Below are positions 1 to 64,000 of a stretch of 64,000 nucleotides of DNA, piece by piece. Made by a program: the position numbers and the translations under genes. The DNA comes from Antedon mediterranea (lineage: Eukaryota; Echinodermata; Crinoidea; Comatulida; Antedonidae). Each line of letters starts with the position of its first letter. Position 1 is the first letter of the stretch. The stretch is taken from contig NC_092676.1 in assembly GCF_964355755.1 (NCBI RefSeq), positions 18,892,288-18,956,287 of the forward strand. Reading direction: 5' to 3'. The notes beneath the pieces are model-generated. The model had not been told where the DNA came from. It made no database searches and was given only the letters and a program-made list of their open reading frames with translations.

Positions 1-365
1 ATTTAAATTTTCTAAGACAATTTTAAACAAAGTGTAATATTCCATGCTGTAAATAGTAGATTTAAATAATGTTGAATTAATAAGATGTAGACATTTGATT
101 TCTGCGCGTCTTATTTTTTTAAATAATAATTTTGCTTACGAAATTGAAATTTACGTTTTTGCACAATTTGGTATGAAAGAATAAATTACTGTATGCTCAT
201 TTGCAAACGGCGTGCAATTGTGTATTTGTTATTAAATTATTTTAACTAGTTAATCATTAAATTAATCATTATTAATCATAATCATTATTAATGCTGACGT
301 GTTGCTGTGAGGGTAAAGTGTGTGTATCTCTACCTTTTGCACAATTTGTCCATTACAAAGTGTAA

Positions 366-505
366 TGCTCAGTCTACACTATCAAACTAGTTTGGAAAAA
401 GAGTATGATGTGCCCAAATAGGGTAGGGATATGCTTAAATATGGTAATGATATGACATCATAATGTCCATATATGGCCATATCACATTTTTTTGTCACAT
501 AGAGT
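366..505. repeat. MITE fragment, CTGTCTACACTATCAAACT family
   Basis: The terminal motif (CTACACTATCAAACTAGTTT) and the internal CATATTT/GGCATAT-like units match the complete element at 55487-55687. Only one end is well preserved here and the internal units are diverged, so this is an old, partial copy. Confidence 0.55.
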
Positions 506-531
506 AAGTTAAACTGAATAGTTAGGAATGC

Positions 532-757
532 AGGCAAAATTACTGTTGTCGAGATTAAAGATATCACACAAATATGTAATGATGTTATGACATCTAATTT
601 AAATAGTATTTTAGCTGATGAATCTCACATTCTCAACAATAAGTTAGTAGTTACCAGATCTGGAAGATTAACAACAATTCCAGTTAAAACAAATAGACAT
701 AAATGTTCATTCTTACCTAGCGCTATTAGACTACACAACAATGAGTTCCAAAGATAG
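532..757 (+). mobile_element. LINE ORF2 C-terminal fragment
   Basis: An open frame ends at the TAG at 755-757. It encodes a stretch ending in GRLTTIPVKTNRHKCSF and LPSAIRLHN. The pattern of a conserved TNR.K.SF.P.AI..LN followed by a stop is the usual C-terminus of CR1/RTE/jockey-type non-LTR reverse transcriptases (family knowledge). No polymerase core is present, so this is a 5'-truncated copy. Downstream, segments 776-845 and 1096-1165 are near-duplicates of each other and look like its 3' UTR, split by another insertion. Confidence 0.6.
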
Positions 758-859
758 GTCATTAGGTCTGTTGTATTTTATATTGCTTGATCAGTATTGT
801 TGGTTCCATGTTGATCACGAATGTAAATATTATGTGTGTTTGTTTTTGTTGTTGTTTCA

Positions 860-1165
860 ATCCCCCCTACTGTGTGAACTTGCCATTGTTTCTGGATTTC
901 ACACCAGTCACACCCTTTCCCACTTATATTCCAAGTTTCCTGGACTTTCTGCATTCTCACTCCTGAGGACGATCAAAGCATATTGTTCGAAACGTCGAGA
1001 AACTCAACAGTTCTTTTCAGAACTAATACACGTGGTGTACCGCAAACTTTATATCAACATTTGATTTCGCCATGCAAACCTTCAAACAATATATTTTATA
1101 TTGCTTTATCAGTTTTTAGTTCCATGTTGATCATGAATGTAAATATTATGTGTGTATTGCTTTGC
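860..1165 (+). repeat. Retroelement 3' debris
   Basis: This is non-coding sequence with two overlapping low-quality frames, including CCTGAGGACGATCAAAGCAT followed by a GAAACGTCGA box. Such sequence recurs near the 3' ends of invertebrate retroelements (recollection, not searched). The TATTGCTT..TCAGT..TTCCATGTTGATCA block at 1096-1165 repeats the block at 776-845, which suggests an insertion split a LINE 3' end. Confidence 0.35.
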
Positions 1166-1679
1166 TTGTTTTTTTTCTGCCAAGAAAACAATTATCATTA
1201 TACTATGTATGAATGACTTAATATCTAATCTGAATCTGATGGTGTAGACAAGAGTTTAACAAGTTTTAAAACCATCTCCCGGGTGAAACTATACCGATAG
1301 TAATGAAAACGCAATTTCGAATTATATAATAATGTCAGCAAGTTATTTATTTACTGCAAAAACAAATTTTATATTAGTATTGCTCATGCTCAATAATTTC
1401 AATACCTTAAAATATTCATAAATCTACCATATGGGCAGTTAATTTAGCGCTAGAGTGTATGTTATTAATGTTTTATTATACATTACGAACGAACATGTGT
1501 TTGTGTACTATAACTTACTTTAAGTTAAGTTTCGTTGAATGATGAAATAATGGTTAATAAACAAACATTTCAGGTAGATCAAATAATTCACGAAGTATAA
1601 TAAAGTTTGAGTAGTTTACAAGTACCGATATATAGAGCTTTTTATTTTTGCTTACCATTCGGGTTAATTGACTTGTTTT

Positions 1680-1790
1680 TAGTCTAGAGCTCACTATGTC
1701 GGTCGGTTGGTCGGTTGGTGGTCGGTAAACACTAACTTGAGCGCGCGACTGCAGCCATGTATATGGCCTTGTTCCAGTAAGAGAGTTCCT
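1680..1790 (+). repeat. GTCGG-microsatellite repeat family
   Basis: CTCACTATGTCGGTCGGTTG is followed by a GGTCGGT run and then a GCGCGCGACT...GGCCTTGTT block. The same order of blocks occurs at 48590-48675 and 49245-49355, so it is a dispersed repeat carrying an internal simple repeat. Confidence 0.5.
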
Positions 1791-1914
1791 CAAATCTATC
1801 GGATGCACTCGGTGCAGAAGTGATGTACACACGGTGGTCGAGGAAATGTTCCAATTGGTGTATCAGAACATGAACCCAACCCGATTCTCCATAGGCCTAC
1901 TGTAAATAGATTTC

Positions 1915-2063
1915 TCCAGTATCATAGGAATATTTGGCAATACAACATCACATGTTTTTCACATGTATCTCGTAGTATCATATCCAACCTAACATTGCAT
2001 GATACAGGCACCACATGTGATACAAATGAGATGCTGTATTACCAAGTATTCCTATGATTCTGG
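1915..2063. mobile_element. MITE with TIR CCAGTATCATAGGAATA
   Basis: The left end CCAGtATCATAGGAATATTT and the right end AAGTATTCCTATGATTCTGG are inverted repeats. They continue inward as TTGGCAATACAACATC against GATGCTGTATTACCAA. No coding capacity. A diverged relative lies at about 44020-44115, inside a helicase-gene intron. Confidence 0.65.
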
Positions 2064-2098
2064 GAAAATATTGTAGTATGTACGTGGGGATACGTCAC

Positions 2099-2282
2099 TA
2101 AAGCGTGGTTCCCACTAGCGACGCAACGCAAGGACGTAACGCAACGCAAGTGAATTGACCAATCACAAGCGATGGTTTATTCGCTTGTGATTGCTAACTG
2201 TCTATAACTTTGCTTGTCATTGGTTAAAACGCTTGCGTTGCGTTTACGTCCTTGCGTTACGTTCTAGTGGGAACCAAGCTTA
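2099..2282. mobile_element. Palindromic MITE, family A (AAGCTTGGTTCCCACTAG ends)
   Basis: A 184-bp near-palindrome running from TAAAGCGTGGTTCCCACTAG to CTAGTGGGAACCAAGCTTA. Inner arms carry repeated ACGCAAGGACGTAACGC motifs and CCAATCACAAGCGA / TCGCTTGTGATTG boxes. No coding capacity. It is a clean copy of the commonest repeat in the window (see 8076, 8259, 17271, 31556, 32187, 37512 and 46627). Confidence 0.75.
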
Positions 2283-3046
2283 ACATTCGGGTAATGAACC
2301 AAGCTTCTAACTCAACAGTTCGGCCTACATTGCGCTAACTGGAAATTCTTATTTTGTAAGACATCTCCACCCACTTCCACTTACATCATACAGAAAACAT
2401 GTAGGCCTATTATACCCACGAAGTTTTTCCTGTGGATTCAATGTGCGTGCTTTTACCTAGCGGCATTTTAGTTACAAGATTGCTAAAAAAAATATAATAA
2501 GCATGTAAAAGCGCCAAACAATTTCTCTGATAAACATGTAGATTTATTGTAACATAATATAATTCAACACAACTGCATGCCCATTTTAATAATAACGACG
2601 TAGGCTAAACTTTAATATTGAGAATGTAAAAATTATATATATTAATTAATATAAAAAGATTGCGTAATACTTAAATGAAGTTAGTGAGTTTGTAATGTAA
2701 GGCTGAAAGCAATTACTTTGATTGGAAGATTACTGTCTGGTTTGATTATTTTAAAATTAAACGATTAAATTATGACACGTGTAATTTCTGTACATTTCAT
2801 TATTTAGTTCATTCAATAATTAATATTAGGAGGCGCTATTGATGGAAAATATTTTTGCTATACTGCCTTAATTAATTAGAATAAAAGTAGGTATATAGGC
2901 CATAAAATCGGTTACCATAGAATATTACAGTGCTTTAGTTTTATGCGGAAAAGTCGCTGCCACAAACTCAAATTTGATGTCCGTACAAAACGCGTACGAA
3001 TTAGGACTAAATCAACGAAGTCTGGCATATTTGTAATAAGGCACAT

Positions 3047-5806
3047 TTATTGTTGACCGATAATCTTGTGAGGGAAGGGACAATCCTGCGTTGGGTCATC
3101 CTTTTTAACGACTTGAAATTTGCATTCTTCTTTTATAAAAACAGGTTCGCAACTTGCATGAATACCAACAGGAAATTGTCTGTAAATTAAAAGTAATAAA
3201 TGATAAGTAAGGGTTAGTACGAATATCATTAAATTTGAAAGAAAAACAGGCCTACAACTTTATTGATGTTTTAAATCATGACTACTACAACTTCCAGAAA
3301 CCTATTCCCTGTGACGTTAAAGCATTACAGAACTATATCGCAATTACGATTTTAGCAGCCGATTCTACAGCTGTCAATGGGTAGATCTTAACTGACTACA
3401 GAAATTCATCTAGATACGAGTCTAGGTGTACTTTTATTAGATGTTATTTCTGTCATAACGTTCATGTAGCGACAATGTATACCGTAATGTAATGCATGAG
3501 CGATGAAGAATACACACGAACCAAGATAAAATGTATTAAAACTACGTAGGCCTCCTAATACACCCCGTATGTAGATGAATTTCTGTAGTCAGTCAAGATC
3601 TACCCATTGACAGCTGTAGAATCGGCTGCTAAAATCTTAATTGAGATAGTTCTGTAATGCTGTAACGTCACAGTGAATAGGTTTTTGGAACTTGTAGTAG
3701 TCATGATTTAAGTTAAGATCTACCAAAAGACAACTACGGGTACCTATTTCCTTTATCACCGAATAGTGAGTGAATACTCTTGTTCAGTGTGTTTTTTGCA
3801 ATAGTATAATATACATATGTAATTGAATACGTGTTAATAAAAATTGATCTTCAGTAAAACATACGGGTCTGATATGCAGACGATTTCCTTCTCATGACAT
3901 GTACAATTCTCGCAATAAGTATTATGTACGTTTACATAATCCTCGTTCAACTCGTGTTTATTTCCTTCCTCGTCTATACATGGTCCTGTCAACAAAAAAA
4001 GTGTTATGGCAATGACATAATCCAGTTATTATTCAATTTCTAACAAATATGAACAAATTGTTGTTTTAAATCAAAAGGATAGGCAATAAATGAGTTTATT
4101 TTAGTCTCGGTATATGTGACAAAGAACTATAGGTAACTATATTATGAAGTACAGTGTAATGGACTTTTCTTCCTGTTACTTTAGCTACATTTAACCAGTT
4201 TAAATTTAACATAAACACACACACTCTTCTTATACAAGGAAAATTAATATGATAACTGGGAACTACTAGAAAAAGAAATCCCCAAATCCCTTGTTAAAAC
4301 ACAATTTATCTCACTCGAGTGTAGGATTCTGAATCTTTGTTTCCCATAATTAGGACGTAACGCATGACGTAAGCGCACACCACAGGACATTTGGCCAATC
4401 GTCACACACGCAAGGACGGATACGCAACACGAGTAAGTTAACCAATGACAAGTGATAGCTCGAATAATCCATCGCTTGTGATTGGTCAAATCCCTACGCT
4501 GCACTTACGTCCTTTTTTCACTTACGTCTCTTAGTTCTGAGGATAAAACTTTACGTTACGTCCGAGTTGGAACGCATGTATGCTGTTTGATCGTCGAACT
4601 ATAATACTGTATTAATTTGTGGGATTTTGCAAATGTTGTAACGAAAATATTCATCGTTATTTATCGCAAAGAGCTTGATTTCGCGAGGAACGCCATTGCT
4701 CAATGCATAAAAGGGTTTGGGGCAAACGTCACGACGCGTACGTATAAACAACAAATCACGTACGGGCACGTTATGACGTTGCTCCCAAATCCCACTATTT
4801 TGCGATAAACCCAGAGCGATGTAATAAGCCGAAGGCTAGAGGGCGTACTCCAGACTACAAAGTGATTCCAACAGGAGAAGGGGAACCAACAATATGGCGA
4901 CCGTTCAAAAACATTATTCAATATAAAAAATAATAATCTAATATACAACACATATTCTTGTTATAAGCACAGTGAAGTTTTTATAAAATTAAATATATTG
5001 TTAATCGCAATGGAATGAATAATTTCTTGGTAATCTAGCATTTTTTGTACGCTGCGTTGTGTATCGTTCTCACGCAGATAGGCTTACAGGAGGCGTATTG
5101 ATTGATTGATTGATTTTATTCGATATTCATACACAAAAGTTAAAATATACAATGTACAAAAAGAATACCAGGATAACCCATTAAGTCGTCAAATAAAAAG
5201 TAAACTTATTTCCAATGGGTTCCAATCCGTATTAACTGAAAAAGTGAGTGGTTGGGCCTAGTACAATATATCATTAAGTTGGACGCAGTAAAAATGGAAA
5301 AAACAAGAAAATACATATAAGACAAGATAACATCAAAAAACAATATTAAAAAATAACTTAATTAAACTGATATTCCAAGTTGTTCATTATTAAAATATTC
5401 TTTAAGTTTTATTTTGAAGGTTGCATTATTTTGTATTGATTTGAGTGAATTGGGGAGCCTGTTCCAGTCACGGATACCTAAGAAATAAAAAGTCGAATCA
5501 TTAACGCCAGTAGCCTTAGGAGTGACAAAATTAAATGTTGTATAGCAGTGCGTACTGCGTAGGGCATATATGTCGATTGCAGCCGCCATCTTATGGGTCC
5601 CCTCTCCATAGAGAATCACTTTTTGAACTGCGATAACATTACAGTTTGCCATCTAGCCTTCGGCTTATAATTATTATCATTGGATAAATCTTAACTCTAT
5701 GTAAATGTAAACTATATAACGTACCACCACCAAGGCGAGGGATTCGAGCTATGTCTGCGTAGACCGCTAATGAAAAAATAACGACGGAAATAAAAACTGC
5801 TTTCAT
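3047..5806 (-). CDS. Beta-microseminoprotein-like secreted protein (3 coding exons)
   Basis: Three minus-strand exons join in phase into 111 aa: 5725-5806, 3865-3985 and 3047-3179. Exon 1 encodes a signal peptide starting MKAVFISVVIFSLAVYA. Exon 2 carries PCIDEEGNKHELNEDY and NTYCENCTCHEKEIVC. Exon 3 carries FPVGIHASCEPVFIKEEC, KFQVVKKDDPTQDC and the stop. The Cys spacing, the CxDxxGNKH and CxxCTC blocks, and the PVG...C..xFKKEDC..VV.KKDP...C tail match the beta-microseminoprotein (MSMB/PSP94) fold family, and its ~114-residue precursor length also fits. Eight cysteines are present against ten in the human protein (from memory). Splice sites are ACAG/GTACGT-like; the exon 2 donor GTATGT is acceptable. 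The introns hold a LINE tail and MITEs. Secretion is well supported; physiological role is unknown. Confidence 0.8.
3271..3711. mobile_element. Long-TIR MITE (~145-bp arms)
   Basis: The arm at 3271-3417 (starting TTAAATCATGACTACTACAA) is repeated in inverted orientation at 3565-3711, with only a few mismatches by eye across about 145 bp. The spacer is about 150 bp. No open frame. The ends begin and finish with TTAA-like sequence. It lies in the intron between coding exons 2 and 3 of the beta-microseminoprotein-like gene. Confidence 0.75.
4316..4575. repeat. Degenerate family A palindromic MITE
   Basis: Contains ACGTAACGCATGACGTAAGCG, CCAATCGTCACACACGCAAG, ACCAATGACAAGTGATAG, CATCGCTTGTGATTGGTCAA and TTACGTCCTTTTTTCAC in the same order as intact family A copies, but it is diverged and longer. 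It sits in an intron of the beta-microseminoprotein-like gene. Confidence 0.5.
4650..4815. mobile_element. MITE with TIR TTTATCGCAAA
   Basis: The left end TTATTTATCGCAAAG and the right end TTTTGCGATAAACCC are inverted repeats. The centre carries CACGACGCGTACGTA and ACGTTGCTCCCAAATCCCA, which also occur in the related copy at 16634-16803. Confidence 0.6.
5095..5652 (-). mobile_element. LINE 3' end (RT C-terminus plus TCAA-repeat tail)
   Basis: The minus-strand frame at 5362-5652 ends with GIRDWNRLPNSLKSIQNNAT and FKIKLKEYF before its stop. The WN.LP......T.F..L...Y pattern is the conserved C-terminus of jockey/CR1-type reverse transcriptases (family knowledge). The ~260-bp 3' UTR finishes in AATAAAA(TCAA)n at 5095-5117, a typical LINE microsatellite tail. 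The copy is 5'-truncated and lies within intron 1 of the beta-microseminoprotein-like gene, on the same strand. Confidence 0.7.
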
Positions 5807-6099
5807 TTTGGAAACCTGTTACAAAAACAAACAAAATAATCACATAGCGGGTCATTGTTTATCGTATAATTCTAATAACTTTTTTAGAAATTTATGTAAT
5901 CAGCTGACACCTCTTTTGTTTTTTCTAGTTAATTGCCTAACTGTGTTTATAAACTATACAATTCGTTAACCAAGTGACAAATAAATATACTAATAGCATA
6001 AAACATAATTTAATCTCATTTAGACCTAGTTAACTATATGATGAATGGTGTTGATACTTAAACAAGTTTGTACATATATTAGCAATGTTAGTATTCAAA

Positions 6100-6730
6100 A
6101 GATTATATAGACCAATATTTAAAACGAAAAGTAGGCCTATCTAATTATCATTTTGTATTAATACAAGTAACAATACAGTAAAACTCTCCTGAAACAAACC
6201 CTTCTATTAATAAATTAATTAAAAATATCTAATAAAAAAAAGGTTATTTAAAAGTAGAATTATGCCTATAATTATATCAATAACAATACTGTAGGCCTAC
6301 TGTAAAACACTTCTAAACCAAACCAATATTTAAAACGAAAAATATCTTATTATTTTAGCATTAATAATAAAAAAATACAGTAAAACTCTAAAACAAACCC
6401 TTCTCTAACCAAAGAAAATGTTTTCTTTAGTAAAATTATGCCTAAACGTAATCGATAACAGAGGGATGTTTTTTTTTAATGTTATGAGGGTCGGAGGATC
6501 ATCATGATCATCTCAATAGGTGTAGATATAGCACAGGGATTGCATTTACAAATAGGCGTACACGTAGCCACTTTATACTAAAAAAAGTATGTAAAAGTAA
6601 AAACATAAAGACAGTAGGCCTTCTAAAGCAGAACCAATATTTAACAATACATTAAACTCTTCTAAAACAAGCCCTTCTCTAATTATCAAAGAACATGTTG
6701 GACGATCTGGTAAAATTAAGAGAAACTAGA
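6100..6730. repeat. Degenerate tandem repeat
   Basis: Blocks such as CCAATATTTAAAACGAAAA (near 6112, 6325, and 6632 diverged) alternate with TACAGTAAAACTCT..AAACAAACCCTTCT (near 6176, 6375, 6650). The period is irregular, roughly 200-300 bp. It has no coding potential and lies in the 5' intron of the beta-microseminoprotein-like gene. Confidence 0.45.
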
Positions 6731-6909
6731 AAACATTTTCTTTGGCAGAATTATGCCTTTTCGTAATCGATGACAACTTCTAAAGCAAAATCTTCTTTAA
6801 TACCAACTGGTATTACAGTTGGTTATAAAAAATATTCTAATAAGGAATAATAACCAGAAGTACAAAAAAAGTTATAAGATGATTTAAACGAAAGCCTACT
6901 TACGATTAC

Positions 6910-7003
6910 CTGTCAATGACCAGATGCAATGATGGTGGTATGAATTGTTGAAGACGACAAAGATACTACATCTATTTTGAAACTATCCAGACATTTATAT
7001 AGC
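6910..7003 (-). promoter_or_regulatory. TATA box and non-coding first exon of the microseminoprotein-like gene
   Basis: On the minus strand a TATA element, GCTATATAAATGT, occupies 6991-7003. A transcript start about 25-30 bp downstream would fall near 6965. The predicted untranslated exon ends at 6910 with donor CAG/GTAATC. The coding exon near 5815 has a matching acceptor (TTTTTGTAACAG) just 9 bp before the ATG, which is what makes an upstream non-coding exon likely. Inferred from signals only. Confidence 0.5.
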
Positions 7004-8075
7004 ATCAGAAAACCTTCTGTTATGTTCATTTTGTGTATATTAACTAATAATAATCATAAGATGATTGATGCGGCAATGATATGGCGTTAATAAAGTCAGA
7101 AAGTTTTATCACTATTAGTGTTTTTGGATCATTATTATTCTCTGGCGACACGTGGTAACTTGGCGTTTAATTTTAGTCTATATTGAGGACAGAGGTCGAT
7201 ACATATGAGAAGTGATGCAAATAGTATTTTAAACATTAATAACATTAGTGCTTTTACGTGTAACCATTCTAAATGTTTTTGTTATTACGCTAATGATAAG
7301 AGTTGAGTGTTATTTTGTAACTGTATTAAGAGTTTAATTCTATTTCGCTCAGCCATAAAAAATGACTTATTGTTCAAAATTCTTTAGAAGCACGTTCACC
7401 AACAACTACAATGTTAATGTAGTTTAAATTGTGTTTTATTGTTATTATTACCAACAAACATATTGTGCTAATAACAAATTTGTACAGCTATTTTAACTTA
7501 TATGGTTAGTGAAGCTGTTAAAGGCTAACATGATAATTGTGAAAGATCGCCGGGTGAAATTGCTATTAGTATTTGATAGGATGATAAGGTAATATATTTG
7601 TCGTTATGGGAAGCGTAAACAAGTACTTACTATAAGGCCTACTATTTACATCAACTTTCAGCGCGTTTAGTGACGGAAAAGATCTCTCAGGGTATTACAG
7701 TTTTGAGTGTAAAACACAAAGAATTATTCGTTGGTGTAATGAATATTATACTATCCGATATATGATACAGGTCGTGAACATGGGATACACGGCTTATCTC
7801 GTCTTACAACGTGGTATTTACACTTTTTGTCATCAAAAATCGCTGCACAAGACTTTGGTATATCCACTGGATATGGTCTAGATAGAAGAGAAGAAAAACA
7901 TTATTTTCGATGATTTACTTAGTTTGCATTTTTTAGAGAGAGTATATAAAAACAAACATTTCTAAACATAAAAATTAGAAAACAATATATCATGCTTTGG
8001 AGACCTATCATAATAAAGATATATTTGTATGCATGCGCAATGCTGCTTGGTCGACTTTGTTGCCGCGTAGCCTAC
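7004..8075. other. AT-rich intergenic stretch
   Basis: No gene, conserved motif or clear transposon was seen here. It lies upstream of the microseminoprotein-like promoter. Confidence 0.4.
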
Positions 8076-8260
8076 TAAAGCGTGGTTCCCACTAGAACGT
8101 AACGCAAGGACGTAAACGCAACGCAAGCGTTTTAACCAATGACAAGCGAAGTTATAGACAGTTAGCAATCACAAGCAAATAAGCTATCGCTTGTGATTGG
8201 TCAATTCACTTGCGTTGCGTTACGTCTTTGCGTTGCGTCGCTAGTGGGAACCACGCTTTA
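8076..8260. mobile_element. Family A palindromic MITE, tandem copy 1
   Basis: Runs from TAAAGCGTGGTTCCCACTAG to CTAGTGGGAACCACGCTTTA, with internal ACGCAAGGACGTAAACGCAA and CAATCACAAGC boxes. It abuts a second copy and shares the TTTAAGC junction with it. Confidence 0.75.
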
Positions 8261-8442
8261 AGCTTGGTTCCCACTAGAACGTAACGCAAGGACGTAAACG
8301 CAACGCAAGCGTTTTAACCAATGACAAGCGAAGTTATAGACAGTTAGCAATCACAAGCGAATAAGCCATCGCTTGTGATTGGTCAATTCACTTGCGTTGC
8401 GTTACGTCCTTGTGTTGCGTCGCTAGTGGGAACCACGCTTTA
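8259..8442. mobile_element. Family A palindromic MITE, tandem copy 2
   Basis: Nearly identical to the preceding copy by eye, with ends TTAAGCTTGGTTCCCACTAG and CTAGTGGGAACCACGCTTTA. The head-to-tail tandem arrangement suggests local duplication or insertion into the terminal repeat of a pre-existing copy. Confidence 0.75.
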
Positions 8443-11050
8443 GAAGCAAGGCAGTTGTTACATAGTAGCCAAATCTAGTATATCTAGCAACATTTTGACA
8501 TAGCATCTAGCAATTATGATAAGCATAATTTTGAATATCTAGCATAATTCGGAAAATCAATTAATTCTAAAGCATATTTTCTACGATCTGGCATTGTTTC
8601 TAGCATTTTTTCCGAGAAAATCTAGCATAAATTTAACCAAATTCAGCATAATTTGGCCAAAAACCTGATAACCTGTTTTTTTAACGCAATCAAATTAGTG
8701 CTATGTGTAGGCCTTCGTAACTGTAATGAAACGCTAATTTCAAACTCACATTGGACAACAAGCAAATCCACTTTTAACGCATGTGCAATCTTCACAGTGA
8801 TCGTCATAACGTACACGCCACCTACCGCCGACTCTGTATTCTTTTTTCCCGTTAACACATGGGCCTAAATATTAAAGACAAAGGATTAAAATAGTATTTT
8901 TTCCATGGTTGCAGCTCTTGGCGTAGGCATACGGATTAAAAAATTGACAATGGTCAGAACTCTACTTGAAAAAAAAAAGAACAAGGCCTATTTACCTTTT
9001 GAAAACCAGCAATTTGATGAAGTAGTAAACTCCGCCACTGACAACAAGAAGAAGATGTGTATAAGTGGCTGCATTATTCGTATCAGAATTTCTAGAATAC
9101 TGTTAAATAAAGAAACAAATATTAACAAGTTTGCCAACCTAAATATGTGACACACTTCACGGGGGCTCGAAAGTAAGATAAACACGTGGTTGTAAGAATG
9201 TGAATCGAATTAGATACATAGGAACCAAACGTAAACTACAATTATTTCAAAACAATTTCTCGTGGCACAAACAGCGCATTTTATTGTAATGTACAAAAGT
9301 ACACGATTTGTTATATAAGCCTAAATATCAGCCGATGAAATCAACAAAACAATACTTACGAAATCAGTGTTTTTTCAAATAATATCACAATAACCAACAC
9401 TACATTGTGAAAAAGTTTATCACAATGTTGTCATTTAAAATTCTGGCGTTTTTGTTTTAACATTTGAGTGGTTTTCCCAAGTGATATTGCTAATTAATGA
9501 ATATTGATACAGTCCATTACCAATATACATTATTTTTACGGAGTACAGAATGTTATAATAACTGCACCTTGTTGTAATTATTATAACTGTCAAAGTACAA
9601 TACTTATGAATACTCACGGGATGTTTAGACAAATCCCATATAGATCAACCACAATACGGCAGAGATGTTAAATAATTTAAAATGAAAAATAACTCAATTT
9701 GTGTTTTAGTTTTTATTAAAATGTAAAAATTACCTAAAACTAATTTTGTTTTTACTGATCAATCTTCCTTAATTGGCATTGCTTTGAGTATTACATTCGT
9801 TATATCTTCTTGATATATTAATTATACATATTCTTTAAAACGCATACACTGATATATTTTATTCATCTAATTTATTTGATTTTATACTGAATATAAATTT
9901 AAATGATAGTAAATAAATAATAACGACTTATATTATGTTAGGAAATAATATAAAATAATAAGTTTGTATATATAATCCAATTTTCATAAGCACGAGGTTA
10001 TGACTAAAGTAAATTAATATGTAGAATAACAATGGCAATATTAATGCTAAATGGATAGTTGATCATAAACCAAGATTATGAAATTAATCGCCCATTTTTA
10101 ATTTGATTTATTAATGATATTGTGAATATATTTTCTATTGACTGTATTTTCAACTCTTATTAGAATTTATGTTTCAAAATGTATACTCTATTGTTGCAGC
10201 ATTAACCTGTTATAACTGAATTTACAGTACCGTAAAACCTCGAAAAGAAGCCCATGGGCGTAAATTTGACAAAATAAGTCAATCATCTTAATATCAAGAG
10301 CTCACTCTGCTTTACTCAAATAAGTTCAATTACAAAATAAAAAATAAAATTTAGTTGCTGTTCAATTATTAGGAACAAGCATGAATACTTATTTGTTCCG
10401 CAAATATTTAAATATATAAATATTATAATTATTATTATTTAAACAATCTAGATAATTATACTTTAATTTTACTACTTTAATCTTTTGATCAAACTAAGAT
10501 TTAGACAAGTAAAAATATTAGTACTTTACCGAAAATGAAACTTGAACAATGTTGATCTGCGAAGCAGCCGCTCCCAGAATGAAATTTCATTTAACCTATA
10601 GACCAGGTGAAAAACATGACCAACTCCCTGGAGATGTTAAAGGTTTGTGTGGCAATTAGGATAATATATTGATTGAAATATTAAAATTAAATGGATTTTT
10701 ACACTAATGCAATCATAATATTCGTATTTGACATTTTGTACTTTTCAAAGTTTAAACGAAATACCCAATAGCTTGCAGTGTATGTTTGCCCTGGTTTTTG
10801 TTGTTGATTGATAGAGAATGGAAACATTCAACAACATCACAATGAGTACAGTATGTGTTTTTCTTTGGTTTTTACTTTTATTTTAAATATGAAACAAAAA
10901 TCACAATACATATCTGTAAAAAGTAATACAGCCTAAGGATTTACCATTATAATTATACATAAGACCTTCAATTCAAATTGTATTACACAATTCAAAAAGT
11001 ATATCAGCCAATTCATTCTGATATTGGTTGAATTAATATGAAGGTGCGTA
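8443..11050. other. AT-rich intergenic stretch without recognised genes
   Basis: Short open frames occur but none shows domain motifs, credible splice context or conservation with another part of the window. AGCAT-rich direct repeats (TCTAGCATAATT-like) occur around 8470-8660. Confidence 0.4.
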
Positions 11051-11282
11051 CACATGAGTGTGTGTCGTACGGTAATCAGTCAGATCAAATAATAATATAC
11101 GACGGTACTAAACCATTGGTGAATTCCACAATAATTGTAATATCTTGTTGTGATTGAAAATTAAGAGTAGGCTACTAGAGGAATTTATACAATCGAGTAA
11201 TTTCATGTGGTTGATTGATAGTTCAATATCATCATCTTCCCCCTTCTACATTATCATATTATCAACTAATCACTACCATCTA
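11051..11282. repeat. 232-bp direct duplication, copy 1
   Basis: Aligns without gaps to 12871-13102, with about four mismatches by eye, from CACATGAGTGTGTGTCGTAC to ATCACTACCATCT. The two copies bracket the first GPCR gene. It has no coding capacity. Confidence 0.85.
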
Positions 11283-11527
11283 GAAATAATTAAACTTTAC
11301 TAGGCTGGGCAAGGTGAAATGATTACAATTCATATAGTCCGGTTGTAGACGAAAGTTATACAATATATATAGTCAAAATTAGCGCACATAACCACTAAAG
11401 TTTTCAAGGCACTAATTTACAATGAGATGATGGCATGAATGCATTGATATTTAATACATACATTTCATTCATTCTTTTTCATTTTATTTTTATATTTGTG
11501 ATGTTCGTCGAAGCAACAGAAATCTCA

Positions 11528-12439
11528 CTATGCCATGTCATGTTCAGGTATTCGCTGCAAACGTTGCCTGATCCCACACAATCTGAACAACTCGGCGCGG
11601 AACTGTGGCATAGAAATTGTGTAAATAAAAGGGTTTGCAATGAAATTTACAAATAACAAATCTAGTCCAATAAACCACATGTGATATTTGAATTCAGAGT
11701 TAGCATGATACACTATTTCACTGGCTATGATTAACAGTGTGATTGGCACCCAACATAAAACAAATACCAAACTAATGGCTAAAAACATTTTGACTGTTTT
11801 AACGTGTACAGACGAATATACTGATGGAGAAGCAGATGTGTGTTTTCGTTTAACTAATTCGTGAATTATTCTGCTATATACAATTACCATTGTTGACAAC
11901 GCAAACGCAATATATATTATAAATAAGGTTATTGTAACAACAACCCATGACTCATCTTCTACCCCACAGTATACATATGCATTGTGATATATTAATTTAA
12001 CAAAATATATCTCTGGATTTAATAGTAACCCGATAATCCAAGCTGATATTATCATTGTTATTGTTTGCCTGATTGTGTAATTGTCTCTGAAATATATTGG
12101 TTTCATTATAGCACAGTATCTCTCTATTGTAATAAAAACCAGATTCGCCGTAGAAGCATGCGACAACATCCATATTAGACAAAACATTTTACATTGAATA
12201 TCATTATACACACTATACATTTCAAGTATCTTCTCCATTGCAACTTGCAATAGGAAAGATAAACATCCAATGGCATCGATTAGTGATTGGTTAAAAATAA
12301 ACCATCGAGTGCTTCGACGAATGGTTAGCACACGGTTAATAGTCAACAGTACTAAAACATTGACAATTAGTCCAAAAGTTGAAAGGGCATATCCGGATTT
12401 CAGAGCTATCCATCTGGTGTTTGTTAGATTTAAATTCAT
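11528..12439 (-). CDS. Rhodopsin-family GPCR, intronless (copy 1)
   Basis: A complete single-exon 303-aa seven-transmembrane receptor. TM1 contains GLIVNVLVLL; TM2 has NQSLIDAIGCL; a Cys lies before TM3 (DIQCKMFC); TM3 ends in ERY, a DRY variant, in FITIERYCAIMKP. TM4 contains ISAWIIG, ECL2 has a partner Cys (YVYCG), TM6 has LCWVP and TM7 has NPFIYTI for NPxxY. The start used is the ATG at 12439, giving a short N-terminus with an NLT glycosylation site; upstream in-frame codons lack another ATG. Two close paralogues follow on the same strand. Family knowledge: echinoderms carry large lineage-specific, intronless rhodopsin-type expansions (called surreal-GPCRs in sea urchin), often chemosensory candidates. 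The ligand cannot be inferred. Confidence 0.85.
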   Translation of the reverse strand: MNLNLTNTRWIALKSGYALSTFGLIVNVLVLLTINRVLTIRRSTRWFIFNQSLIDAIGCLSFLLQVAMEKILEMYSVYNDIQCKMFCLIWMLSHASTANLVFITIERYCAIMKPIYFRDNYTIRQTITMIISAWIIGLLLNPEIYFVKLIYHNAYVYCGVEDESWVVVTITLFIIYIAFALSTMVIVYSRIIHELVKRKHTSASPSVYSSVHVKTVKMFLAISLVFVLCWVPITLLIIASEIVYHANSEFKYHMWFIGLDLLFVNFIANPFIYTISMPQFRAELFRLCGIRQRLQRIPEHDMA

Positions 12440-12870
12440 ATTGTCGAGTTTGTACAACGAGTCAGATTTCCCTGTCTGTTTCAACCTGTTTGTAATCTCT
12501 GTCTCTTTGAGAAAATTGTCTTCAACTACCAGCGTAACTAACTTGATAACCTTCGGTGGTGTATTATAACGTCTAGTTCTTCACGCTACCAAAATGGGCT
12601 GAAAAGTGGGATGTGTTTTGTGTAAAAATAGCTCTTCCACTACAGTATGTCTATTATTAATATTACCAAACTATACTATGCCTATGTATTCGGTAAAAGT
12701 TCAAAAGTATATAACCAGTCCCCAAAAAAGAGTAAAAAGGAAAATGCTCCGAAGGCTTACTTCCTGTGGTGCAAACTTTTGAACCGTCTTTAAAGCTCCT
12801 TTGATAACTTATCACCAGCAAATACTAACCTTTTCCATAGTTTTGAATCCTTTAATTTGATGAAATATTT

Positions 12871-13102
12871 CACATGAGTGTGTGTCGTACGGTAATCAGT
12901 CAGATCAAATAATAATATACGACGGTACTAAACCATTGGTGAATTCCACAATAATTGTAATATCTTGTTGTGATTGAAACTTAAGAGTGGGCTACTAGAG
13001 GAATTTATACAATCGAGTAATTTTATGTGGTTGATTGATAGTTCAATATCATCATCTTCCTCCTTCTACATTATCATATTATCAACTAATCACTACCATC
13101 TA
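12871..13102. repeat. 232-bp direct duplication, copy 2
   Basis: Gapless partner of 11051-11282. It lies upstream of GPCR copy 1, in its probable promoter side, while the partner lies downstream. Confidence 0.85.
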
Positions 13103-14200
13103 TTTTACCAACCATCGTCCTCAAAGCAGTGACAATAACACCCGCAAAACAATAAAATAAATACACAAAATAAATAAACACCTTTGTGTAGGCTATCTAA
13201 ATGTTTGAAATGAAATGAACAAAGTTAATATTGACATATCATTTTGGATATCTTGATAGAGTCAAAACAAAATGGTTATGTTGTCCGACAACCGCTGAAA
13301 ACATGTGGGCGGTCGGTCATTTTTTCTTTAATTTCAGCTGATTTTGTGCAAATGTCTTGCTAAAAATAACCACTCGGCTCAAAATCAAACAAACATAGAT
13401 GGCGCTATTGGAAATCACTTATGCATGCATAAACAAAATGTCGTACACTGACTTTCGTTGTTTTCTCTTCTAAAATTTTAAATAAAATGTATAACAAAAA
13501 TATAACTTGTCTTTGAGAAGTTATAAATAAGGAATGATTAGGCCTAGTTATATAACAAACACTTTGAGAAGAAAATGCGTAAAAGCATATGAAAATTAGC
13601 GCTCCCAACGGTTCATTGTGATTTCAAAACTCAATTGTATGGTATTCCTGAGTATACATTGGAATTTTTTCGTGGTACTTCATTGTTATGTCTTCTTGAA
13701 ATATGATACACCAATTCCACCTACTATAGATAATAACTAATTTACATTTTCAACACATTAAAATTAAATTAAAAACCAATTGATTGTATAATATTGGTTT
13801 GTTTTGAAATTAGGCCAATATATAAGAGGAAATTAAGTTAAGTAATATCGAACCTCAACAAACATTACTGACGCTACAATGTGGTCTCCAGAGAACAACA
13901 TAGAGATCACAATCTAAGCCTACTCTAAAGTGAATTTAATGACTAAATCGTTAAGTTCCACCAGGGAAGAGTGAAAAGTGAAGTGTACAGTAAGTAGTTC
14001 ACTTTTTCTTGGTTGCACTCTAAAGCAATATCTGGCTATACATTGAACTAATTGCTTGAATAAGTAATCGTATAGACCTACACAAAAACTACCTTCTTTA
14101 ATTTATCTATATATTACACGGTCGATAGGTTATTCACCCTTTTCTGTTCTTAATTACTGAAATCAATAATTCTAAAGTTTTTAGAAGACTACTGATGACC
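13103..14200. other. Intergenic, nothing recognised
   Basis: AT-rich sequence with no gene or clear repeat boundary seen. Confidence 0.35.
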
Positions 14201-14479
14201 TCTCTTTTAATCATCTCTGTTTTCGAACTCTGGCACTTCGTAATTCTCCTATAAACCGCTTCCCTAAGCTTTGGTCTCTATTACCTTTGTCATTACCCCA
14301 ATTAACTGGTTGTCACTGAATCTTTTCCTCGTCTTTTATCATCTATTGACTCTTTCCTTCTTGATAATTATCTTTAATTCTTTTTTTGCATAATTAATTC
14401 AATCTGTTTGTATTTAATAATTGTTCTTTTTTGTATTTTCAAAGCTTAATACATTATTTGTTTATAAAATCATAAAATT

Positions 14480-14610
14480 TATTTTTAGTTAGGATCAGGG
14501 ACTGCTGACTCTTGTAGTTACAGTAATCTTATTAACTTTAGCAGTCCCTGACCAATTTATCTCTGTATATTTTATCTTATGGTTTGTTGGTCGAATAAAT
14601 GAATGAAAAG
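14480..14610 (+). repeat. LINE-like 3' end with hairpin
   Basis: A perfect-stem hairpin CAGGGACTGCT ... AGCAGTCCCTG (14490-14552) is followed about 40 bp later by GAATAAATGAATGAAAAGAA. A 3' hairpin plus short microsatellite tail is typical of several non-LTR retrotransposons (family knowledge). No reverse transcriptase frame was identified upstream. Confidence 0.4.
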
Positions 14611-16019
14611 AAGAAAGAAGAAATCGTATCCTGTCATGTCCTAATTCATATAATATGTGGAAGACTAGGTTTGAAATGGTTTAAAATCCTTCCTGCTCCT
14701 CCATTATCGTTAATAAAATATATCAACATCCATTCTGTTTACTGTGATTGAAAGTATAATCCATTCAATAGAAAGAATAGATTTACTAATAGGTTAACAA
14801 ACATTATTCATTTCATTCATTCATCATTTTAACATCTATTTGTAGTAGGTAGAATTCATTGATTGACAATTTACCAAGCATTTTCATACAATTTTTACTG
14901 TATTTTATCACTTATCAATATTAATTGTGTTGTATTTTTTCATATCTAAAGGGTATTTATTTATTGATTATACATATATGTTACCATATTACACTAAAAA
15001 AAAAGAAACGCCTCCCTTAAATAAACCTGAACACGAAGCGCCCCAGAGCGTTTATTTTATTCGAATAATTACGGTACTGTATATATTTTTTATCTCAATG
15101 AGGTAACTTAAATTTTATAATCCATTTTTGTTTAAAATTATCACACTGCAAGTTTAAAGTTCGTTTTTAAGATTTTATAAGTAATTGTACATTCACTAGT
15201 TCATAATAATACACATGATAATTTATTTAATTTATTGCGTTATCTTGTGAGTTTGAATTGACATCTCTGCGAAAGATTGTAACGTTTAAATAAGCATATC
15301 ATGGAAGTTATTCATTCGTTCATTTATTTGGTAAAAACAAGAAAACTGTATGAGAACAGGATAATTACACGCAATATACTGTGTGTACTAGCAATAGGAT
15401 TTAAAAACGTATAAACTTCATTAAAGGCCAGGTGCGGGCAAAACATTTATATTGATCATACATTCCAATAATTATCGATCTATAGTTTCTCCTATGTTTC
15501 ATAATTTTTGGGATTTTATTTGTGTTACATGAGCTTGTTGAAAATAAGCACTTTCTTATCAGTGGGGGGATAGTTCAAATTACACAGTAAAATCTCTATT
15601 CTTTTGTACACAAATTTTGTAAATAGAGAGGCATTTTAAAAAGCTATGAAAAATAAACGGTGTGGTAAAAAATCAGATGACTAAATATAGGTAATATAAC
15701 TTGAATATTACATTTCTGATATTTTTATTCAACTTCAGATTTTTATTTTCATGCTATAGCAAAAATTATCCACCGTATATCCACCATCTTTTTTCACCGT
15801 CTAGGGAGTCACCAGACATGTTATTACATTAGGTTAACTACCTAACTACTGAAAAAAAGTCTTCCTGGTTTTTATGGAAGAATTTTTGCCAAATTTTGTA
15901 TTTGACCATATTAAGGGAAATTCATGTTTTTTCGTCTCGATTTCTGTTACAAATATTTGATTTATGTACAATTAACCAAATATTATATTTAAAATTCATG
16001 CCTGTACCTGAGCTTTAAG
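14611..16019. other. Intergenic, AT-rich
   Basis: No coding region was recognised. A CATTCGTTCATTTATTTGG block at 15312-15330 resembles the tail of a minus-strand LINE copy but has no supporting coding remnant. Confidence 0.3.
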
Positions 16020-16345
16020 GTTTCATCAAATGTTTTATATTCCCATTGCGAGGAGTGCGGCTCTTGGCCTGACATTTTTAAAGTATAATTGCAATTTATG
16101 AAGACATTTGCAGCTCTAAAGTGTTTTTAAATAAACTAATATTTTTTACCTGCACGTATGAACTTTCATTCGAATACTAGCAGCTCTAGTTTTCAAAATT
16201 GTCTTAGCTCAGTCCCAACCATGGTAGGGCTGGTCCTGGAGACTTATATGTTTTGTTTCATATATCAATGTATAATTGCAATTTCAGAGGACCTAATAGC
16301 TCTATTTTTCCAGGCATGGTGGGGTTGAGGTACTGAAGACTCTGT
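16020..16345 (-). repeat. Old relative of the hAT-like element interior
   Basis: On the minus strand, AATAGAGCTATTAGGTCC, GGACTGAGCTAAGA and AAAACTAGAGCTGC occur in the same order as AATAGAGATGTTAGGTCC, GGGCTGAGCTAAGA and AAAACTAGAGCTGC inside the elements at 46735 and 51193. It is diverged and without termini, so an ancient copy or a related family. Confidence 0.5.
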
Positions 16346-16633
16346 TTCATATTTGTTAGTTTCACATATACAATTTTCGCACCCTTCCAGACAGCAGTCA
16401 GACGCCTCTGGTATATAAGATAATTTTAGTTTAACCAAATATGGTGATGATTGCATTGTATAGATATGTATGGAAAGAACAATGTCAGAAAATGTAAATT
16501 CTAAATTTACATTAGAACTGAAACATGTTACATTCTTAATAATATTGGTTAATTAAATTGAATATCTTAACACGAGGTGTAGAATTGCATTGCTTGAATA
16601 TGGTATTTTCGTTTTACGTTTTGTGTAATAATA

Positions 16634-16803
16634 AGGTTTATCGCAAATAACGTAAGCGACGCATGGTGGGAATGATTTGGAAGCAAACGCCACGACGCGT
16701 ACGTACGTAATTTGATGTTTTTACGTATGCGCGCGTTGTGACTCACTTTGCTCCCAAACCCTTCCCATCATGCATTTTGCAATCAATCATTTGCGATACA
16801 CCT
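16634..16803. mobile_element. MITE with TIR AGGTTTATCGCAAAT
   Basis: The left end AGGTTTATCGCAAAT and the right end ATTTGCGATACACCT are inverted repeats. The interior carries CACGACGCGTACGTACGTAA and TTTGCTCCCAAACCCTTCCC, shared with the copy at 4650-4815. It is 170 bp and non-coding. Confidence 0.7.
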
Positions 16804-17270
16804 TACAGTCATTAAAGAAATAACCTTAGATTCTATGTTTTTGTTTTCCGCTTACTGTTATCGCTCGGCTGTGTAACTTGGCCTTTAGGAAGATGGATTT
16901 ACTTTTTCCCGATCGAAAAGACTGACGAGTGACGTCACATCACGGGACTACATTGTTAATTTGGGACATAGCAAAATAAATACTTATAATTGTGATACAA
17001 GAATTCATATTTGGATAAAACGATTTTTATTTTTATTTTATTTGTACACAATTATTTACCTATATAAATTATGATATATGCAGGTACAATATATGTATTT
17101 ACAGAAAAATATAGAATGTTGTCGACACATAAGACAACCTATCGAAGTACATAATAACTAATTTCCAACAGGATCGAAATATCCTCACCTATAAAAGAAA
17201 GGAAAGTAATTGAAAAGAATATAATTTAAAGTACACTAATCTAGGAATTTTCGCTAACAAAAGATCTTAT

Positions 17271-17494
17271 CTTAAGCTTGGTTCACACTAGCGACGCAAC
17301 CTACGCAACGTAAAAAAATGCCCTTCCAATAATTGTGTTTTCCCCCGCCAGCGTAAAATCAATTTTTTGCAGCACTATTGCGTCGTCGGTTCCCACTTGT
17401 GATTACGTAATAACAGTCACTTTGCGTCGATACGTCGCTGCGTTGCGTTCTAGTGGGAACCACGCTTTAAGCATGAAAACAATTCATTCAATAT

Positions 17495-17525
<31 letters not shown>
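17271..17525. repeat. Diverged family A MITE plus (CAAT)n
   Basis: TTAAGCTTGGTTCACACTAG ... GTTCTAGTGGGAACCACGCT (17271-17470) gives family A ends with a diverged interior. A (CAAT)n microsatellite follows at about 17495-17523. Confidence 0.6.
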
Positions 17526-17526
<1 letters not shown>

Positions 17527-18500
17527 TATATTGATTCAATACAGTTGTGAAACAGGAGAAATAATAATAATGTAAGTGCATTGTTATCAATTATGCATGC
17601 CATAATGGCTTTGATAATGATCGTAACATATTTCACTAAAAAATTAACAAGCTTCGACTTAGATTTGATTGGCTGAATCTTTGGTAAATGTTGTGAATCG
17701 TTGATTGGCGTTCCACCTGCGTACTTTTGTTTACGATCGTTTCTTCATCAAATCCATTATGTTATATGCATAATTGATTGAATAATACTTACAATATTAG
17801 AAATACACGTGTGATTAATATTACTATATTTTTAAAAGTATAACATATTAAATTAGTTTTAAATAACTAAAACGTTCAATAAAAATACAGTTCAAGTTTG
17901 TATATTCACTTTCATTGGCCATATAAATTTATCAAAAAATTAACAAACCCTTTTTCTAAAAACAATTGACAGCATTCATACTAATCACATTTAAAAATAA
18001 AAAGAAAAAAATAAATAAATAAAAAAGTACAATAATGGTAATAATAATATTAATAAAAATCACATTTAAATTGTTTATATTAAATTACATTTAGATTGTC
18101 AGATATAGTAATTCGAGTATTTAATATTTTTTTAACGTAAAAAGGTTTATGAAGATAAAGGGAAGATGACAGGTACGGAAAACAATATATAGGATTTTGC
18201 ATTTGTGAAGGGCAAATGATAAACCATTTTCAGTTAGTTACTAAAAGGGTATATTATTGTTATTTGTGATGTTGTTTTAATGTTGACATGTGCAGTACTT
18301 TACTTTGGTGGTAGGAACCGTAGGAGTTCGTCACTATACTTTACACAGTTAGCTTTCACCGTTCGACGGTGTCTTTATTCAATATAGAGTAAAAGTATGG
18401 TAAGGAAAATAAGAAAAAAAAACCTGAAACGAATCAATTGATGCAAACCGTAGTGGCACTGCATCAAATGGGCGCCTACTGTACAGTTATTCTATTCTAT
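17526..18500. other. Intergenic, AT-rich
   Basis: Nothing recognised. Confidence 0.35.
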
Positions 18501-18529
18501 GCCCATTATCGGGTGTAGCACATTAAAAT

Positions 18530-18950
18530 TGAGAGGACATAAAATGGACACCATCATTTATTATTAAGGGGCGAAACAGCCAATCCCTACTGAGTGGACA
18601 TCCTATAAAGGGAAAATTAAGGGGACGGGGAACCTTTTAAGCTCAGTGCCAATGTTCACTCAATATTTTTTCCATCACAAAAACAACAAAAAAGACGAAA
18701 TAATTATATCCATTTATCGTTAGTAAATAAAAAGGGGTATCATAATAATTATGATACTTTGTCTGTCTTGAAAGTTTTCATTGGTGAAACGTTGCCTGCT
18801 AAATTTTTAATTTCCGAGTCCAGATCAGTATTGTTATTGGTTTTTTCTGCGAAACCTCTATAAAGAGGACAAGTGTTCCAGGGGCAGTAGAACCCCCATT
18901 GAGGGGACACCTTCAGGACCCAAAAAGGTTCTACTGTATTTTTAACGGAG
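18530..18950 (-). repeat. DNA-transposon-like fragment with GGGGACACC boxes
   Basis: On the minus strand, AATACAGTAGAACC, AAGGTGTCCCCTCAATGGGG and GTTCTACTGCCCCTGGAACA form a block rich in short repeats. Related GAGAGGACATAAAATGGACACC and AAGGGGACGGGGAACC motifs lie at 18530-18630. Such AGTAGAACC/GGGGACACC repeats are widespread in invertebrate genomes (recollection). The 69-aa frame across it is a by-product of the repeat. Confidence 0.4.
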
Positions 18951-18959
18951 GATATCACA

Positions 18960-20190
18960 AATCAAGTAGGGCCTACGTGTTTCTAAGTACAGTACAGTGT
19001 TTAAAAATAATTATTTCATTTCAATCTTTTTAAAAACAGAAATAGGTCTGTTTTGAATGGCTTTTGTTTTTTATTTCTTTTTCCCGTGTTTTACTTACAC
19101 AGATATATTAGAAGGACGTGGGGGTGGTTGGCTATTGGGAGGACCGGGTGCCACATAACCTAGGGGCGTGGTTGAACTAATAATTAGAAATTACTTTCAC
19201 TGCACAGTGTAGGGGCAGAAATCAAGACAATTTTGGCGGGATGTTTGCATTGTCGCCCCTGAAACTTGTTCAACTGAGAATTTGTATCATTTCTGTAGGC
19301 CCAACAGTAAACATCATCGTTTAGGGCCGCCAATATAATTGGCTATTTTTTCAATCACATTGTCAGAAAATTAAATTCTTAATGAAATATTACGTGTGTA
19401 AAACCAAATGTATTATAAATAAATGTGATGTGAATATAACAATGGAGAAACTTTCATGGAGAAATAATTTACTAACTTATTTCTCCATGATAGAACTAAT
19501 GAAACAATGTTTAGAAAATGATATATCTGATAGATATCATCTAAGTGATGTTTTTTGTTCATTCTCCATAGGCCCTATACATTCAATTCCTTTAATATAG
19601 GCCTAGTTCTTGTATAACACCATATCAAGTAGTAGTAGAAATTATTGTAGGGTTTTCTTAATGTTCAGCCAATTCAGTGTTTCTATACAGAAAAGAGTAT
19701 TCAGAGGCCTTAACATCAATTAATTGTATAATTAGCAAGAAACTCAGGTCCAGTTACATTGGTGTTGATTGGTCAATAGGAAATGAACAGCACACTTATG
19801 GGTGGTGACAAAGTTTAGTTATTGATAAATTGTCCTTGGAAAAACACATTAGTTGGGCTGACCATGGGGTGACAGAGTTAACGACTTCGTAACGCCAGGT
19901 AGTATTTTACAATTCATTATTTTATGCTGCAAGCATGAGATGAATCCAACAAAGAAACTACAACACGACCTTGGATGGAAATATCATTTAATTTCAATTG
20001 ACAAGCACATTAAATATTTCAATCAAAACCATTATCTTAATGTGGGGATACTGAATGATGCATTAGAGCAGATTATTGTTTAAGTAAAAATCAACATTGC
20101 AAGTCAAACGCCAACAAACTTTGGAATTAGAAAGCAATTTGCTCACATCCACAACTAACTTATGTACTATATTTCATATATCGAATAATT
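18960..20190. other. Intergenic, nothing recognised
   Basis: No coding exon could be supported by splice signals or motifs. Confidence 0.35.
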
Positions 20191-20194
20191 TCAT

Positions 20195-20345
20195 TTTATT
20201 TATTTATTCGATATCATGTCCTGGGACCACAAAAGCAACAGAGTCACCATAACATGAAATGTCTGGGGCACCAGAAGAACTTAACTACCGTACATAAAAT
20301 TAAAAAACAATATACAAGAAAAAGAGAAAGAAAGCACACCGGATA
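20195..20345 (-). repeat. LINE 3' tail (minus strand)
   Basis: On the minus strand the sequence ends ATATCGAATAAATAAATAAA, resembling the tail of the LINE at 5095. There is no reverse transcriptase frame, so it is a very short 5'-truncated remnant. Confidence 0.35.
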
Positions 20346-20455
20346 TCAGAATTAAACAATATCATAATTAAAATAAATAATTTTCCTAAGCATGTAATTT
20401 AGTTAAATACGCAAATTAATTTTACAATAAAAGATTTATGTTGTTTGAGTACAAA

Positions 20456-21374
20456 CTAGGATAATTCAATGTCATTTTCAGGTATTCGCTGCAAACGTTG
20501 TCTGATCCGACAAAATCCAAGCAACTCGACGCGGAACTGTGGCATAGAAATTGTGTAAATAAAAGGATTTGCAATGAAATTTACAAATACCAAATCTAGT
20601 CCAATAAACCACATACGATTTTTAAATTTAGGATTAGTATTAACAAATTCGCCGACTATGATTATCATAGTGATTGGCACCCAACATAAAACATATACCA
20701 AACTAATAGCTAAAAACATGTTGACTGTTTTAACGTGTACAGACGAATATACTGATGGAGAAGCAGATGTGTGTTTTCGTTTTACTAATTCATGAATTAT
20801 TCTGCTATATACAATTATCATTGTTATCATAATATAGTATAAATAATGATCCCGTAATGGTTTGTACAAATAATACCTCATCTTCTATTCCACAGTTTGC
20901 ATATGCATTGTGATATATTAATTTAACAAAATATATCTCTGGATTTAATAGTAACCCGATAATCCATGCTGATATTATCATTGTTATTGTTTGCCTGATT
21001 GTGTAATGTTCTCTGAAATATATTGGTTTCATTATAGCAAAGTATCTCTCTATTGTAATAAAAACCAGATTCGCCGTAGAAGCATGCGACATCATCCAAA
21101 TTAGACAAGATATTTTACATTGAATATCTCTATAATACAGAGTAGCCCTATGTATTCCATATACTTTCTCCAGTACAACTTGCAATATGAAAATTAAACA
21201 TCCTGTGGCATCGATAAGTGATTGGTTAAAAATAAACCATCGTGTGCTTCGACGGATTGTTAGCGCACGGTTAATCGTCAACAGTACTAAAGCATTGACA
21301 ATTAGTCCAAACGTTGAAAGTGCATACCCGAATTTCACAGCTATCAAGTCGGTATTTTTAAAACTTATATTCAT
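20456..21374 (-). pseudogene. Rhodopsin-family GPCR pseudogene (copy 2, frameshift in TM5)
   Basis: Starts at the ATG at 21374 (MNISFKNTDLIAVKFGYAL) and runs intact through TM1-TM4 and ECL2, with ERYFAIMKP and ISAWIIG. In TM5 (about 20815-20860) bases present in the paralogues are missing (SFMFALS-like residues in copy 3), and the frame shifts to a stop. The remaining TM5-TM7 (IIVYSRIIHELVKRKH, LCWVP, NPFIYTI) continues in another frame to 20456. Both halves otherwise match copies 1 and 3 closely, so the lesion looks recent. A real alternative is an assembly error at this site. Confidence 0.8.
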
Positions 21375-22930
21375 ATTTTTGAGCTTGTAAAATAAGTCGG
21401 AATTCGTAAATTATGTTGTCGCTTTTCCCCCTACCAGCATAAATGCGTACTGTGAGATACCCTGATGAACTTTCTTCCCTGCAAGTGACGATGATCTAAT
21501 AAAATAATATACTACACAATTGTGATGAATTCGCAGCCCCCGTGTTCAATCTCTTATTGTAATTGAAATCAATAATTTCAAATTTGTAGAAGAAAAAACC
21601 CAGTCGTGTCCCATTCGTCTATTTGAGAGACCAAAGTTCCAGTGCAGTGAGCCTTCTATTCCTTCTTCATCATGGTATCAATACTAGGCCTAAAACATGC
21701 TACCATCTCTATTACCTACCATTGTCCTCGAAACACAATAACACCCACATCATAACTGAACTGAATAACTGAACTTAAATTAAAACAATAAAACAGTTTT
21801 TTGTTCCTAATGGTTTAAATGAATATAGAGAATATTGACATATAAGTTGATTAGAAGCATACAAATAGCACCATCAACGGTTTATTATGGTTTTTTACCC
21901 ATCGTCCTGCTAAATTGGTATTTTTTCCTTTTTGCATTTCATCAGCATATACTTCTACTCTATAAAATAGGATACAAATTACATATTTATAGACAATCTA
22001 TAGAAAAACTGTAGTAACTAGAAGCTAAGAAGAGATTGAAAATTGTTATAAATTATACAATATTAACATTTTCAAAAACACATTTAAAGAATTAAATTAA
22101 ACTATTCAAGGTAAATTGGTTTCTTTAGAAAGTAACCAAATCTGTACAAACATAATTATTATTGCGCTACAATTTGATCTCCAGAGGATAACACTGAGAG
22201 CACATTCTAACATACTATAGAAGAGAATTGAATGATTGACCTACATAGTTCAGTTGTACAATATATGCCATGAATTATAATGACATGCTTGAATTAATAT
22301 TTAATATACATAGAATAATACGGAAACATTTATTTTAACAAAGTCGGTAATCTTAACAGGAATATTTACAAAGGCTGTATAAAACTGTAAATCTACATGA
22401 CCAATTTTAATTGTAAATATCATGTATATCGTATTTGAACATTACCAAGCTTTTATTGGCATCAATTTACTATAATATTATTTACTATAATAAAAGTGTG
22501 TGTTTCTTTGCGAAAGACAAAAAACATCAAATTATTTCAACTTTCATCGAATGCAATAGGAATACAGAATTCGTTGTTATTACGACTCACTTATTTACAG
22601 CAGAGCCGAGCCACCAGTACGGTTGGTAAGATTTCAACCTGACCACTTTTTTCATAGAGGCCGTTGGACAACCCAGTGGCTTGAATAGAGATTGTTTCCT
22701 TTTCTTGCGTCAACAGCACCACTTTATTTCTTGTGGCTACATCACTGTAGAGCATAAAAACTATCCTATTCATCTTGATCCTGACAATATTAAATGACAA
22801 CGTAGAAATTATTTCAGGGTATTATGCCGCCTGGTCTAGATAACAACTTAAAGCAGTTCAGTAATTAGACAATGTTCTAAAACGAGATATACCCGCAACA
22901 ACTGCGGAGTCTATTCGATCATGTATAGGC
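21375..22930. other. Intergenic between GPCR copies 2 and 3
   Basis: No recognisable gene. A 69-aa minus frame at 22591-22800 has no family features. Confidence 0.35.
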
Positions 22931-23869
22931 CTACGGTCTTTCAGTTACCTCCATGGCACAATGTTGTCTAATGTCATTTTCAGGTGTTCTTTGCAAACAT
23001 GTCCTGATCCGAAAAGATTTGAGCAACTCGGCTCGGAACTGTGACATGGAAATTGTGTAAATGAAAGGGTTTGCAATAAAATTTACAAATACCAAATCTA
23101 GTCCAATAAACCAAATGTGAGTTTGAAATTCAGAGCTACTGAATGCACTGGCAATGATTAACATTGTGATTGGCAGCCAACACAAGGCATAAACTAAACT
23201 TAGGGCTATAAAAACTTTCAATGTTTTAACGTGTATAGACGAATATACCGATGGAGAAGCAGATGTGTATTTTCGTTTTACTAATTCGTGAATTATTCTG
23301 CTATATACAATTATCATTGTTGATAACGCAAACATAAATGATAGTACAAATAATGATGCCGAAATTGAATACACAAGCCATGACTCTTTTTCTATCCCAC
23401 AGTGTACATAAGTTGTGTTTTGATATATTAATTTAACAACTAAAATCTGTGGATTTATTAATATACCAATAATCCAAGCAGATATCATCATTGTTATTGT
23501 TTGCCTGATTGTGTAATTGTCTCTAAAATATATTGGTTTCATTATAGCAAGGTATCTCTCTATTGTAATAAAAACCAGATTCGCCGTAGAAGCATGCGAC
23601 AACATCCAAATTCCACAAAATATTTTACATTGAATATCGCTATAATAAAGAGTTTGCATATGAATTTCAAGTATCTTCTCCAGTAGGAAAGATAAACATC
23701 CTGTGGCATCGATAAGTGATTGGTTGAAAATAAACCATCGCGTGCTTCGACGGATTGTTACACGATTAATCGTTAATAGTACTAAAACATTGACAAATAG
23801 TCCAAACGATGAAAGTGCATATCCGACTTTCAGAGCTATCCAGTCCCTGTCGGTTAAATTTAATTTCAT
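22931..23869 (-). CDS. Rhodopsin-family GPCR, intronless (copy 3)
   Basis: A complete 312-aa single-exon receptor from the ATG at 23869. The hallmarks match copy 1: TM1 GLFVNVLVLL, TM2 NQSLIDATGCLSF, Cys in DIQCKIFC, ERY in ITIERYLAIMKP, ECL2 Cys (YVHCG), TM6 LCWLP and TM7 NPFIYTI. Relative to copy 1 it lacks about four residues after TM2 and one in ICL1, and has a longer C-tail (IRQHCAMEVTERP). All lesions are in-frame, so it is likely functional. The tandem, same-strand, intronless arrangement indicates local duplication of a retroposed or ancestrally intronless receptor. Confidence 0.85.
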   Translation of the reverse strand: MKLNLTDRDWIALKVGYALSSFGLFVNVLVLLTINRVTIRRSTRWFIFNQSLIDATGCLSFLLEKILEIHMQTLYYSDIQCKIFCGIWMLSHASTANLVFITIERYLAIMKPIYFRDNYTIRQTITMMISAWIIGILINPQILVVKLIYQNTTYVHCGIEKESWLVYSISASLFVLSFMFALSTMIIVYSRIIHELVKRKYTSASPSVYSSIHVKTLKVFIALSLVYALCWLPITMLIIASAFSSSEFQTHIWFIGLDLVFVNFIANPFIYTISMSQFRAELLKSFRIRTCLQRTPENDIRQHCAMEVTERP

Positions 23870-25370
23870 ATTTTAGGCTACCAGCAAGTGGAACTATCTA
23901 AATCAGAAATAAATAAATTGCACCCTGTTCTTATTGTGATAACAGTTTGCTACGTTATCAGTATACTTACTGAAAGTTACTTTGATGAACTCACACTCCG
24001 TTAAAAAAAAATAACTCTCGTACTTAAGTTCAAAAGTATAAATACTTTAACAGGAGCGAAACTGAAAGAAAGTCCAAACAGAAAAATTGTTGTCTTCGGT
24101 TCAATTTAGAATGAAACTTCTGCACATTCTGGAGTACCTACTTCTCATCTGTTGTGTTTGGTGATGTTCCTTGCCATATCAATGCCAGAATACCATTTTG
24201 GTGAATTCACAGGTAATGTCCCACTGAAAAAATCTCTTGTTTTAATTATACAAGCAATAAATCAAATTTGAATATTATAAATTATTGTGTAATTATATCA
24301 AGTAATGTCCTTCTATTAATCTTGATTGACTATTAGAAAAAAAAAAGGTTTTCAGTACCCTCGGGTTCGTTAGGCAATGTCTTCCACCGAACTGAAACTA
24401 AATCCAAAGCCAAGCAGTTAGTTCCAAATACTATAATATTATATAATACGTTCTAATTGTCAGCATCCGATATAACACAAATAAAACAATTAAACCGGAT
24501 TCATATGTCCATATTTGTTGCATTTTCGTAGAATCTAAATCTAAGCCTTGTTCCATGTATAGTTTGTGTTTGTACTGGTACGAAAGAAGAAAGGCAGGGG
24601 AATTGAATAAATTAACTTCATCGCCATCATGCTGTGTGAGTAGCAGAACTTTAATTAGAAATGATTTCGAACGCAATTACATGGAACGTAAAGAAGACTA
24701 CAGAATACTCCAGCATTTTTAACTTAATAATAATATATAGTCAATTAATTTAGTAATTTGGGTTCGAATCTGGACCCCGGCAGGGGTGTGTTTACGTAGT
24801 GTTATGTAGAGGTTAACCTTATTTTTATTCTATAGAATTGGCAATGAGGAAAAACGACTGAGGTGTTTTATTGAAAACAAATATTGCTAATGGTGATCGT
24901 AAAATTAAAAACGTACGTTTGCTTGCTGTAGCTAAACAAACTCGTTTAAACTGTAATACTTAATTTAAATAATAGGTTATAATAATAATATTAAAATTAA
25001 CCCTCCCAGTGGACTTTCGTCACTTTGTTGTGACGTCAATAAACCACTGATTTGCTTATGATTTCATTACAATACATTGATGTTGTGGCTTTTCGTTATC
25101 TTTTAATTATAATTAAAATATTAGAATACAATTATAGTTCAACAACTGCAGCGGGTGGGTAGCTTTCAATACGGGGAAATAGTAGAAGGAACCGCAATGA
25201 CGTCACTGTAAATCGGTGTGCTAAGTTTGCAGCCGAAAGCCTTCATTTTGACAATGCATGTTGACATTAAAATTAATAAACTGAATATGCTTTTATACTC
25301 ACCTTATTGTCTTGTTTCTCCATAATTCCGACATTGATTAATTTATATTGAAAGTGGGAAGGGTTTTGGA
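23870..25370. other. Intergenic, AT-rich
   Basis: No supported gene. A perfect 30-bp palindrome lies just beyond (25377-25406). Confidence 0.35.
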
Positions 25371-25376
25371 TTAAAG

Positions 25377-25406
25377 CATGGATTAAAGAATATTCTTTAA
25401 TCCATG
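25377..25406. repeat. Perfect palindrome
   Basis: CATGGATTAAAGAAT followed directly by its inverse ATTCTTTAATCCATG. It has no loop and would extrude as a cruciform or be the core of a MITE. Confidence 0.6.
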
Positions 25407-25629
25407 ATTAAAGCAAGGCTATTATATTGTGTACGGATTATAGATGGTACCGTTTTGGTGTCTGTTACTAAACATTGGAAGAAGCCAATTGGCCAATCAG
25501 TCAAGTGCTTAGGGGGCGGAAACTGATCGTTTCGAAACTAGAGGTAAATCTTTGATCTGGTCGAGCTCAGCGTCCTGTGTTACGATTGCCTTGGTTATAC
25601 TACGCTTGATTGTGTATCAGGAGTAACAT

Positions 25630-25760
25630 TAGAGAGCTTTCGCTATCTCGGATCGGGAACGAGAACCAGCATTAATTACCGGTTCTCGATCTCGTACTCG
25701 TTCAAAAAACCCTTACTTTCTCGGCGGCTCGTTCCCCATCGAGATAGCGAAAGCTCTCTA
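25630..25760. mobile_element. MITE with TIR GAGAGCTTTCGCTATCTCG
   Basis: GAGAGCTTTCGCTATCTCG at the left and CGAGATAGCGAAAGCTCTC at the right are exact inverses. The element is about 130 bp and flanked by TA on both sides, with a palindromic interior (GAACGAGAACC...GGTTCTCGATCTCG). A TA target site suggests a Tc1/mariner-related origin (inference). Confidence 0.75.
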
Positions 25761-25779
25761 TTATCCAGTTCAAGTTAGA

Positions 25780-26070
25780 AACGTATTCCATTCGGTGTCC
25801 GTTTTAGTTATTACAATGTAATATTATTTTTTAACAATAATCAGACTCAGGTCGTTGGTTATACCATCATCTTAGTCAGAATTAGTTAGATCGTCAGTAA
25901 CTAATTGTGACGATCAATGAACTAGTCATAACTCAAAACAATTAATCTCAACCTTTGTAATCTGCCATGTTTTCTCGTGAACCAGTCATATTCTGGTTAT
26001 TGTATTTTTCTTGTTTGTTAACGTCAGTCAGCTCAACGCCAACACCAGTTTCGTCGGGCTAACCTGGAAT
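25780..26070. repeat. Segmental duplicate of the adhesion-GPCR 3' end (decayed)
   Basis: Matches 27210-27520 over about 290 bp: TGTCCGTTTT, AATAATCAG, AATTAGTTAGATCGTCAG and GTTTTCTCGTGA...TTTGTTAAC occur in the same order. The second copy contains the real C-terminal exon. Here the corresponding exon has stops and a diverged acceptor, so it is a dead exon copy about 1.4 kb downstream of the gene. Confidence 0.6.
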
Positions 26071-26894
26071 AGGGCGTCTTTTTGCCAGTTCCCTCCGTCA
26101 TTTTTATTCGATCAAATGACTCAAACAACATCATATTTGTTATTAGATACTTTATTGTTTATAAGCATACACCACTTAAAGGCACGTTTAAGGATTTCAC
26201 ACGAAAATGGTTCACATTATACATGTTTGTAGACACATGCGCAATCAATACAATATACATTTGCATAATTCTTATTTATATAGCTTAAGCATCTTTAAAT
26301 ATAAAATTGCATAACAATTTAAATTAGGCGACAAAACACAATAGTACAATAATAAGTTTAATATATAATCATATATAATATTTGGAATTTGATTAGTTAT
26401 ATAATACATTTTAGGTTTATGCTTAGTTTGAAATATGATAGTAGGCCTATTTATAATGTGTTGACTCCGCTAGTTTTAAAACCATTAGGCTATACATAGT
26501 AGTTGGGTCAACGCCAAGAAAATACGCTTCTGCGTATGTTCAGAAAGCACATCAATTTCACGAAAAGTTGTCAATTTCAGTGTTTTTATTAGTAAATTTT
26601 ATAAGGTAAATTAAGCTACATTGACCTATTTATCTTTCAATTTTTATCTGAAATGTTTATTGTACCTATTAGACTAGAACATGCAATTTATTGTAATAAC
26701 ATTGGATATACCACATATAGTAGAAACAGGAAAAATGTATATAATAGGCAATGTAAGTAACCAGGTTGAAAAAGAGGTAGCTGTATGTTACGTAAAAGTG
26801 TATACGAGTAACCAAATTGTTATAATTAATATTAAAAAAATTTTTAAAATACAATGCAGCAGAAGTGTTAGTTATTGGTAATGGGTTATCACTT

Positions 26895-27025
26895 TTAATG
26901 TTCGTTATCACTAAGGTTCTCCTCACTTGTTTTGGCCTTCAGTAAAACGACTTGGACTTCATTGATTTCTGCTTCACTGACGTCACCAGCTGCTGTTTCA
27001 CCATCCGCCAAATGTACGATGTTGT
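26895..27025 (-). CDS. Alternative C-terminal exon of the adhesion GPCR
   Basis: An acceptor CCTTCATAG precedes a frame beginning in phase 1, exactly the phase left by the exon at 27611-27641. It encodes 43 residues ending SEENLSDNEH and a stop, with AAGDVSEAEINEVQV aligning to PAGDVELTEVNKQ of the other terminal exon (27389-27510). It therefore looks like a tandem-duplicated last exon offering an alternative acidic cytoplasmic tail. Use in transcripts is inferred from phase and similarity only. Confidence 0.5.
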
Positions 27026-27388
27026 CTATGAAGGAATGGGGACACAATGTTATTAGTCAATATTGAGGAAATCTTGTCAGTCGTAAGAGTTCTCAATCCT
27101 AACCTGCCTACTAGTTCAAATGTTCAGTCTGTTAGTCAGGAGTGTTTCCTGGTAAGTCGGGTGAATTGGTAGACAAGGCCTATGTATTAAGGCCTAAAAT
27201 TATCCGTCAGTTAGAAAGGGATTCCGTTCTGTGTCCGTTTTTTCCGTTACAATATCATGGTATTTAAAAAAAATAATAATCAGGCTCAATTTGTTTTGGT
27301 TATCCAATCATACTAGTCATAATTAGTTAGATCGTCAGCAAGTTAACCAGTTTTAACCGATCAGTTAACCAGTCCTAACAAAACATCT

Positions 27389-30300
27389 TTAATCTGAACC
27401 TGTGTCTTCTGCTATGTTTTCTCGTGAGCCAGTCTTTTTCTGGTTATCTTGTTTTTCTTGTTTGTTAACTTCAGTAAGCTCAACGTCACCAGCAGGTTCG
27501 TCGGGCGAACCTGAAATGTGAATTGAGTTTGATAAAAGAACATAATAGCAAATAAACAGAATATATGATAAATTACTTACTAAAACAAACTTTACTAAAA
27601 AGTAACTTACCAACTTCTTCTAGAGGTACTCTCCCAAATACCTATAACGACAATGATTTGTTAAATTTGTAACAACCAGTATGTTTACATCATCTTTATT
27701 ACCATCACCAATATAGGCCTATAATCGTTGTTAGTCCTACATACGGCATAACTCGCAAAATATATGAATCGTCATTCTGGTTTTTTTATCGATACTAAAG
27801 CACTACACGACATATAACATATTATATAACACCTAAATATTCCTTTCATTGGACGATTGTGGGTCACATTGTGTGCAATAGTACGCACTATTGAACGGTC
27901 GTTCAATAGTGAAGGTTATATTTCATCATTCAAATACTGCCATTATTTGTACCATTACACTCATGAACATTCATCATTTGTATAATATAACTCACCAGAC
28001 CCTGATGTGATAAAGACCTAAGTCGCATCAACCCTTGTCTTGTACTTCGACTCCTTGCCAACTCTATCTGTAAAATAATTGTATAGTCTAATAATATAAT
28101 CTGACAACGGAGGTTGTACTAGATTGAAATAAACAACCAAATTCGCAGTTCCTCACTTCAATCGGCAATCAATTCTAGAGTTTTGGACCAGCGACAGTGA
28201 ACGGAAAGTGAGGCTCAGGTAAACGGAACATGTAGCCTAGCTAAGAGTCAGTAATGACAGTTGCATCGTCGAAATAGGCTTTACTAGTTTAACAGAAGGT
28301 ATTGGTTTCAGACGTCTTGTATACTTTACCTCTTTTGTGAAATAACAGTAGATTGAGATAAAGAATCCTTGTAAGGCAAACAGAACATAGAATAGTACTT
28401 GTAGTTCATAGGTTATGTGGCTGGTCATTCCAAACACCCATATCACACCAAGGTATGGAATCATAAACACCGACTCTACAACACATCTCCTAACAAAGAC
28501 AAATGGTTACACATAATTGAAGTGCTGTAATATTATCATTATTTAAAAAATTGTTTCTATGACGTGTACCAAGGAAGAATTGATACCAGTCCTTCTCGCC
28601 TTTGATAACTAATAACAATAATATTAACAAACGTTGGTACGATTATTGTAGCATAACATTTACAGCTTGAAATATACAGCAGCAACAGGTTTCAGAATTA
28701 TAGATGTGTGAAGTGTTCCATATTTCTAGATATAGTTATACTACAATACTAACAATTTTGTTTGTTTTTTTATTGTAAAGTGAAAAATTGTTTTTTTTTT
28801 GTATATATATTGTTTTACTAATTATGTATTTGTCTATATTATTTTATTGATGATGGGAGAAAGAGCAGTTACTCTGTTTGAAAGGAAAGAGAAATTTCTA
28901 TCTTCTCTGGTTTGACATAACTATTACGGACTTTAAAGAAAAAACTTGTTGAGCCTAATTACCTCCGCCAGAATGATGAGAGGTTATGTGGTCGATCGAG
29001 TGTGTTTGTTTGTGTGTTTGTTTGTTTATATAATTAGCAAGATTACTCAAAAAGTTATTGCTCATTTTTATAAGATTTTAAAGGATGGTTTCTTAGCTGT
29101 ATGGGAACACGTCAGTAAATGACTGGCAAAGGTTTGCGCTCTCTGAGTGTCCTTCTAGATAATCTTCAAACAATCTATACACATTTTCGTTGACATTTTA
29201 AAATCTTGTATTAATAATCTTAATAATTTTTTACCGTATCTTCACGAAAACATTCTTGTATTTTACTGGCCTAGAATCTTCTTTGTATCCTCTCATGGCG
29301 ACAAGCAATAAAATAGATTTGACCTATGCAATAAAATATATAAACTAGAATTTAATTCGTCACTTTGACGAATTATAGGTGATCATATTTATCATTTTAA
29401 TGAAATTATATAAATAAACCATAACGATGTATTTCAAAAGCAATGAGTGACCACCATCTTTTTTTCCTAATATTCATATAATTATAGTATCATCGTTGGG
29501 TATTGTTATTCAGATTTTGATTAATATATTTATCAAATTGTAACAAATTGGCTAATTTCCAGAAAAATAATTATATTAAAACAACATTGAAGTGGAATTG
29601 TTTAGATGATTGCCCTACTCTGTCGTAAATTTTACTGTGTACGTGTATAAACATTAAAAAATAACGATCATTTTAATTATCGATGTCTTTTACTTTTAAA
29701 GAATATTTACGATATTTTACTGTGTTTTATTATATTGTATTACTTTCTTCTCTCCATCTGAATACATTTGAATATTAATAATAATAATATAATTGAATAA
29801 TTTGTGTGTAAAATTGATGGAATCATATGGCACGATTTAGAAAACCCTTCCCCATCCCTCAGTCTCAAATGGTTGGATATTGTTCTCTAAAATATTTAAA
29901 TTATTGTCATAATGACCTATTCCGTTTTGCGGAACGGAAGACGGTGCCGCTCATTTCACAATGACGCGCCCGTTTACCGAGAACAGCCGGGAATTCCCCT
30001 TTACCGTCGATAAAAAAGCTATTTAATCCATGGTATTACTTACCGTTAGGAAAAGAACAGCCGAAAATATAAATGCAGGCAATATGCCGCTATACGCAGT
30101 CAATAAACACCTGGCAAATACGATATAAAAAGCATGTTATTGTTTGTAAATAATAAAGATATTATAGAGTTTTTAAGCCATTATTATCTATTTAGCCTAT
30201 TTGTTGATTCATATGGCTGTATTGAAAGTGATACACGCAAACAGGAACAAGATAAAGTACTGTGATGGCGCCATTTCAACTCTTTGTTTGTTTCAAGTAG

Positions 30301-33300
30301 AAATAGCATGCAAGCATCCAATGTTAACTGTTGGTACCGATGGACCAGTTTACGTTATGTACTTGTTAGCAGGTCATCATGTTGTAATTCAATTGTGAAT
30401 TAAGTTAACTTGTTGCCATTTATATCACTGATCGGCATAATAGTAAGGGCGCACTTTTTGAACAATGTTAAATAGTATTCTGATTTTAAGAATCAGCCTA
30501 AAGACATTTAGCTTATTATGTGAAATAAGATATGGTAATTTAAAGTGCTTAACAAAATATGTTTCATGTAAATTAATGAATTATTATTACCTGTCATGCT
30601 TGCCGTAACCCCTATGTACCCCGACAAAAATACCAACTAGGGCAGCGGGTAGCGCCCAGCCAAACGCACTATAATACCGTTTATTTGTATAGCCTTCCTC
30701 GATAGTTTTACCCATGATTTTTAAATAATAGTGTGCCCCTTCTGCCGCAAACCAAGCTAACGTTGCAGTATAGAAGAAATGCATCACTATCCCACTGACT
30801 GTACACGGTATCTGTTGAATGATTGATATTACATAAGTTACAATATAATACAATGTTGTGTAGGATGTGTGCTCCTTTAGAATCATTTCAATCTATCTCA
30901 TTAAGGTCGAGGTAAGGTGAAAAATCACCCACCCTTTTCACCCTCACACGGAAAATTAAGATGACTTTTTTATACTACCTGCCAAATAATAAATATTACA
31001 CTGCTGAAGACGAGTCGGCAATCGATCGTGGAGCTCTTGCCTAAGGGCCAATTTACACAGACGAACGGTAACGGTGAGCGGAAAACCGCGTAGCTGGTCC
31101 CACGTATAATCTGTATCTGCCGTGAGCGGGAACCGCCCATCCGCTCCGCGTTGTGTGTAAATGGTCAAGGAAATAACAGATTATATAATTGTATTACCGT
31201 TACCCTCGTCTGTGTAAATTGGCCTTAGCGCAGACGGTCCAACAATTACAATAAAATAACGTTAAAACGTCGTCATTGCATTCATTCAAAAAGTCTTTGA
31301 TTTAATATTTAATTAATGAGCTTAGTTCCTTTGGAGGAAGTTAAAAAAATAACCAATTTCTTACAATGAATCTTGAGAATTCAATACTACAAACAAGTGT
31401 TGCTGTTGTTGCAATAGATGCTGCCAACAAGTTCAACAGAGTGAATACATAATCATAATCCTTCACAAGATGCCTATTAAAAAAAACAATGTATAGCGTC
31501 AGAAGACATTAAAAAAACAATGTATAGCGTCAGAAGACATAAACAAGCACCTATATTAAGCTTGGTTCCCAAACTACGTCATGGTGTTATGTGCATGTGG
31601 GAATACGGTATTGTGACGTGTGTCTAGCTTTAGGTCGTCGATCGTCGCAAATCGAAAGCTCCCGAGAGCTTGGTACCCATTAGGACGCAATGCAAGGATA
31701 TAACGCAGCGCAAGCGTGTTGACAAATGACAAGCGACATTTTGAATAATCCATCACTTGTGATTGGTCAACTCACTTACGTTGCGTCGAAATGGGAACCA
31801 AGCTTTCGGTTTGCGAGCCGATGACCAAGCAATACAGTATTCCCGCATGCACATAATAACATGACGTAGTTTGGTCGTTGGTCGTCGCAAATCGAAAGCT
31901 CACGAAAGTGAGTTGACCAATCGTAAGACTTGGTTGCCAATAGAACGTAACGCAAGGACGTAAGCGCAATGTGAGCAATTTGATCAATGACAAGCGATGG
32001 GTTATTTTGAACTATCAGGGTTGGTCAACTCGCTTGCGTTGCTCTTACGTCATTGCGTTGCGTCATAGTGAGAACCAAGCTTAAGCGATGGATTATTCAA
32101 ACTGTCGCTTGTCATTGGTCAACTCGCTTCTATAGTATCTATAGTTTTGTTTTCCGCTTACCGCAGGCCTACCATTACTGTTACCATAAAGCGTGGTTCC
32201 CACTAGCGACGCAACACAAGGACGTAACGCAACGCAAGTGAATTGACCAATCACAAGCCATGGCTTAATCGCTTGTGATTGCTAACTGTCTATAACTTCG
32301 CTTGTCATTGGTTAAAACGCTTGCGTTGCGTTTACGTCCTTGCGTTACGTTCTAGTGGGAACCAAGCTTTACTGTTACCGCTCGTATGCGTATAGGCCAA
32401 TTTACACAGACGAGCGGTAACTGTAATATAAAAATGGAATCTATATTATTCCTTATGACCATTTACAGACAACGCGGACGAAATTGTAAATATAAATAGT
32501 TGGGATTAAAGCACAGTGTTAGTTCAATTAGATGTTCTCATGAATAATTGTCAACCATATTTGGTATAATCTTACCTTAGTTTAACTATGTGCCAGATGA
32601 CAATGGATTGAACAATTATCGATATCAAACAGGCGGCGTACGTTGGTACTCGTATGCCTATTGCTTTCTTTCCAAGTGGCTAATAAAATAATAAAACGTG
32701 AGGAATTGTAATGACAGTTTTACACAGGACATATTCTAATGTTATTAAAGCTGCGTTCACAGGTATATCGGAATCCGGTCCGGTGTCGCCGGATACAAAA
32801 TCGTGATTGTTTAAGAATTGATCCGTCCACACTAACGCATTCTGGATTCCGTACAAAACGTATAGAGTGCTCTGAATTTTCTGCGGCCACCGGTCCGAAC
32901 CCAGGTTCAGAATGGGCTTAAATCATAGATTTTCCTACTTTGCCTTTTAGTGAACCATTTATATTGTTGAATATATTTATATTATTTTGAAATGTTTGTA
33001 CATTTGTTTAGGAGTTGCTGTCAAATTACAATAATTCTTTGATATAGTGTATATGTATTATTAACTTCTAAAATCAGTACTTTGATACTACCAGTGTTAA
33101 ATAACGTAAAACATAGAGATTGATATAGGCCTTAGTTGATTGATTTAAAAGTATGCTATTTCGAAATAAAAATCTGTAGCCAAAAAAAAAAATAATGCTC
33201 CGGGCTCCTCTTGCAAAACTTACATCGTACTTTTCCATCGGTGCGATGATAGCGAAACTAGTCGTGTGATTACAATTACAGGTAATGTAGGACGATGAAC

Positions 33301-36300
33301 TATCGCCAAAATCTCGCTTACACCCCCATGTTGACCACCTTCTGTTAATCATTAAAAACACAGACTTAAAAGAATAGGAAAAAATGTACATAATACATTA
33401 CTTTTAGTGTGTAGTTATAAGTGAAAATCCACATTTTCGTATTTCTTATTATCTCACTGTTGAGTACATGGATGACTCATAATTCTTTTAAAGGAAAGTC
33501 ATTTTTTAAATAACTTAAAAATTAGAAGTAACCAATTAAGACAGAGAAGTACATTTACGCAATGGGGCAGCAATATGTTTTTCACATTATTTGAATTTTC
33601 GTTTTCAAAAACACTATAACAATTATATAACGACGCTACTTGCTACTGTACAATTCGTGGACGAAATCAACTGGTCCTAGCCAGTCGCTCAAATATCACA
33701 TGCGCGTAATACAAAAAAAAATACACTTTACCTTGCACTGCTGTCCCAAAACACACATAAAGCGTTTTTCCTGACAAAATCTGCGTTTCCATTTTGTTCA
33801 TTGAGAGACTAAAATATTTAAAAAAAATCATTGTCTCAATTTTTAACCTTTATAAATAGAATAGGCCTATGTTTAGCCTTTGGCTATTTTTTGTATTTAA
33901 AACTTGAATAAATTAAAATGAAAGTACAGTACGGACTACGAATTATTTTCAAATTATAAAGATTCAGTGTTAATGTTATTAGTGCTAGGATTTGAATTTA
34001 CTACTTTTCAGTCTGTCTTTCAAGTAACCGGTTTCAGCTTAAACATGTTCTTTGTTTAATTATGTTATGTATTACATTCCATATTTTTAATATTTTAAAG
34101 TTAATATTTTAAAGATTTATTGTCACCCTGAAAAAAAAAATGTTCTCAAAATTGTTGGTTGAATATTCCATTTTAATGTAACATAATAGCTACCTAGTAA
34201 CATTTTGACCAAAAACTGGATGAAAAAACCAAAAATATTTACCTGAAAAACTGAAATTTAAAGCAAAAAAATAGTTGAATTGGCTGCCAATGAGTTTTTG
34301 GTTGAATTTAACTGTTTATTTGTTATTTATGGGTGAAACACTTTATTGAAACGACAAAATAACCTATTCAAAGTCTGATTCAATTAATCTTAATTTTTTA
34401 TTTTTTTTATTGTTTTATCTTTAAGTGTTTTATTTATTACATATTCTTAATATTTTAAATTTAAGGTTTTAAGTGTTCTTGTAAACGCAGGGTACACTTA
34501 TGTTGAACCGTAAGCATAATACGTGTAAACGTTGTATTTACTGTAATAGCTAATGTAGAGAGATACATTCCTCTAATGCAGAGAGATACATCGCTTTAAA
34601 CCGTACATAATGCTTTGTTACTCACCTGCTCAAGCTTTATGGAGAAAGTGACCTCAGCTGAACGGACAGTATGATTTTGATAAACAGAACATGTCAACAC
34701 GTCACTAACTAACTCGTAGTTTACGATATGATCATTACTGAATGAATACATAATATTTTAGCACAAACATCGTACTCAAAATGAGAAACAATTGTACGTA
34801 TCATGGTTATAATTATGAAGAAAAACAAAAGAAAACAAATGCTCTCTCAGAATACCGACCTTATATTTCCACGACGCGCACGACCGCGCAGCTGTCGAGT
34901 CGAAAAGTCATTATTAGAGATAATTTGCAGAATAACTTCTAGACTCAATAGCTGTGTAGTCGCGTGGCGCCAATGGGAAAAACTACAGTTACAGCCATCA
35001 CAAAAATGATACCCTTATACATTGATAATTATTTTGATAATTTATATTATTAACAATAAAATTAAATAAAAATAGTTGGTGATAAAGATATGTTTAATTT
35101 GATTATGAGGTTGATGATGACGTTGATTATGATGATTACGACAACAACGACGATGATGATAATGAAGATGAAAATTATACAGTTTGGATGATACAGTACA
35201 GACAATGGTACTGATGAAACACATACATTATACATCTCATTATGGACATGCGAGATTCACATAAAATCGATAACAGCCCTAATTATTTGTTTTATTGAAA
35301 TAGAAATTCACTAAATGTAACTTCAAGCTAACGGTCTTACTACGCATGCGTGTTTTGCTCGAGCTTCAAAAAGTCACGTACTAAAACTACTTAATTATGT
35401 ACGCGCGTGTTCTGATGTATCTTAACATAAATGCTGGTTTATATAACTCAGCGAGGCAATTTATTCCAACGACCGAGGATTCTTCTTTATCATCATCGCA
35501 AGTAGAACAATATTACCGTGACACTCTATGGCAAATTGAGAGGGCTGGGTTTGAGAGGTGGTTTGAGAGGTGGGTTGGGCTGGCACGGATACATAGTCAG
35601 CGCTGGGTTTAAGTACCATGGACATTTTTTTAAAACACCACGAGAACATAAACAATACAACATAAATATAAAGAAACATGGCAAAACAAAAATATTTACA
35701 AAAACAGTGTAGATTGTGGCACATATAGGCCATCGTAATATTATTATATTTTTGTTCATTTAATGCTGTCAACTACACCGGATGCATGCTTTAAAAGCAT
35801 ATAAACAAAACCATACGTTTTTACCTGTGTTCATCATCACTGTTTCGTTGGATTGAACGGTAACCCTGTATTTCTGACGGTCGATTTAATGTCGCGACAA
35901 CATCAGCATCTATTATCATAAAGGAAATGAACAAAATGATATGTTATGGTTGACATATAAAGTATATAAGATTCTCGTTTCGTATAATTTCATCTAACCA
36001 AATAACATACAGCTATTGATTTCACGTCGTTAGTTTGTAAGTATATGTCGTGGGGTTAGTGGCGCGTAATTAACGAACGTCAGTTGGCAGGCGACAACCA
36101 TTTGACAAACGTATTATGAGATGAATTCCATACCTTTGGAGAGAGAAGACATTACTTTGTCTACCCATTCATGAGGCAATTTATTCGTTTTATCTAATTA
36201 CTTGTATCAACATAATAATATTGAATCTATAGGTACAATACAACGCTCATCCATTAACAGTAGTTTCTTTGCTCACTCATTATCTGCTTTCATTCCGGTA

Positions 36301-39300
36301 TTTCCTTCGTTTGCCATGAAATCCAGTAATGCAACCGTTCAATCATAGAAGAGGTGTAACACCAAACCAATAACAAACCATACTTCCATCAAATCAACCA
36401 ACTAACCAATCAGCCATCAAACTGTACAGTCAACTAACCAAAAAACTAACCAACCGGACAACCAACCAACAACTATAATTCTTCCATTATATAACCAACC
36501 AACCAACAACCAACCAACCCTTCTCATACAACTAACAAAACAACTAGCTATACAATCATACAACTAACCAACCAACTAACCAGACAACCACAATTCTTTC
36601 TTGATACAACTAACCAACCATACAACTAACCAAACAACTAGCTATACAACCAGACAACCAACCATTTACAACCACAATTCTTCCTTGATACAACCAACCA
36701 ACCATTCAACTAACCAAACAACTAGCTATACAACCAGACAACCAACCATTTACAACCACAATTCTTCCTTGATACAACCAACCAACCATTCAACTAACCA
36801 AACAACTAGCTATACAACCAGACAACCAAGCAACCAACCATACAACCACAATTCTTCCTTGATACAACCAACCAACCGACCAAACAAATATACAACCAAC
36901 CAAACACACATACAACTATTACAACCACAACCAACTAAAACTTGTCAGTCAGGTGGTCAGTTGGTCAGGTGGGCAGTCAGTCGAGAAGGCGGTCAGTAGT
37001 CTAGTCGATATAAAGGCGGTCAGAGTATGTTCATTCGTTTATCCATGGTTCAATTCACCTAGCCTATTCCTATGCATTGCGAATTAAATCACATTATTCG
37101 CAATTTTCATTGATTTATCTCCATACCGCCGACAAAAACCTCCAATGAAAAAAAAAATTATAATGTACAACGTAGGCATATTTATAATAGTTTGCCGAGA
37201 CATTTTCACAATGAAAAATTGTGATGTAATTAAATATAAAATAAATATATTAATGCAATTTATTAGTAAACTACTTCCTCCCCAGAGATGCTATAAATTG
37301 AATTTATTTTTATTGCATGCAAACATGAATAATGTATGCGATTCTATGAAGCTAAATTTTTTTAAACTTTTCAGCATTTTTTGTGATAATAATATAATGC
37401 TGTGAATAATAATAAGACTGTATTGTTTAGGTTGCAATATTACTATGTATATATAATGTGATTATAATGTTTTAACCCTCACCTATCATGCAAGGCGTGC
37501 CTACAAAAGTAAAGTTTGGTTTCCACAAGGGACGTAACACATCAACGTAGCGCAACGTAAGAGATTTGACCAATCACAAGCGATGGATTTATTCCACTGT
37601 CGCTTGTTATTGGTCAACTCGTTTGCGTTGCGTCTACGTCCTTGCGTTGCGTCCTTGTGGGAACCAAGCTTAAAGGGCTTAACACTGAATCACACTAAAA
37701 TAGGATTTTCTCCCATTTAGTGATGCGTTTTGAAGATCGTAAAAGTTCGTAGTACAAAAAGATCATTTTCACTATTCAAAACTCTTATTCTAAAACCATA
37801 TACGCACTTGAGGGTATTCTCCTCGTGGCAAATATGTTACTACTGTAGCAACACTACGGTGCAACAGTATACAAATAATTAATGTTTATGAGTGCAATGG
37901 TACAAATAATGGCACGAGGTGAATGATGAAAGGTTATATCAACGAGGCAAAGCCGAGTTGATATAACCTTTCATCATTCACCAAGTGCCATTATTTGTAC
38001 CATTACACGAATACAAAACATTCATTATTTGTTTTATGTAACATCTAGACGTTTTTTTTTCGTACACAAAAATGTTTCAAAAAGTACTATTTAACGATCG
38101 TTGAATAGTGCGTACTATTGCACGCCATGTGACCCACATTCGTCCAATCAAATGACAGGAATTTATATAGGTGTTATATAATAAAGGATCTTTCACACCT
38201 GTTCCGGTACGGTTCCGGTCCGGCGACGGCAAATCCAATCGAACGTCAATGTTTTGTTTTTACGCGGCTACGCGCATATCAATTGGTGCTTGGCCGCGTG
38301 GAGCGTCGTGAAAACGAAACATTGGCGTTCGATTCGCCGGACCGGAACCGTGCCGGAACAGGTGTGAAAGGCCCTTTAGTGATGAGTTGTTATAGCAATT
38401 CTTATTGTTAGAATATGTTCTGTAATTAAAAAAAAATCAATTGCTTTACTGTTGACTACCTTTCTCCCACATTCATTACGGGTTGTCCCCTGCCCTGACA
38501 ATACCCCTTTTTCAAATATGATGTATATAAAACAGTGGTAACAACAAAACATTATACGATGTATACTTAGTTCTATACCGATCCTGATAGTTAACAGCAT
38601 TTAGTTGAGACTTGGCTAAGTGTCCTATTTTTTTTCAGGAGGAGACAAAGTAAACTCATTAATGTTTACCTGCGATACTAGCCATAGATAAGACATCTAG
38701 ATAGGCATCAGGAGACGCAGTCTTGTCGTCAGCTCTTTCATGTTGACATCTATAGGTTGCTCCCTTTGGCCCTTCATTAGACGTACATGTTCGTCCGCTA
38801 ATGCTTACGGGTAAATTCTCACTGAAGATAGAATCTGTAACATACCCTTCAGTTTTATCTAAAATGTTAATTAAATAAACATTATATTATAGGATTATAT
38901 CTTAAGATAATTTGAACATTGTATGTTTTACTCGAGGGCTAAATGTATATATGATTATACGTCATGTTTCATATAAACTTATACGGTACACTATAGGCTA
39001 CCTATACTACTACTGGTGTAATTATGAGGATAGTTAACGCATCAATCGTCTTTTACAAGACTACTCGTTTACACTAGGACGATAATGATAAACAGATAAA
39101 CATTCTTAGATAAAACAAAATAAATTGGAAATGGTTTCCTTTTAGTATTAAATGATAATCATATAATGCTGTCTTTGATTAATTTAATATTTTAAAAATC
39201 AATAAAAACAATTACATCATTGCATTGTCACTATAATTCATCATCATCTAATCATGACGTCATTTGATTGTTGGACGTGTGAAAATATTATTTTCATCAA

Positions 39301-42300
39301 AGGCAGCATAGATGGTTATACTATAGTTCTATGATAAACACTTTTTAGATTTCTTTTGTTTTATGTACGGAAAATGTATGTTTATCTCTATTTATCGTCC
39401 ATCAGTATCGTCGATCGTTATCGTCCATAGTGTAAACGGGCTTTAAAACGCACTATAAACGATCAAATAAAACTGTTGTCGATTTTCCTTTCTACCGTGC
39501 CACTTACAGCCAAACGTCACAACCATCGTTCAAACTGTAAGTTAAACTAATTTTTAAAAAGTATCGTGTTGGTGATCGATCGTGCACTTGCCTTTAGGCG
39601 AACTCTCACTTGTGCATCACTTATTGATTATGGCCTTCGCTTGTTTAGTTACCGTACATTTATTTAAAATATGAATAGATATTATTGATCTGGGGGAAGT
39701 TACGACGTCTTAATGCTTTAGGCCTGACGGTGTGTGACATGTTTAATACCATATTCGTTGTGATCTAATAGTCGCCTGTAAGCAAAAAGTCACGGGTTCC
39801 AATTCTTCCTTCCCCCTCCGTTTTTGGTAATATGTGTACTAGAGGCTGTCCTGAATTTCCACTTTGCTTACACGACGGGAGAATGTCATAAATGCCATTT
39901 TCAACGCATTGTTTTTTACAATAAATTTGTTGCTTTTCTTTTAGTGTAATCAAGACATGATAAGTATAGTTAAATCTATATATAAATATAAATTTACCAA
40001 AAATACAAGGCAACCATATTATTATTTACAAAATGATTTTTATAAAGTGTATTTTTGCGATACATTAATATTTTTTTTTCTTTTAATTCATTACTCTCTT
40101 ATTTTTGAGAGAGTATTATCGTGTTTCTTCTTATTTGTTTAATGGTTACGTTACCTTTATCTCTTAATTTTGTATTATGTATGTGTTGAAATGAAATTAA
40201 AAAAAAGTATAGTTAAATCTTACCTGATTTAACAATTGTGTAAACGGTGAATACCTGAAATAGAAATATTATAAATAATAATTTAAAATGCTAATCAATG
40301 ATGTCCTGCTTGTATTATATTACCCCTTCAAAGAGGCAAAATATTGGAATGTAAATGTGCTGTACTGGATCGGGAACCATTATGTCGTCACACAACACAC
40401 ACCACGTCCCCTTCCCCGGCTAGCACCACATCTGAAATCTCACGTTTTACAATCTTCATTATTGGACAAATTAGGAGTACATTTAACACCTATTATAAAA
40501 TAATGTTCTACGTCCGGTTGCGTTGGTTCGCATTGATTTGATAATATGCTAATAGTTCATTATGAGAGGTAATTTATTTTTAATGAATGAATTTGTTCAA
40601 GCTTTCATTTATTATAAGAATAATTTATTGTATTTTTAAAAAATCTTATCCGAGACGAATATTTAATTTTAAAATGAAATTATTAGAATATGATTTATAT
40701 GATTTCGTATTACATTTAATTTGCAACTACTGTATTAGTTTCAATATTCAATATAGGCCGATTTTTTTCATAACGTATCACAGTGTCAATGCATAAATGT
40801 ATCTTGATCGTGTATGTAAAGATAGCATAGATACCACATTGATTAGACATATATTATGCGAGTATTCTTCGAATTCCTAAAGGGACGCATATTTTACAAG
40901 TTTGCATAGAAATCGAGGTGTATCTTGTCAGCATTATTGCAGGCAAGAGTAACTTCTAGTTATCTAATTAGGTTTTGTGTTTGAAATGCAGAATATTATA
41001 TACTTGAGTGGAATCACGATGCATCGCATGTAAGGAGGTAGCGATCATATCGGTTTGTGCATTTGACACCTTGTCGTCCGTTTGTACGTCTCTTGTAAAG
41101 GTGTTCTTAGACTGGCGGGATCCTGTTTTATGGATGTACCAGGCAGTCTGTAGTTATTGTCTTTGTTTTATGTCGGCATTTCGATTTTTTTTTCGAAATA
41201 GTGATCTCAAGTATTATAAGTATGAAGCGCCATGTGTGTCAAAATAATATTTATCTTTTACTAATTTCGGTATAGAACCTAGACTAAGCCTTTTTATGAT
41301 AGTTGATATTGTGATTATGATATTATTATATCAAAATTTATAAAAAAAATAACATTGCGGAAACAGAGAGAGACTGCTGCCAGCCCCGTAGCCATGCAGT
41401 GAGATCACAGTATATTTAAAAAAAAAAAAAATCCCCTGCCCCCATTCAGAGTTATAATATAGGCTTAGGCTTATGTATTTCTTTTTAACTGTATTTAAAA
41501 CAATAATACATTTTTTCGCCATAATTATTATCATCAGTCTTCTAACCCGTTATCCTTATCTTTACCATCCATGATCTTATCACAAATTATCATCATCGTC
41601 CTCTTCTGTATTCCAATGTACTAACATGATTATATTCCTTTATTTGTTTCAGTTTTTGTGAACATAATTCATGCACACTTTAATCTTTAATATCCACCAG
41701 CCATGTAAGAAAATATAATGCTAGCGAAGTAGATCGATACATACAAAATGAATAATACATGAATGACGACTTTATCGTAGCTGGAAGGTGTTTGTGTACT
41801 GCGTTTGGTGGGGCGCCGACTTCTACGATCATTAAATCTGTTATTCTTACTTAAACCTTACCTCGCGTGTATTATTCAATTGACACATTATTTTTTGTGC
41901 AACACAGGTGAATTATTTGTGGGACACTCGTGCATCATTAGAGTGACACGCGTGCATTATTTGTGCAACATAGGTATAAGATGAATCTTCGGATAAAAAC
42001 ATGTATTCGAGTGTTTTAGTCATCGAATTTCACTCAAAAATACACGCAATTATCTTGTGATACAACATTGTATAATACAACCAAATAGTAGGCCTTATTA
42101 TAATCAGAGACCCTAAAATTAATTATGCCTACGCTATATAAAACGTATGCCACGCGTGGCACACGCGAGGATTGTTTGATTGGCACTAGTATAGGTAATA
42201 AGTGAAACCCATTCGAAATATCTAATTATTTACTCCAATGATAAGAATAAATAAATATGAATACTTACAAATATAATATGGCAGATGAACGTATACATAT

Positions 42301-42313
42301 TCCACAGCAACAT
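27389..42313 (-). CDS. Adhesion G-protein-coupled receptor (GAIN/GPS + 7TM), 14 exons
   Basis: Exons rebuilt from splice sites and phase: 42269-42313, 40224-40254, 38670-38858, 35825-35909, 34626-34737, 33224-33364, 32576-32679, 31365-31473, 30591-30892, 28570-28665, 28330-28489, 27996-28067, 27611-27641, 27389-27510. They join in one frame to 532 aa. Exon 1 (MLLWNMYTFICHIIF) and exon 2 form a signal peptide. A ~130-residue ectodomain leads to a GPS in exon 6: WSTWGC, then CNCNHTTSFAII at about residues 183-194, with HTT as the presumed cleavage triplet. The first GPS Cys is missing. Exon 7 is TM1, exon 8 TM2, exon 9 TM3-TM4 (AWFAAEGAHYYLKIM), exon 10 TM5, exon 11 TM6-TM7 (PYLGVIWVFG, FALQGFFISIYCYF). 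The tail is basic, then acidic. The ectodomain is unusually short and no other adhesion domain was recognised. The TM5 join is uncertain (see exon 30044-30110). Confidence 0.7.
27800..27990. repeat. Family G repeat (TATATAACACCTA ... ACCATTACACTCATG)
   Basis: TTATATAACACCTAAATATT, TGGGTCACATTGTGTGCAAT, AGTACGCACTATTGAAC and CTGCCATTATTTGTACCATT all recur in inverted or rearranged order at 37870-38182. It lies in an adhesion-GPCR intron and is non-coding. Confidence 0.55.
28958..29160 (+). repeat. Dispersed ACCTCCGCCA/TTTGTTTG repeat
   Basis: ACCTCCGCCAGAATGATGAG, AGGTTATGTGGTCGATCG, a TTTGTTTG run, then TTAGCAAGATTACTCAAAAA and GTTATTG. This order is a very common dispersed repeat in marine invertebrate genomes (recollection, not searched). 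It lies in an intron. Confidence 0.45.
30044..30110 (-). CDS. Second TM5-type exon of the adhesion GPCR (exon 10a)
   Basis: A 67-bp exon with strong sites (TTTGCCAG acceptor, ACG/GTAAGT donor) encoding CLLTAYSGILPAFIFSAVLF plus LT. It starts in the same phase as the exon at 28570-28665, and both supply a Cys first codon after exon 9. Its sequence fits the canonical ECL2/TM5 start of adhesion GPCRs better than the other exon. But its 67 nt end in phase 0, and reading on into 28570-28665 gives an immediate TAA. It may be an alternative exon, a poison exon, or evidence that the true exon 11 boundary has been lost. Confidence 0.55.
31042..31228. mobile_element. MITE with TIR CTAAGGGCCAATTTACACAG
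   Basis: The left CTAAGGGCCAATTTACACAG and the right CTGTGTAAATTGGCCTTAG are inverted. The interior has GGTAACGGTGAGCGGAA and CCGCCCATCCGCTCCGC. Another partial copy lies at 32390-32500. Intronic. Confidence 0.75.
31556..32085. repeat. Cluster of diverged family A MITEs
   Basis: At least three partial or complete copies overlap or abut. They are 31556-31600 with its far end at 31790-31807, an inner copy at 31667-31806 (TTGGTACCCATTAGGACGCA ... GAAATGGGAACCAAGC), and 31928-32083 (CTTGGTTGCCAATAGAACGT ... AGTGAGAACCAAGCTTA). All are intronic to the adhesion GPCR. The nesting suggests repeated insertion into earlier copies. Confidence 0.6.
32187..32371. mobile_element. Family A palindromic MITE, intact
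   Basis: TAAAGCGTGGTTCCCACTAG ... CTAGTGGGAACCAAGCTTTA, nearly the same sequence as the copy at 2099-2282. Intronic. Confidence 0.75.
32390..32500. repeat. Partial MITE, GGCCAATTTACACAGACGA family
   Basis: GGCCAATTTACACAGACGAG at 32395 and TGACCATTTACAGACAACGC near 32456 match parts of the element at 31042-31228. Confidence 0.5.
36360..36930. repeat. AACC-rich minisatellite with an 84-bp unit
   Basis: About three well-aligned 84-bp units (36610-36900) have cores ACCAACCATTCAACTAACCA, AACAACTAGCTATACAACCA and CACAATTCTTCCTTGATACA. Irregular AACCAACCAACT sequence flanks them. The 132-aa plus-strand frame is just this repeat translated (28-residue period). Intronic to the adhesion GPCR. Confidence 0.75.
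37512..37673. mobile_element. Family A palindromic MITE
   Basis: AAAGTTTGGTTTCCACAAGG ... CCTTGTGGGAACCAAGCTTA with CAATCACAAGCGATGGATTT inside. The arm next to each end differs from the other copies (ACAAGG instead of ACTAGA) but stays self-complementary, so both ends changed together. Confidence 0.7.
37870..38182. repeat. Family G palindromic repeat
   Basis: AATGGTACAAATAATGGCAC ... GATGAAAGGTTATATCAAC is mirrored by GTTGATATAACCTTTCATC ... GTGCCATTATTTGTACCATT, a long hairpin with a short centre. Then come TATTTAACGATCGTTGAATA, GTGACCCACATTCGTCCAAT and ATAGGTGTTATATAATA. It shares parts with 27800-27990. Confidence 0.65.
38183..38376. mobile_element. MITE with TIR CTTTCACACCTGTTCCGG
   Basis: TCTTTCACACCTGTTCCGGT at the left and CCGGAACAGGTGTGAAAGG at the right are inverses. 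These continue inward as ACGGTTCCGGTCCGGCGA against TCGCCGGACCGGAACCGT. It is about 194 bp, GC-rich and non-coding. A weak relative (AATCCGGTCCGGTGTCGCCG) may lie near 32770. Confidence 0.75.
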
Positions 42314-43821
42314 GGTGTCGCTGCTTTAGACGTTAGCACTGTTGTGTTTTATTATAGATGTTACACCGCTACAGCCAAGTATCGTATACGAATAACATCT
42401 TGGTCGATTCGACATCTCGATCAACAGTATTGATTTGCGGAGAACAAGGCATTTTAGTTAGATTGGCTGAAAAGAGCATAGCTTGCACACCATCGCAAAC
42501 GAAGCATGCTAGCAACAACAGAAACATTCATTTGACCTGAACGACTGAGCGACGATTAAGATGAATACGATATGCAGATATTCTAGGTTGTAAACATTTT
42601 AAATACAGTATTTGATTGATTCGTGGTTCGTATTTTCAAGAGCATGTTGCCCGAGGCCTGTACATTTTATACGAATATTATCCAAAGTCGAACTACTGTA
42701 TTTGCAATATTTACAACGATCACAAAAATAAAAACAAATTATATTCATATTGTATTTTTGTATAAATGGCTAGTAAAATGTACAATAATCGTTAATTATT
42801 TCAAAACATGTGTTATATGATTTCCTAATCTTAGTGCAATAATGTTAAACTCAATTAATATTAACCCATTATTCTAATGAAGTATTCTGTTTTTTCATCT
42901 TTGTATATTTTTTTATTATTTTTTTTAATGTATTTTTGTCAGAGTTTTGATTATAGGCCTATTTGTTTATATATTGATTTCAATAAAGATTATTTATTAA
43001 AATTAAATTGGTTATAGACAGATGCGACAGGTCAATATAAGTACGGTAGTAGCCTAAATAAATTTACTCGAACTTATATCTTTTACTTATTGTTTGTCTT
43101 ACCAGGGAAGAGTAAATTCACGCTTACCTGGTCTTACCATGTGTACACTAATGTGTGAGTGGCCCCTTACTTCGTCTCATGATTAAAATTACATTAGTCT
43201 CTGAAGTCAAAAGGCATGTAGTGGCGTATGACTTATTTAAACAGTACAGCAAGCATTTTTATGATATAATTCTACCCCTAATACAAATTACATTTGTTCC
43301 AATTGAAAATACACAGAGTACAAACTGTGATAGTTTCCACGTAGGCCTATCCGAGACAGTAAAATTGTGCATTACTTTATTTCGTTCTTTTAGTTATAAA
43401 ACCACTTCGCGACTGACCATTGGTTTAGATATGATTATCATTTCGGCAACAGGCCCTCTACTACATCCACATGGGAGTGTATCGGTAGATACTTTCGCCC
43501 TGTTACATCTGAAAGTCCGAAAATACTTTCAATACTCTTTATAAACTGTAAACACAATATATTAATCATATTATTGCTGTATGCAGCCTACTAACTAATT
43601 TAGAGACACCGTAACGTGGTTCATAGTATCTTGTTTGTTAAACAAATAAAAACATCTGAGTCTTGGCATTAGCAAGAACATCCAAGAAGTCCTGGTATTC
43701 TATAGCAAGAACACCAGAGTCAATTGGTATCTATCAGAAAGAACACCCGCCAGTCTCCAACAGCGAGTCTCGGTATATTATCAAGAAAACTCGAGTCTTG
43801 GTATTAACAAGAACATCCAAT
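42314..43821. other. Intergenic between the adhesion GPCR and the helicase gene
   Basis: It contains the presumed promoter and 5' UTR of the adhesion GPCR, not resolved. A 129-aa plus-strand frame (43155-43544) has no recognisable domain, signal or splice context and is not called. Confidence 0.35.
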
Positions 43822-46800
43822 TTATTTAGACTTATTCCTCCGCTTGATTTGCTCACAATAGGTATCCGCAATCACCTTCTCTATATTTCTTTCATTTTCC
43901 AGTAAGTTTCGAATATCATCATACGTTACGTCATTTTGAAGAATAATCAATCTACGGAGAAATAAACTCAATTTGAAATGAAACACATAATATAGTAAAT
44001 TCAGTCTTAAAACTTTCCATGAAATAGGCCACATGTGACACACATGCGATGCTATATTACGGAATTCGCCTATGACGGTGGCTAAATATTGTCATGCAGT
44101 ATGTGGAGATACGGCACTGAAAATCGAGTGAATTCAAACTTACCTAGAATCTCTCTTTCTGGCTCGTCCTCTCAATTGAACCAGTGCTGTCGTTGAAGAT
44201 GGTGTGTACAGTAAGATAACTAAATCACACTGTGGGATGTCAACGCCCTCTTCAGCAACGCTTGTTGCAACGATCACCTAAAAGACAACAGTCATAATGA
44301 CAACTCATTTTTATACCTGGGGATTTCGACTCTGCCGAAATTTGCTTCTATCTGGCTACATCAAATACCAACACTACTGTACTATGTTGGCCTACATATT
44401 CTCCGCGGCGCGCGATGTCTGCTAAAAGTGGCGTGTAAATTATCGCGTCGCAGCCACAGATAAACCGTTGATCTCCGAAGCACAGCATCCTGTAGTTATA
44501 CAGTATTGCCTTGCTTGAAATAAGTTTTCCTATTGCATTCTCGGAAAGGATTAATAGTATGCTGTTGATGATGCGAGACACTCGATCACCATCTACAACG
44601 TAGGGCACCGTATAACACTTAAAGAATAATTTGATTCCACAAAGTTCTAACCTGGTACATTTTTCTTTTAATACACTGCAATGCTTGACGTTGCCTACTG
44701 ACAGACATCCCAGGGGCTGTAGTGCCATCTTTTCTTGGCTTCCTATCGCTTCCATGACCCACCAATTTTAGTGCTCGGATATTTTGACTTTTAAAAAAGG
44801 AATGGCTAAAAACAAGATGTTATATGGCACATTAAGTAGGGCCTAAGTGTATGTAGATTATAATTATTATTATATTTTATGTTTAGGCATAATATGTAGC
44901 CAATGATTACCAATAGTAAACAAATCACTGCCCTATCACATAGGTGGTAATCCCCTTGATACAGGGAAGTGTACTGGACCTACGGTGTATATTCCATATC
45001 CTAGAAGACTTGCTCCACCACCACCAGAACTAGGAGCGAGTCGACTTCGAACCCATGCCTATATAAACGGCACTTAACCGATTGACTTAATTATATCAAC
45101 ATATTTTATTAGGTAGCGGAACTAACCACAGGGTATAGGCTCATGCATAACATGTGACGGAAACATCACATCACTATTATTGTCACGCCATAGTTGTTTT
45201 TTGCTGGTATCACCGTCATAAAAAGTCGTCGACGCTAACAGAATAACTGTAATTTTAGTTAGGCCTACCAAATACTTACCTGTTTAACTTTTGTGTTAAC
45301 TCTTCTGCGTCTAACCTCGTTTGAACCATAACCAAAGCAAGTGGTTCGTCATCTCTTCGGTGTTCATCAACAAATCTTCGGCCTAACTGTCTAAGAATCG
45401 ACACAACTAAGGGATTGGAAATCTCACAGTTTTCAACAGATTCCACAAACCGTTTCAAACACTCTTGATTGAGTGAGAACGTATTATTTTTGGAATTGAA
45501 ACATGTATTGATACATTTCTTCGCTTGAACAATACAGTTTCTCGTGCGTAATTGAAATACTGCAGTAACGAATAGAGACACAGACTTTATGGTATAACCA
45601 ATCAAGGGAGAATTCCGCACCTTTTCTCCGTCCGACAGTTCATTTAGAGCATCCAAGACCTGTACAACAGCACCACTATTCAACACATCGTCTGGGTTAA
45701 GATTCCTGTCTTGTAACATGTAAGGCAAATTTGTTTTTGTCATTAATCGTGTTAAACAATGATTTGCCATCGCTATGAATTCAGATAATAGGAATTCAAT
45801 GTCACGATCAAACTCTATCCTTGTCATTTCTAGTTTGCTTTGTGATTTTACTTTATTCAAATCATCCTTACACTTGACCACATGTGTTATTTCTGCATTG
45901 CCTAGATTTGCTAGCAACTGCACTAACACTGACTTTGCGCCTTCTCTAGTCTTCCTTCCCGCTGGTGTTGCAGATATACCGATGATCTTCGGCTTGTGGG
46001 ATGACAAAGTGTAATTTTCTTTCATAATCATGTTGTAAGAGTGGTTCTTAGAACAGTGGTGAGTTTCATCAAAGACTATCAAGCTTATGTTTTGCCAATG
46101 CACAGTTCCTTTTTTAAGCATGTTTCGAAAATACTCTAAAAAAAAAAGATAATACTAGTTTCGAATAAAGCCTCCAGATTAAAGTATTAATCAAAGTTAA
46201 TGATACAATATTTGTGTATTGAAAAAAAAATGTTATAAGTTTTTCTACAAAAGAGAGACAAGTACCTGCAGTGGCTACAAGTAGGCCTACGTATTGACTG
46301 AGAGGCCTACGGTAATTTGACGACGACTTCGTTGTGAATTGTCCACCTCCAGTTACTCCAATCACGTTTGGAGAGTTACGACCATGTCCTTTTAACTCTT
46401 TTATGAAATAGTCGGTTTGTTGGATGCATAGAAGAATTTTGTCAACAAGAAACACAGCAATTCGTCCTGGATTCATGTCCAGCATTGCTTGTATTATCAT
46501 CGCTGCCACCAACGTCTTTCCAGTGCCTTTAAAATTGGAAGTCCAATATTTTATTATAATAATTAGTCACAAAACAGTGGTGTATATCCCTCCTGTACAG
46601 GAGGGCGTGAAACAACCTCTTTCTGTTCAAGCTTGGTTCTGACTAGAGACGCAACACAAGGACGTCTAATCACAAGCGATAACTATTGAAACTGTCGCTT
46701 GTCATTGGTCAACACGCTTTCGTTGCGTTTATGTCAGGGGTGGCGCCAGGATGTTCCCGACGCGGGGGCTACATTCCCCGACGAGGGGGCTATGCGAGCG

Positions 46801-49800
46801 AAGCGAGCATCACTAGGCTGGGGGCCAGGGGGCCGCCAAGGGCCCCCGGTGAGGGTCCAGGGGGCGAAGCCCCCGGAAGCAACGCGTTCTAGCGTCATTT
46901 GAGGTCATTTTAATCAGATTTAGGGTAGCCATTTTTTATAATGCATAAATAAAATACTGCGTGCAAAAAAACGATGCGCGATGACTGTTTCAATCCATAT
47001 TTTTCAATTTAAGAAATAAAAGTTCAAAGAAAATTTAGAAAAATAGAGTTGGAGGTCCCGGAAATTGGACTTATTATACTTCAAAACATGAAATAAAATA
47101 TATAAGTCCCTATCAAGGTTGTGACTGAGCTAAGAAATGTTTGAAAAATAGAGATGTTAGGTCCCGGAAAATGCACTTCTTGTACTTCGAAATATGACCA
47201 GCTTTATTGTTGGGGCTGAGCTAAGAAACTGTTTAAAACTAGAGCTGCAGGTCTTCAAAAAATTGCATTTTATACTTCGGAAACATCAGGCATAGAGGCT
47301 TAAAAAACGCAAGCGTAGACCTTTTTCAGTCGGGGAAATAAGTTTATTCCTCCCAAGTGTATGCGTGCGTCCCATCTGGACTTCCGAGTGATGAGAAATT
47401 CATGACATACAGGACATTGAAAATGTAATAACTTAGCTATAATAAGATGTTGGCTAAGCGAAAATGGCATGTTTTTTTGTTTAGTAATGGATGAAAAATT
47501 TATTTTAGGTGCCCCACGGTACAGAATGTTACTTGTAAATTAAAAAAATTGGTGAACATACGAACAATTAACATAATTCGTTTTTGCTGTAGTGTAGCGT
47601 ACGTCGACGCAGTACACGACGTTAACCGTCAGTAAACTTCGCCTGGAAAATAACTACAGTACACATTTTGGTCCCTGGATGGAATGTGATATCACGCGTC
47701 TCGACCCAACGTTGAACGATTCGTACAAAGGGATACCGCCAGACAAGTGCGAACCTAGCTATTGTTTAGTAGTAAGTTAGATCGCTGGCAATAATGAGTG
47801 CTTATAAAGTGCATAATATCACTCTGACGTACTCTCTCACGGTCAATGAAACGTCGCGGTTTTCTAGGCGCTGAAGCTAGCTACGAAGTGAACGCGAACG
47901 CTTTTTACTGTATATTATATTCCCCGACAAAAAGTACCCGTGTTTCCTTCGGTAACCGTCGGTAAACTTCGCCTGGAAAATAACTACATTACACATTTTG
48001 GTCCCTGGATGGAACTTGATATCACGCGTCTCGACCCAACGTTGAACGATTCGTACAAAGGGATACCGCCAGACAAGTGCGTACCTAGCTAACGTTTAGT
48101 AGTAAGTTAGATCGCTGGCAATAAATGAATGCATAAAAGTGCATACTAGCCCTCTGACGTACTCTCACGGTCAATGGAACGTCGTGGTTTTCTAGGCGCT
48201 GAAGCTATATGAAGTGAACGCGAACGTTTTTTACTGTATATTATATTCCCCGACAAAAAGTACCCGTGTTCCCCGACGGGGGGGGGGGGGGGGGGGGGGG
48301 GGGCTAGGCTCCCCGACGAGGGGGCTAGAGCCCCCGTAGCCCCCCCGCTGGCGCCACCACTGGTTTATGTCCTTGCGTTACGTCTTAAAAATGGGAACTA
48401 ATCTTTACTAAATGGGTTTTAAGACGTAGGTCATAGTAGCAAAGTCAGTGAGATCATTAAGCATCAACCCGATCAATGCCGTCATTAAGCTTGATTTCCA
48501 CCAGGACGCAACCTATGGAATTGACTAATCACAAGCGACAGTTCAGATAATCTATCGCTTTTGATTGGTCAATTTTCTTTTGTTCATTTTTAGTCGCGTG
48601 GAAGCGACTCTATAGTTCACTATGTCGGTCGGTCGGTCTGTCTGTCTGTCTGTCTGTCGGTCCGGTATCACTATGCGTTTTATCGCTTTATGACCTTATC
48701 TTGATATCAGTTTAATCTAGCTAAGTCAATTTTTCACAGAATATTCCTTATGGCCAGGAATCGATGTGGTTATGTTTTCACGGTGCGCAATAAAAAATTA
48801 CGCGGTCTACGCACGATTTAACGAAATCACGTTTGTAATCATATCTTAACAACCATGAATCACAATTAAATAAAATTTGGTACTCATAAATTTCAGGGCA
48901 TAAATCATCATATGGCAATACAATTACGTGCGTAGCGCATGTAACGCATGCGTAAGCGCGCTTAAAATTTTCAAAATTTATTTTTGATGAAATAAGAGTA
49001 CGTTTCAGGCAATTTTAAGCGTTTACAAAATTGCCATGAGTGCGCAGATTTTTGCGCGCGCACTGCGCGTTAAATGTTATTGCGCACTCTTTTTGCCCGA
49101 TTTCTGTTTTCTTGACATACTTTTCAACTCGAAATTACGTTATACGAGCACGTCAAAAGTGACAGGCTACGCACGTGTAAATTAAAAAAATATAAATGTT
49201 TTTAAACATTTTAACATTTTTAAACATGTTCAGTAATTTCGGTCAGTATAGTTCACTATGTCGGTCGGTCCGTCTGTCTGTCTGTCTGTCGGTCTGTTTG
49301 TCTGTCGGTCCGGTATCACTATGCATTGTAGCACGCGACTTAATGGCTGTTGGCCTTGTTTATTGTACATTTACTTTGTATACCGTACTATTTTAAAATA
49401 CATTATTACCTGTTGGAAGGAATATGACCGCATTACGTCTTTCCATAGCTTGATAAAATAGTTCCTTTTGATAAGCTCTTGGTGTAGTTGATGTTAACAT
49501 ATTCACATTCAAATTGTTGTTATTAACGTTTAGCTGTAACGGCGGTGACGATGGCTGTAACGGCGGTGACGATAGCTGTAACGGCGGTGACGGTATCCGT
49601 TTTGGTGTATTTTTTAAGTCTTGGTCGAATGTTAATTTGCTATGTTTTAACGGTAACGGTTGTCGTTTTGTTGAATTGAAAACTCTTTTATGTTTTTGCC
49701 CCTTAATATGCGTTTTGTAATCAGTGATTGACGTAAAACATAACACTCTGCATGGTTGGCAACCTCTTCTCAAAATGTGGGGTATCTGATTGCAGTGTTT

Positions 49801-50109
49801 CTCTGCTGATATCGGGCCACTAAAATGGACATCGCATGTAGAGCAAAATGTCGCAGCATCACTAGGCCTATTAGGCCTACTAGTTATTTCATTGTCTGTT
49901 TCTTTAACAGACTCGAACCATAGCTCTACCATTCGGTGGTGCCTAATGCTTTCGGTGTGGGCCTGGAGAGAAATATTTCCACTCATGTTCTTATTACAAG
50001 CCACACAGTGAAAAACAGCGCCTTTCGCTTCAATAGGGTTTTCAAAAAACACATCCTCCATTAATGATTCGTCGGATGATTGGACTGCAAGATTGTTATT
50101 TTTGTCCAT
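43822..50109 (-). CDS. U1-type zinc-finger / RIG-I-like DExH helicase fusion (copy 1)
   Basis: Six exons join in phase to 738 aa: 49410-50109, 46266-46526, 45280-46135, 44652-44787, 44144-44277, 43822-43951. Exon 1 has three U1/matrin-type fingers: C35-C38-H51-H57, C89-C92-H105-H111 and C117-C120-H134-H140. A Pro/Ser linker and a Q-motif region follow. Helicase motifs: Walker A PTGTGKT (232-238), DETH (343-346, where RLRs have DECH), SAT (375-377), an alpha-helical insert, motif IV near 588-600, LVGHGS, motif [12 protein letters not shown] (655-665) and motif VI QLRGRAR (685-691). NHSYNMIM after the DExH box and the [10 protein letters not shown] block place it with RIG-I/MDA5/LGP2 rather than Dicer. 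There is no CARD, PAZ or RNase III, and it stops about 47 residues after motif VI with no C-terminal RNA-binding domain. The ATG at 50109 is the first in frame; an upstream exon remains possible. A dsRNA-sensing role is inferred. Confidence 0.8.
44020..44115. repeat. Diverged MITE fragment (relative of 1915-2063)
   Basis: GCCACATGTGACACACATGCGATGCTATATTACGG-like sequence followed by TGGCTAAATATTGTCATGCA and GTATGTGGAGATACGGCAC aligns with 2010-2095. It lies in the last intron of helicase copy 1. Confidence 0.45.
44935..45090 (-). mobile_element. tRNA-derived SINE fragment
   Basis: The minus strand has an A-box-like TCGGTTAAGTGC, about 30 bp later a B-box GGGTTCGAAGTC, then a tail containing TTCCCTGTATCAAGGGGATT and ACCACCTATGTGATAGGG. 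This is the layout of invertebrate tRNA-derived SINEs (family knowledge). It has no tRNA fold and lies in the intron between exons 3 and 4 of helicase copy 1. Confidence 0.55.
46627..48407. repeat. Family A MITE interrupted by a hAT-like element
   Basis: The left part at 46627-46734 begins AAGCTTGGTTCTGACTAGAG and reaches CGTTGCGTTTATGT. The right part at 48363-48407 resumes GTTTATGTCCTTGCGTTACG and ends near GGGAACTAATCTTTA. The shared GTTTATGT is the target duplication of the hAT-like insertion, so the MITE was there first. Confidence 0.7.
46735..48362. mobile_element. Non-autonomous hAT-like element, copy 1 (1628 bp)
   Basis: Ends CAGGGGTGGCGCCAG and CTGGCGCCACCACTG, flanked by the exact 8-bp duplication GTTTATGT (46727-46734 and 48363-48370). 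An 8-bp duplication and CAG...CTG ends fit the hAT superfamily (family knowledge). No transposase frame. Subterminal CCCCGACGAGGGGGCTA motifs occur at both ends. A ~340-bp internal unit with GGTAAACTTCGCCTGGAAAA, ATCACGCGTCTCGACCCAAC and ACTGTATATTATATTCCCCG is present twice, and a poly-G run lies near 48279-48303. It lies in intron 1 of helicase copy 1. Confidence 0.8.
48487..48610. repeat. Truncated family A MITE
   Basis: AAGCTTGATTTCCACCAGGA, ACTAATCACAAGCGACAG and ATCTATCGCTTTTGATTGGT in family A order; the right end is missing. Confidence 0.5.
48590..49355 (+). repeat. Paired GTCTGTCTG repeats of the GTCGG family
   Basis: TAGTTCACTATGTCGGTCGG followed by (GTCT)n and GTCCGGTATCACTATGC occurs at 48611-48683 and again at 49247-49323. 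The first is preceded by GTCGCGTGGAAGCGACTC and the second followed by GCACGCGACTTAATGGCTGT. The first block is also at 1680-1790. It lies in intron 1 of helicase copy 1. Confidence 0.55.
49532..49594 (-). repeat. Three 21-bp coding repeats in the helicase linker
   Basis: Three tandem copies of a 21-bp unit (plus strand AGCTGTAACGGCGGTGACGA then T) encode PPLQLSS-like heptads between the zinc fingers and the helicase of copy 1. Copy 2 has no such repeat in its linker. Confidence 0.75.
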
Positions 50110-50508
50110 CGTTGTTGTCCTACTGGTTTTAATAATATTCAAGTTATTCTCTGTCCTACTACGTTTCAACGACCATAAAGGGGAGCAAATTTAATAGGCC
50201 TAGTTAAAAATAAGTAAAAATATATACCAATACAATACAAGTAGTGAAAGTCGTATATAATAACGCTCAATGATAGAGTTATACAGCTTGTTTGTAATTA
50301 TTTCTCTTTACTTTGGCTTTTAATGTATATACTAGACTTTAAGATATTTAAATAAAAAAATAGGCCTACAACTAATTAAAATAAATAAATAATTAATTTT
50401 TAACAAAATTCACACTTAACTGTTGCAATTAGCTATCGTGCGGTATTAAACATGTTAGTTAGTGGTTAAGTAATATAAAAACGATGCGCGAACATTGTTT
50501 CAGTATTG

Positions 50509-50644
50509 TTCGTTTGGTTCCAACTAGGACGCCACGCAAAGATGTAAGCGCCACATATGATTTGACCAATCAAGCGATGAATTATTTGAACTATCACTTA
50601 TCATTGGTCATTGCCGCCTACAGTTATTGGAACCAACCTTTAAG
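50509..50644. repeat. Diverged family A MITE
   Basis: GTTTGGTTCCAACTAGGACG ... ATTGGAACCAACCTTTAAG with CGCCACGCAAAGATGTAAGC and TTGACCAATCAAGCGATG inside. It lies just upstream of helicase copy 1. Confidence 0.55.
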
Positions 50645-51192
50645 CCTAGGCCTAGTCTACGGCAGGTATAATTATGTTAATTTGAAAATTACCAAATAGT
50701 ACCTAGTTTTACACACAAATGTTTACATTTAAACTTTTTTTTTACACCCGCGTTATGTAAAATCAATGCCCCGTTGTTAACAATTGGTGGATACATAAGT
50801 TTGGGACTCCTTATATGAAAGATAGCCGAACTACTTCCTAAATAAAACATGAATAGGCTACGCATGTAAAATGAGTTGCTCATGGGATCAGAACCCCATA
50901 CATCGACATGCAAAGTCCATAGTCCAATTCTTACGTCACAGCTTATGGATATGACTAATGAATATTCATGTTTGTTTTGTGACGTTTCATGAGGGGTCCC
51001 AACTTATGTACGAAAAGAAATATTGCAACCGGCGACGGCGATGTAAGTTTGTTTCTCTTGAATTATTTAATTTACTTACTTTTACCCTCCATGCTTACAT
51101 TATGTAGACAAACTTTTAATTAACTTGAATTAAATTCATCACATTTATATCATAATTCTATTGATCTCTTATTATACTACAGCCGTATGTAC

Positions 51193-52614
51193 CAGGGGTG
51201 GCGCCAGGATCTTCCCGACGCGGGGGCTACATTCCCCGACGAGGGGGCTATGCGAGCGAAGCGAGCATCACTAGGCTGGGGGACAGGGGGGCCGGCAAGG
51301 GCCCCCGGTGGGGGTCCAGGGGGCGAAGCCTCCGGAAGCAACGCATTCTAGCGTCATTTGAGGTCATTTTAATCAGATTTAGGGTAGCCATTTTTTCCAT
51401 TTTTTATAATGCATAAATAAAATACTGCGTGCAAAAAAACGATGCGCGATGACTGTTTCAATCCATATTTTTCAATTTAAAAAATAAAAGTTCAACGAAA
51501 ATTTAGAAAAATAGAGTTGGAGGTCCAAAATATATAAGTCCCTATCATGGTTGTGACTGAGCTAAGAAATGTTTGAAAAATAGAGATGTTAGGTCCCGGA
51601 AAATGCACTTCTTGTTCTTCGAAATATGACCAGCTTTATTGTTGGGGCTGAGCTAAGAAAATGTTTAAAACTAGAGCTGCAGGTCTTCAAAAAATTGCAT
51701 TTTATACTTCGGAAACGTCAGGCCTAGAGGCTTAAAAAGCGCAAGCGTAGACCTTTTTCAGTCGGGGAAATAAGTTTATTCCTCCCAAGTGTATGCGTGC
51801 GTACCATCTGGACTTCCGAGTGGTGAGAAATTCATGACATAGGCCTACAGGATATTGAAAATGTAATAACTTAGCTATAATAAGATGTTGGCTAAGCGAA
51901 AATAGCATGTTTTTTTGTTTAGTACGGAATGGATGAAAAATTTATTTTAGGTGCCCCACGGTACAGAAGGTTACTTGTAAATTAAAAAATTGGTGAACAT
52001 ACGAACAATTAACATAATTCGTTTTTGCTGTAGTGTAGCGTACGTCGACGCAGTACACGACGTAACCGTCGGTAAACTTCGCCTGGAAAATAACTACAGT
52101 ACACATTTTGGTCCCTGGATGGAACATGATATCACGCGTCTCGACCCAACGTTGAACGATTCGTACAAAAGTGAACGCGAACGCTTTTTACTGTATATTA
52201 TATTCCCCGACAAAAAGTACCCGTGTTCCCTTCGGTAACCGTCGGTATACTTCGCCTGGAAAATAACCACATTACACATTTTAGTCCCTGGATGAAACTT
52301 GATATCACGCGTCTCGACCCAACGTTGAACGATTCGTACAAAGGGATACCGCCAGACAAGTGCGTACCTAGCTAATGTTTAGTAGTAAGTTAGATTGCAT
52401 AAAAGTGCATATTAGCCCTCTGACGTACTCTCACGGTCAATTGAACGTCGTGGTTTTCTAGGCGCTGAAGCTATAGGCCTATGAAGTGAACGCGAACGTT
52501 TTTTACTGTATATTATATTCCCCGACAAAAAGTACCCGTGTTCCCCGACGGGGGGGCTAGGCTCCCCGACGAGGGGGCTAGAGCCCCCGTAGCCCCCCGC
52601 TGGCGCCACCACTG
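51193..52614. mobile_element. Non-autonomous hAT-like element, copy 2 (1422 bp)
   Basis: Same ends as the copy at 46735, CAGGGGTGGCGCCAG and CTGGCGCCACCACTG, flanked by the exact 8-bp duplication GTATGTAC (51185-51192 and 52615-52622). Internally it is close to copy 1, but one internal unit is deleted between GATTCGTACAAA and GTGAACGCGAACG (near 52170) and it has shorter G runs. No transposase. It lies between the two helicase genes. Confidence 0.8.
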
Positions 52615-52622
52615 GTATGTAC

Positions 52623-54856
52623 GCGCACGCCTAATATTATGTGAGCTTTCGCATCTGAACGATCAGAAGAAAGAAGACGATAAATCTATACGAAAGATTA
52701 AACTGCGTATTAATATTGGTCCATGGGCAAACGTTTGTCCATGATTGGTCGAACTGGCATTCAGTCCAACAACCAGACGGAGCAAAGTTTATGACGTCAT
52801 GGTGAAACTTTTCAACTGTAAAAAAATGGCCGCTCAGCCTACGAAGCGAAATACAGTAGCCTATACTGTATTTCATTCTGTGTTCATTCATTTTTAGTTA
52901 ACTCTAAAAATTAGATATGTATATAGTAGTACATTATGTAGAATGTGTGAAGACTGTCTAAATACATAAACAAAATCAACATAGAAAAGGGCCTACTCTA
53001 TTTTAGATCACCAGGCCTAAACTTTACTGACTTAATTAAGAGTAAGACATCGCCTGGCAAAAAACGTACTTTGAATAAATTCTTAAACGCCTATCAAGCC
53101 TGCAGGACGCGTATATAATCAGCTGCCTGGAGGTGGTTTAGAAGTGAGGCATGACCGTCGTCGCTGTCTTTTGTTTGTTACGTCCCGATGCGAAAGCTCA
53201 TGTCTATGATATTGTGAAACTTCTAATTTGAAACAAAACAAGTAACTTTCTGTTTGCTTACTTACTTCTTAATATTCAACTGTCGGGTAGAATTCAAATA
53301 TTCAACGTGTTTTATACAGTACAGAGTCACTCATGGTGCTGTCTATAGAGCCGTATTATTATTATACACGTGACACAACACGTGACACGGTTGTGTAAGC
53401 TTATAACTGTACACAATCAATACATGCCTCATTGAAAATTTAAAAACCCCGCGAAAAATACGATTTGCAATGGCCTTTTTTTCTTTTCTGGCTATCGTCT
53501 ACCTTTACTATTCGCATAAAACATTTTCTCTTTTAATAGAGATATCTCTATTAATAGAGATATCATAGAAGAGATTAATTTTTCTTTATTTAACTTTATG
53601 AACCATGTCATTACCAATGATTTTCGGACATCAACACAGTAGGCCTAATGTTAATAAACGTATGAAAGTAGGGCGGGTTAGGGCAGAGGAAAATCATATT
53701 TTGCCCTTCGACCACCGCTAACACTGGGCCTACAAAGATTGGCCCTTAAGATCACATCAACTCCTCTGTATAACAGTTTGCATAACCAAAATACAAGAAG
53801 TTCGTATTTCTAAAAACACCCGAATATTTATGCCAAAAAGGTTGTAGAGATATTATTATATACAAGAAATATTTCTTACAACAAAACGCCGCTCGACATT
53901 TTAAAATTAATCATTGTTCTTTCTTCAGATATATTAAATGATTAATTATTAACTGCAAAAATACATACAAATCAAAGATAGTTCTTTAATTATGAATCAC
54001 ACTATGCCTATTTTTTCACTAGTTAATTGTACTATAGATGCACATTTTTTTAATAATTTATGGACATTTTGTTACCATGGAAACGTGTAACAAATTAAAA
54101 ATATGTTGGTTAATCGTAAAAATATACAAAATCTAACATAGCTATTTAATTGTAAATCACATCATGCCCATTTTGGTTAGTGTTAGTAATCTGGTTGTAT
54201 TTCATTGAATAATTGATATTTCTGCTAATTTTCAACAGCATTTGAAAGAAGACATGTGGACTTTCCAACAATGTATTATTTGCATAATAATAATCTACTA
54301 ATTAAAAAATGGCATTTAAAAATGGTAAAATTTGAACTTAATGTGCTGTGTGTGTGTGACCTCAACCTGTAGGCATGCAACTGAATACCCTCTAGAGTCA
54401 ACGTGACTTCACGGTGGTACAAGTGAGAAATTCTTCCGCAGTCTGTTGATTCGCGTCAACCAATCAAAGGGCGAGAATCCAAAATCGTTCAACCGTGGGC
54501 CCTCATAGACTCTCTTTTCCCATACGTTTTTTGGGTCCAGCAGCTGGGACCTATAAATTATAGTCGAGTTTACAAATTCACAAAACTGTCGGCCTTAGAA
54601 CTATAGCTACCGCGATGATAAAAGCTTCTTAATGAGTATATCCTCTTGGGACATAGGTGGCTAAAGTCGCGACGCGAAAAAAAGAATTACATAACTTATA
54701 GAACTGTGATGGCGCTAGTTAGTCTTCGATATGCGTTATTAATAGAATGACGTAATGCATGCTATAAATAGTTGATTGCATGGACAGGTGGATCGGCGAA
54801 TTGTACGCACTTGTATTGTAACAGGACATTGTTGTTGTTGTTTCTCAATTCTTTCT
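52623..54856. other. Intergenic between helicase copies
   Basis: No coding exon was supported. A palindrome-rich AATAGAGATATCTCTATTAA block lies near 53537-53570. A TATA-like GTATATAATC near 53110 has no convincing downstream frame. Confidence 0.35.
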
Positions 54857-55486
54857 TTAAATTTGCTGCTCACAATAGATATCCGCAATCACCTTCTCCA
54901 TATTTTTTTCATTTTCCAGTAATCTATAAATATCATCCTGAGTGGCGTCATTTTGAAGAATAATTAATCTATGAAGAAAATAATTTCAATTCAATAAACT
55001 TACACTTTTTACAGAGAAGCATCAAAATAACGAAATACTAATACAGAGACCTGAGAATGCCAGTAAGTTACTAAACAAAATAATTTAAGAAAAATTACTG
55101 CAGAAAGGAGAGAATTCTTTCTTTGTTTTGTTAAAATATTAATCGAACTTGCCTAGAATCTTTCCTCCTGGCTCGTCCTCTCAATTGAACCAGTGCTGTC
55201 GTTGTAGATGGTGTGTACAGTAAGATAACTAAATCACACTGTGGGATGTCAACGCCCTCTTCAGCAACGCTTGTTGCAACGATCACCTAAAACACAATAA
55301 AAGAACACTGTTTATGTGGTTTTGCACTCAATAATGACGGTCTAAGTTTTCATTTACGCAATTCCATCGACATTATCTGAAAATGAAGTTAATTTTAAAA
55401 TGCATTCTCAGTCCCGGTAGTTCGTTTTATGAAAAAAGTGAGACTCCCTCTTCCCCACACATCCCCAGCAAACGGGCAAGATTCTT

Positions 55487-55687
55487 AAGCTCTGTCTACA
55501 CTATCAAACTTTATATGACAAGAAAATGTGATGTGCCTATATATGGACATGATGATGTCAAATCACTACCATATTTGGGCATATCACTACCATATTTAGG
55601 CATATCACTACCATATTTAGGCATATCACTACCATATTTGGGAACATCACATTATCAAACTAGTTTGATAGTGTAGACAGAGCTTTA
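55487..55687. mobile_element. MITE with TIR AAGCTCTGTCTACACTATCA and 21-bp internal repeats
   Basis: The ends AAGCTCTGTCTACACTATCA and TGATAGTGTAGACAGAGCTT are inverses. The interior has about four tandem copies of CATATTTAGGCATATCACTA plus C (21 bp, so a heptapeptide repeat in one frame). It lies in an intron of helicase copy 2. A partial copy is at 366-505. Confidence 0.8.
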
Positions 55688-57396
55688 GGCAACTGTTAAA
55701 ATTCGTCAAATTGGTCAACTTAAAACCACTTTAAGAATAAAAATAATGATTCCACAAACTTCTAACCTGGTACATTTTTCTTGTAATACACTGCAATGCT
55801 TGACGTTGCTTACTGACAGACATCCCCGGGGCCGTTGTAGTGCCATCTTTTCTTGACTTCTTGTTGCTTCCATGACCCACCAATTTTAGTGCTTTGATTT
55901 TGTGATATTTTAAAAAGTGATGACTATAAGAGAAAATGTTAGACATTAATTTGGTCCTTTTTCCTAAGTGTATATTAATTTACAGTAGTTTACTAGTCAG
56001 CGTTTAGAACTAGTCTCGCACAATTTCTTCCGGAGTTTTTCTGCGACATTGACAACCCTATCAAACTATGTTTTAATTACTTTAGCACTTACCTGTTTAA
56101 TGTTTGCGTCAACTCTTCTGCGTCTAACCTCGTTTGAACCATAACCAAAGCAAGTGGTTCATCATCTCTTCTTTGTTCATCAACAAATCTTCGGCGCAAC
56201 TGTCGAACAATTGCTACTACCAAGTGATTCGAAATATCGCAGTTTTCAACAGATTCCACGAATCGTTTCAAGTGTTCAAATGTACCGTAACTGAAATGTT
56301 CTTTGATAAATATTTTCACTTGAGGAAGACAGTTTCTTGTGCGTAATTGAGATATGGCAATAACCAATTGTTTCATGTAATGTACTATATCCTCGAGGTA
56401 ATTGCTCAGATTTTCTCCGTCCGACATTTCATTTAGAGCATCCAAGACCTGTACAACAGCACCACTATTCAAGACATCTTCTGGGTTAAGATTCCTGTCT
56501 TGTAACACGCAAGAAAAAACTGTTTTTGTCATTAACTGTCTTAAACAATGATTTGCCATCGCTGTAAATCCAGATAACAAGATTTTAATTTCTTTATCAA
56601 ACTCTATCTTTGTCATTTCCAGTTTGCTTTGTGACTTTACTTTATTCAACTCTTCCTTACCCTCCTTCACATATGCTATTTCTGCACTGCCTAGGTTTGT
56701 TAGCAACTGTACTAACACTGATTTTGAGTCTCTTCTAGTCGTCATTCCCGCTGGTGTTGCTGAGAATCCGATGATCTTAGGCTTGTGACGTGATACTGTG
56801 TAATGCTCTTTCATGATCATGTTATAAGGGTGATTTTTGGTACAGTGGTGTACTTCATCAAAGACTATCAAACATATGTTTTCCCAATGTACAGTTCCTT
56901 TTTTAAGCATGTTTCGAAAATATTCTTTGAAAAAGAACAAGAAAAATTATGTAGGGCCTACGCCACGTAAGGAAATGCATGCGTGTGCAAATGATGGAGG
57001 ATGGAGAGAAAACCACCCATTTTCTGGCCCCTCTAAAATCTATAATTCACCTGTTTTGGATATCCCGAGATCCGCTCCAAAAGAGACTAGGCCTACTAAC
57101 ATAATACGAATTACAGAACTTTGAAATTCAAGATACAGTAAAATCAAAGTAGGCCTACCTGCAGTGGCTACAAGAACTTGATACTGACTGAGAGTCCTAC
57201 AGTCATTTGACGACGACTTCGTTGTGAATTGTCCGCCTCCAGTTACTCCAATCACTTCTGGAGGGTTACGACCATGTCCGTTTAACTCTTTTATTAAGTA
57301 GTCGGTTTGTTGGATACACAGAAGAATTTTGTCAACAACAAACACAGCGATTCTTTGTGGATTCATGTCCAGCATTGCTTGTATGATCATCGCTGC

Positions 57397-57532
57397 TGTT
57401 ATATCTTATGTGTCTTTATTGCATCTTTCATTGTGTGTACATACAGATTACTAACCATGTGGTTATAGTGTATCGATCTACCTTAACCCATAATGCCTTG
57501 CTTTCCCTTAGTCTCCCAATCCAGACACTACA
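57397..57532 (-). repeat. 3' LTR
   Basis: 136 bp. On the element strand it starts TGTAGTGTCTGGATTGG and ends GATATAACA. It contains AATAAA in GATGCAATAAAGACAC, a likely polyadenylation signal. Identical by eye to 62007-62142. Confidence 0.9.
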
Positions 57533-57547
57533 TCTTCCCCCTTCTTT
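57533..57547 (-). other. Polypurine tract
   Basis: The element strand reads AAAGAAGGGGGAAGA directly before the 3' LTR, the plus-strand priming site for reverse transcription. Confidence 0.8.
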
Positions 57548-57851
57548 AGCTAAACTCACAACCCAATTAACTCCATACAATATGATATTCATTTTTTTTT
57601 TTTTTTTTTAACTTTAACAATAACAAAACAATTTAACTTTAAACTTTAAATCAAATATCATCATACATGCATATTATAAATGTTTCCTTGATCACATATC
57701 ATTTCTTATTATTTCCAAGATTCCTATAATATCAATGAACAACTTAGCATATAATAGCACTTAAAACTTTCAACATCTTAACGAAATCTCAACTTCTGGT
57801 GAACTTTAAAAATTAACATAACTCATAAATATGACTTCTTAATTTTACACT

Positions 57852-60800
57852 TTAAAAATCATCAAACCTCTTGGGTTTTCTCTTCTCTCTTACTGGTCTG
57901 CTTTTAACTATCATATTTTCATTACTCTTTGTTATTTTGTCACTTTGCTCAGTATCAACTGGCTTATTCTGTTCAGTGTTATCAATCTTACTGTTACCAT
58001 TAACTTTACTAGTATCAATTTGTTTTAAATTATCATTTGGTGTGTTAACATTTGCTTCATTTACTCTTTCATTATAGGATCGAACATGTGTCGAATTCCT
58101 TTTGTATCTTACACCCTGTGGTGATTCAACCACTACACTATTCCCTTTTTTCTCTATTACTACATATGGTTCTGTGTGATATGGCGTACTCATCTTGTCC
58201 CTCTGTGTCACTTTCACTAAAACCTTATCTCCTTTACACACATCACTTTCCTTCGCACCTCTCTTCTCATCAATGTACAGTTTGTTCTTTAATTTAGACA
58301 CGGCATCACGATCAGAAATTTCTTCGTCCATTATTGTATTGTCATCTAATTCTGGCAATTTTGTACGCAACTTTCTATTCCACATCATTTCTGCTGGTGT
58401 CACTCCGGTAACACTATGTGGGGTTGTACGATATGCGAATAGGTACACTCGTAATTCTTTTTTCCAGTCTTTTCCTTCAGCTTGCGCAATGCGAATTCTT
58501 TTCATTAGTGATCTATTTTGTCGTTCAACCTCTCCGTTTGCAGCTGGATGTAATGGTGTTACACGTCTATGTCTGATTCCATTTTCCTTCAGGTAGGTTT
58601 CAAACTCATTGGACACAAACTGGGCACCATTATCTGAGGTAATTGATTTTGGTATGCCATGTTGAACAAACATATTTTCAAGTGTGTCTATAATTTTCTC
58701 ACTTGTGATTGTCTTCATTAAACTAATTTCATAATAACGACTATAATAGTCTACCACCACTAGTACATTATCCTTCGATGGAAACGGTCCCAGCAAGTCA
58801 ATCGAAATATCTTGCCATGGTCCTGTTGGTAGTTGTGTTGGCTGCAATGGTTCTGGTGCTGGCATCGAACTTGTTATCTGACACTCATGACATGTTTTAA
58901 CATAGTCTTCCACATTCTTCTCCATCCCAGGCCACCATACCTTGGTTCTAAGCCTTTGCTTGGTTTTGACTATCCCCAAGTGTCCTTGGTGTGCTAATTC
59001 AATACACTGTAATCTATATTTTTCTGGAATTACAATCCTTCTGTTTCTAAGAATTAAATATCCAAAACATGCAAGTTCTTGTTGTATTGCATTATACTGA
59101 ATCAAGTCTCTGTCCCATTTATCTGTCCGTATACTATTTCTCACTTTACTCAATTCAGGATCTTCCTTTGATGCCTCTTCAACTTCACGTGATGATAGTG
59201 CACATGGGGTTGCATTTGATGCTACCAATCGAATATACATCTCTGTGTCATCACTGTCATTATTCTGTTTGCCATCAGTTTCTATTGGTAACCTTGATAA
59301 TATATCAGCAATGTTATTCTTACCAGGTACATACTTTACTGTATAAGAATAGGACATAAGTCTCATCACCCACCTTTCAATCCGTGCATTTGGTTTAGAC
59401 TTTGGTCCATACAGGCCTTCGAGTGGTTTATGGTCAGTTATCAATTCAAACTGTAGTCCATATAAGTAAACATGAAACCTTTCCATAGCCCATACCACTG
59501 CCAATGCCTCTTTCTCCGTTGTTGAATATTTCTTTTCAGTAGCTGATAATGTTCGGCTTGCATAACTTATAACTCTGGTTTCACCATTGTATTTCTGAAT
59601 TAAAACTCCACCAATGCCTACATTGCTTGCATCTGTCACCAACTGAGTACTTTCTGCATCTAATCTGAAATAGCCTAAACATGTTTCATTAGTTAAGCAT
59701 TTCGTAAGTTTTACATAACTATTTTCTTGTTCAGACCCCCAATAGAAATTACAATCTTTTCGCACTAGTCGTCTTAAGGGTTCCGCAACTGTAGCTAAAT
59801 TTGGAATGTATCGTGCTGAGAAGTTAACTAGACCTAAGAAACTTTTTACTTCTGCAGCTGTTTTTGGTCTCTTTGATTCTGCCAATGCTCTGACTCGCCC
59901 AATTGTAGGTTTGATTCCGTTTGCTGACAATATGTGACCCATGAATGTTATCTGTGATACAGAAAATTGACACTTATCCTTGTTGAGAGTCAAATTCTTT
60001 TCTTTAAATTTCTCAAGCACTACACGAAGTCTGTCATCATGTTCAGTCTGTGTTCTCCCGTGTACAACAATGTCATCTGATATGTTAGCTACACCTTCGC
60101 ATCCACTCAGCGTCTGACTGATTACTCTTTGGTACTTTTCAGGGGCAGCATTTATCCCGAACATCAACCTTTTGTACCGATAAAGACCTTTGTTAGTTAT
60201 GAAAGTTGTGATGTTTCGTGATTGCTCATCTAATTCAATTTGGTGATAGCCGTAATTCATGTCTAATTTAGAGAACACTGTACTTTGATTCATTTCATAC
60301 AACACTTCATCAACTGTTGGGATTGGATGCCTCTCCCTTTTAACTGCTCGGTTGGCCTGCCTCATATCTACGCAGAGGCGTATATCCCCATTTGGTTTTG
60401 GCACTACTATGACTGGACTTACCCAATCACTTGGTTCGTCTACCCTTTCAATTATGTCAAGAGATTCTAACTCATCTAATTTATCACTCACTTTATCTTT
60501 GAGACTAAACGGTATTCTATACATGCTCTGAACAACTGGTGTTACCTGTTCATCAATAAATAAATGTAACTTATAATCTTTTAATTTACCAATACCTTCA
60601 AATACCTGTGTATACTTATCTTGTACACTATTTATCACTTGTGGTATTACAATATTTAACACTCCAAGCTTCATTGCAGTATCACCTCCCAACAAAGCAG
60701 GGCCTTTCCCTTTTAACACATATACATCTGCTGTTATTTTAGGCTCAGTATTATTACCTGTACCTTGAAAAATTGACATGTTCGTAGTAAATTTTCCTAA

Positions 60801-61910
60801 CAACTCTAATGGTTTTTCTGACCCATATGCATATAACTTTCTGTTTGTCAACTCAGATTTGCATTTAATTTTCTTGGATTTTAACTGTTGCCATAAATAC
60901 TGATCTATGATATTAACTGTAGCACCACTATCAACAATCATTTCTACCTTATGTACATCCATACAAACATTTATCTTTGTAGTTTTAGAATTATTATTTT
61001 GTATACCAAAAGCATAGTCATCGTCTTCACTTCCATTTTGAACATTACTAATACCACTACTCTTTTTGTCTTTACCTAATTTAGTTTTGCAACAAATAGC
61101 AAAATGTCCCAAAATTTTACATTTATTACATTTCTTGTCTCTTGCAGGACAACATTTATCCTTAGCCAAATGTCCTTCTCTTCCACAGCGAAAGCATTTC
61201 CGGTTATCTTGTCTATCATTGAACTTTGACTTACTTGTTCTGTTAGGCCTACCACTTGAATTTCCAGCTTGGTACCTGTTTCTGCTCGTCGTGCTTGATC
61301 TTGACCATCTCTCATTCCTCACTGCATTCATGTTTGTTGTTTCCACTCCATTAACTTCTTGTGACATCTCCTTTGCTTGCTTCTCACTCATTTCAAATGT
61401 GCTAGCTATTGCTTTTAAATTGGTTAATTTCAAAGTATTTCCTTTTTCTAGCAATTTTAGTCTCAGTCTATTTGATTTGCATTTTTCAATAACATGGTCT
61501 CTAATTAACTCATCAACATTCGCATCATCAAATTCACATTTTGCAGCCTGCTGCCTCAATCTGTTTATAAATTGGTGAATTGTTTCGTCATCACCTTGCG
61601 TCAGTTTTCTAAAACAATAACGCTCATACGGTACGTTGGTTTTCATAGCAAATTGTTTATTTAATGTGTTTACAACAACATCATACTCATCTGTTCCGTT
61701 CTCCTCTGTTAAACAGTCATATATGTCCTGTACAGCCATTCCGGAGCAATGCAATAACAAAGCTTTCTTTTGGTTTTTGTCTACTACTCCTTTACCAGTA
61801 GCATATAATTCAAAACTGCGAAGCCATTTCTTCCACCGTTCAGCCGAAGCGTGCACATCGTGTGGATCATACGCAGCGATTCCAGTGATTTCAACGTTTA
61901 CAGCGGTCAT
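57852..61910 (-). CDS. Retrotransposon Gag-Pol polyprotein
   Basis: A single intact 1352-aa frame from the ATG at 61910. In order: a gag region; two zinc knuckles at about 236-275 (CFRCGREGHLAKDKC, CNKCKILGHFAICC); an aspartic protease with DSGA near 325; a reverse transcriptase with KLDMNYGYHQIEL near 547 and the catalytic aspartates in NISDDIVV near 610, where Ile-Ser replaces the usual Tyr/Phe-x before DD; RNase H (VTDASNVGIGG, about 757); an integrase with an HHCC finger (HQGHLG...CHEC, about 975-1010) and DDE residues in DLLGPF, SDNGAQF and GEVERQN (about 1036-1126); and a C-terminal basic tail. No envelope gene. No stop or frameshift was seen, so it could be autonomous. Confidence 0.9.
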   Translation of the reverse strand: MTAVNVEITGIAAYDPHDVHASAERWKKWLRSFELYATGKGVVDKNQKKALLLHCSGMAVQDIYDCLTEENGTDEYDVVVNTLNKQFAMKTNVPYERYCFRKLTQGDDETIHQFINRLRQQAAKCEFDDANVDELIRDHVIEKCKSNRLRLKLLEKGNTLKLTNLKAIASTFEMSEKQAKEMSQEVNGVETTNMNAVRNERWSRSSTTSRNRYQAGNSSGRPNRTSKSKFNDRQDNRKCFRCGREGHLAKDKCCPARDKKCNKCKILGHFAICCKTKLGKDKKSSGISNVQNGSEDDDYAFGIQNNNSKTTKINVCMDVHKVEMIVDSGATVNIIDQYLWQQLKSKKIKCKSELTNRKLYAYGSEKPLELLGKFTTNMSIFQGTGNNTEPKITADVYVLKGKGPALLGGDTAMKLGVLNIVIPQVINSVQDKYTQVFEGIGKLKDYKLHLFIDEQVTPVVQSMYRIPFSLKDKVSDKLDELESLDIIERVDEPSDWVSPVIVVPKPNGDIRLCVDMRQANRAVKRERHPIPTVDEVLYEMNQSTVFSKLDMNYGYHQIELDEQSRNITTFITNKGLYRYKRLMFGINAAPEKYQRVISQTLSGCEGVANISDDIVVHGRTQTEHDDRLRVVLEKFKEKNLTLNKDKCQFSVSQITFMGHILSANGIKPTIGRVRALAESKRPKTAAEVKSFLGLVNFSARYIPNLATVAEPLRRLVRKDCNFYWGSEQENSYVKLTKCLTNETCLGYFRLDAESTQLVTDASNVGIGGVLIQKYNGETRVISYASRTLSATEKKYSTTEKEALAVVWAMERFHVYLYGLQFELITDHKPLEGLYGPKSKPNARIERWVMRLMSYSYTVKYVPGKNNIADILSRLPIETDGKQNNDSDDTEMYIRLVASNATPCALSSREVEEASKEDPELSKVRNSIRTDKWDRDLIQYNAIQQELACFGYLILRNRRIVIPEKYRLQCIELAHQGHLGIVKTKQRLRTKVWWPGMEKNVEDYVKTCHECQITSSMPAPEPLQPTQLPTGPWQDISIDLLGPFPSKDNVLVVVDYYSRYYEISLMKTITSEKIIDTLENMFVQHGIPKSITSDNGAQFVSNEFETYLKENGIRHRRVTPLHPAANGEVERQNRSLMKRIRIAQAEGKDWKKELRVYLFAYRTTPHSVTGVTPAEMMWNRKLRTKLPELDDNTIMDEEISDRDAVSKLKNKLYIDEKRGAKESDVCKGDKVLVKVTQRDKMSTPYHTEPYVVIEKKGNSVVVESPQGVRYKRNSTHVRSYNERVNEANVNTPNDNLKQIDTSKVNGNSKIDNTEQNKPVDTEQSDKITKSNENMIVKSRPVREKRKPKRFDDF

Positions 61911-61995
61911 CGTTACAACAGTATTAAAACAAATATATCGCCAAAAATTACAGTATTGAAACTTCTAATCACTTGTGGTTCGATATTCTCCTTAA

Positions 61996-62005
61996 CTCGT
62001 CGCCA
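61996..62005 (-). other. Primer-binding site, tRNA-Ser type
   Basis: TGGCGACGAG lies one base inside the 5' LTR on the element strand. It is complementary to the CTCGTCGCCA 3' end expected of animal tRNA-Ser(GCU) (tRNA end from memory). Confidence 0.65.
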
Positions 62006-62006
62006 A

Positions 62007-62142
62007 TGTTATATCTTATGTGTCTTTATTGCATCTTTCATTGTGTGTACATACAGATTACTAACCATGTGGTTATAGTGTATCGATCTACCTTAACCCA
62101 TAATGCCTTGCTTTCCCTTAGTCTCCCAATCCAGACACTACA
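62007..62142 (-). repeat. 5' LTR
   Basis: 136 bp, identical by eye to the 3' LTR. Its first bases on the gene strand (TGTAGTGTCTGGATTGG then GAGACTAA) place a stop in the frame of the interrupted helicase exon. Confidence 0.9.
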
Positions 62143-62189
62143 GCTGCCACCAACGTCTTTCCAGTGCCTTTAAAATTTGAAGTCAAGTT

Positions 62190-62340
62190 TTAATACTCCT
62201 TTTATATCGCCTAACAGACTCCAGAGCTGAGTAAGTATACACACTGTGGTGTCAACGCCGGCATTTCGTATGGTGTGCGCTCCGCAGTGTGTGTTGGCTC
62301 TGGAGTTTTCTAGGCGATGGGAAAGGAGAATAGTAATAAC
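62190..62340. mobile_element. Imperfect-TIR MITE
   Basis: TACTCCTTTTATATCGCCTA and CAGACTCCAGAGC at the left are mirrored by GCTCTGGAGTTTTCTAGGCG and GGGAAAGGAGAATAGTA at the right. It is about 150 bp and non-coding, in intron 1 of helicase copy 2. Confidence 0.6.
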
Positions 62341-63848
62341 ATATAGTCACAATCATCAGATTCAGTGGTGTATCTACCAAACCCAGTCGATCCCAATGAC
62401 ATCATCACAACGTCATCGTCAACGTGTCATTATCATCATCATTTGCATCACATAACAATCATACTTATTGTTGTAAATTTATATAGGCCTATTGTAGGCT
62501 ATATTATTATTATATTGTGATTGTTTTAAGATTACGTTATTGGGCCTACCTGTTGGAAGAAATATGACCGCATTACGTCTTTCCATAGCCTGACCAAATA
62601 GTTCCCTTTGATAAGTTCTTGGTGTAGTTGACGTCAACTTATTCACATACAAACTGCCGTTAAAGTTTATCTTTATCGGTCGTAACAGTTGCCGTTTTGG
62701 TGCATTAATTAAGCCGTGATCAAAAATATTTTTTTTATGTTTTTGCCCCTCAACATGTGTGTTATAATGACTTTTTGACGAAAAACATAACACTCTGCAT
62801 GGTTGGCAACCTTTTCTGAGGTCATAGTCAGAATCAAGAGATGAACTTCTGTACGATAGGGGTGTTTGTATATGGTGTTTGTTCTTATAATGTTGATTTG
62901 CCGGTATCGGACCACTAAAGTGGACATCACACAAAGAACAAAAAGTTGCATCACAACCTTCCATTCCATTGGCTGGTTCATTGGGACTAACAGACTCTAG
63001 CCATTGTTCTTCCAGTTGACGGTGTTTGATGCTTTCGATGTGGGCCTGGAGAGGAATATTCCCACTCATGTTCTTATTACAAGCCACACAGTGAAAAACA
63101 CCGCCTTTTGCTTTAATAGGGTTTTCAAAAAACACATCTTCATTGGATGATTCGTCGGATGATGGATCAGATTCCTCAGTTGTAACGGTTTCTTCCGCTG
63201 ATTCGTAGGATGATTTGTCATATGTCCCACTAGCACACAATAACTTTGGATGTTTTCTAGGCCTAGTGGTGTTAATAAGGTCTGAATCATCCCTGTATCT
63301 AAGATTGAACGTACGTGAAAGAGGAACCATCTTTGTAATTCTAAATTTGGTTGTCTTAAGATCTTCTGTCACTCTGTAAAAATAGCATTAATAATGCACA
63401 TACAGACACTATATTTCTGTACAATATACGTTGTTCACAACTCTCCCCCTCCCCCCGCCTCTCTATCTCTTTGTTATTGGCAAAGAGAGCCCGTGAAATT
63501 GTCTTTAAATGAGGTTATAATATCCCAAAATTAGACATTTTAAGGCCAATCTATCCAATCAAATTTAAAAGAAGCTAATTTCGCTTGATTCTGGTGGTGT
63601 GGCTGTCACAATTTTCCAAAAAAAGTGACGGGTGGGGAACAGTCCCTTTTTTGGTGGGGGAGGGATGGGGGCGGATCAATGATCAGTGTCCTCAAATATA
63701 ATCGTGTTTGGTCTCATTTGAAAGTAAATTTAATTTTAAACACTGGAAACTGATTGCTATGGCAAGGCAATAAAACAAAAATGTCGACTGAATATATATA
63801 GGCCTACTTTTTTTAAAGGTAAAAATATAAAGCTAGGGCCTACCGGTT

Positions 63849-63985
63849 TTTCCTGGAGGTGAAAAGTGTCTGGTAAAGGCGACAACGACGTCTTTTGGGT
63901 TGGGATTGCAACCGTAGTCTTGAAATGGTTGTAAGCGTACATGATTTCCTACCCATTCTTGGTTCCTTTGAAAACCTCTATGATT
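63849..63985 (-). CDS. Candidate coding exon upstream of helicase copy 2
   Basis: Between an acceptor AAATCATAG and a donor ACCG/GTAGGC the minus strand stays open and encodes NQEWVGNHVRLQPF, DYGCNPNPKDVVVAF and TRHFSPPGKT. It ends in phase 1. A secondary acceptor (GTGACAG) near 63366 would continue it in frame into finger exon 1 of copy 2, and copy 1 has an equivalent phase-1 acceptor near 50154. No similar exon was found upstream of copy 1. It could instead belong to an unrelated gene extending past the window edge. Domain not recognised. Confidence 0.35.
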
Positions 63986-64000
63986 TCAAAGAAACAAATT

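What the first reader, a model, noticed from the sequence alone, without database searches (positions are those of the whole stretch)
43822..63330. Tandem genes fusing three U1/matrin-type zinc fingers to a RIG-I-like helicase
Two adjacent same-strand genes encode three C-X2-C-X12/13-H-X5-H fingers, then a complete DExH helicase whose motifs (HPYNMIM after the DExH box, [17 protein letters not shown]) match the RLR family. Known RLRs use CARDs or nothing at the N-terminus. U1/JAZ-type fingers often bind dsRNA. A finger-RLR fusion could be a dsRNA sensor or effector that recognises RNA through the N-terminus instead of a C-terminal domain. I do not know a described protein with this layout.
Basis: partly seen in the sequence, partly recalled or inferred. 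Interest (0 to 1): 0.88.

Follow-up and report, generated by a model that had tools for sequence, protein, structure and literature searches.

The report
Zinc-finger Dicer-like helicases in feather stars
A feather-star gene pair joins RNA-binding-type zinc fingers to a helicase of the kind used by virus-sensing and gene-silencing proteins; the same fusion turns up in molluscs and forms its own branch beside Dicer, pointing to an overlooked animal protein family that probably handles double-stranded RNA.

Summary
On the minus strand of an Antedon mediterranea (feather star) contig lie two tandem copies in which one exon encodes three C-x2-C-x12/13-H-x5-H fingers plus the start of a helicase. 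Copy B (43.8-50.1 kb) gives 744 aa, identical to NCBI's 'DHX58-like isoform X2'. Copy A is broken by a 4.7-kb Ty3/gypsy element in its motif-I exon; NCBI's isoform X1 joins its finger exon to copy B's helicase.
The fusion also occurs in a second crinoid and seven named mollusc species (1-12 fingers; 0 of 49 other hits have one). In a 38-row tree the family is one clade (100/100) beside Dicer (99/98), outside RIG-I-like receptors (AU p=0.016; but 0.0585 in an earlier 35-row set). No CARD, RIG-I C-terminal domain, PAZ or RNase III was found; ATPase motifs are intact. Finger 1 is modelled like U1/JAZ RNA-binding fingers, with middling scores.
Best reading: a third lineage of duplex-RNA ATPases that grips dsRNA through N-terminal fingers. 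RNA binding, ATPase activity and antiviral role are inferred.

The parts
49410..50109 (-). Copy B exon 1: ATG, three fingers, linker, start of helicase (YQKEL ... IFLPTG)
   Evidence: donor gtaata; start of NCBI P0002
49939..50007 (-). Copy B finger 1 (residues 35-57), C-x2-C-x12-H-x5-H; zf-met / jaz
49777..49845 (-). Copy B finger 2 (residues 89-111)
49690..49761 (-). Copy B finger 3 (residues 117-140), C-x2-C-x13-H-x5-H
46266..46526 (-). Copy B exon 2: rest of motif I (TGKT) to before the DExH box
45280..46135 (-). Copy B exon 3: motif II DETHH, motif III SATPA, helical insert, motif IV
44652..44805 (-). Copy B exon 4: HEL2
44144..44277 (-). Copy B exon 5: motif [10 protein letters not shown] and motif VI QLRGRAR
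43822..43951 (-). Copy B exon 6: pincer-like helix and stop; no C-terminal domain found
63844..63956 (-). Upstream coding exon used in NCBI isoform X1
   Evidence: this exon + 63373-62550 + copy B exons 2-6 gives P0003 exactly (823 aa)
62550..63373 (-). Copy A exon 1: three fingers, linker, helicase start (ATG of the shorter model at 63330)
62143..62167 (-). Copy A exon 2, first 25 bases (motif I), ending at the transposon; contains target duplication GCAGC
57397..62142 (-). Ty3/gypsy LTR retrotransposon splitting copy A exon 2; 136-bp LTRs identical, one open gag-pol frame
57159..57396 (-). Copy A exon 2, remainder, with second copy of GCAGC
56093..56924 (-). Copy A exon 3 (DEVHH)
55767..55923 (-). 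Copy A exon 4
55153..55286 (-). Copy A exon 5 (motifs V, VI); GC donor
54857..54968 (-). Copy A exon 6 and stop
   Evidence: NCBI P0004 (488 aa) = copy A from 57390 to here

Best explanation
The gene encodes a duplex-RNA-activated ATPase of a third lineage next to Dicer and the RIG-I-like receptors. The N-terminal U1/JAZ-type fingers hold the backbone of an RNA duplex without sequence preference, and the HEL1-Hel2i-HEL2 core closes round the same duplex and spends ATP. Because no nuclease, CARD or RIG-I C-terminal domain was found, it would act by clamping, moving along or handing on dsRNA (viral or endogenous) to a partner such as Dicer, an Argonaute pathway or another sensor. Shown here: architecture, intact ATPase motifs, clade, lower dN/dS in domains than in the linker, fold predictions. 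Inferred: dsRNA binding, ATPase activity, partner, antiviral use.
Confidence: 0.6

Rival explanations
1. It is a RIG-I-like receptor that lost its CARDs and C-terminal domain and gained fingers (an LGP2-like regulator).
For: Best fold matches are RLRs; NCBI names it DHX58-like; in the 35-row set RLR + finger helicases is not rejected (AU p=0.0585).
Against: RLRs form a group without it (99/96, 99/98, 93/92); with more rows AU rejects the union (p=0.0159; that larger set was made after the smaller one had not rejected it); the best PDB sequence match is the reconstructed animal Dicer ancestor, 4.3e-36 against 5.4e-31 for RIG-I.
Confidence: 0.12
2. It is a housekeeping RNA helicase (for example in splicing, microRNA precursor or transposon RNA handling) and not an immune protein.
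For: Finger 1 neighbours come from spliceosomal and TUT proteins; no CARD found in the members scanned.
Against: The helicase belongs to the Dicer/RLR group, whose known members act on dsRNA; variable finger number (1-12) does not look like a housekeeping gene. The searches were capped, so the apparent patchiness is weak evidence.
Confidence: 0.22
3. Fingers and helicase are separate genes wrongly joined.
For: Long introns (2.9 kb between exons 1 and 2 of copy B) and repeats; NCBI's X1 joins exons of two copies.
Against: Fingers and the first part of the helicase lie in one open exon in both copies; the same order in Anneissia and in seven named mollusc species.
Confidence: 0.02

Closest known systems
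Dicer helicase domain (HEL1-Hel2i-HEL2)
   Same: Nearest group (99/98), same motifs and insert; best PDB sequence match is the reconstructed ancestor AncD1D2
   Different: No Dicer dimerisation, PAZ or RNase III domain by Pfam in the members scanned; fingers in front; 10 of 12 sequences with motif VI end 39-48 aa after it
RIG-I-like receptors (RIG-I, MDA5, LGP2)
   Same: Fold of the dsRNA-bound core; HPYNMIM motif as in RIG-I; no CARD, as LGP2
   Different: Separate group; no RIG-I C-terminal domain PF11648 found; N-terminal fingers
JAZ / ZNF346 and ZFa dsRNA-binding finger proteins
   Same: Finger spacing, Pfam jaz/met models, matches to 1zu1 and 2mkd
   Different: No helicase in those proteins (recalled)
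C. elegans Dicer-related helicase DRH-1
   Different: Weaker sequence match (8t5s, 1.1e-20); DRH-1 has a C-terminal domain (title) and no such fingers (recalled). Not placed in my trees

Membership tests
RIG-I-like receptors | SF2 core HEL1-Hel2i-HEL2 | tested here: met
   the Hel2i part of the model has pLDDT 51-74
RIG-I-like receptors | Falls inside the RLR clade | tested here: not met
   AU p=0.0159, but p=0.0585
RIG-I-like receptors | RIG-I C-terminal RNA-binding domain (PF11648) | tested here: not met
   no match at E up to 1 in both window proteins and in P0003, P0005-P0007, nor at E up to 0.01 in P0029-P0033, P0057, P0059-P0061, P0066
RIG-I-like receptors | N-terminal CARDs (RIG-I, MDA5; not LGP2) | tested here: not met
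   same scans:
Dicer | PAZ and tandem RNase III domains | tested here: not met
   same scans:
Dicer | Helicase inside the Dicer clade | tested here: not met
   beside it, not within: Dicer 8 rows 99/99, family 11 rows 100/100, joined 99/98
FANCM/Hef | Helicase in that clade | tested here: not met
   9, 9 and 10 FANCM/Hef rows form the other side at 100/100
U1/matrin/JAZ-type zinc fingers | C-x2-C-x12-H-x5-H fingers with beta-hairpin and long kinked helix | tested here: met
   zf-met above cut-off, spacing, finger 1 model only
U1/matrin/JAZ-type zinc fingers | dsRNA binding (JAZ) | not testable with these tools
   needs a binding assay
Duplex-RNA-activated ATPases | ATPase raised by dsRNA | not testable with these tools
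   only intact motifs shown

The most novel reading that the evidence does not exclude
The finger helicases are an ancient third branch of the animal dsRNA-helicase clade, older than the split between molluscs and echinoderms, that supplies ATP-driven dsRNA recognition where Dicer's own helicase has weakened (passages of PMC10159624, report such weakening before and in deuterostomes and degenerate ATPase motifs in some mollusc Dicers), with finger number tuned by lineage; in Antedon a transposon has just turned a tandem pair into one helicase with two alternative finger exons.
Probability: 0.2. Interest if true: 0.85.

Novelty: new variant of a known kind. Interest (0 to 1): 0.7.

Why it matters
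Animal dsRNA helicases are usually described as Dicer on one side and RIG-I-like receptors on the other. A separate branch that carries its own RNA-binding-type fingers, found here in crinoids and molluscs and named inconsistently in databases ('DHX58-like', 'Dicer homolog 3a-like', 'dicer 2-1', 'RIG-I-like', 'uncharacterized'), would add a missing player to invertebrate antiviral and small-RNA biology. It is directly testable with recombinant protein and in bivalves, where poly(I:C) challenge has been used (PMC5557890 passages; PMC7773633 abstract start).

Tried and rejected
Separate-gene artefact: rejected, because fingers and helicase start share one open exon. RLR membership: not upheld, by tree and missing C-terminal domain, with the caveat. 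The 38-row set was assembled after one search had failed to reject RLR + finger helicases, and all AU groups were named after a tree had been seen. Close link to the RdRP-helicase fusion P0036: not claimed; it is a long branch joined to another long branch, so both were left out. Rows dropped: unk_P0014 and fragment P0033; RdRPhel_P0036, DCL_Durusdinium, Dicer_Tephrocybe and the reconstructed AncD1D2. Other proteins returned (metagenomic Dicer pieces, RecG proteins, near-duplicates, truncated family models) were never put in trees; DRH proteins neither. Human Dicer, DCL1 and DCL4 rows lack the middle of the helicase.

Distribution: the three protein searches each scored only about 8000 candidates sharing most words, so absence from other phyla is not shown; horizontal transfer was not tested. 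Whether Antedon also has ordinary Dicer and RLRs could not be tested: the genome search did not complete. RNA evidence behind NCBI isoforms X1/X2 could not be seen. Paper searches that listed nothing; one search listed one unrelated paper; I saw the listings (20 of 24, 6 of 7, 5 of 6) and read passages of some. The Aplysia immunome paper does not name the Aplysia member LOC101845957 in its main text; supplements were not readable. The word zinc does not begin any word in the main text of PMC5557890 and PMC8476169.

Full report
What is there. The 64-kb window comes from the feather star Antedon mediterranea: the spliced product of 50109-43822 (minus strand, six exons, five GT-AG introns) is 744 aa and identical to an NCBI protein of that species named 'ATP-dependent RNA helicase DHX58-like isoform X2'. 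The first exon (49410-50109) carries three zinc fingers with spacing C-x2-C-x12/13-H-x5-H, a linker, and the start of a helicase up to the first half of motif I; motif I is completed across the splice (PTG|TGKT). Because fingers and helicase start share one open exon, their linkage does not rest on gene prediction. Pfam gives, for copy B, DEAD 1.2e-19, Helicase_C 3.9e-13, zf-met 1.6e-5 and zf-C2H2_jaz 1.9e-5, all above cut-off. Shuffles of the protein give 0.007 such fingers on average.

The second copy. Copy A (63330-54857) has the same exon plan, but its motif-I exon is split by a Ty3/gypsy element of 4746 bp (57397-62142). Its LTRs are 136 bp long and identical (the script compared 141 positions and found 3 differences, all in the last five, which lie outside the LTR), the target duplication is GCAGC, and pieces of the single open frame match zinc knuckle, reverse transcriptase, RNase H and integrase models. 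I infer a young insertion. With the flanks joined the exon is open and the product 757 aa. NCBI has the remainder as a separate 488-aa 'uncharacterized protein' starting at 57390 (P0004), and an isoform X1 of 823 aa in which an upstream exon (63956-63844) and copy A's finger exon are spliced to exons 2-6 of copy B; my splices reproduce both letter for letter. So the annotated state is one helicase with two alternative finger exons. Whether reads support X1 could not be seen. Between copies dN/dS (NG86) is 0.46 overall, 0.28 in HEL1, 0.34 for the N-terminus with fingers, 0.56 around Hel2i, 0.52 in HEL2 and 1.03 in the linker of 33 codons (one pairwise estimate).

Relatives. Three protein searches gave 19 proteins that I count as family: Antedon (3 models), Anneissia japonica (817 aa), Octopus vulgaris (732 aa, 'dicer 2-1'), Mytilus edulis (2), M. 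trossulus and M. coruscus, Mercenaria mercenaria (1669 aa), Aplysia californica (1641 aa), Elysia marginata (1526 aa), and seven unnamed ones (P0030, P0033, P0059, P0060, P0066, P0067, P0069). P0067 and P0069 were counted from their listing and the motif scan; I did not read their sequences. Seventeen of the 19 hold the finger motif (1 to 12 copies); P0004 and P0058 do not: P0004 starts behind the transposon and P0058 starts inside the last finger. None of the other 49 proteins returned has the motif; three partial members (P0066, P0067, P0069) were assigned mainly by their fingers, so the contrast is not wholly independent. Motifs I, II, III, V and VI are present in 12 of 13 sequences examined (copies A and B among them); the 13th, P0033, is truncated; my pattern for motif IV also missed Elysia. 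Of the 12 with motif VI, 10 end 39-48 aa after it, P0005 86 and P0059 226. No CARD, RIG-I C-terminal, PAZ or RNase III domain was found in the 16 family sequences scanned. The searches were capped at about 8000 candidates each, so other phyla are not excluded.

Placement. Trees of the helicase core (IQ-TREE, C20 mixture) with 35, 31 and 38 rows separate FANCM/Hef, RLRs, Dicers and the finger helicases. The finger helicases are one clade (100/100, 100/99, 100/100), with crinoids and molluscs as sister groups inside and the unnamed P0060 outside both. They group with Dicer at 98/96 (that group also holds two long rows, P0036 and Durusdinium; Dicer itself is only 87/69 there), 93/93 and 99/98. 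Forcing them with RLRs is rejected in the largest set (p-AU 0.0159) and not in the 35-row set (0.0585); leaving them outside RLR + Dicer has p-AU 0.0414 and 0.0895. The larger set was made after the smaller result. I conclude a separate lineage, probably nearest Dicer. In sequence comparison with the PDB the reconstructed animal Dicer ancestor scores best for the Antedon, Aplysia and family-profile queries, followed by RIG-I or MDA5.

How it most likely works. Shown: architecture, intact motifs, clade, predicted folds. Inferred from families: dsRNA-stimulated ATPase (duplex-RNA-activated ATPases; PMC8659333, passages read) and dsRNA contact by fingers. Inferred with less support: a role in antiviral or small-RNA pathways through partners, since no effector domain was found. 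A link worth testing: PMC10159624 (passages read) reports a decline of Dicer ATPase function towards deuterostomes and degenerate ATPase motifs in some mollusc Dicers; the finger helicases keep theirs and occur in both groups. Aplysia has an ordinary Dicer and RIG-I-like genes besides the finger helicase (PMC9334734, passages read).

Novelty. Paper searches of the held open-access library listed no description of a U1/JAZ-finger RLR/Dicer-type helicase; subscription papers are not covered. I rate it a new variant of a known kind: a known helicase type and a known finger type in a combination I found no account of, spread over two phyla.

Noticed in passing
57397-62142: Ty3/gypsy retrotransposon with identical 136-bp LTRs and an open gag-pol frame, inserted in the motif-I exon of copy A.
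   Followed up: yes
11528-12580, 20456-21410, 22931-23872: Three similar receptor-like frames on the minus strand; the first and third match 7tm_1, the middle one appears as two overlapping frames and was not scanned.
   Followed up: partly
P0036 (unnamed organism): An RNA-dependent RNA polymerase domain (PF05183) behind a helicase of the Dicer/RLR group; long branch in the tree.
   Followed up: partly
46683-46902 and 51124-51416; 47300-48364 and 51732-52630: Stretches whose meaningless ORF translations resemble each other, probably dispersed repeats; not aligned.
   Followed up: no
55562-55650: 21-bp minisatellite, 4.2 copies, in the intron between copy A exons 4 and 5.
   Followed up: no
copy A and copy B coding exons: Synonymous divergence between copies is 0.59 at the fingers, 0.30 in HEL1, 0.35 around Hel2i and 0.18 in HEL2, as if the 3' parts had undergone gene conversion.
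   Followed up: no
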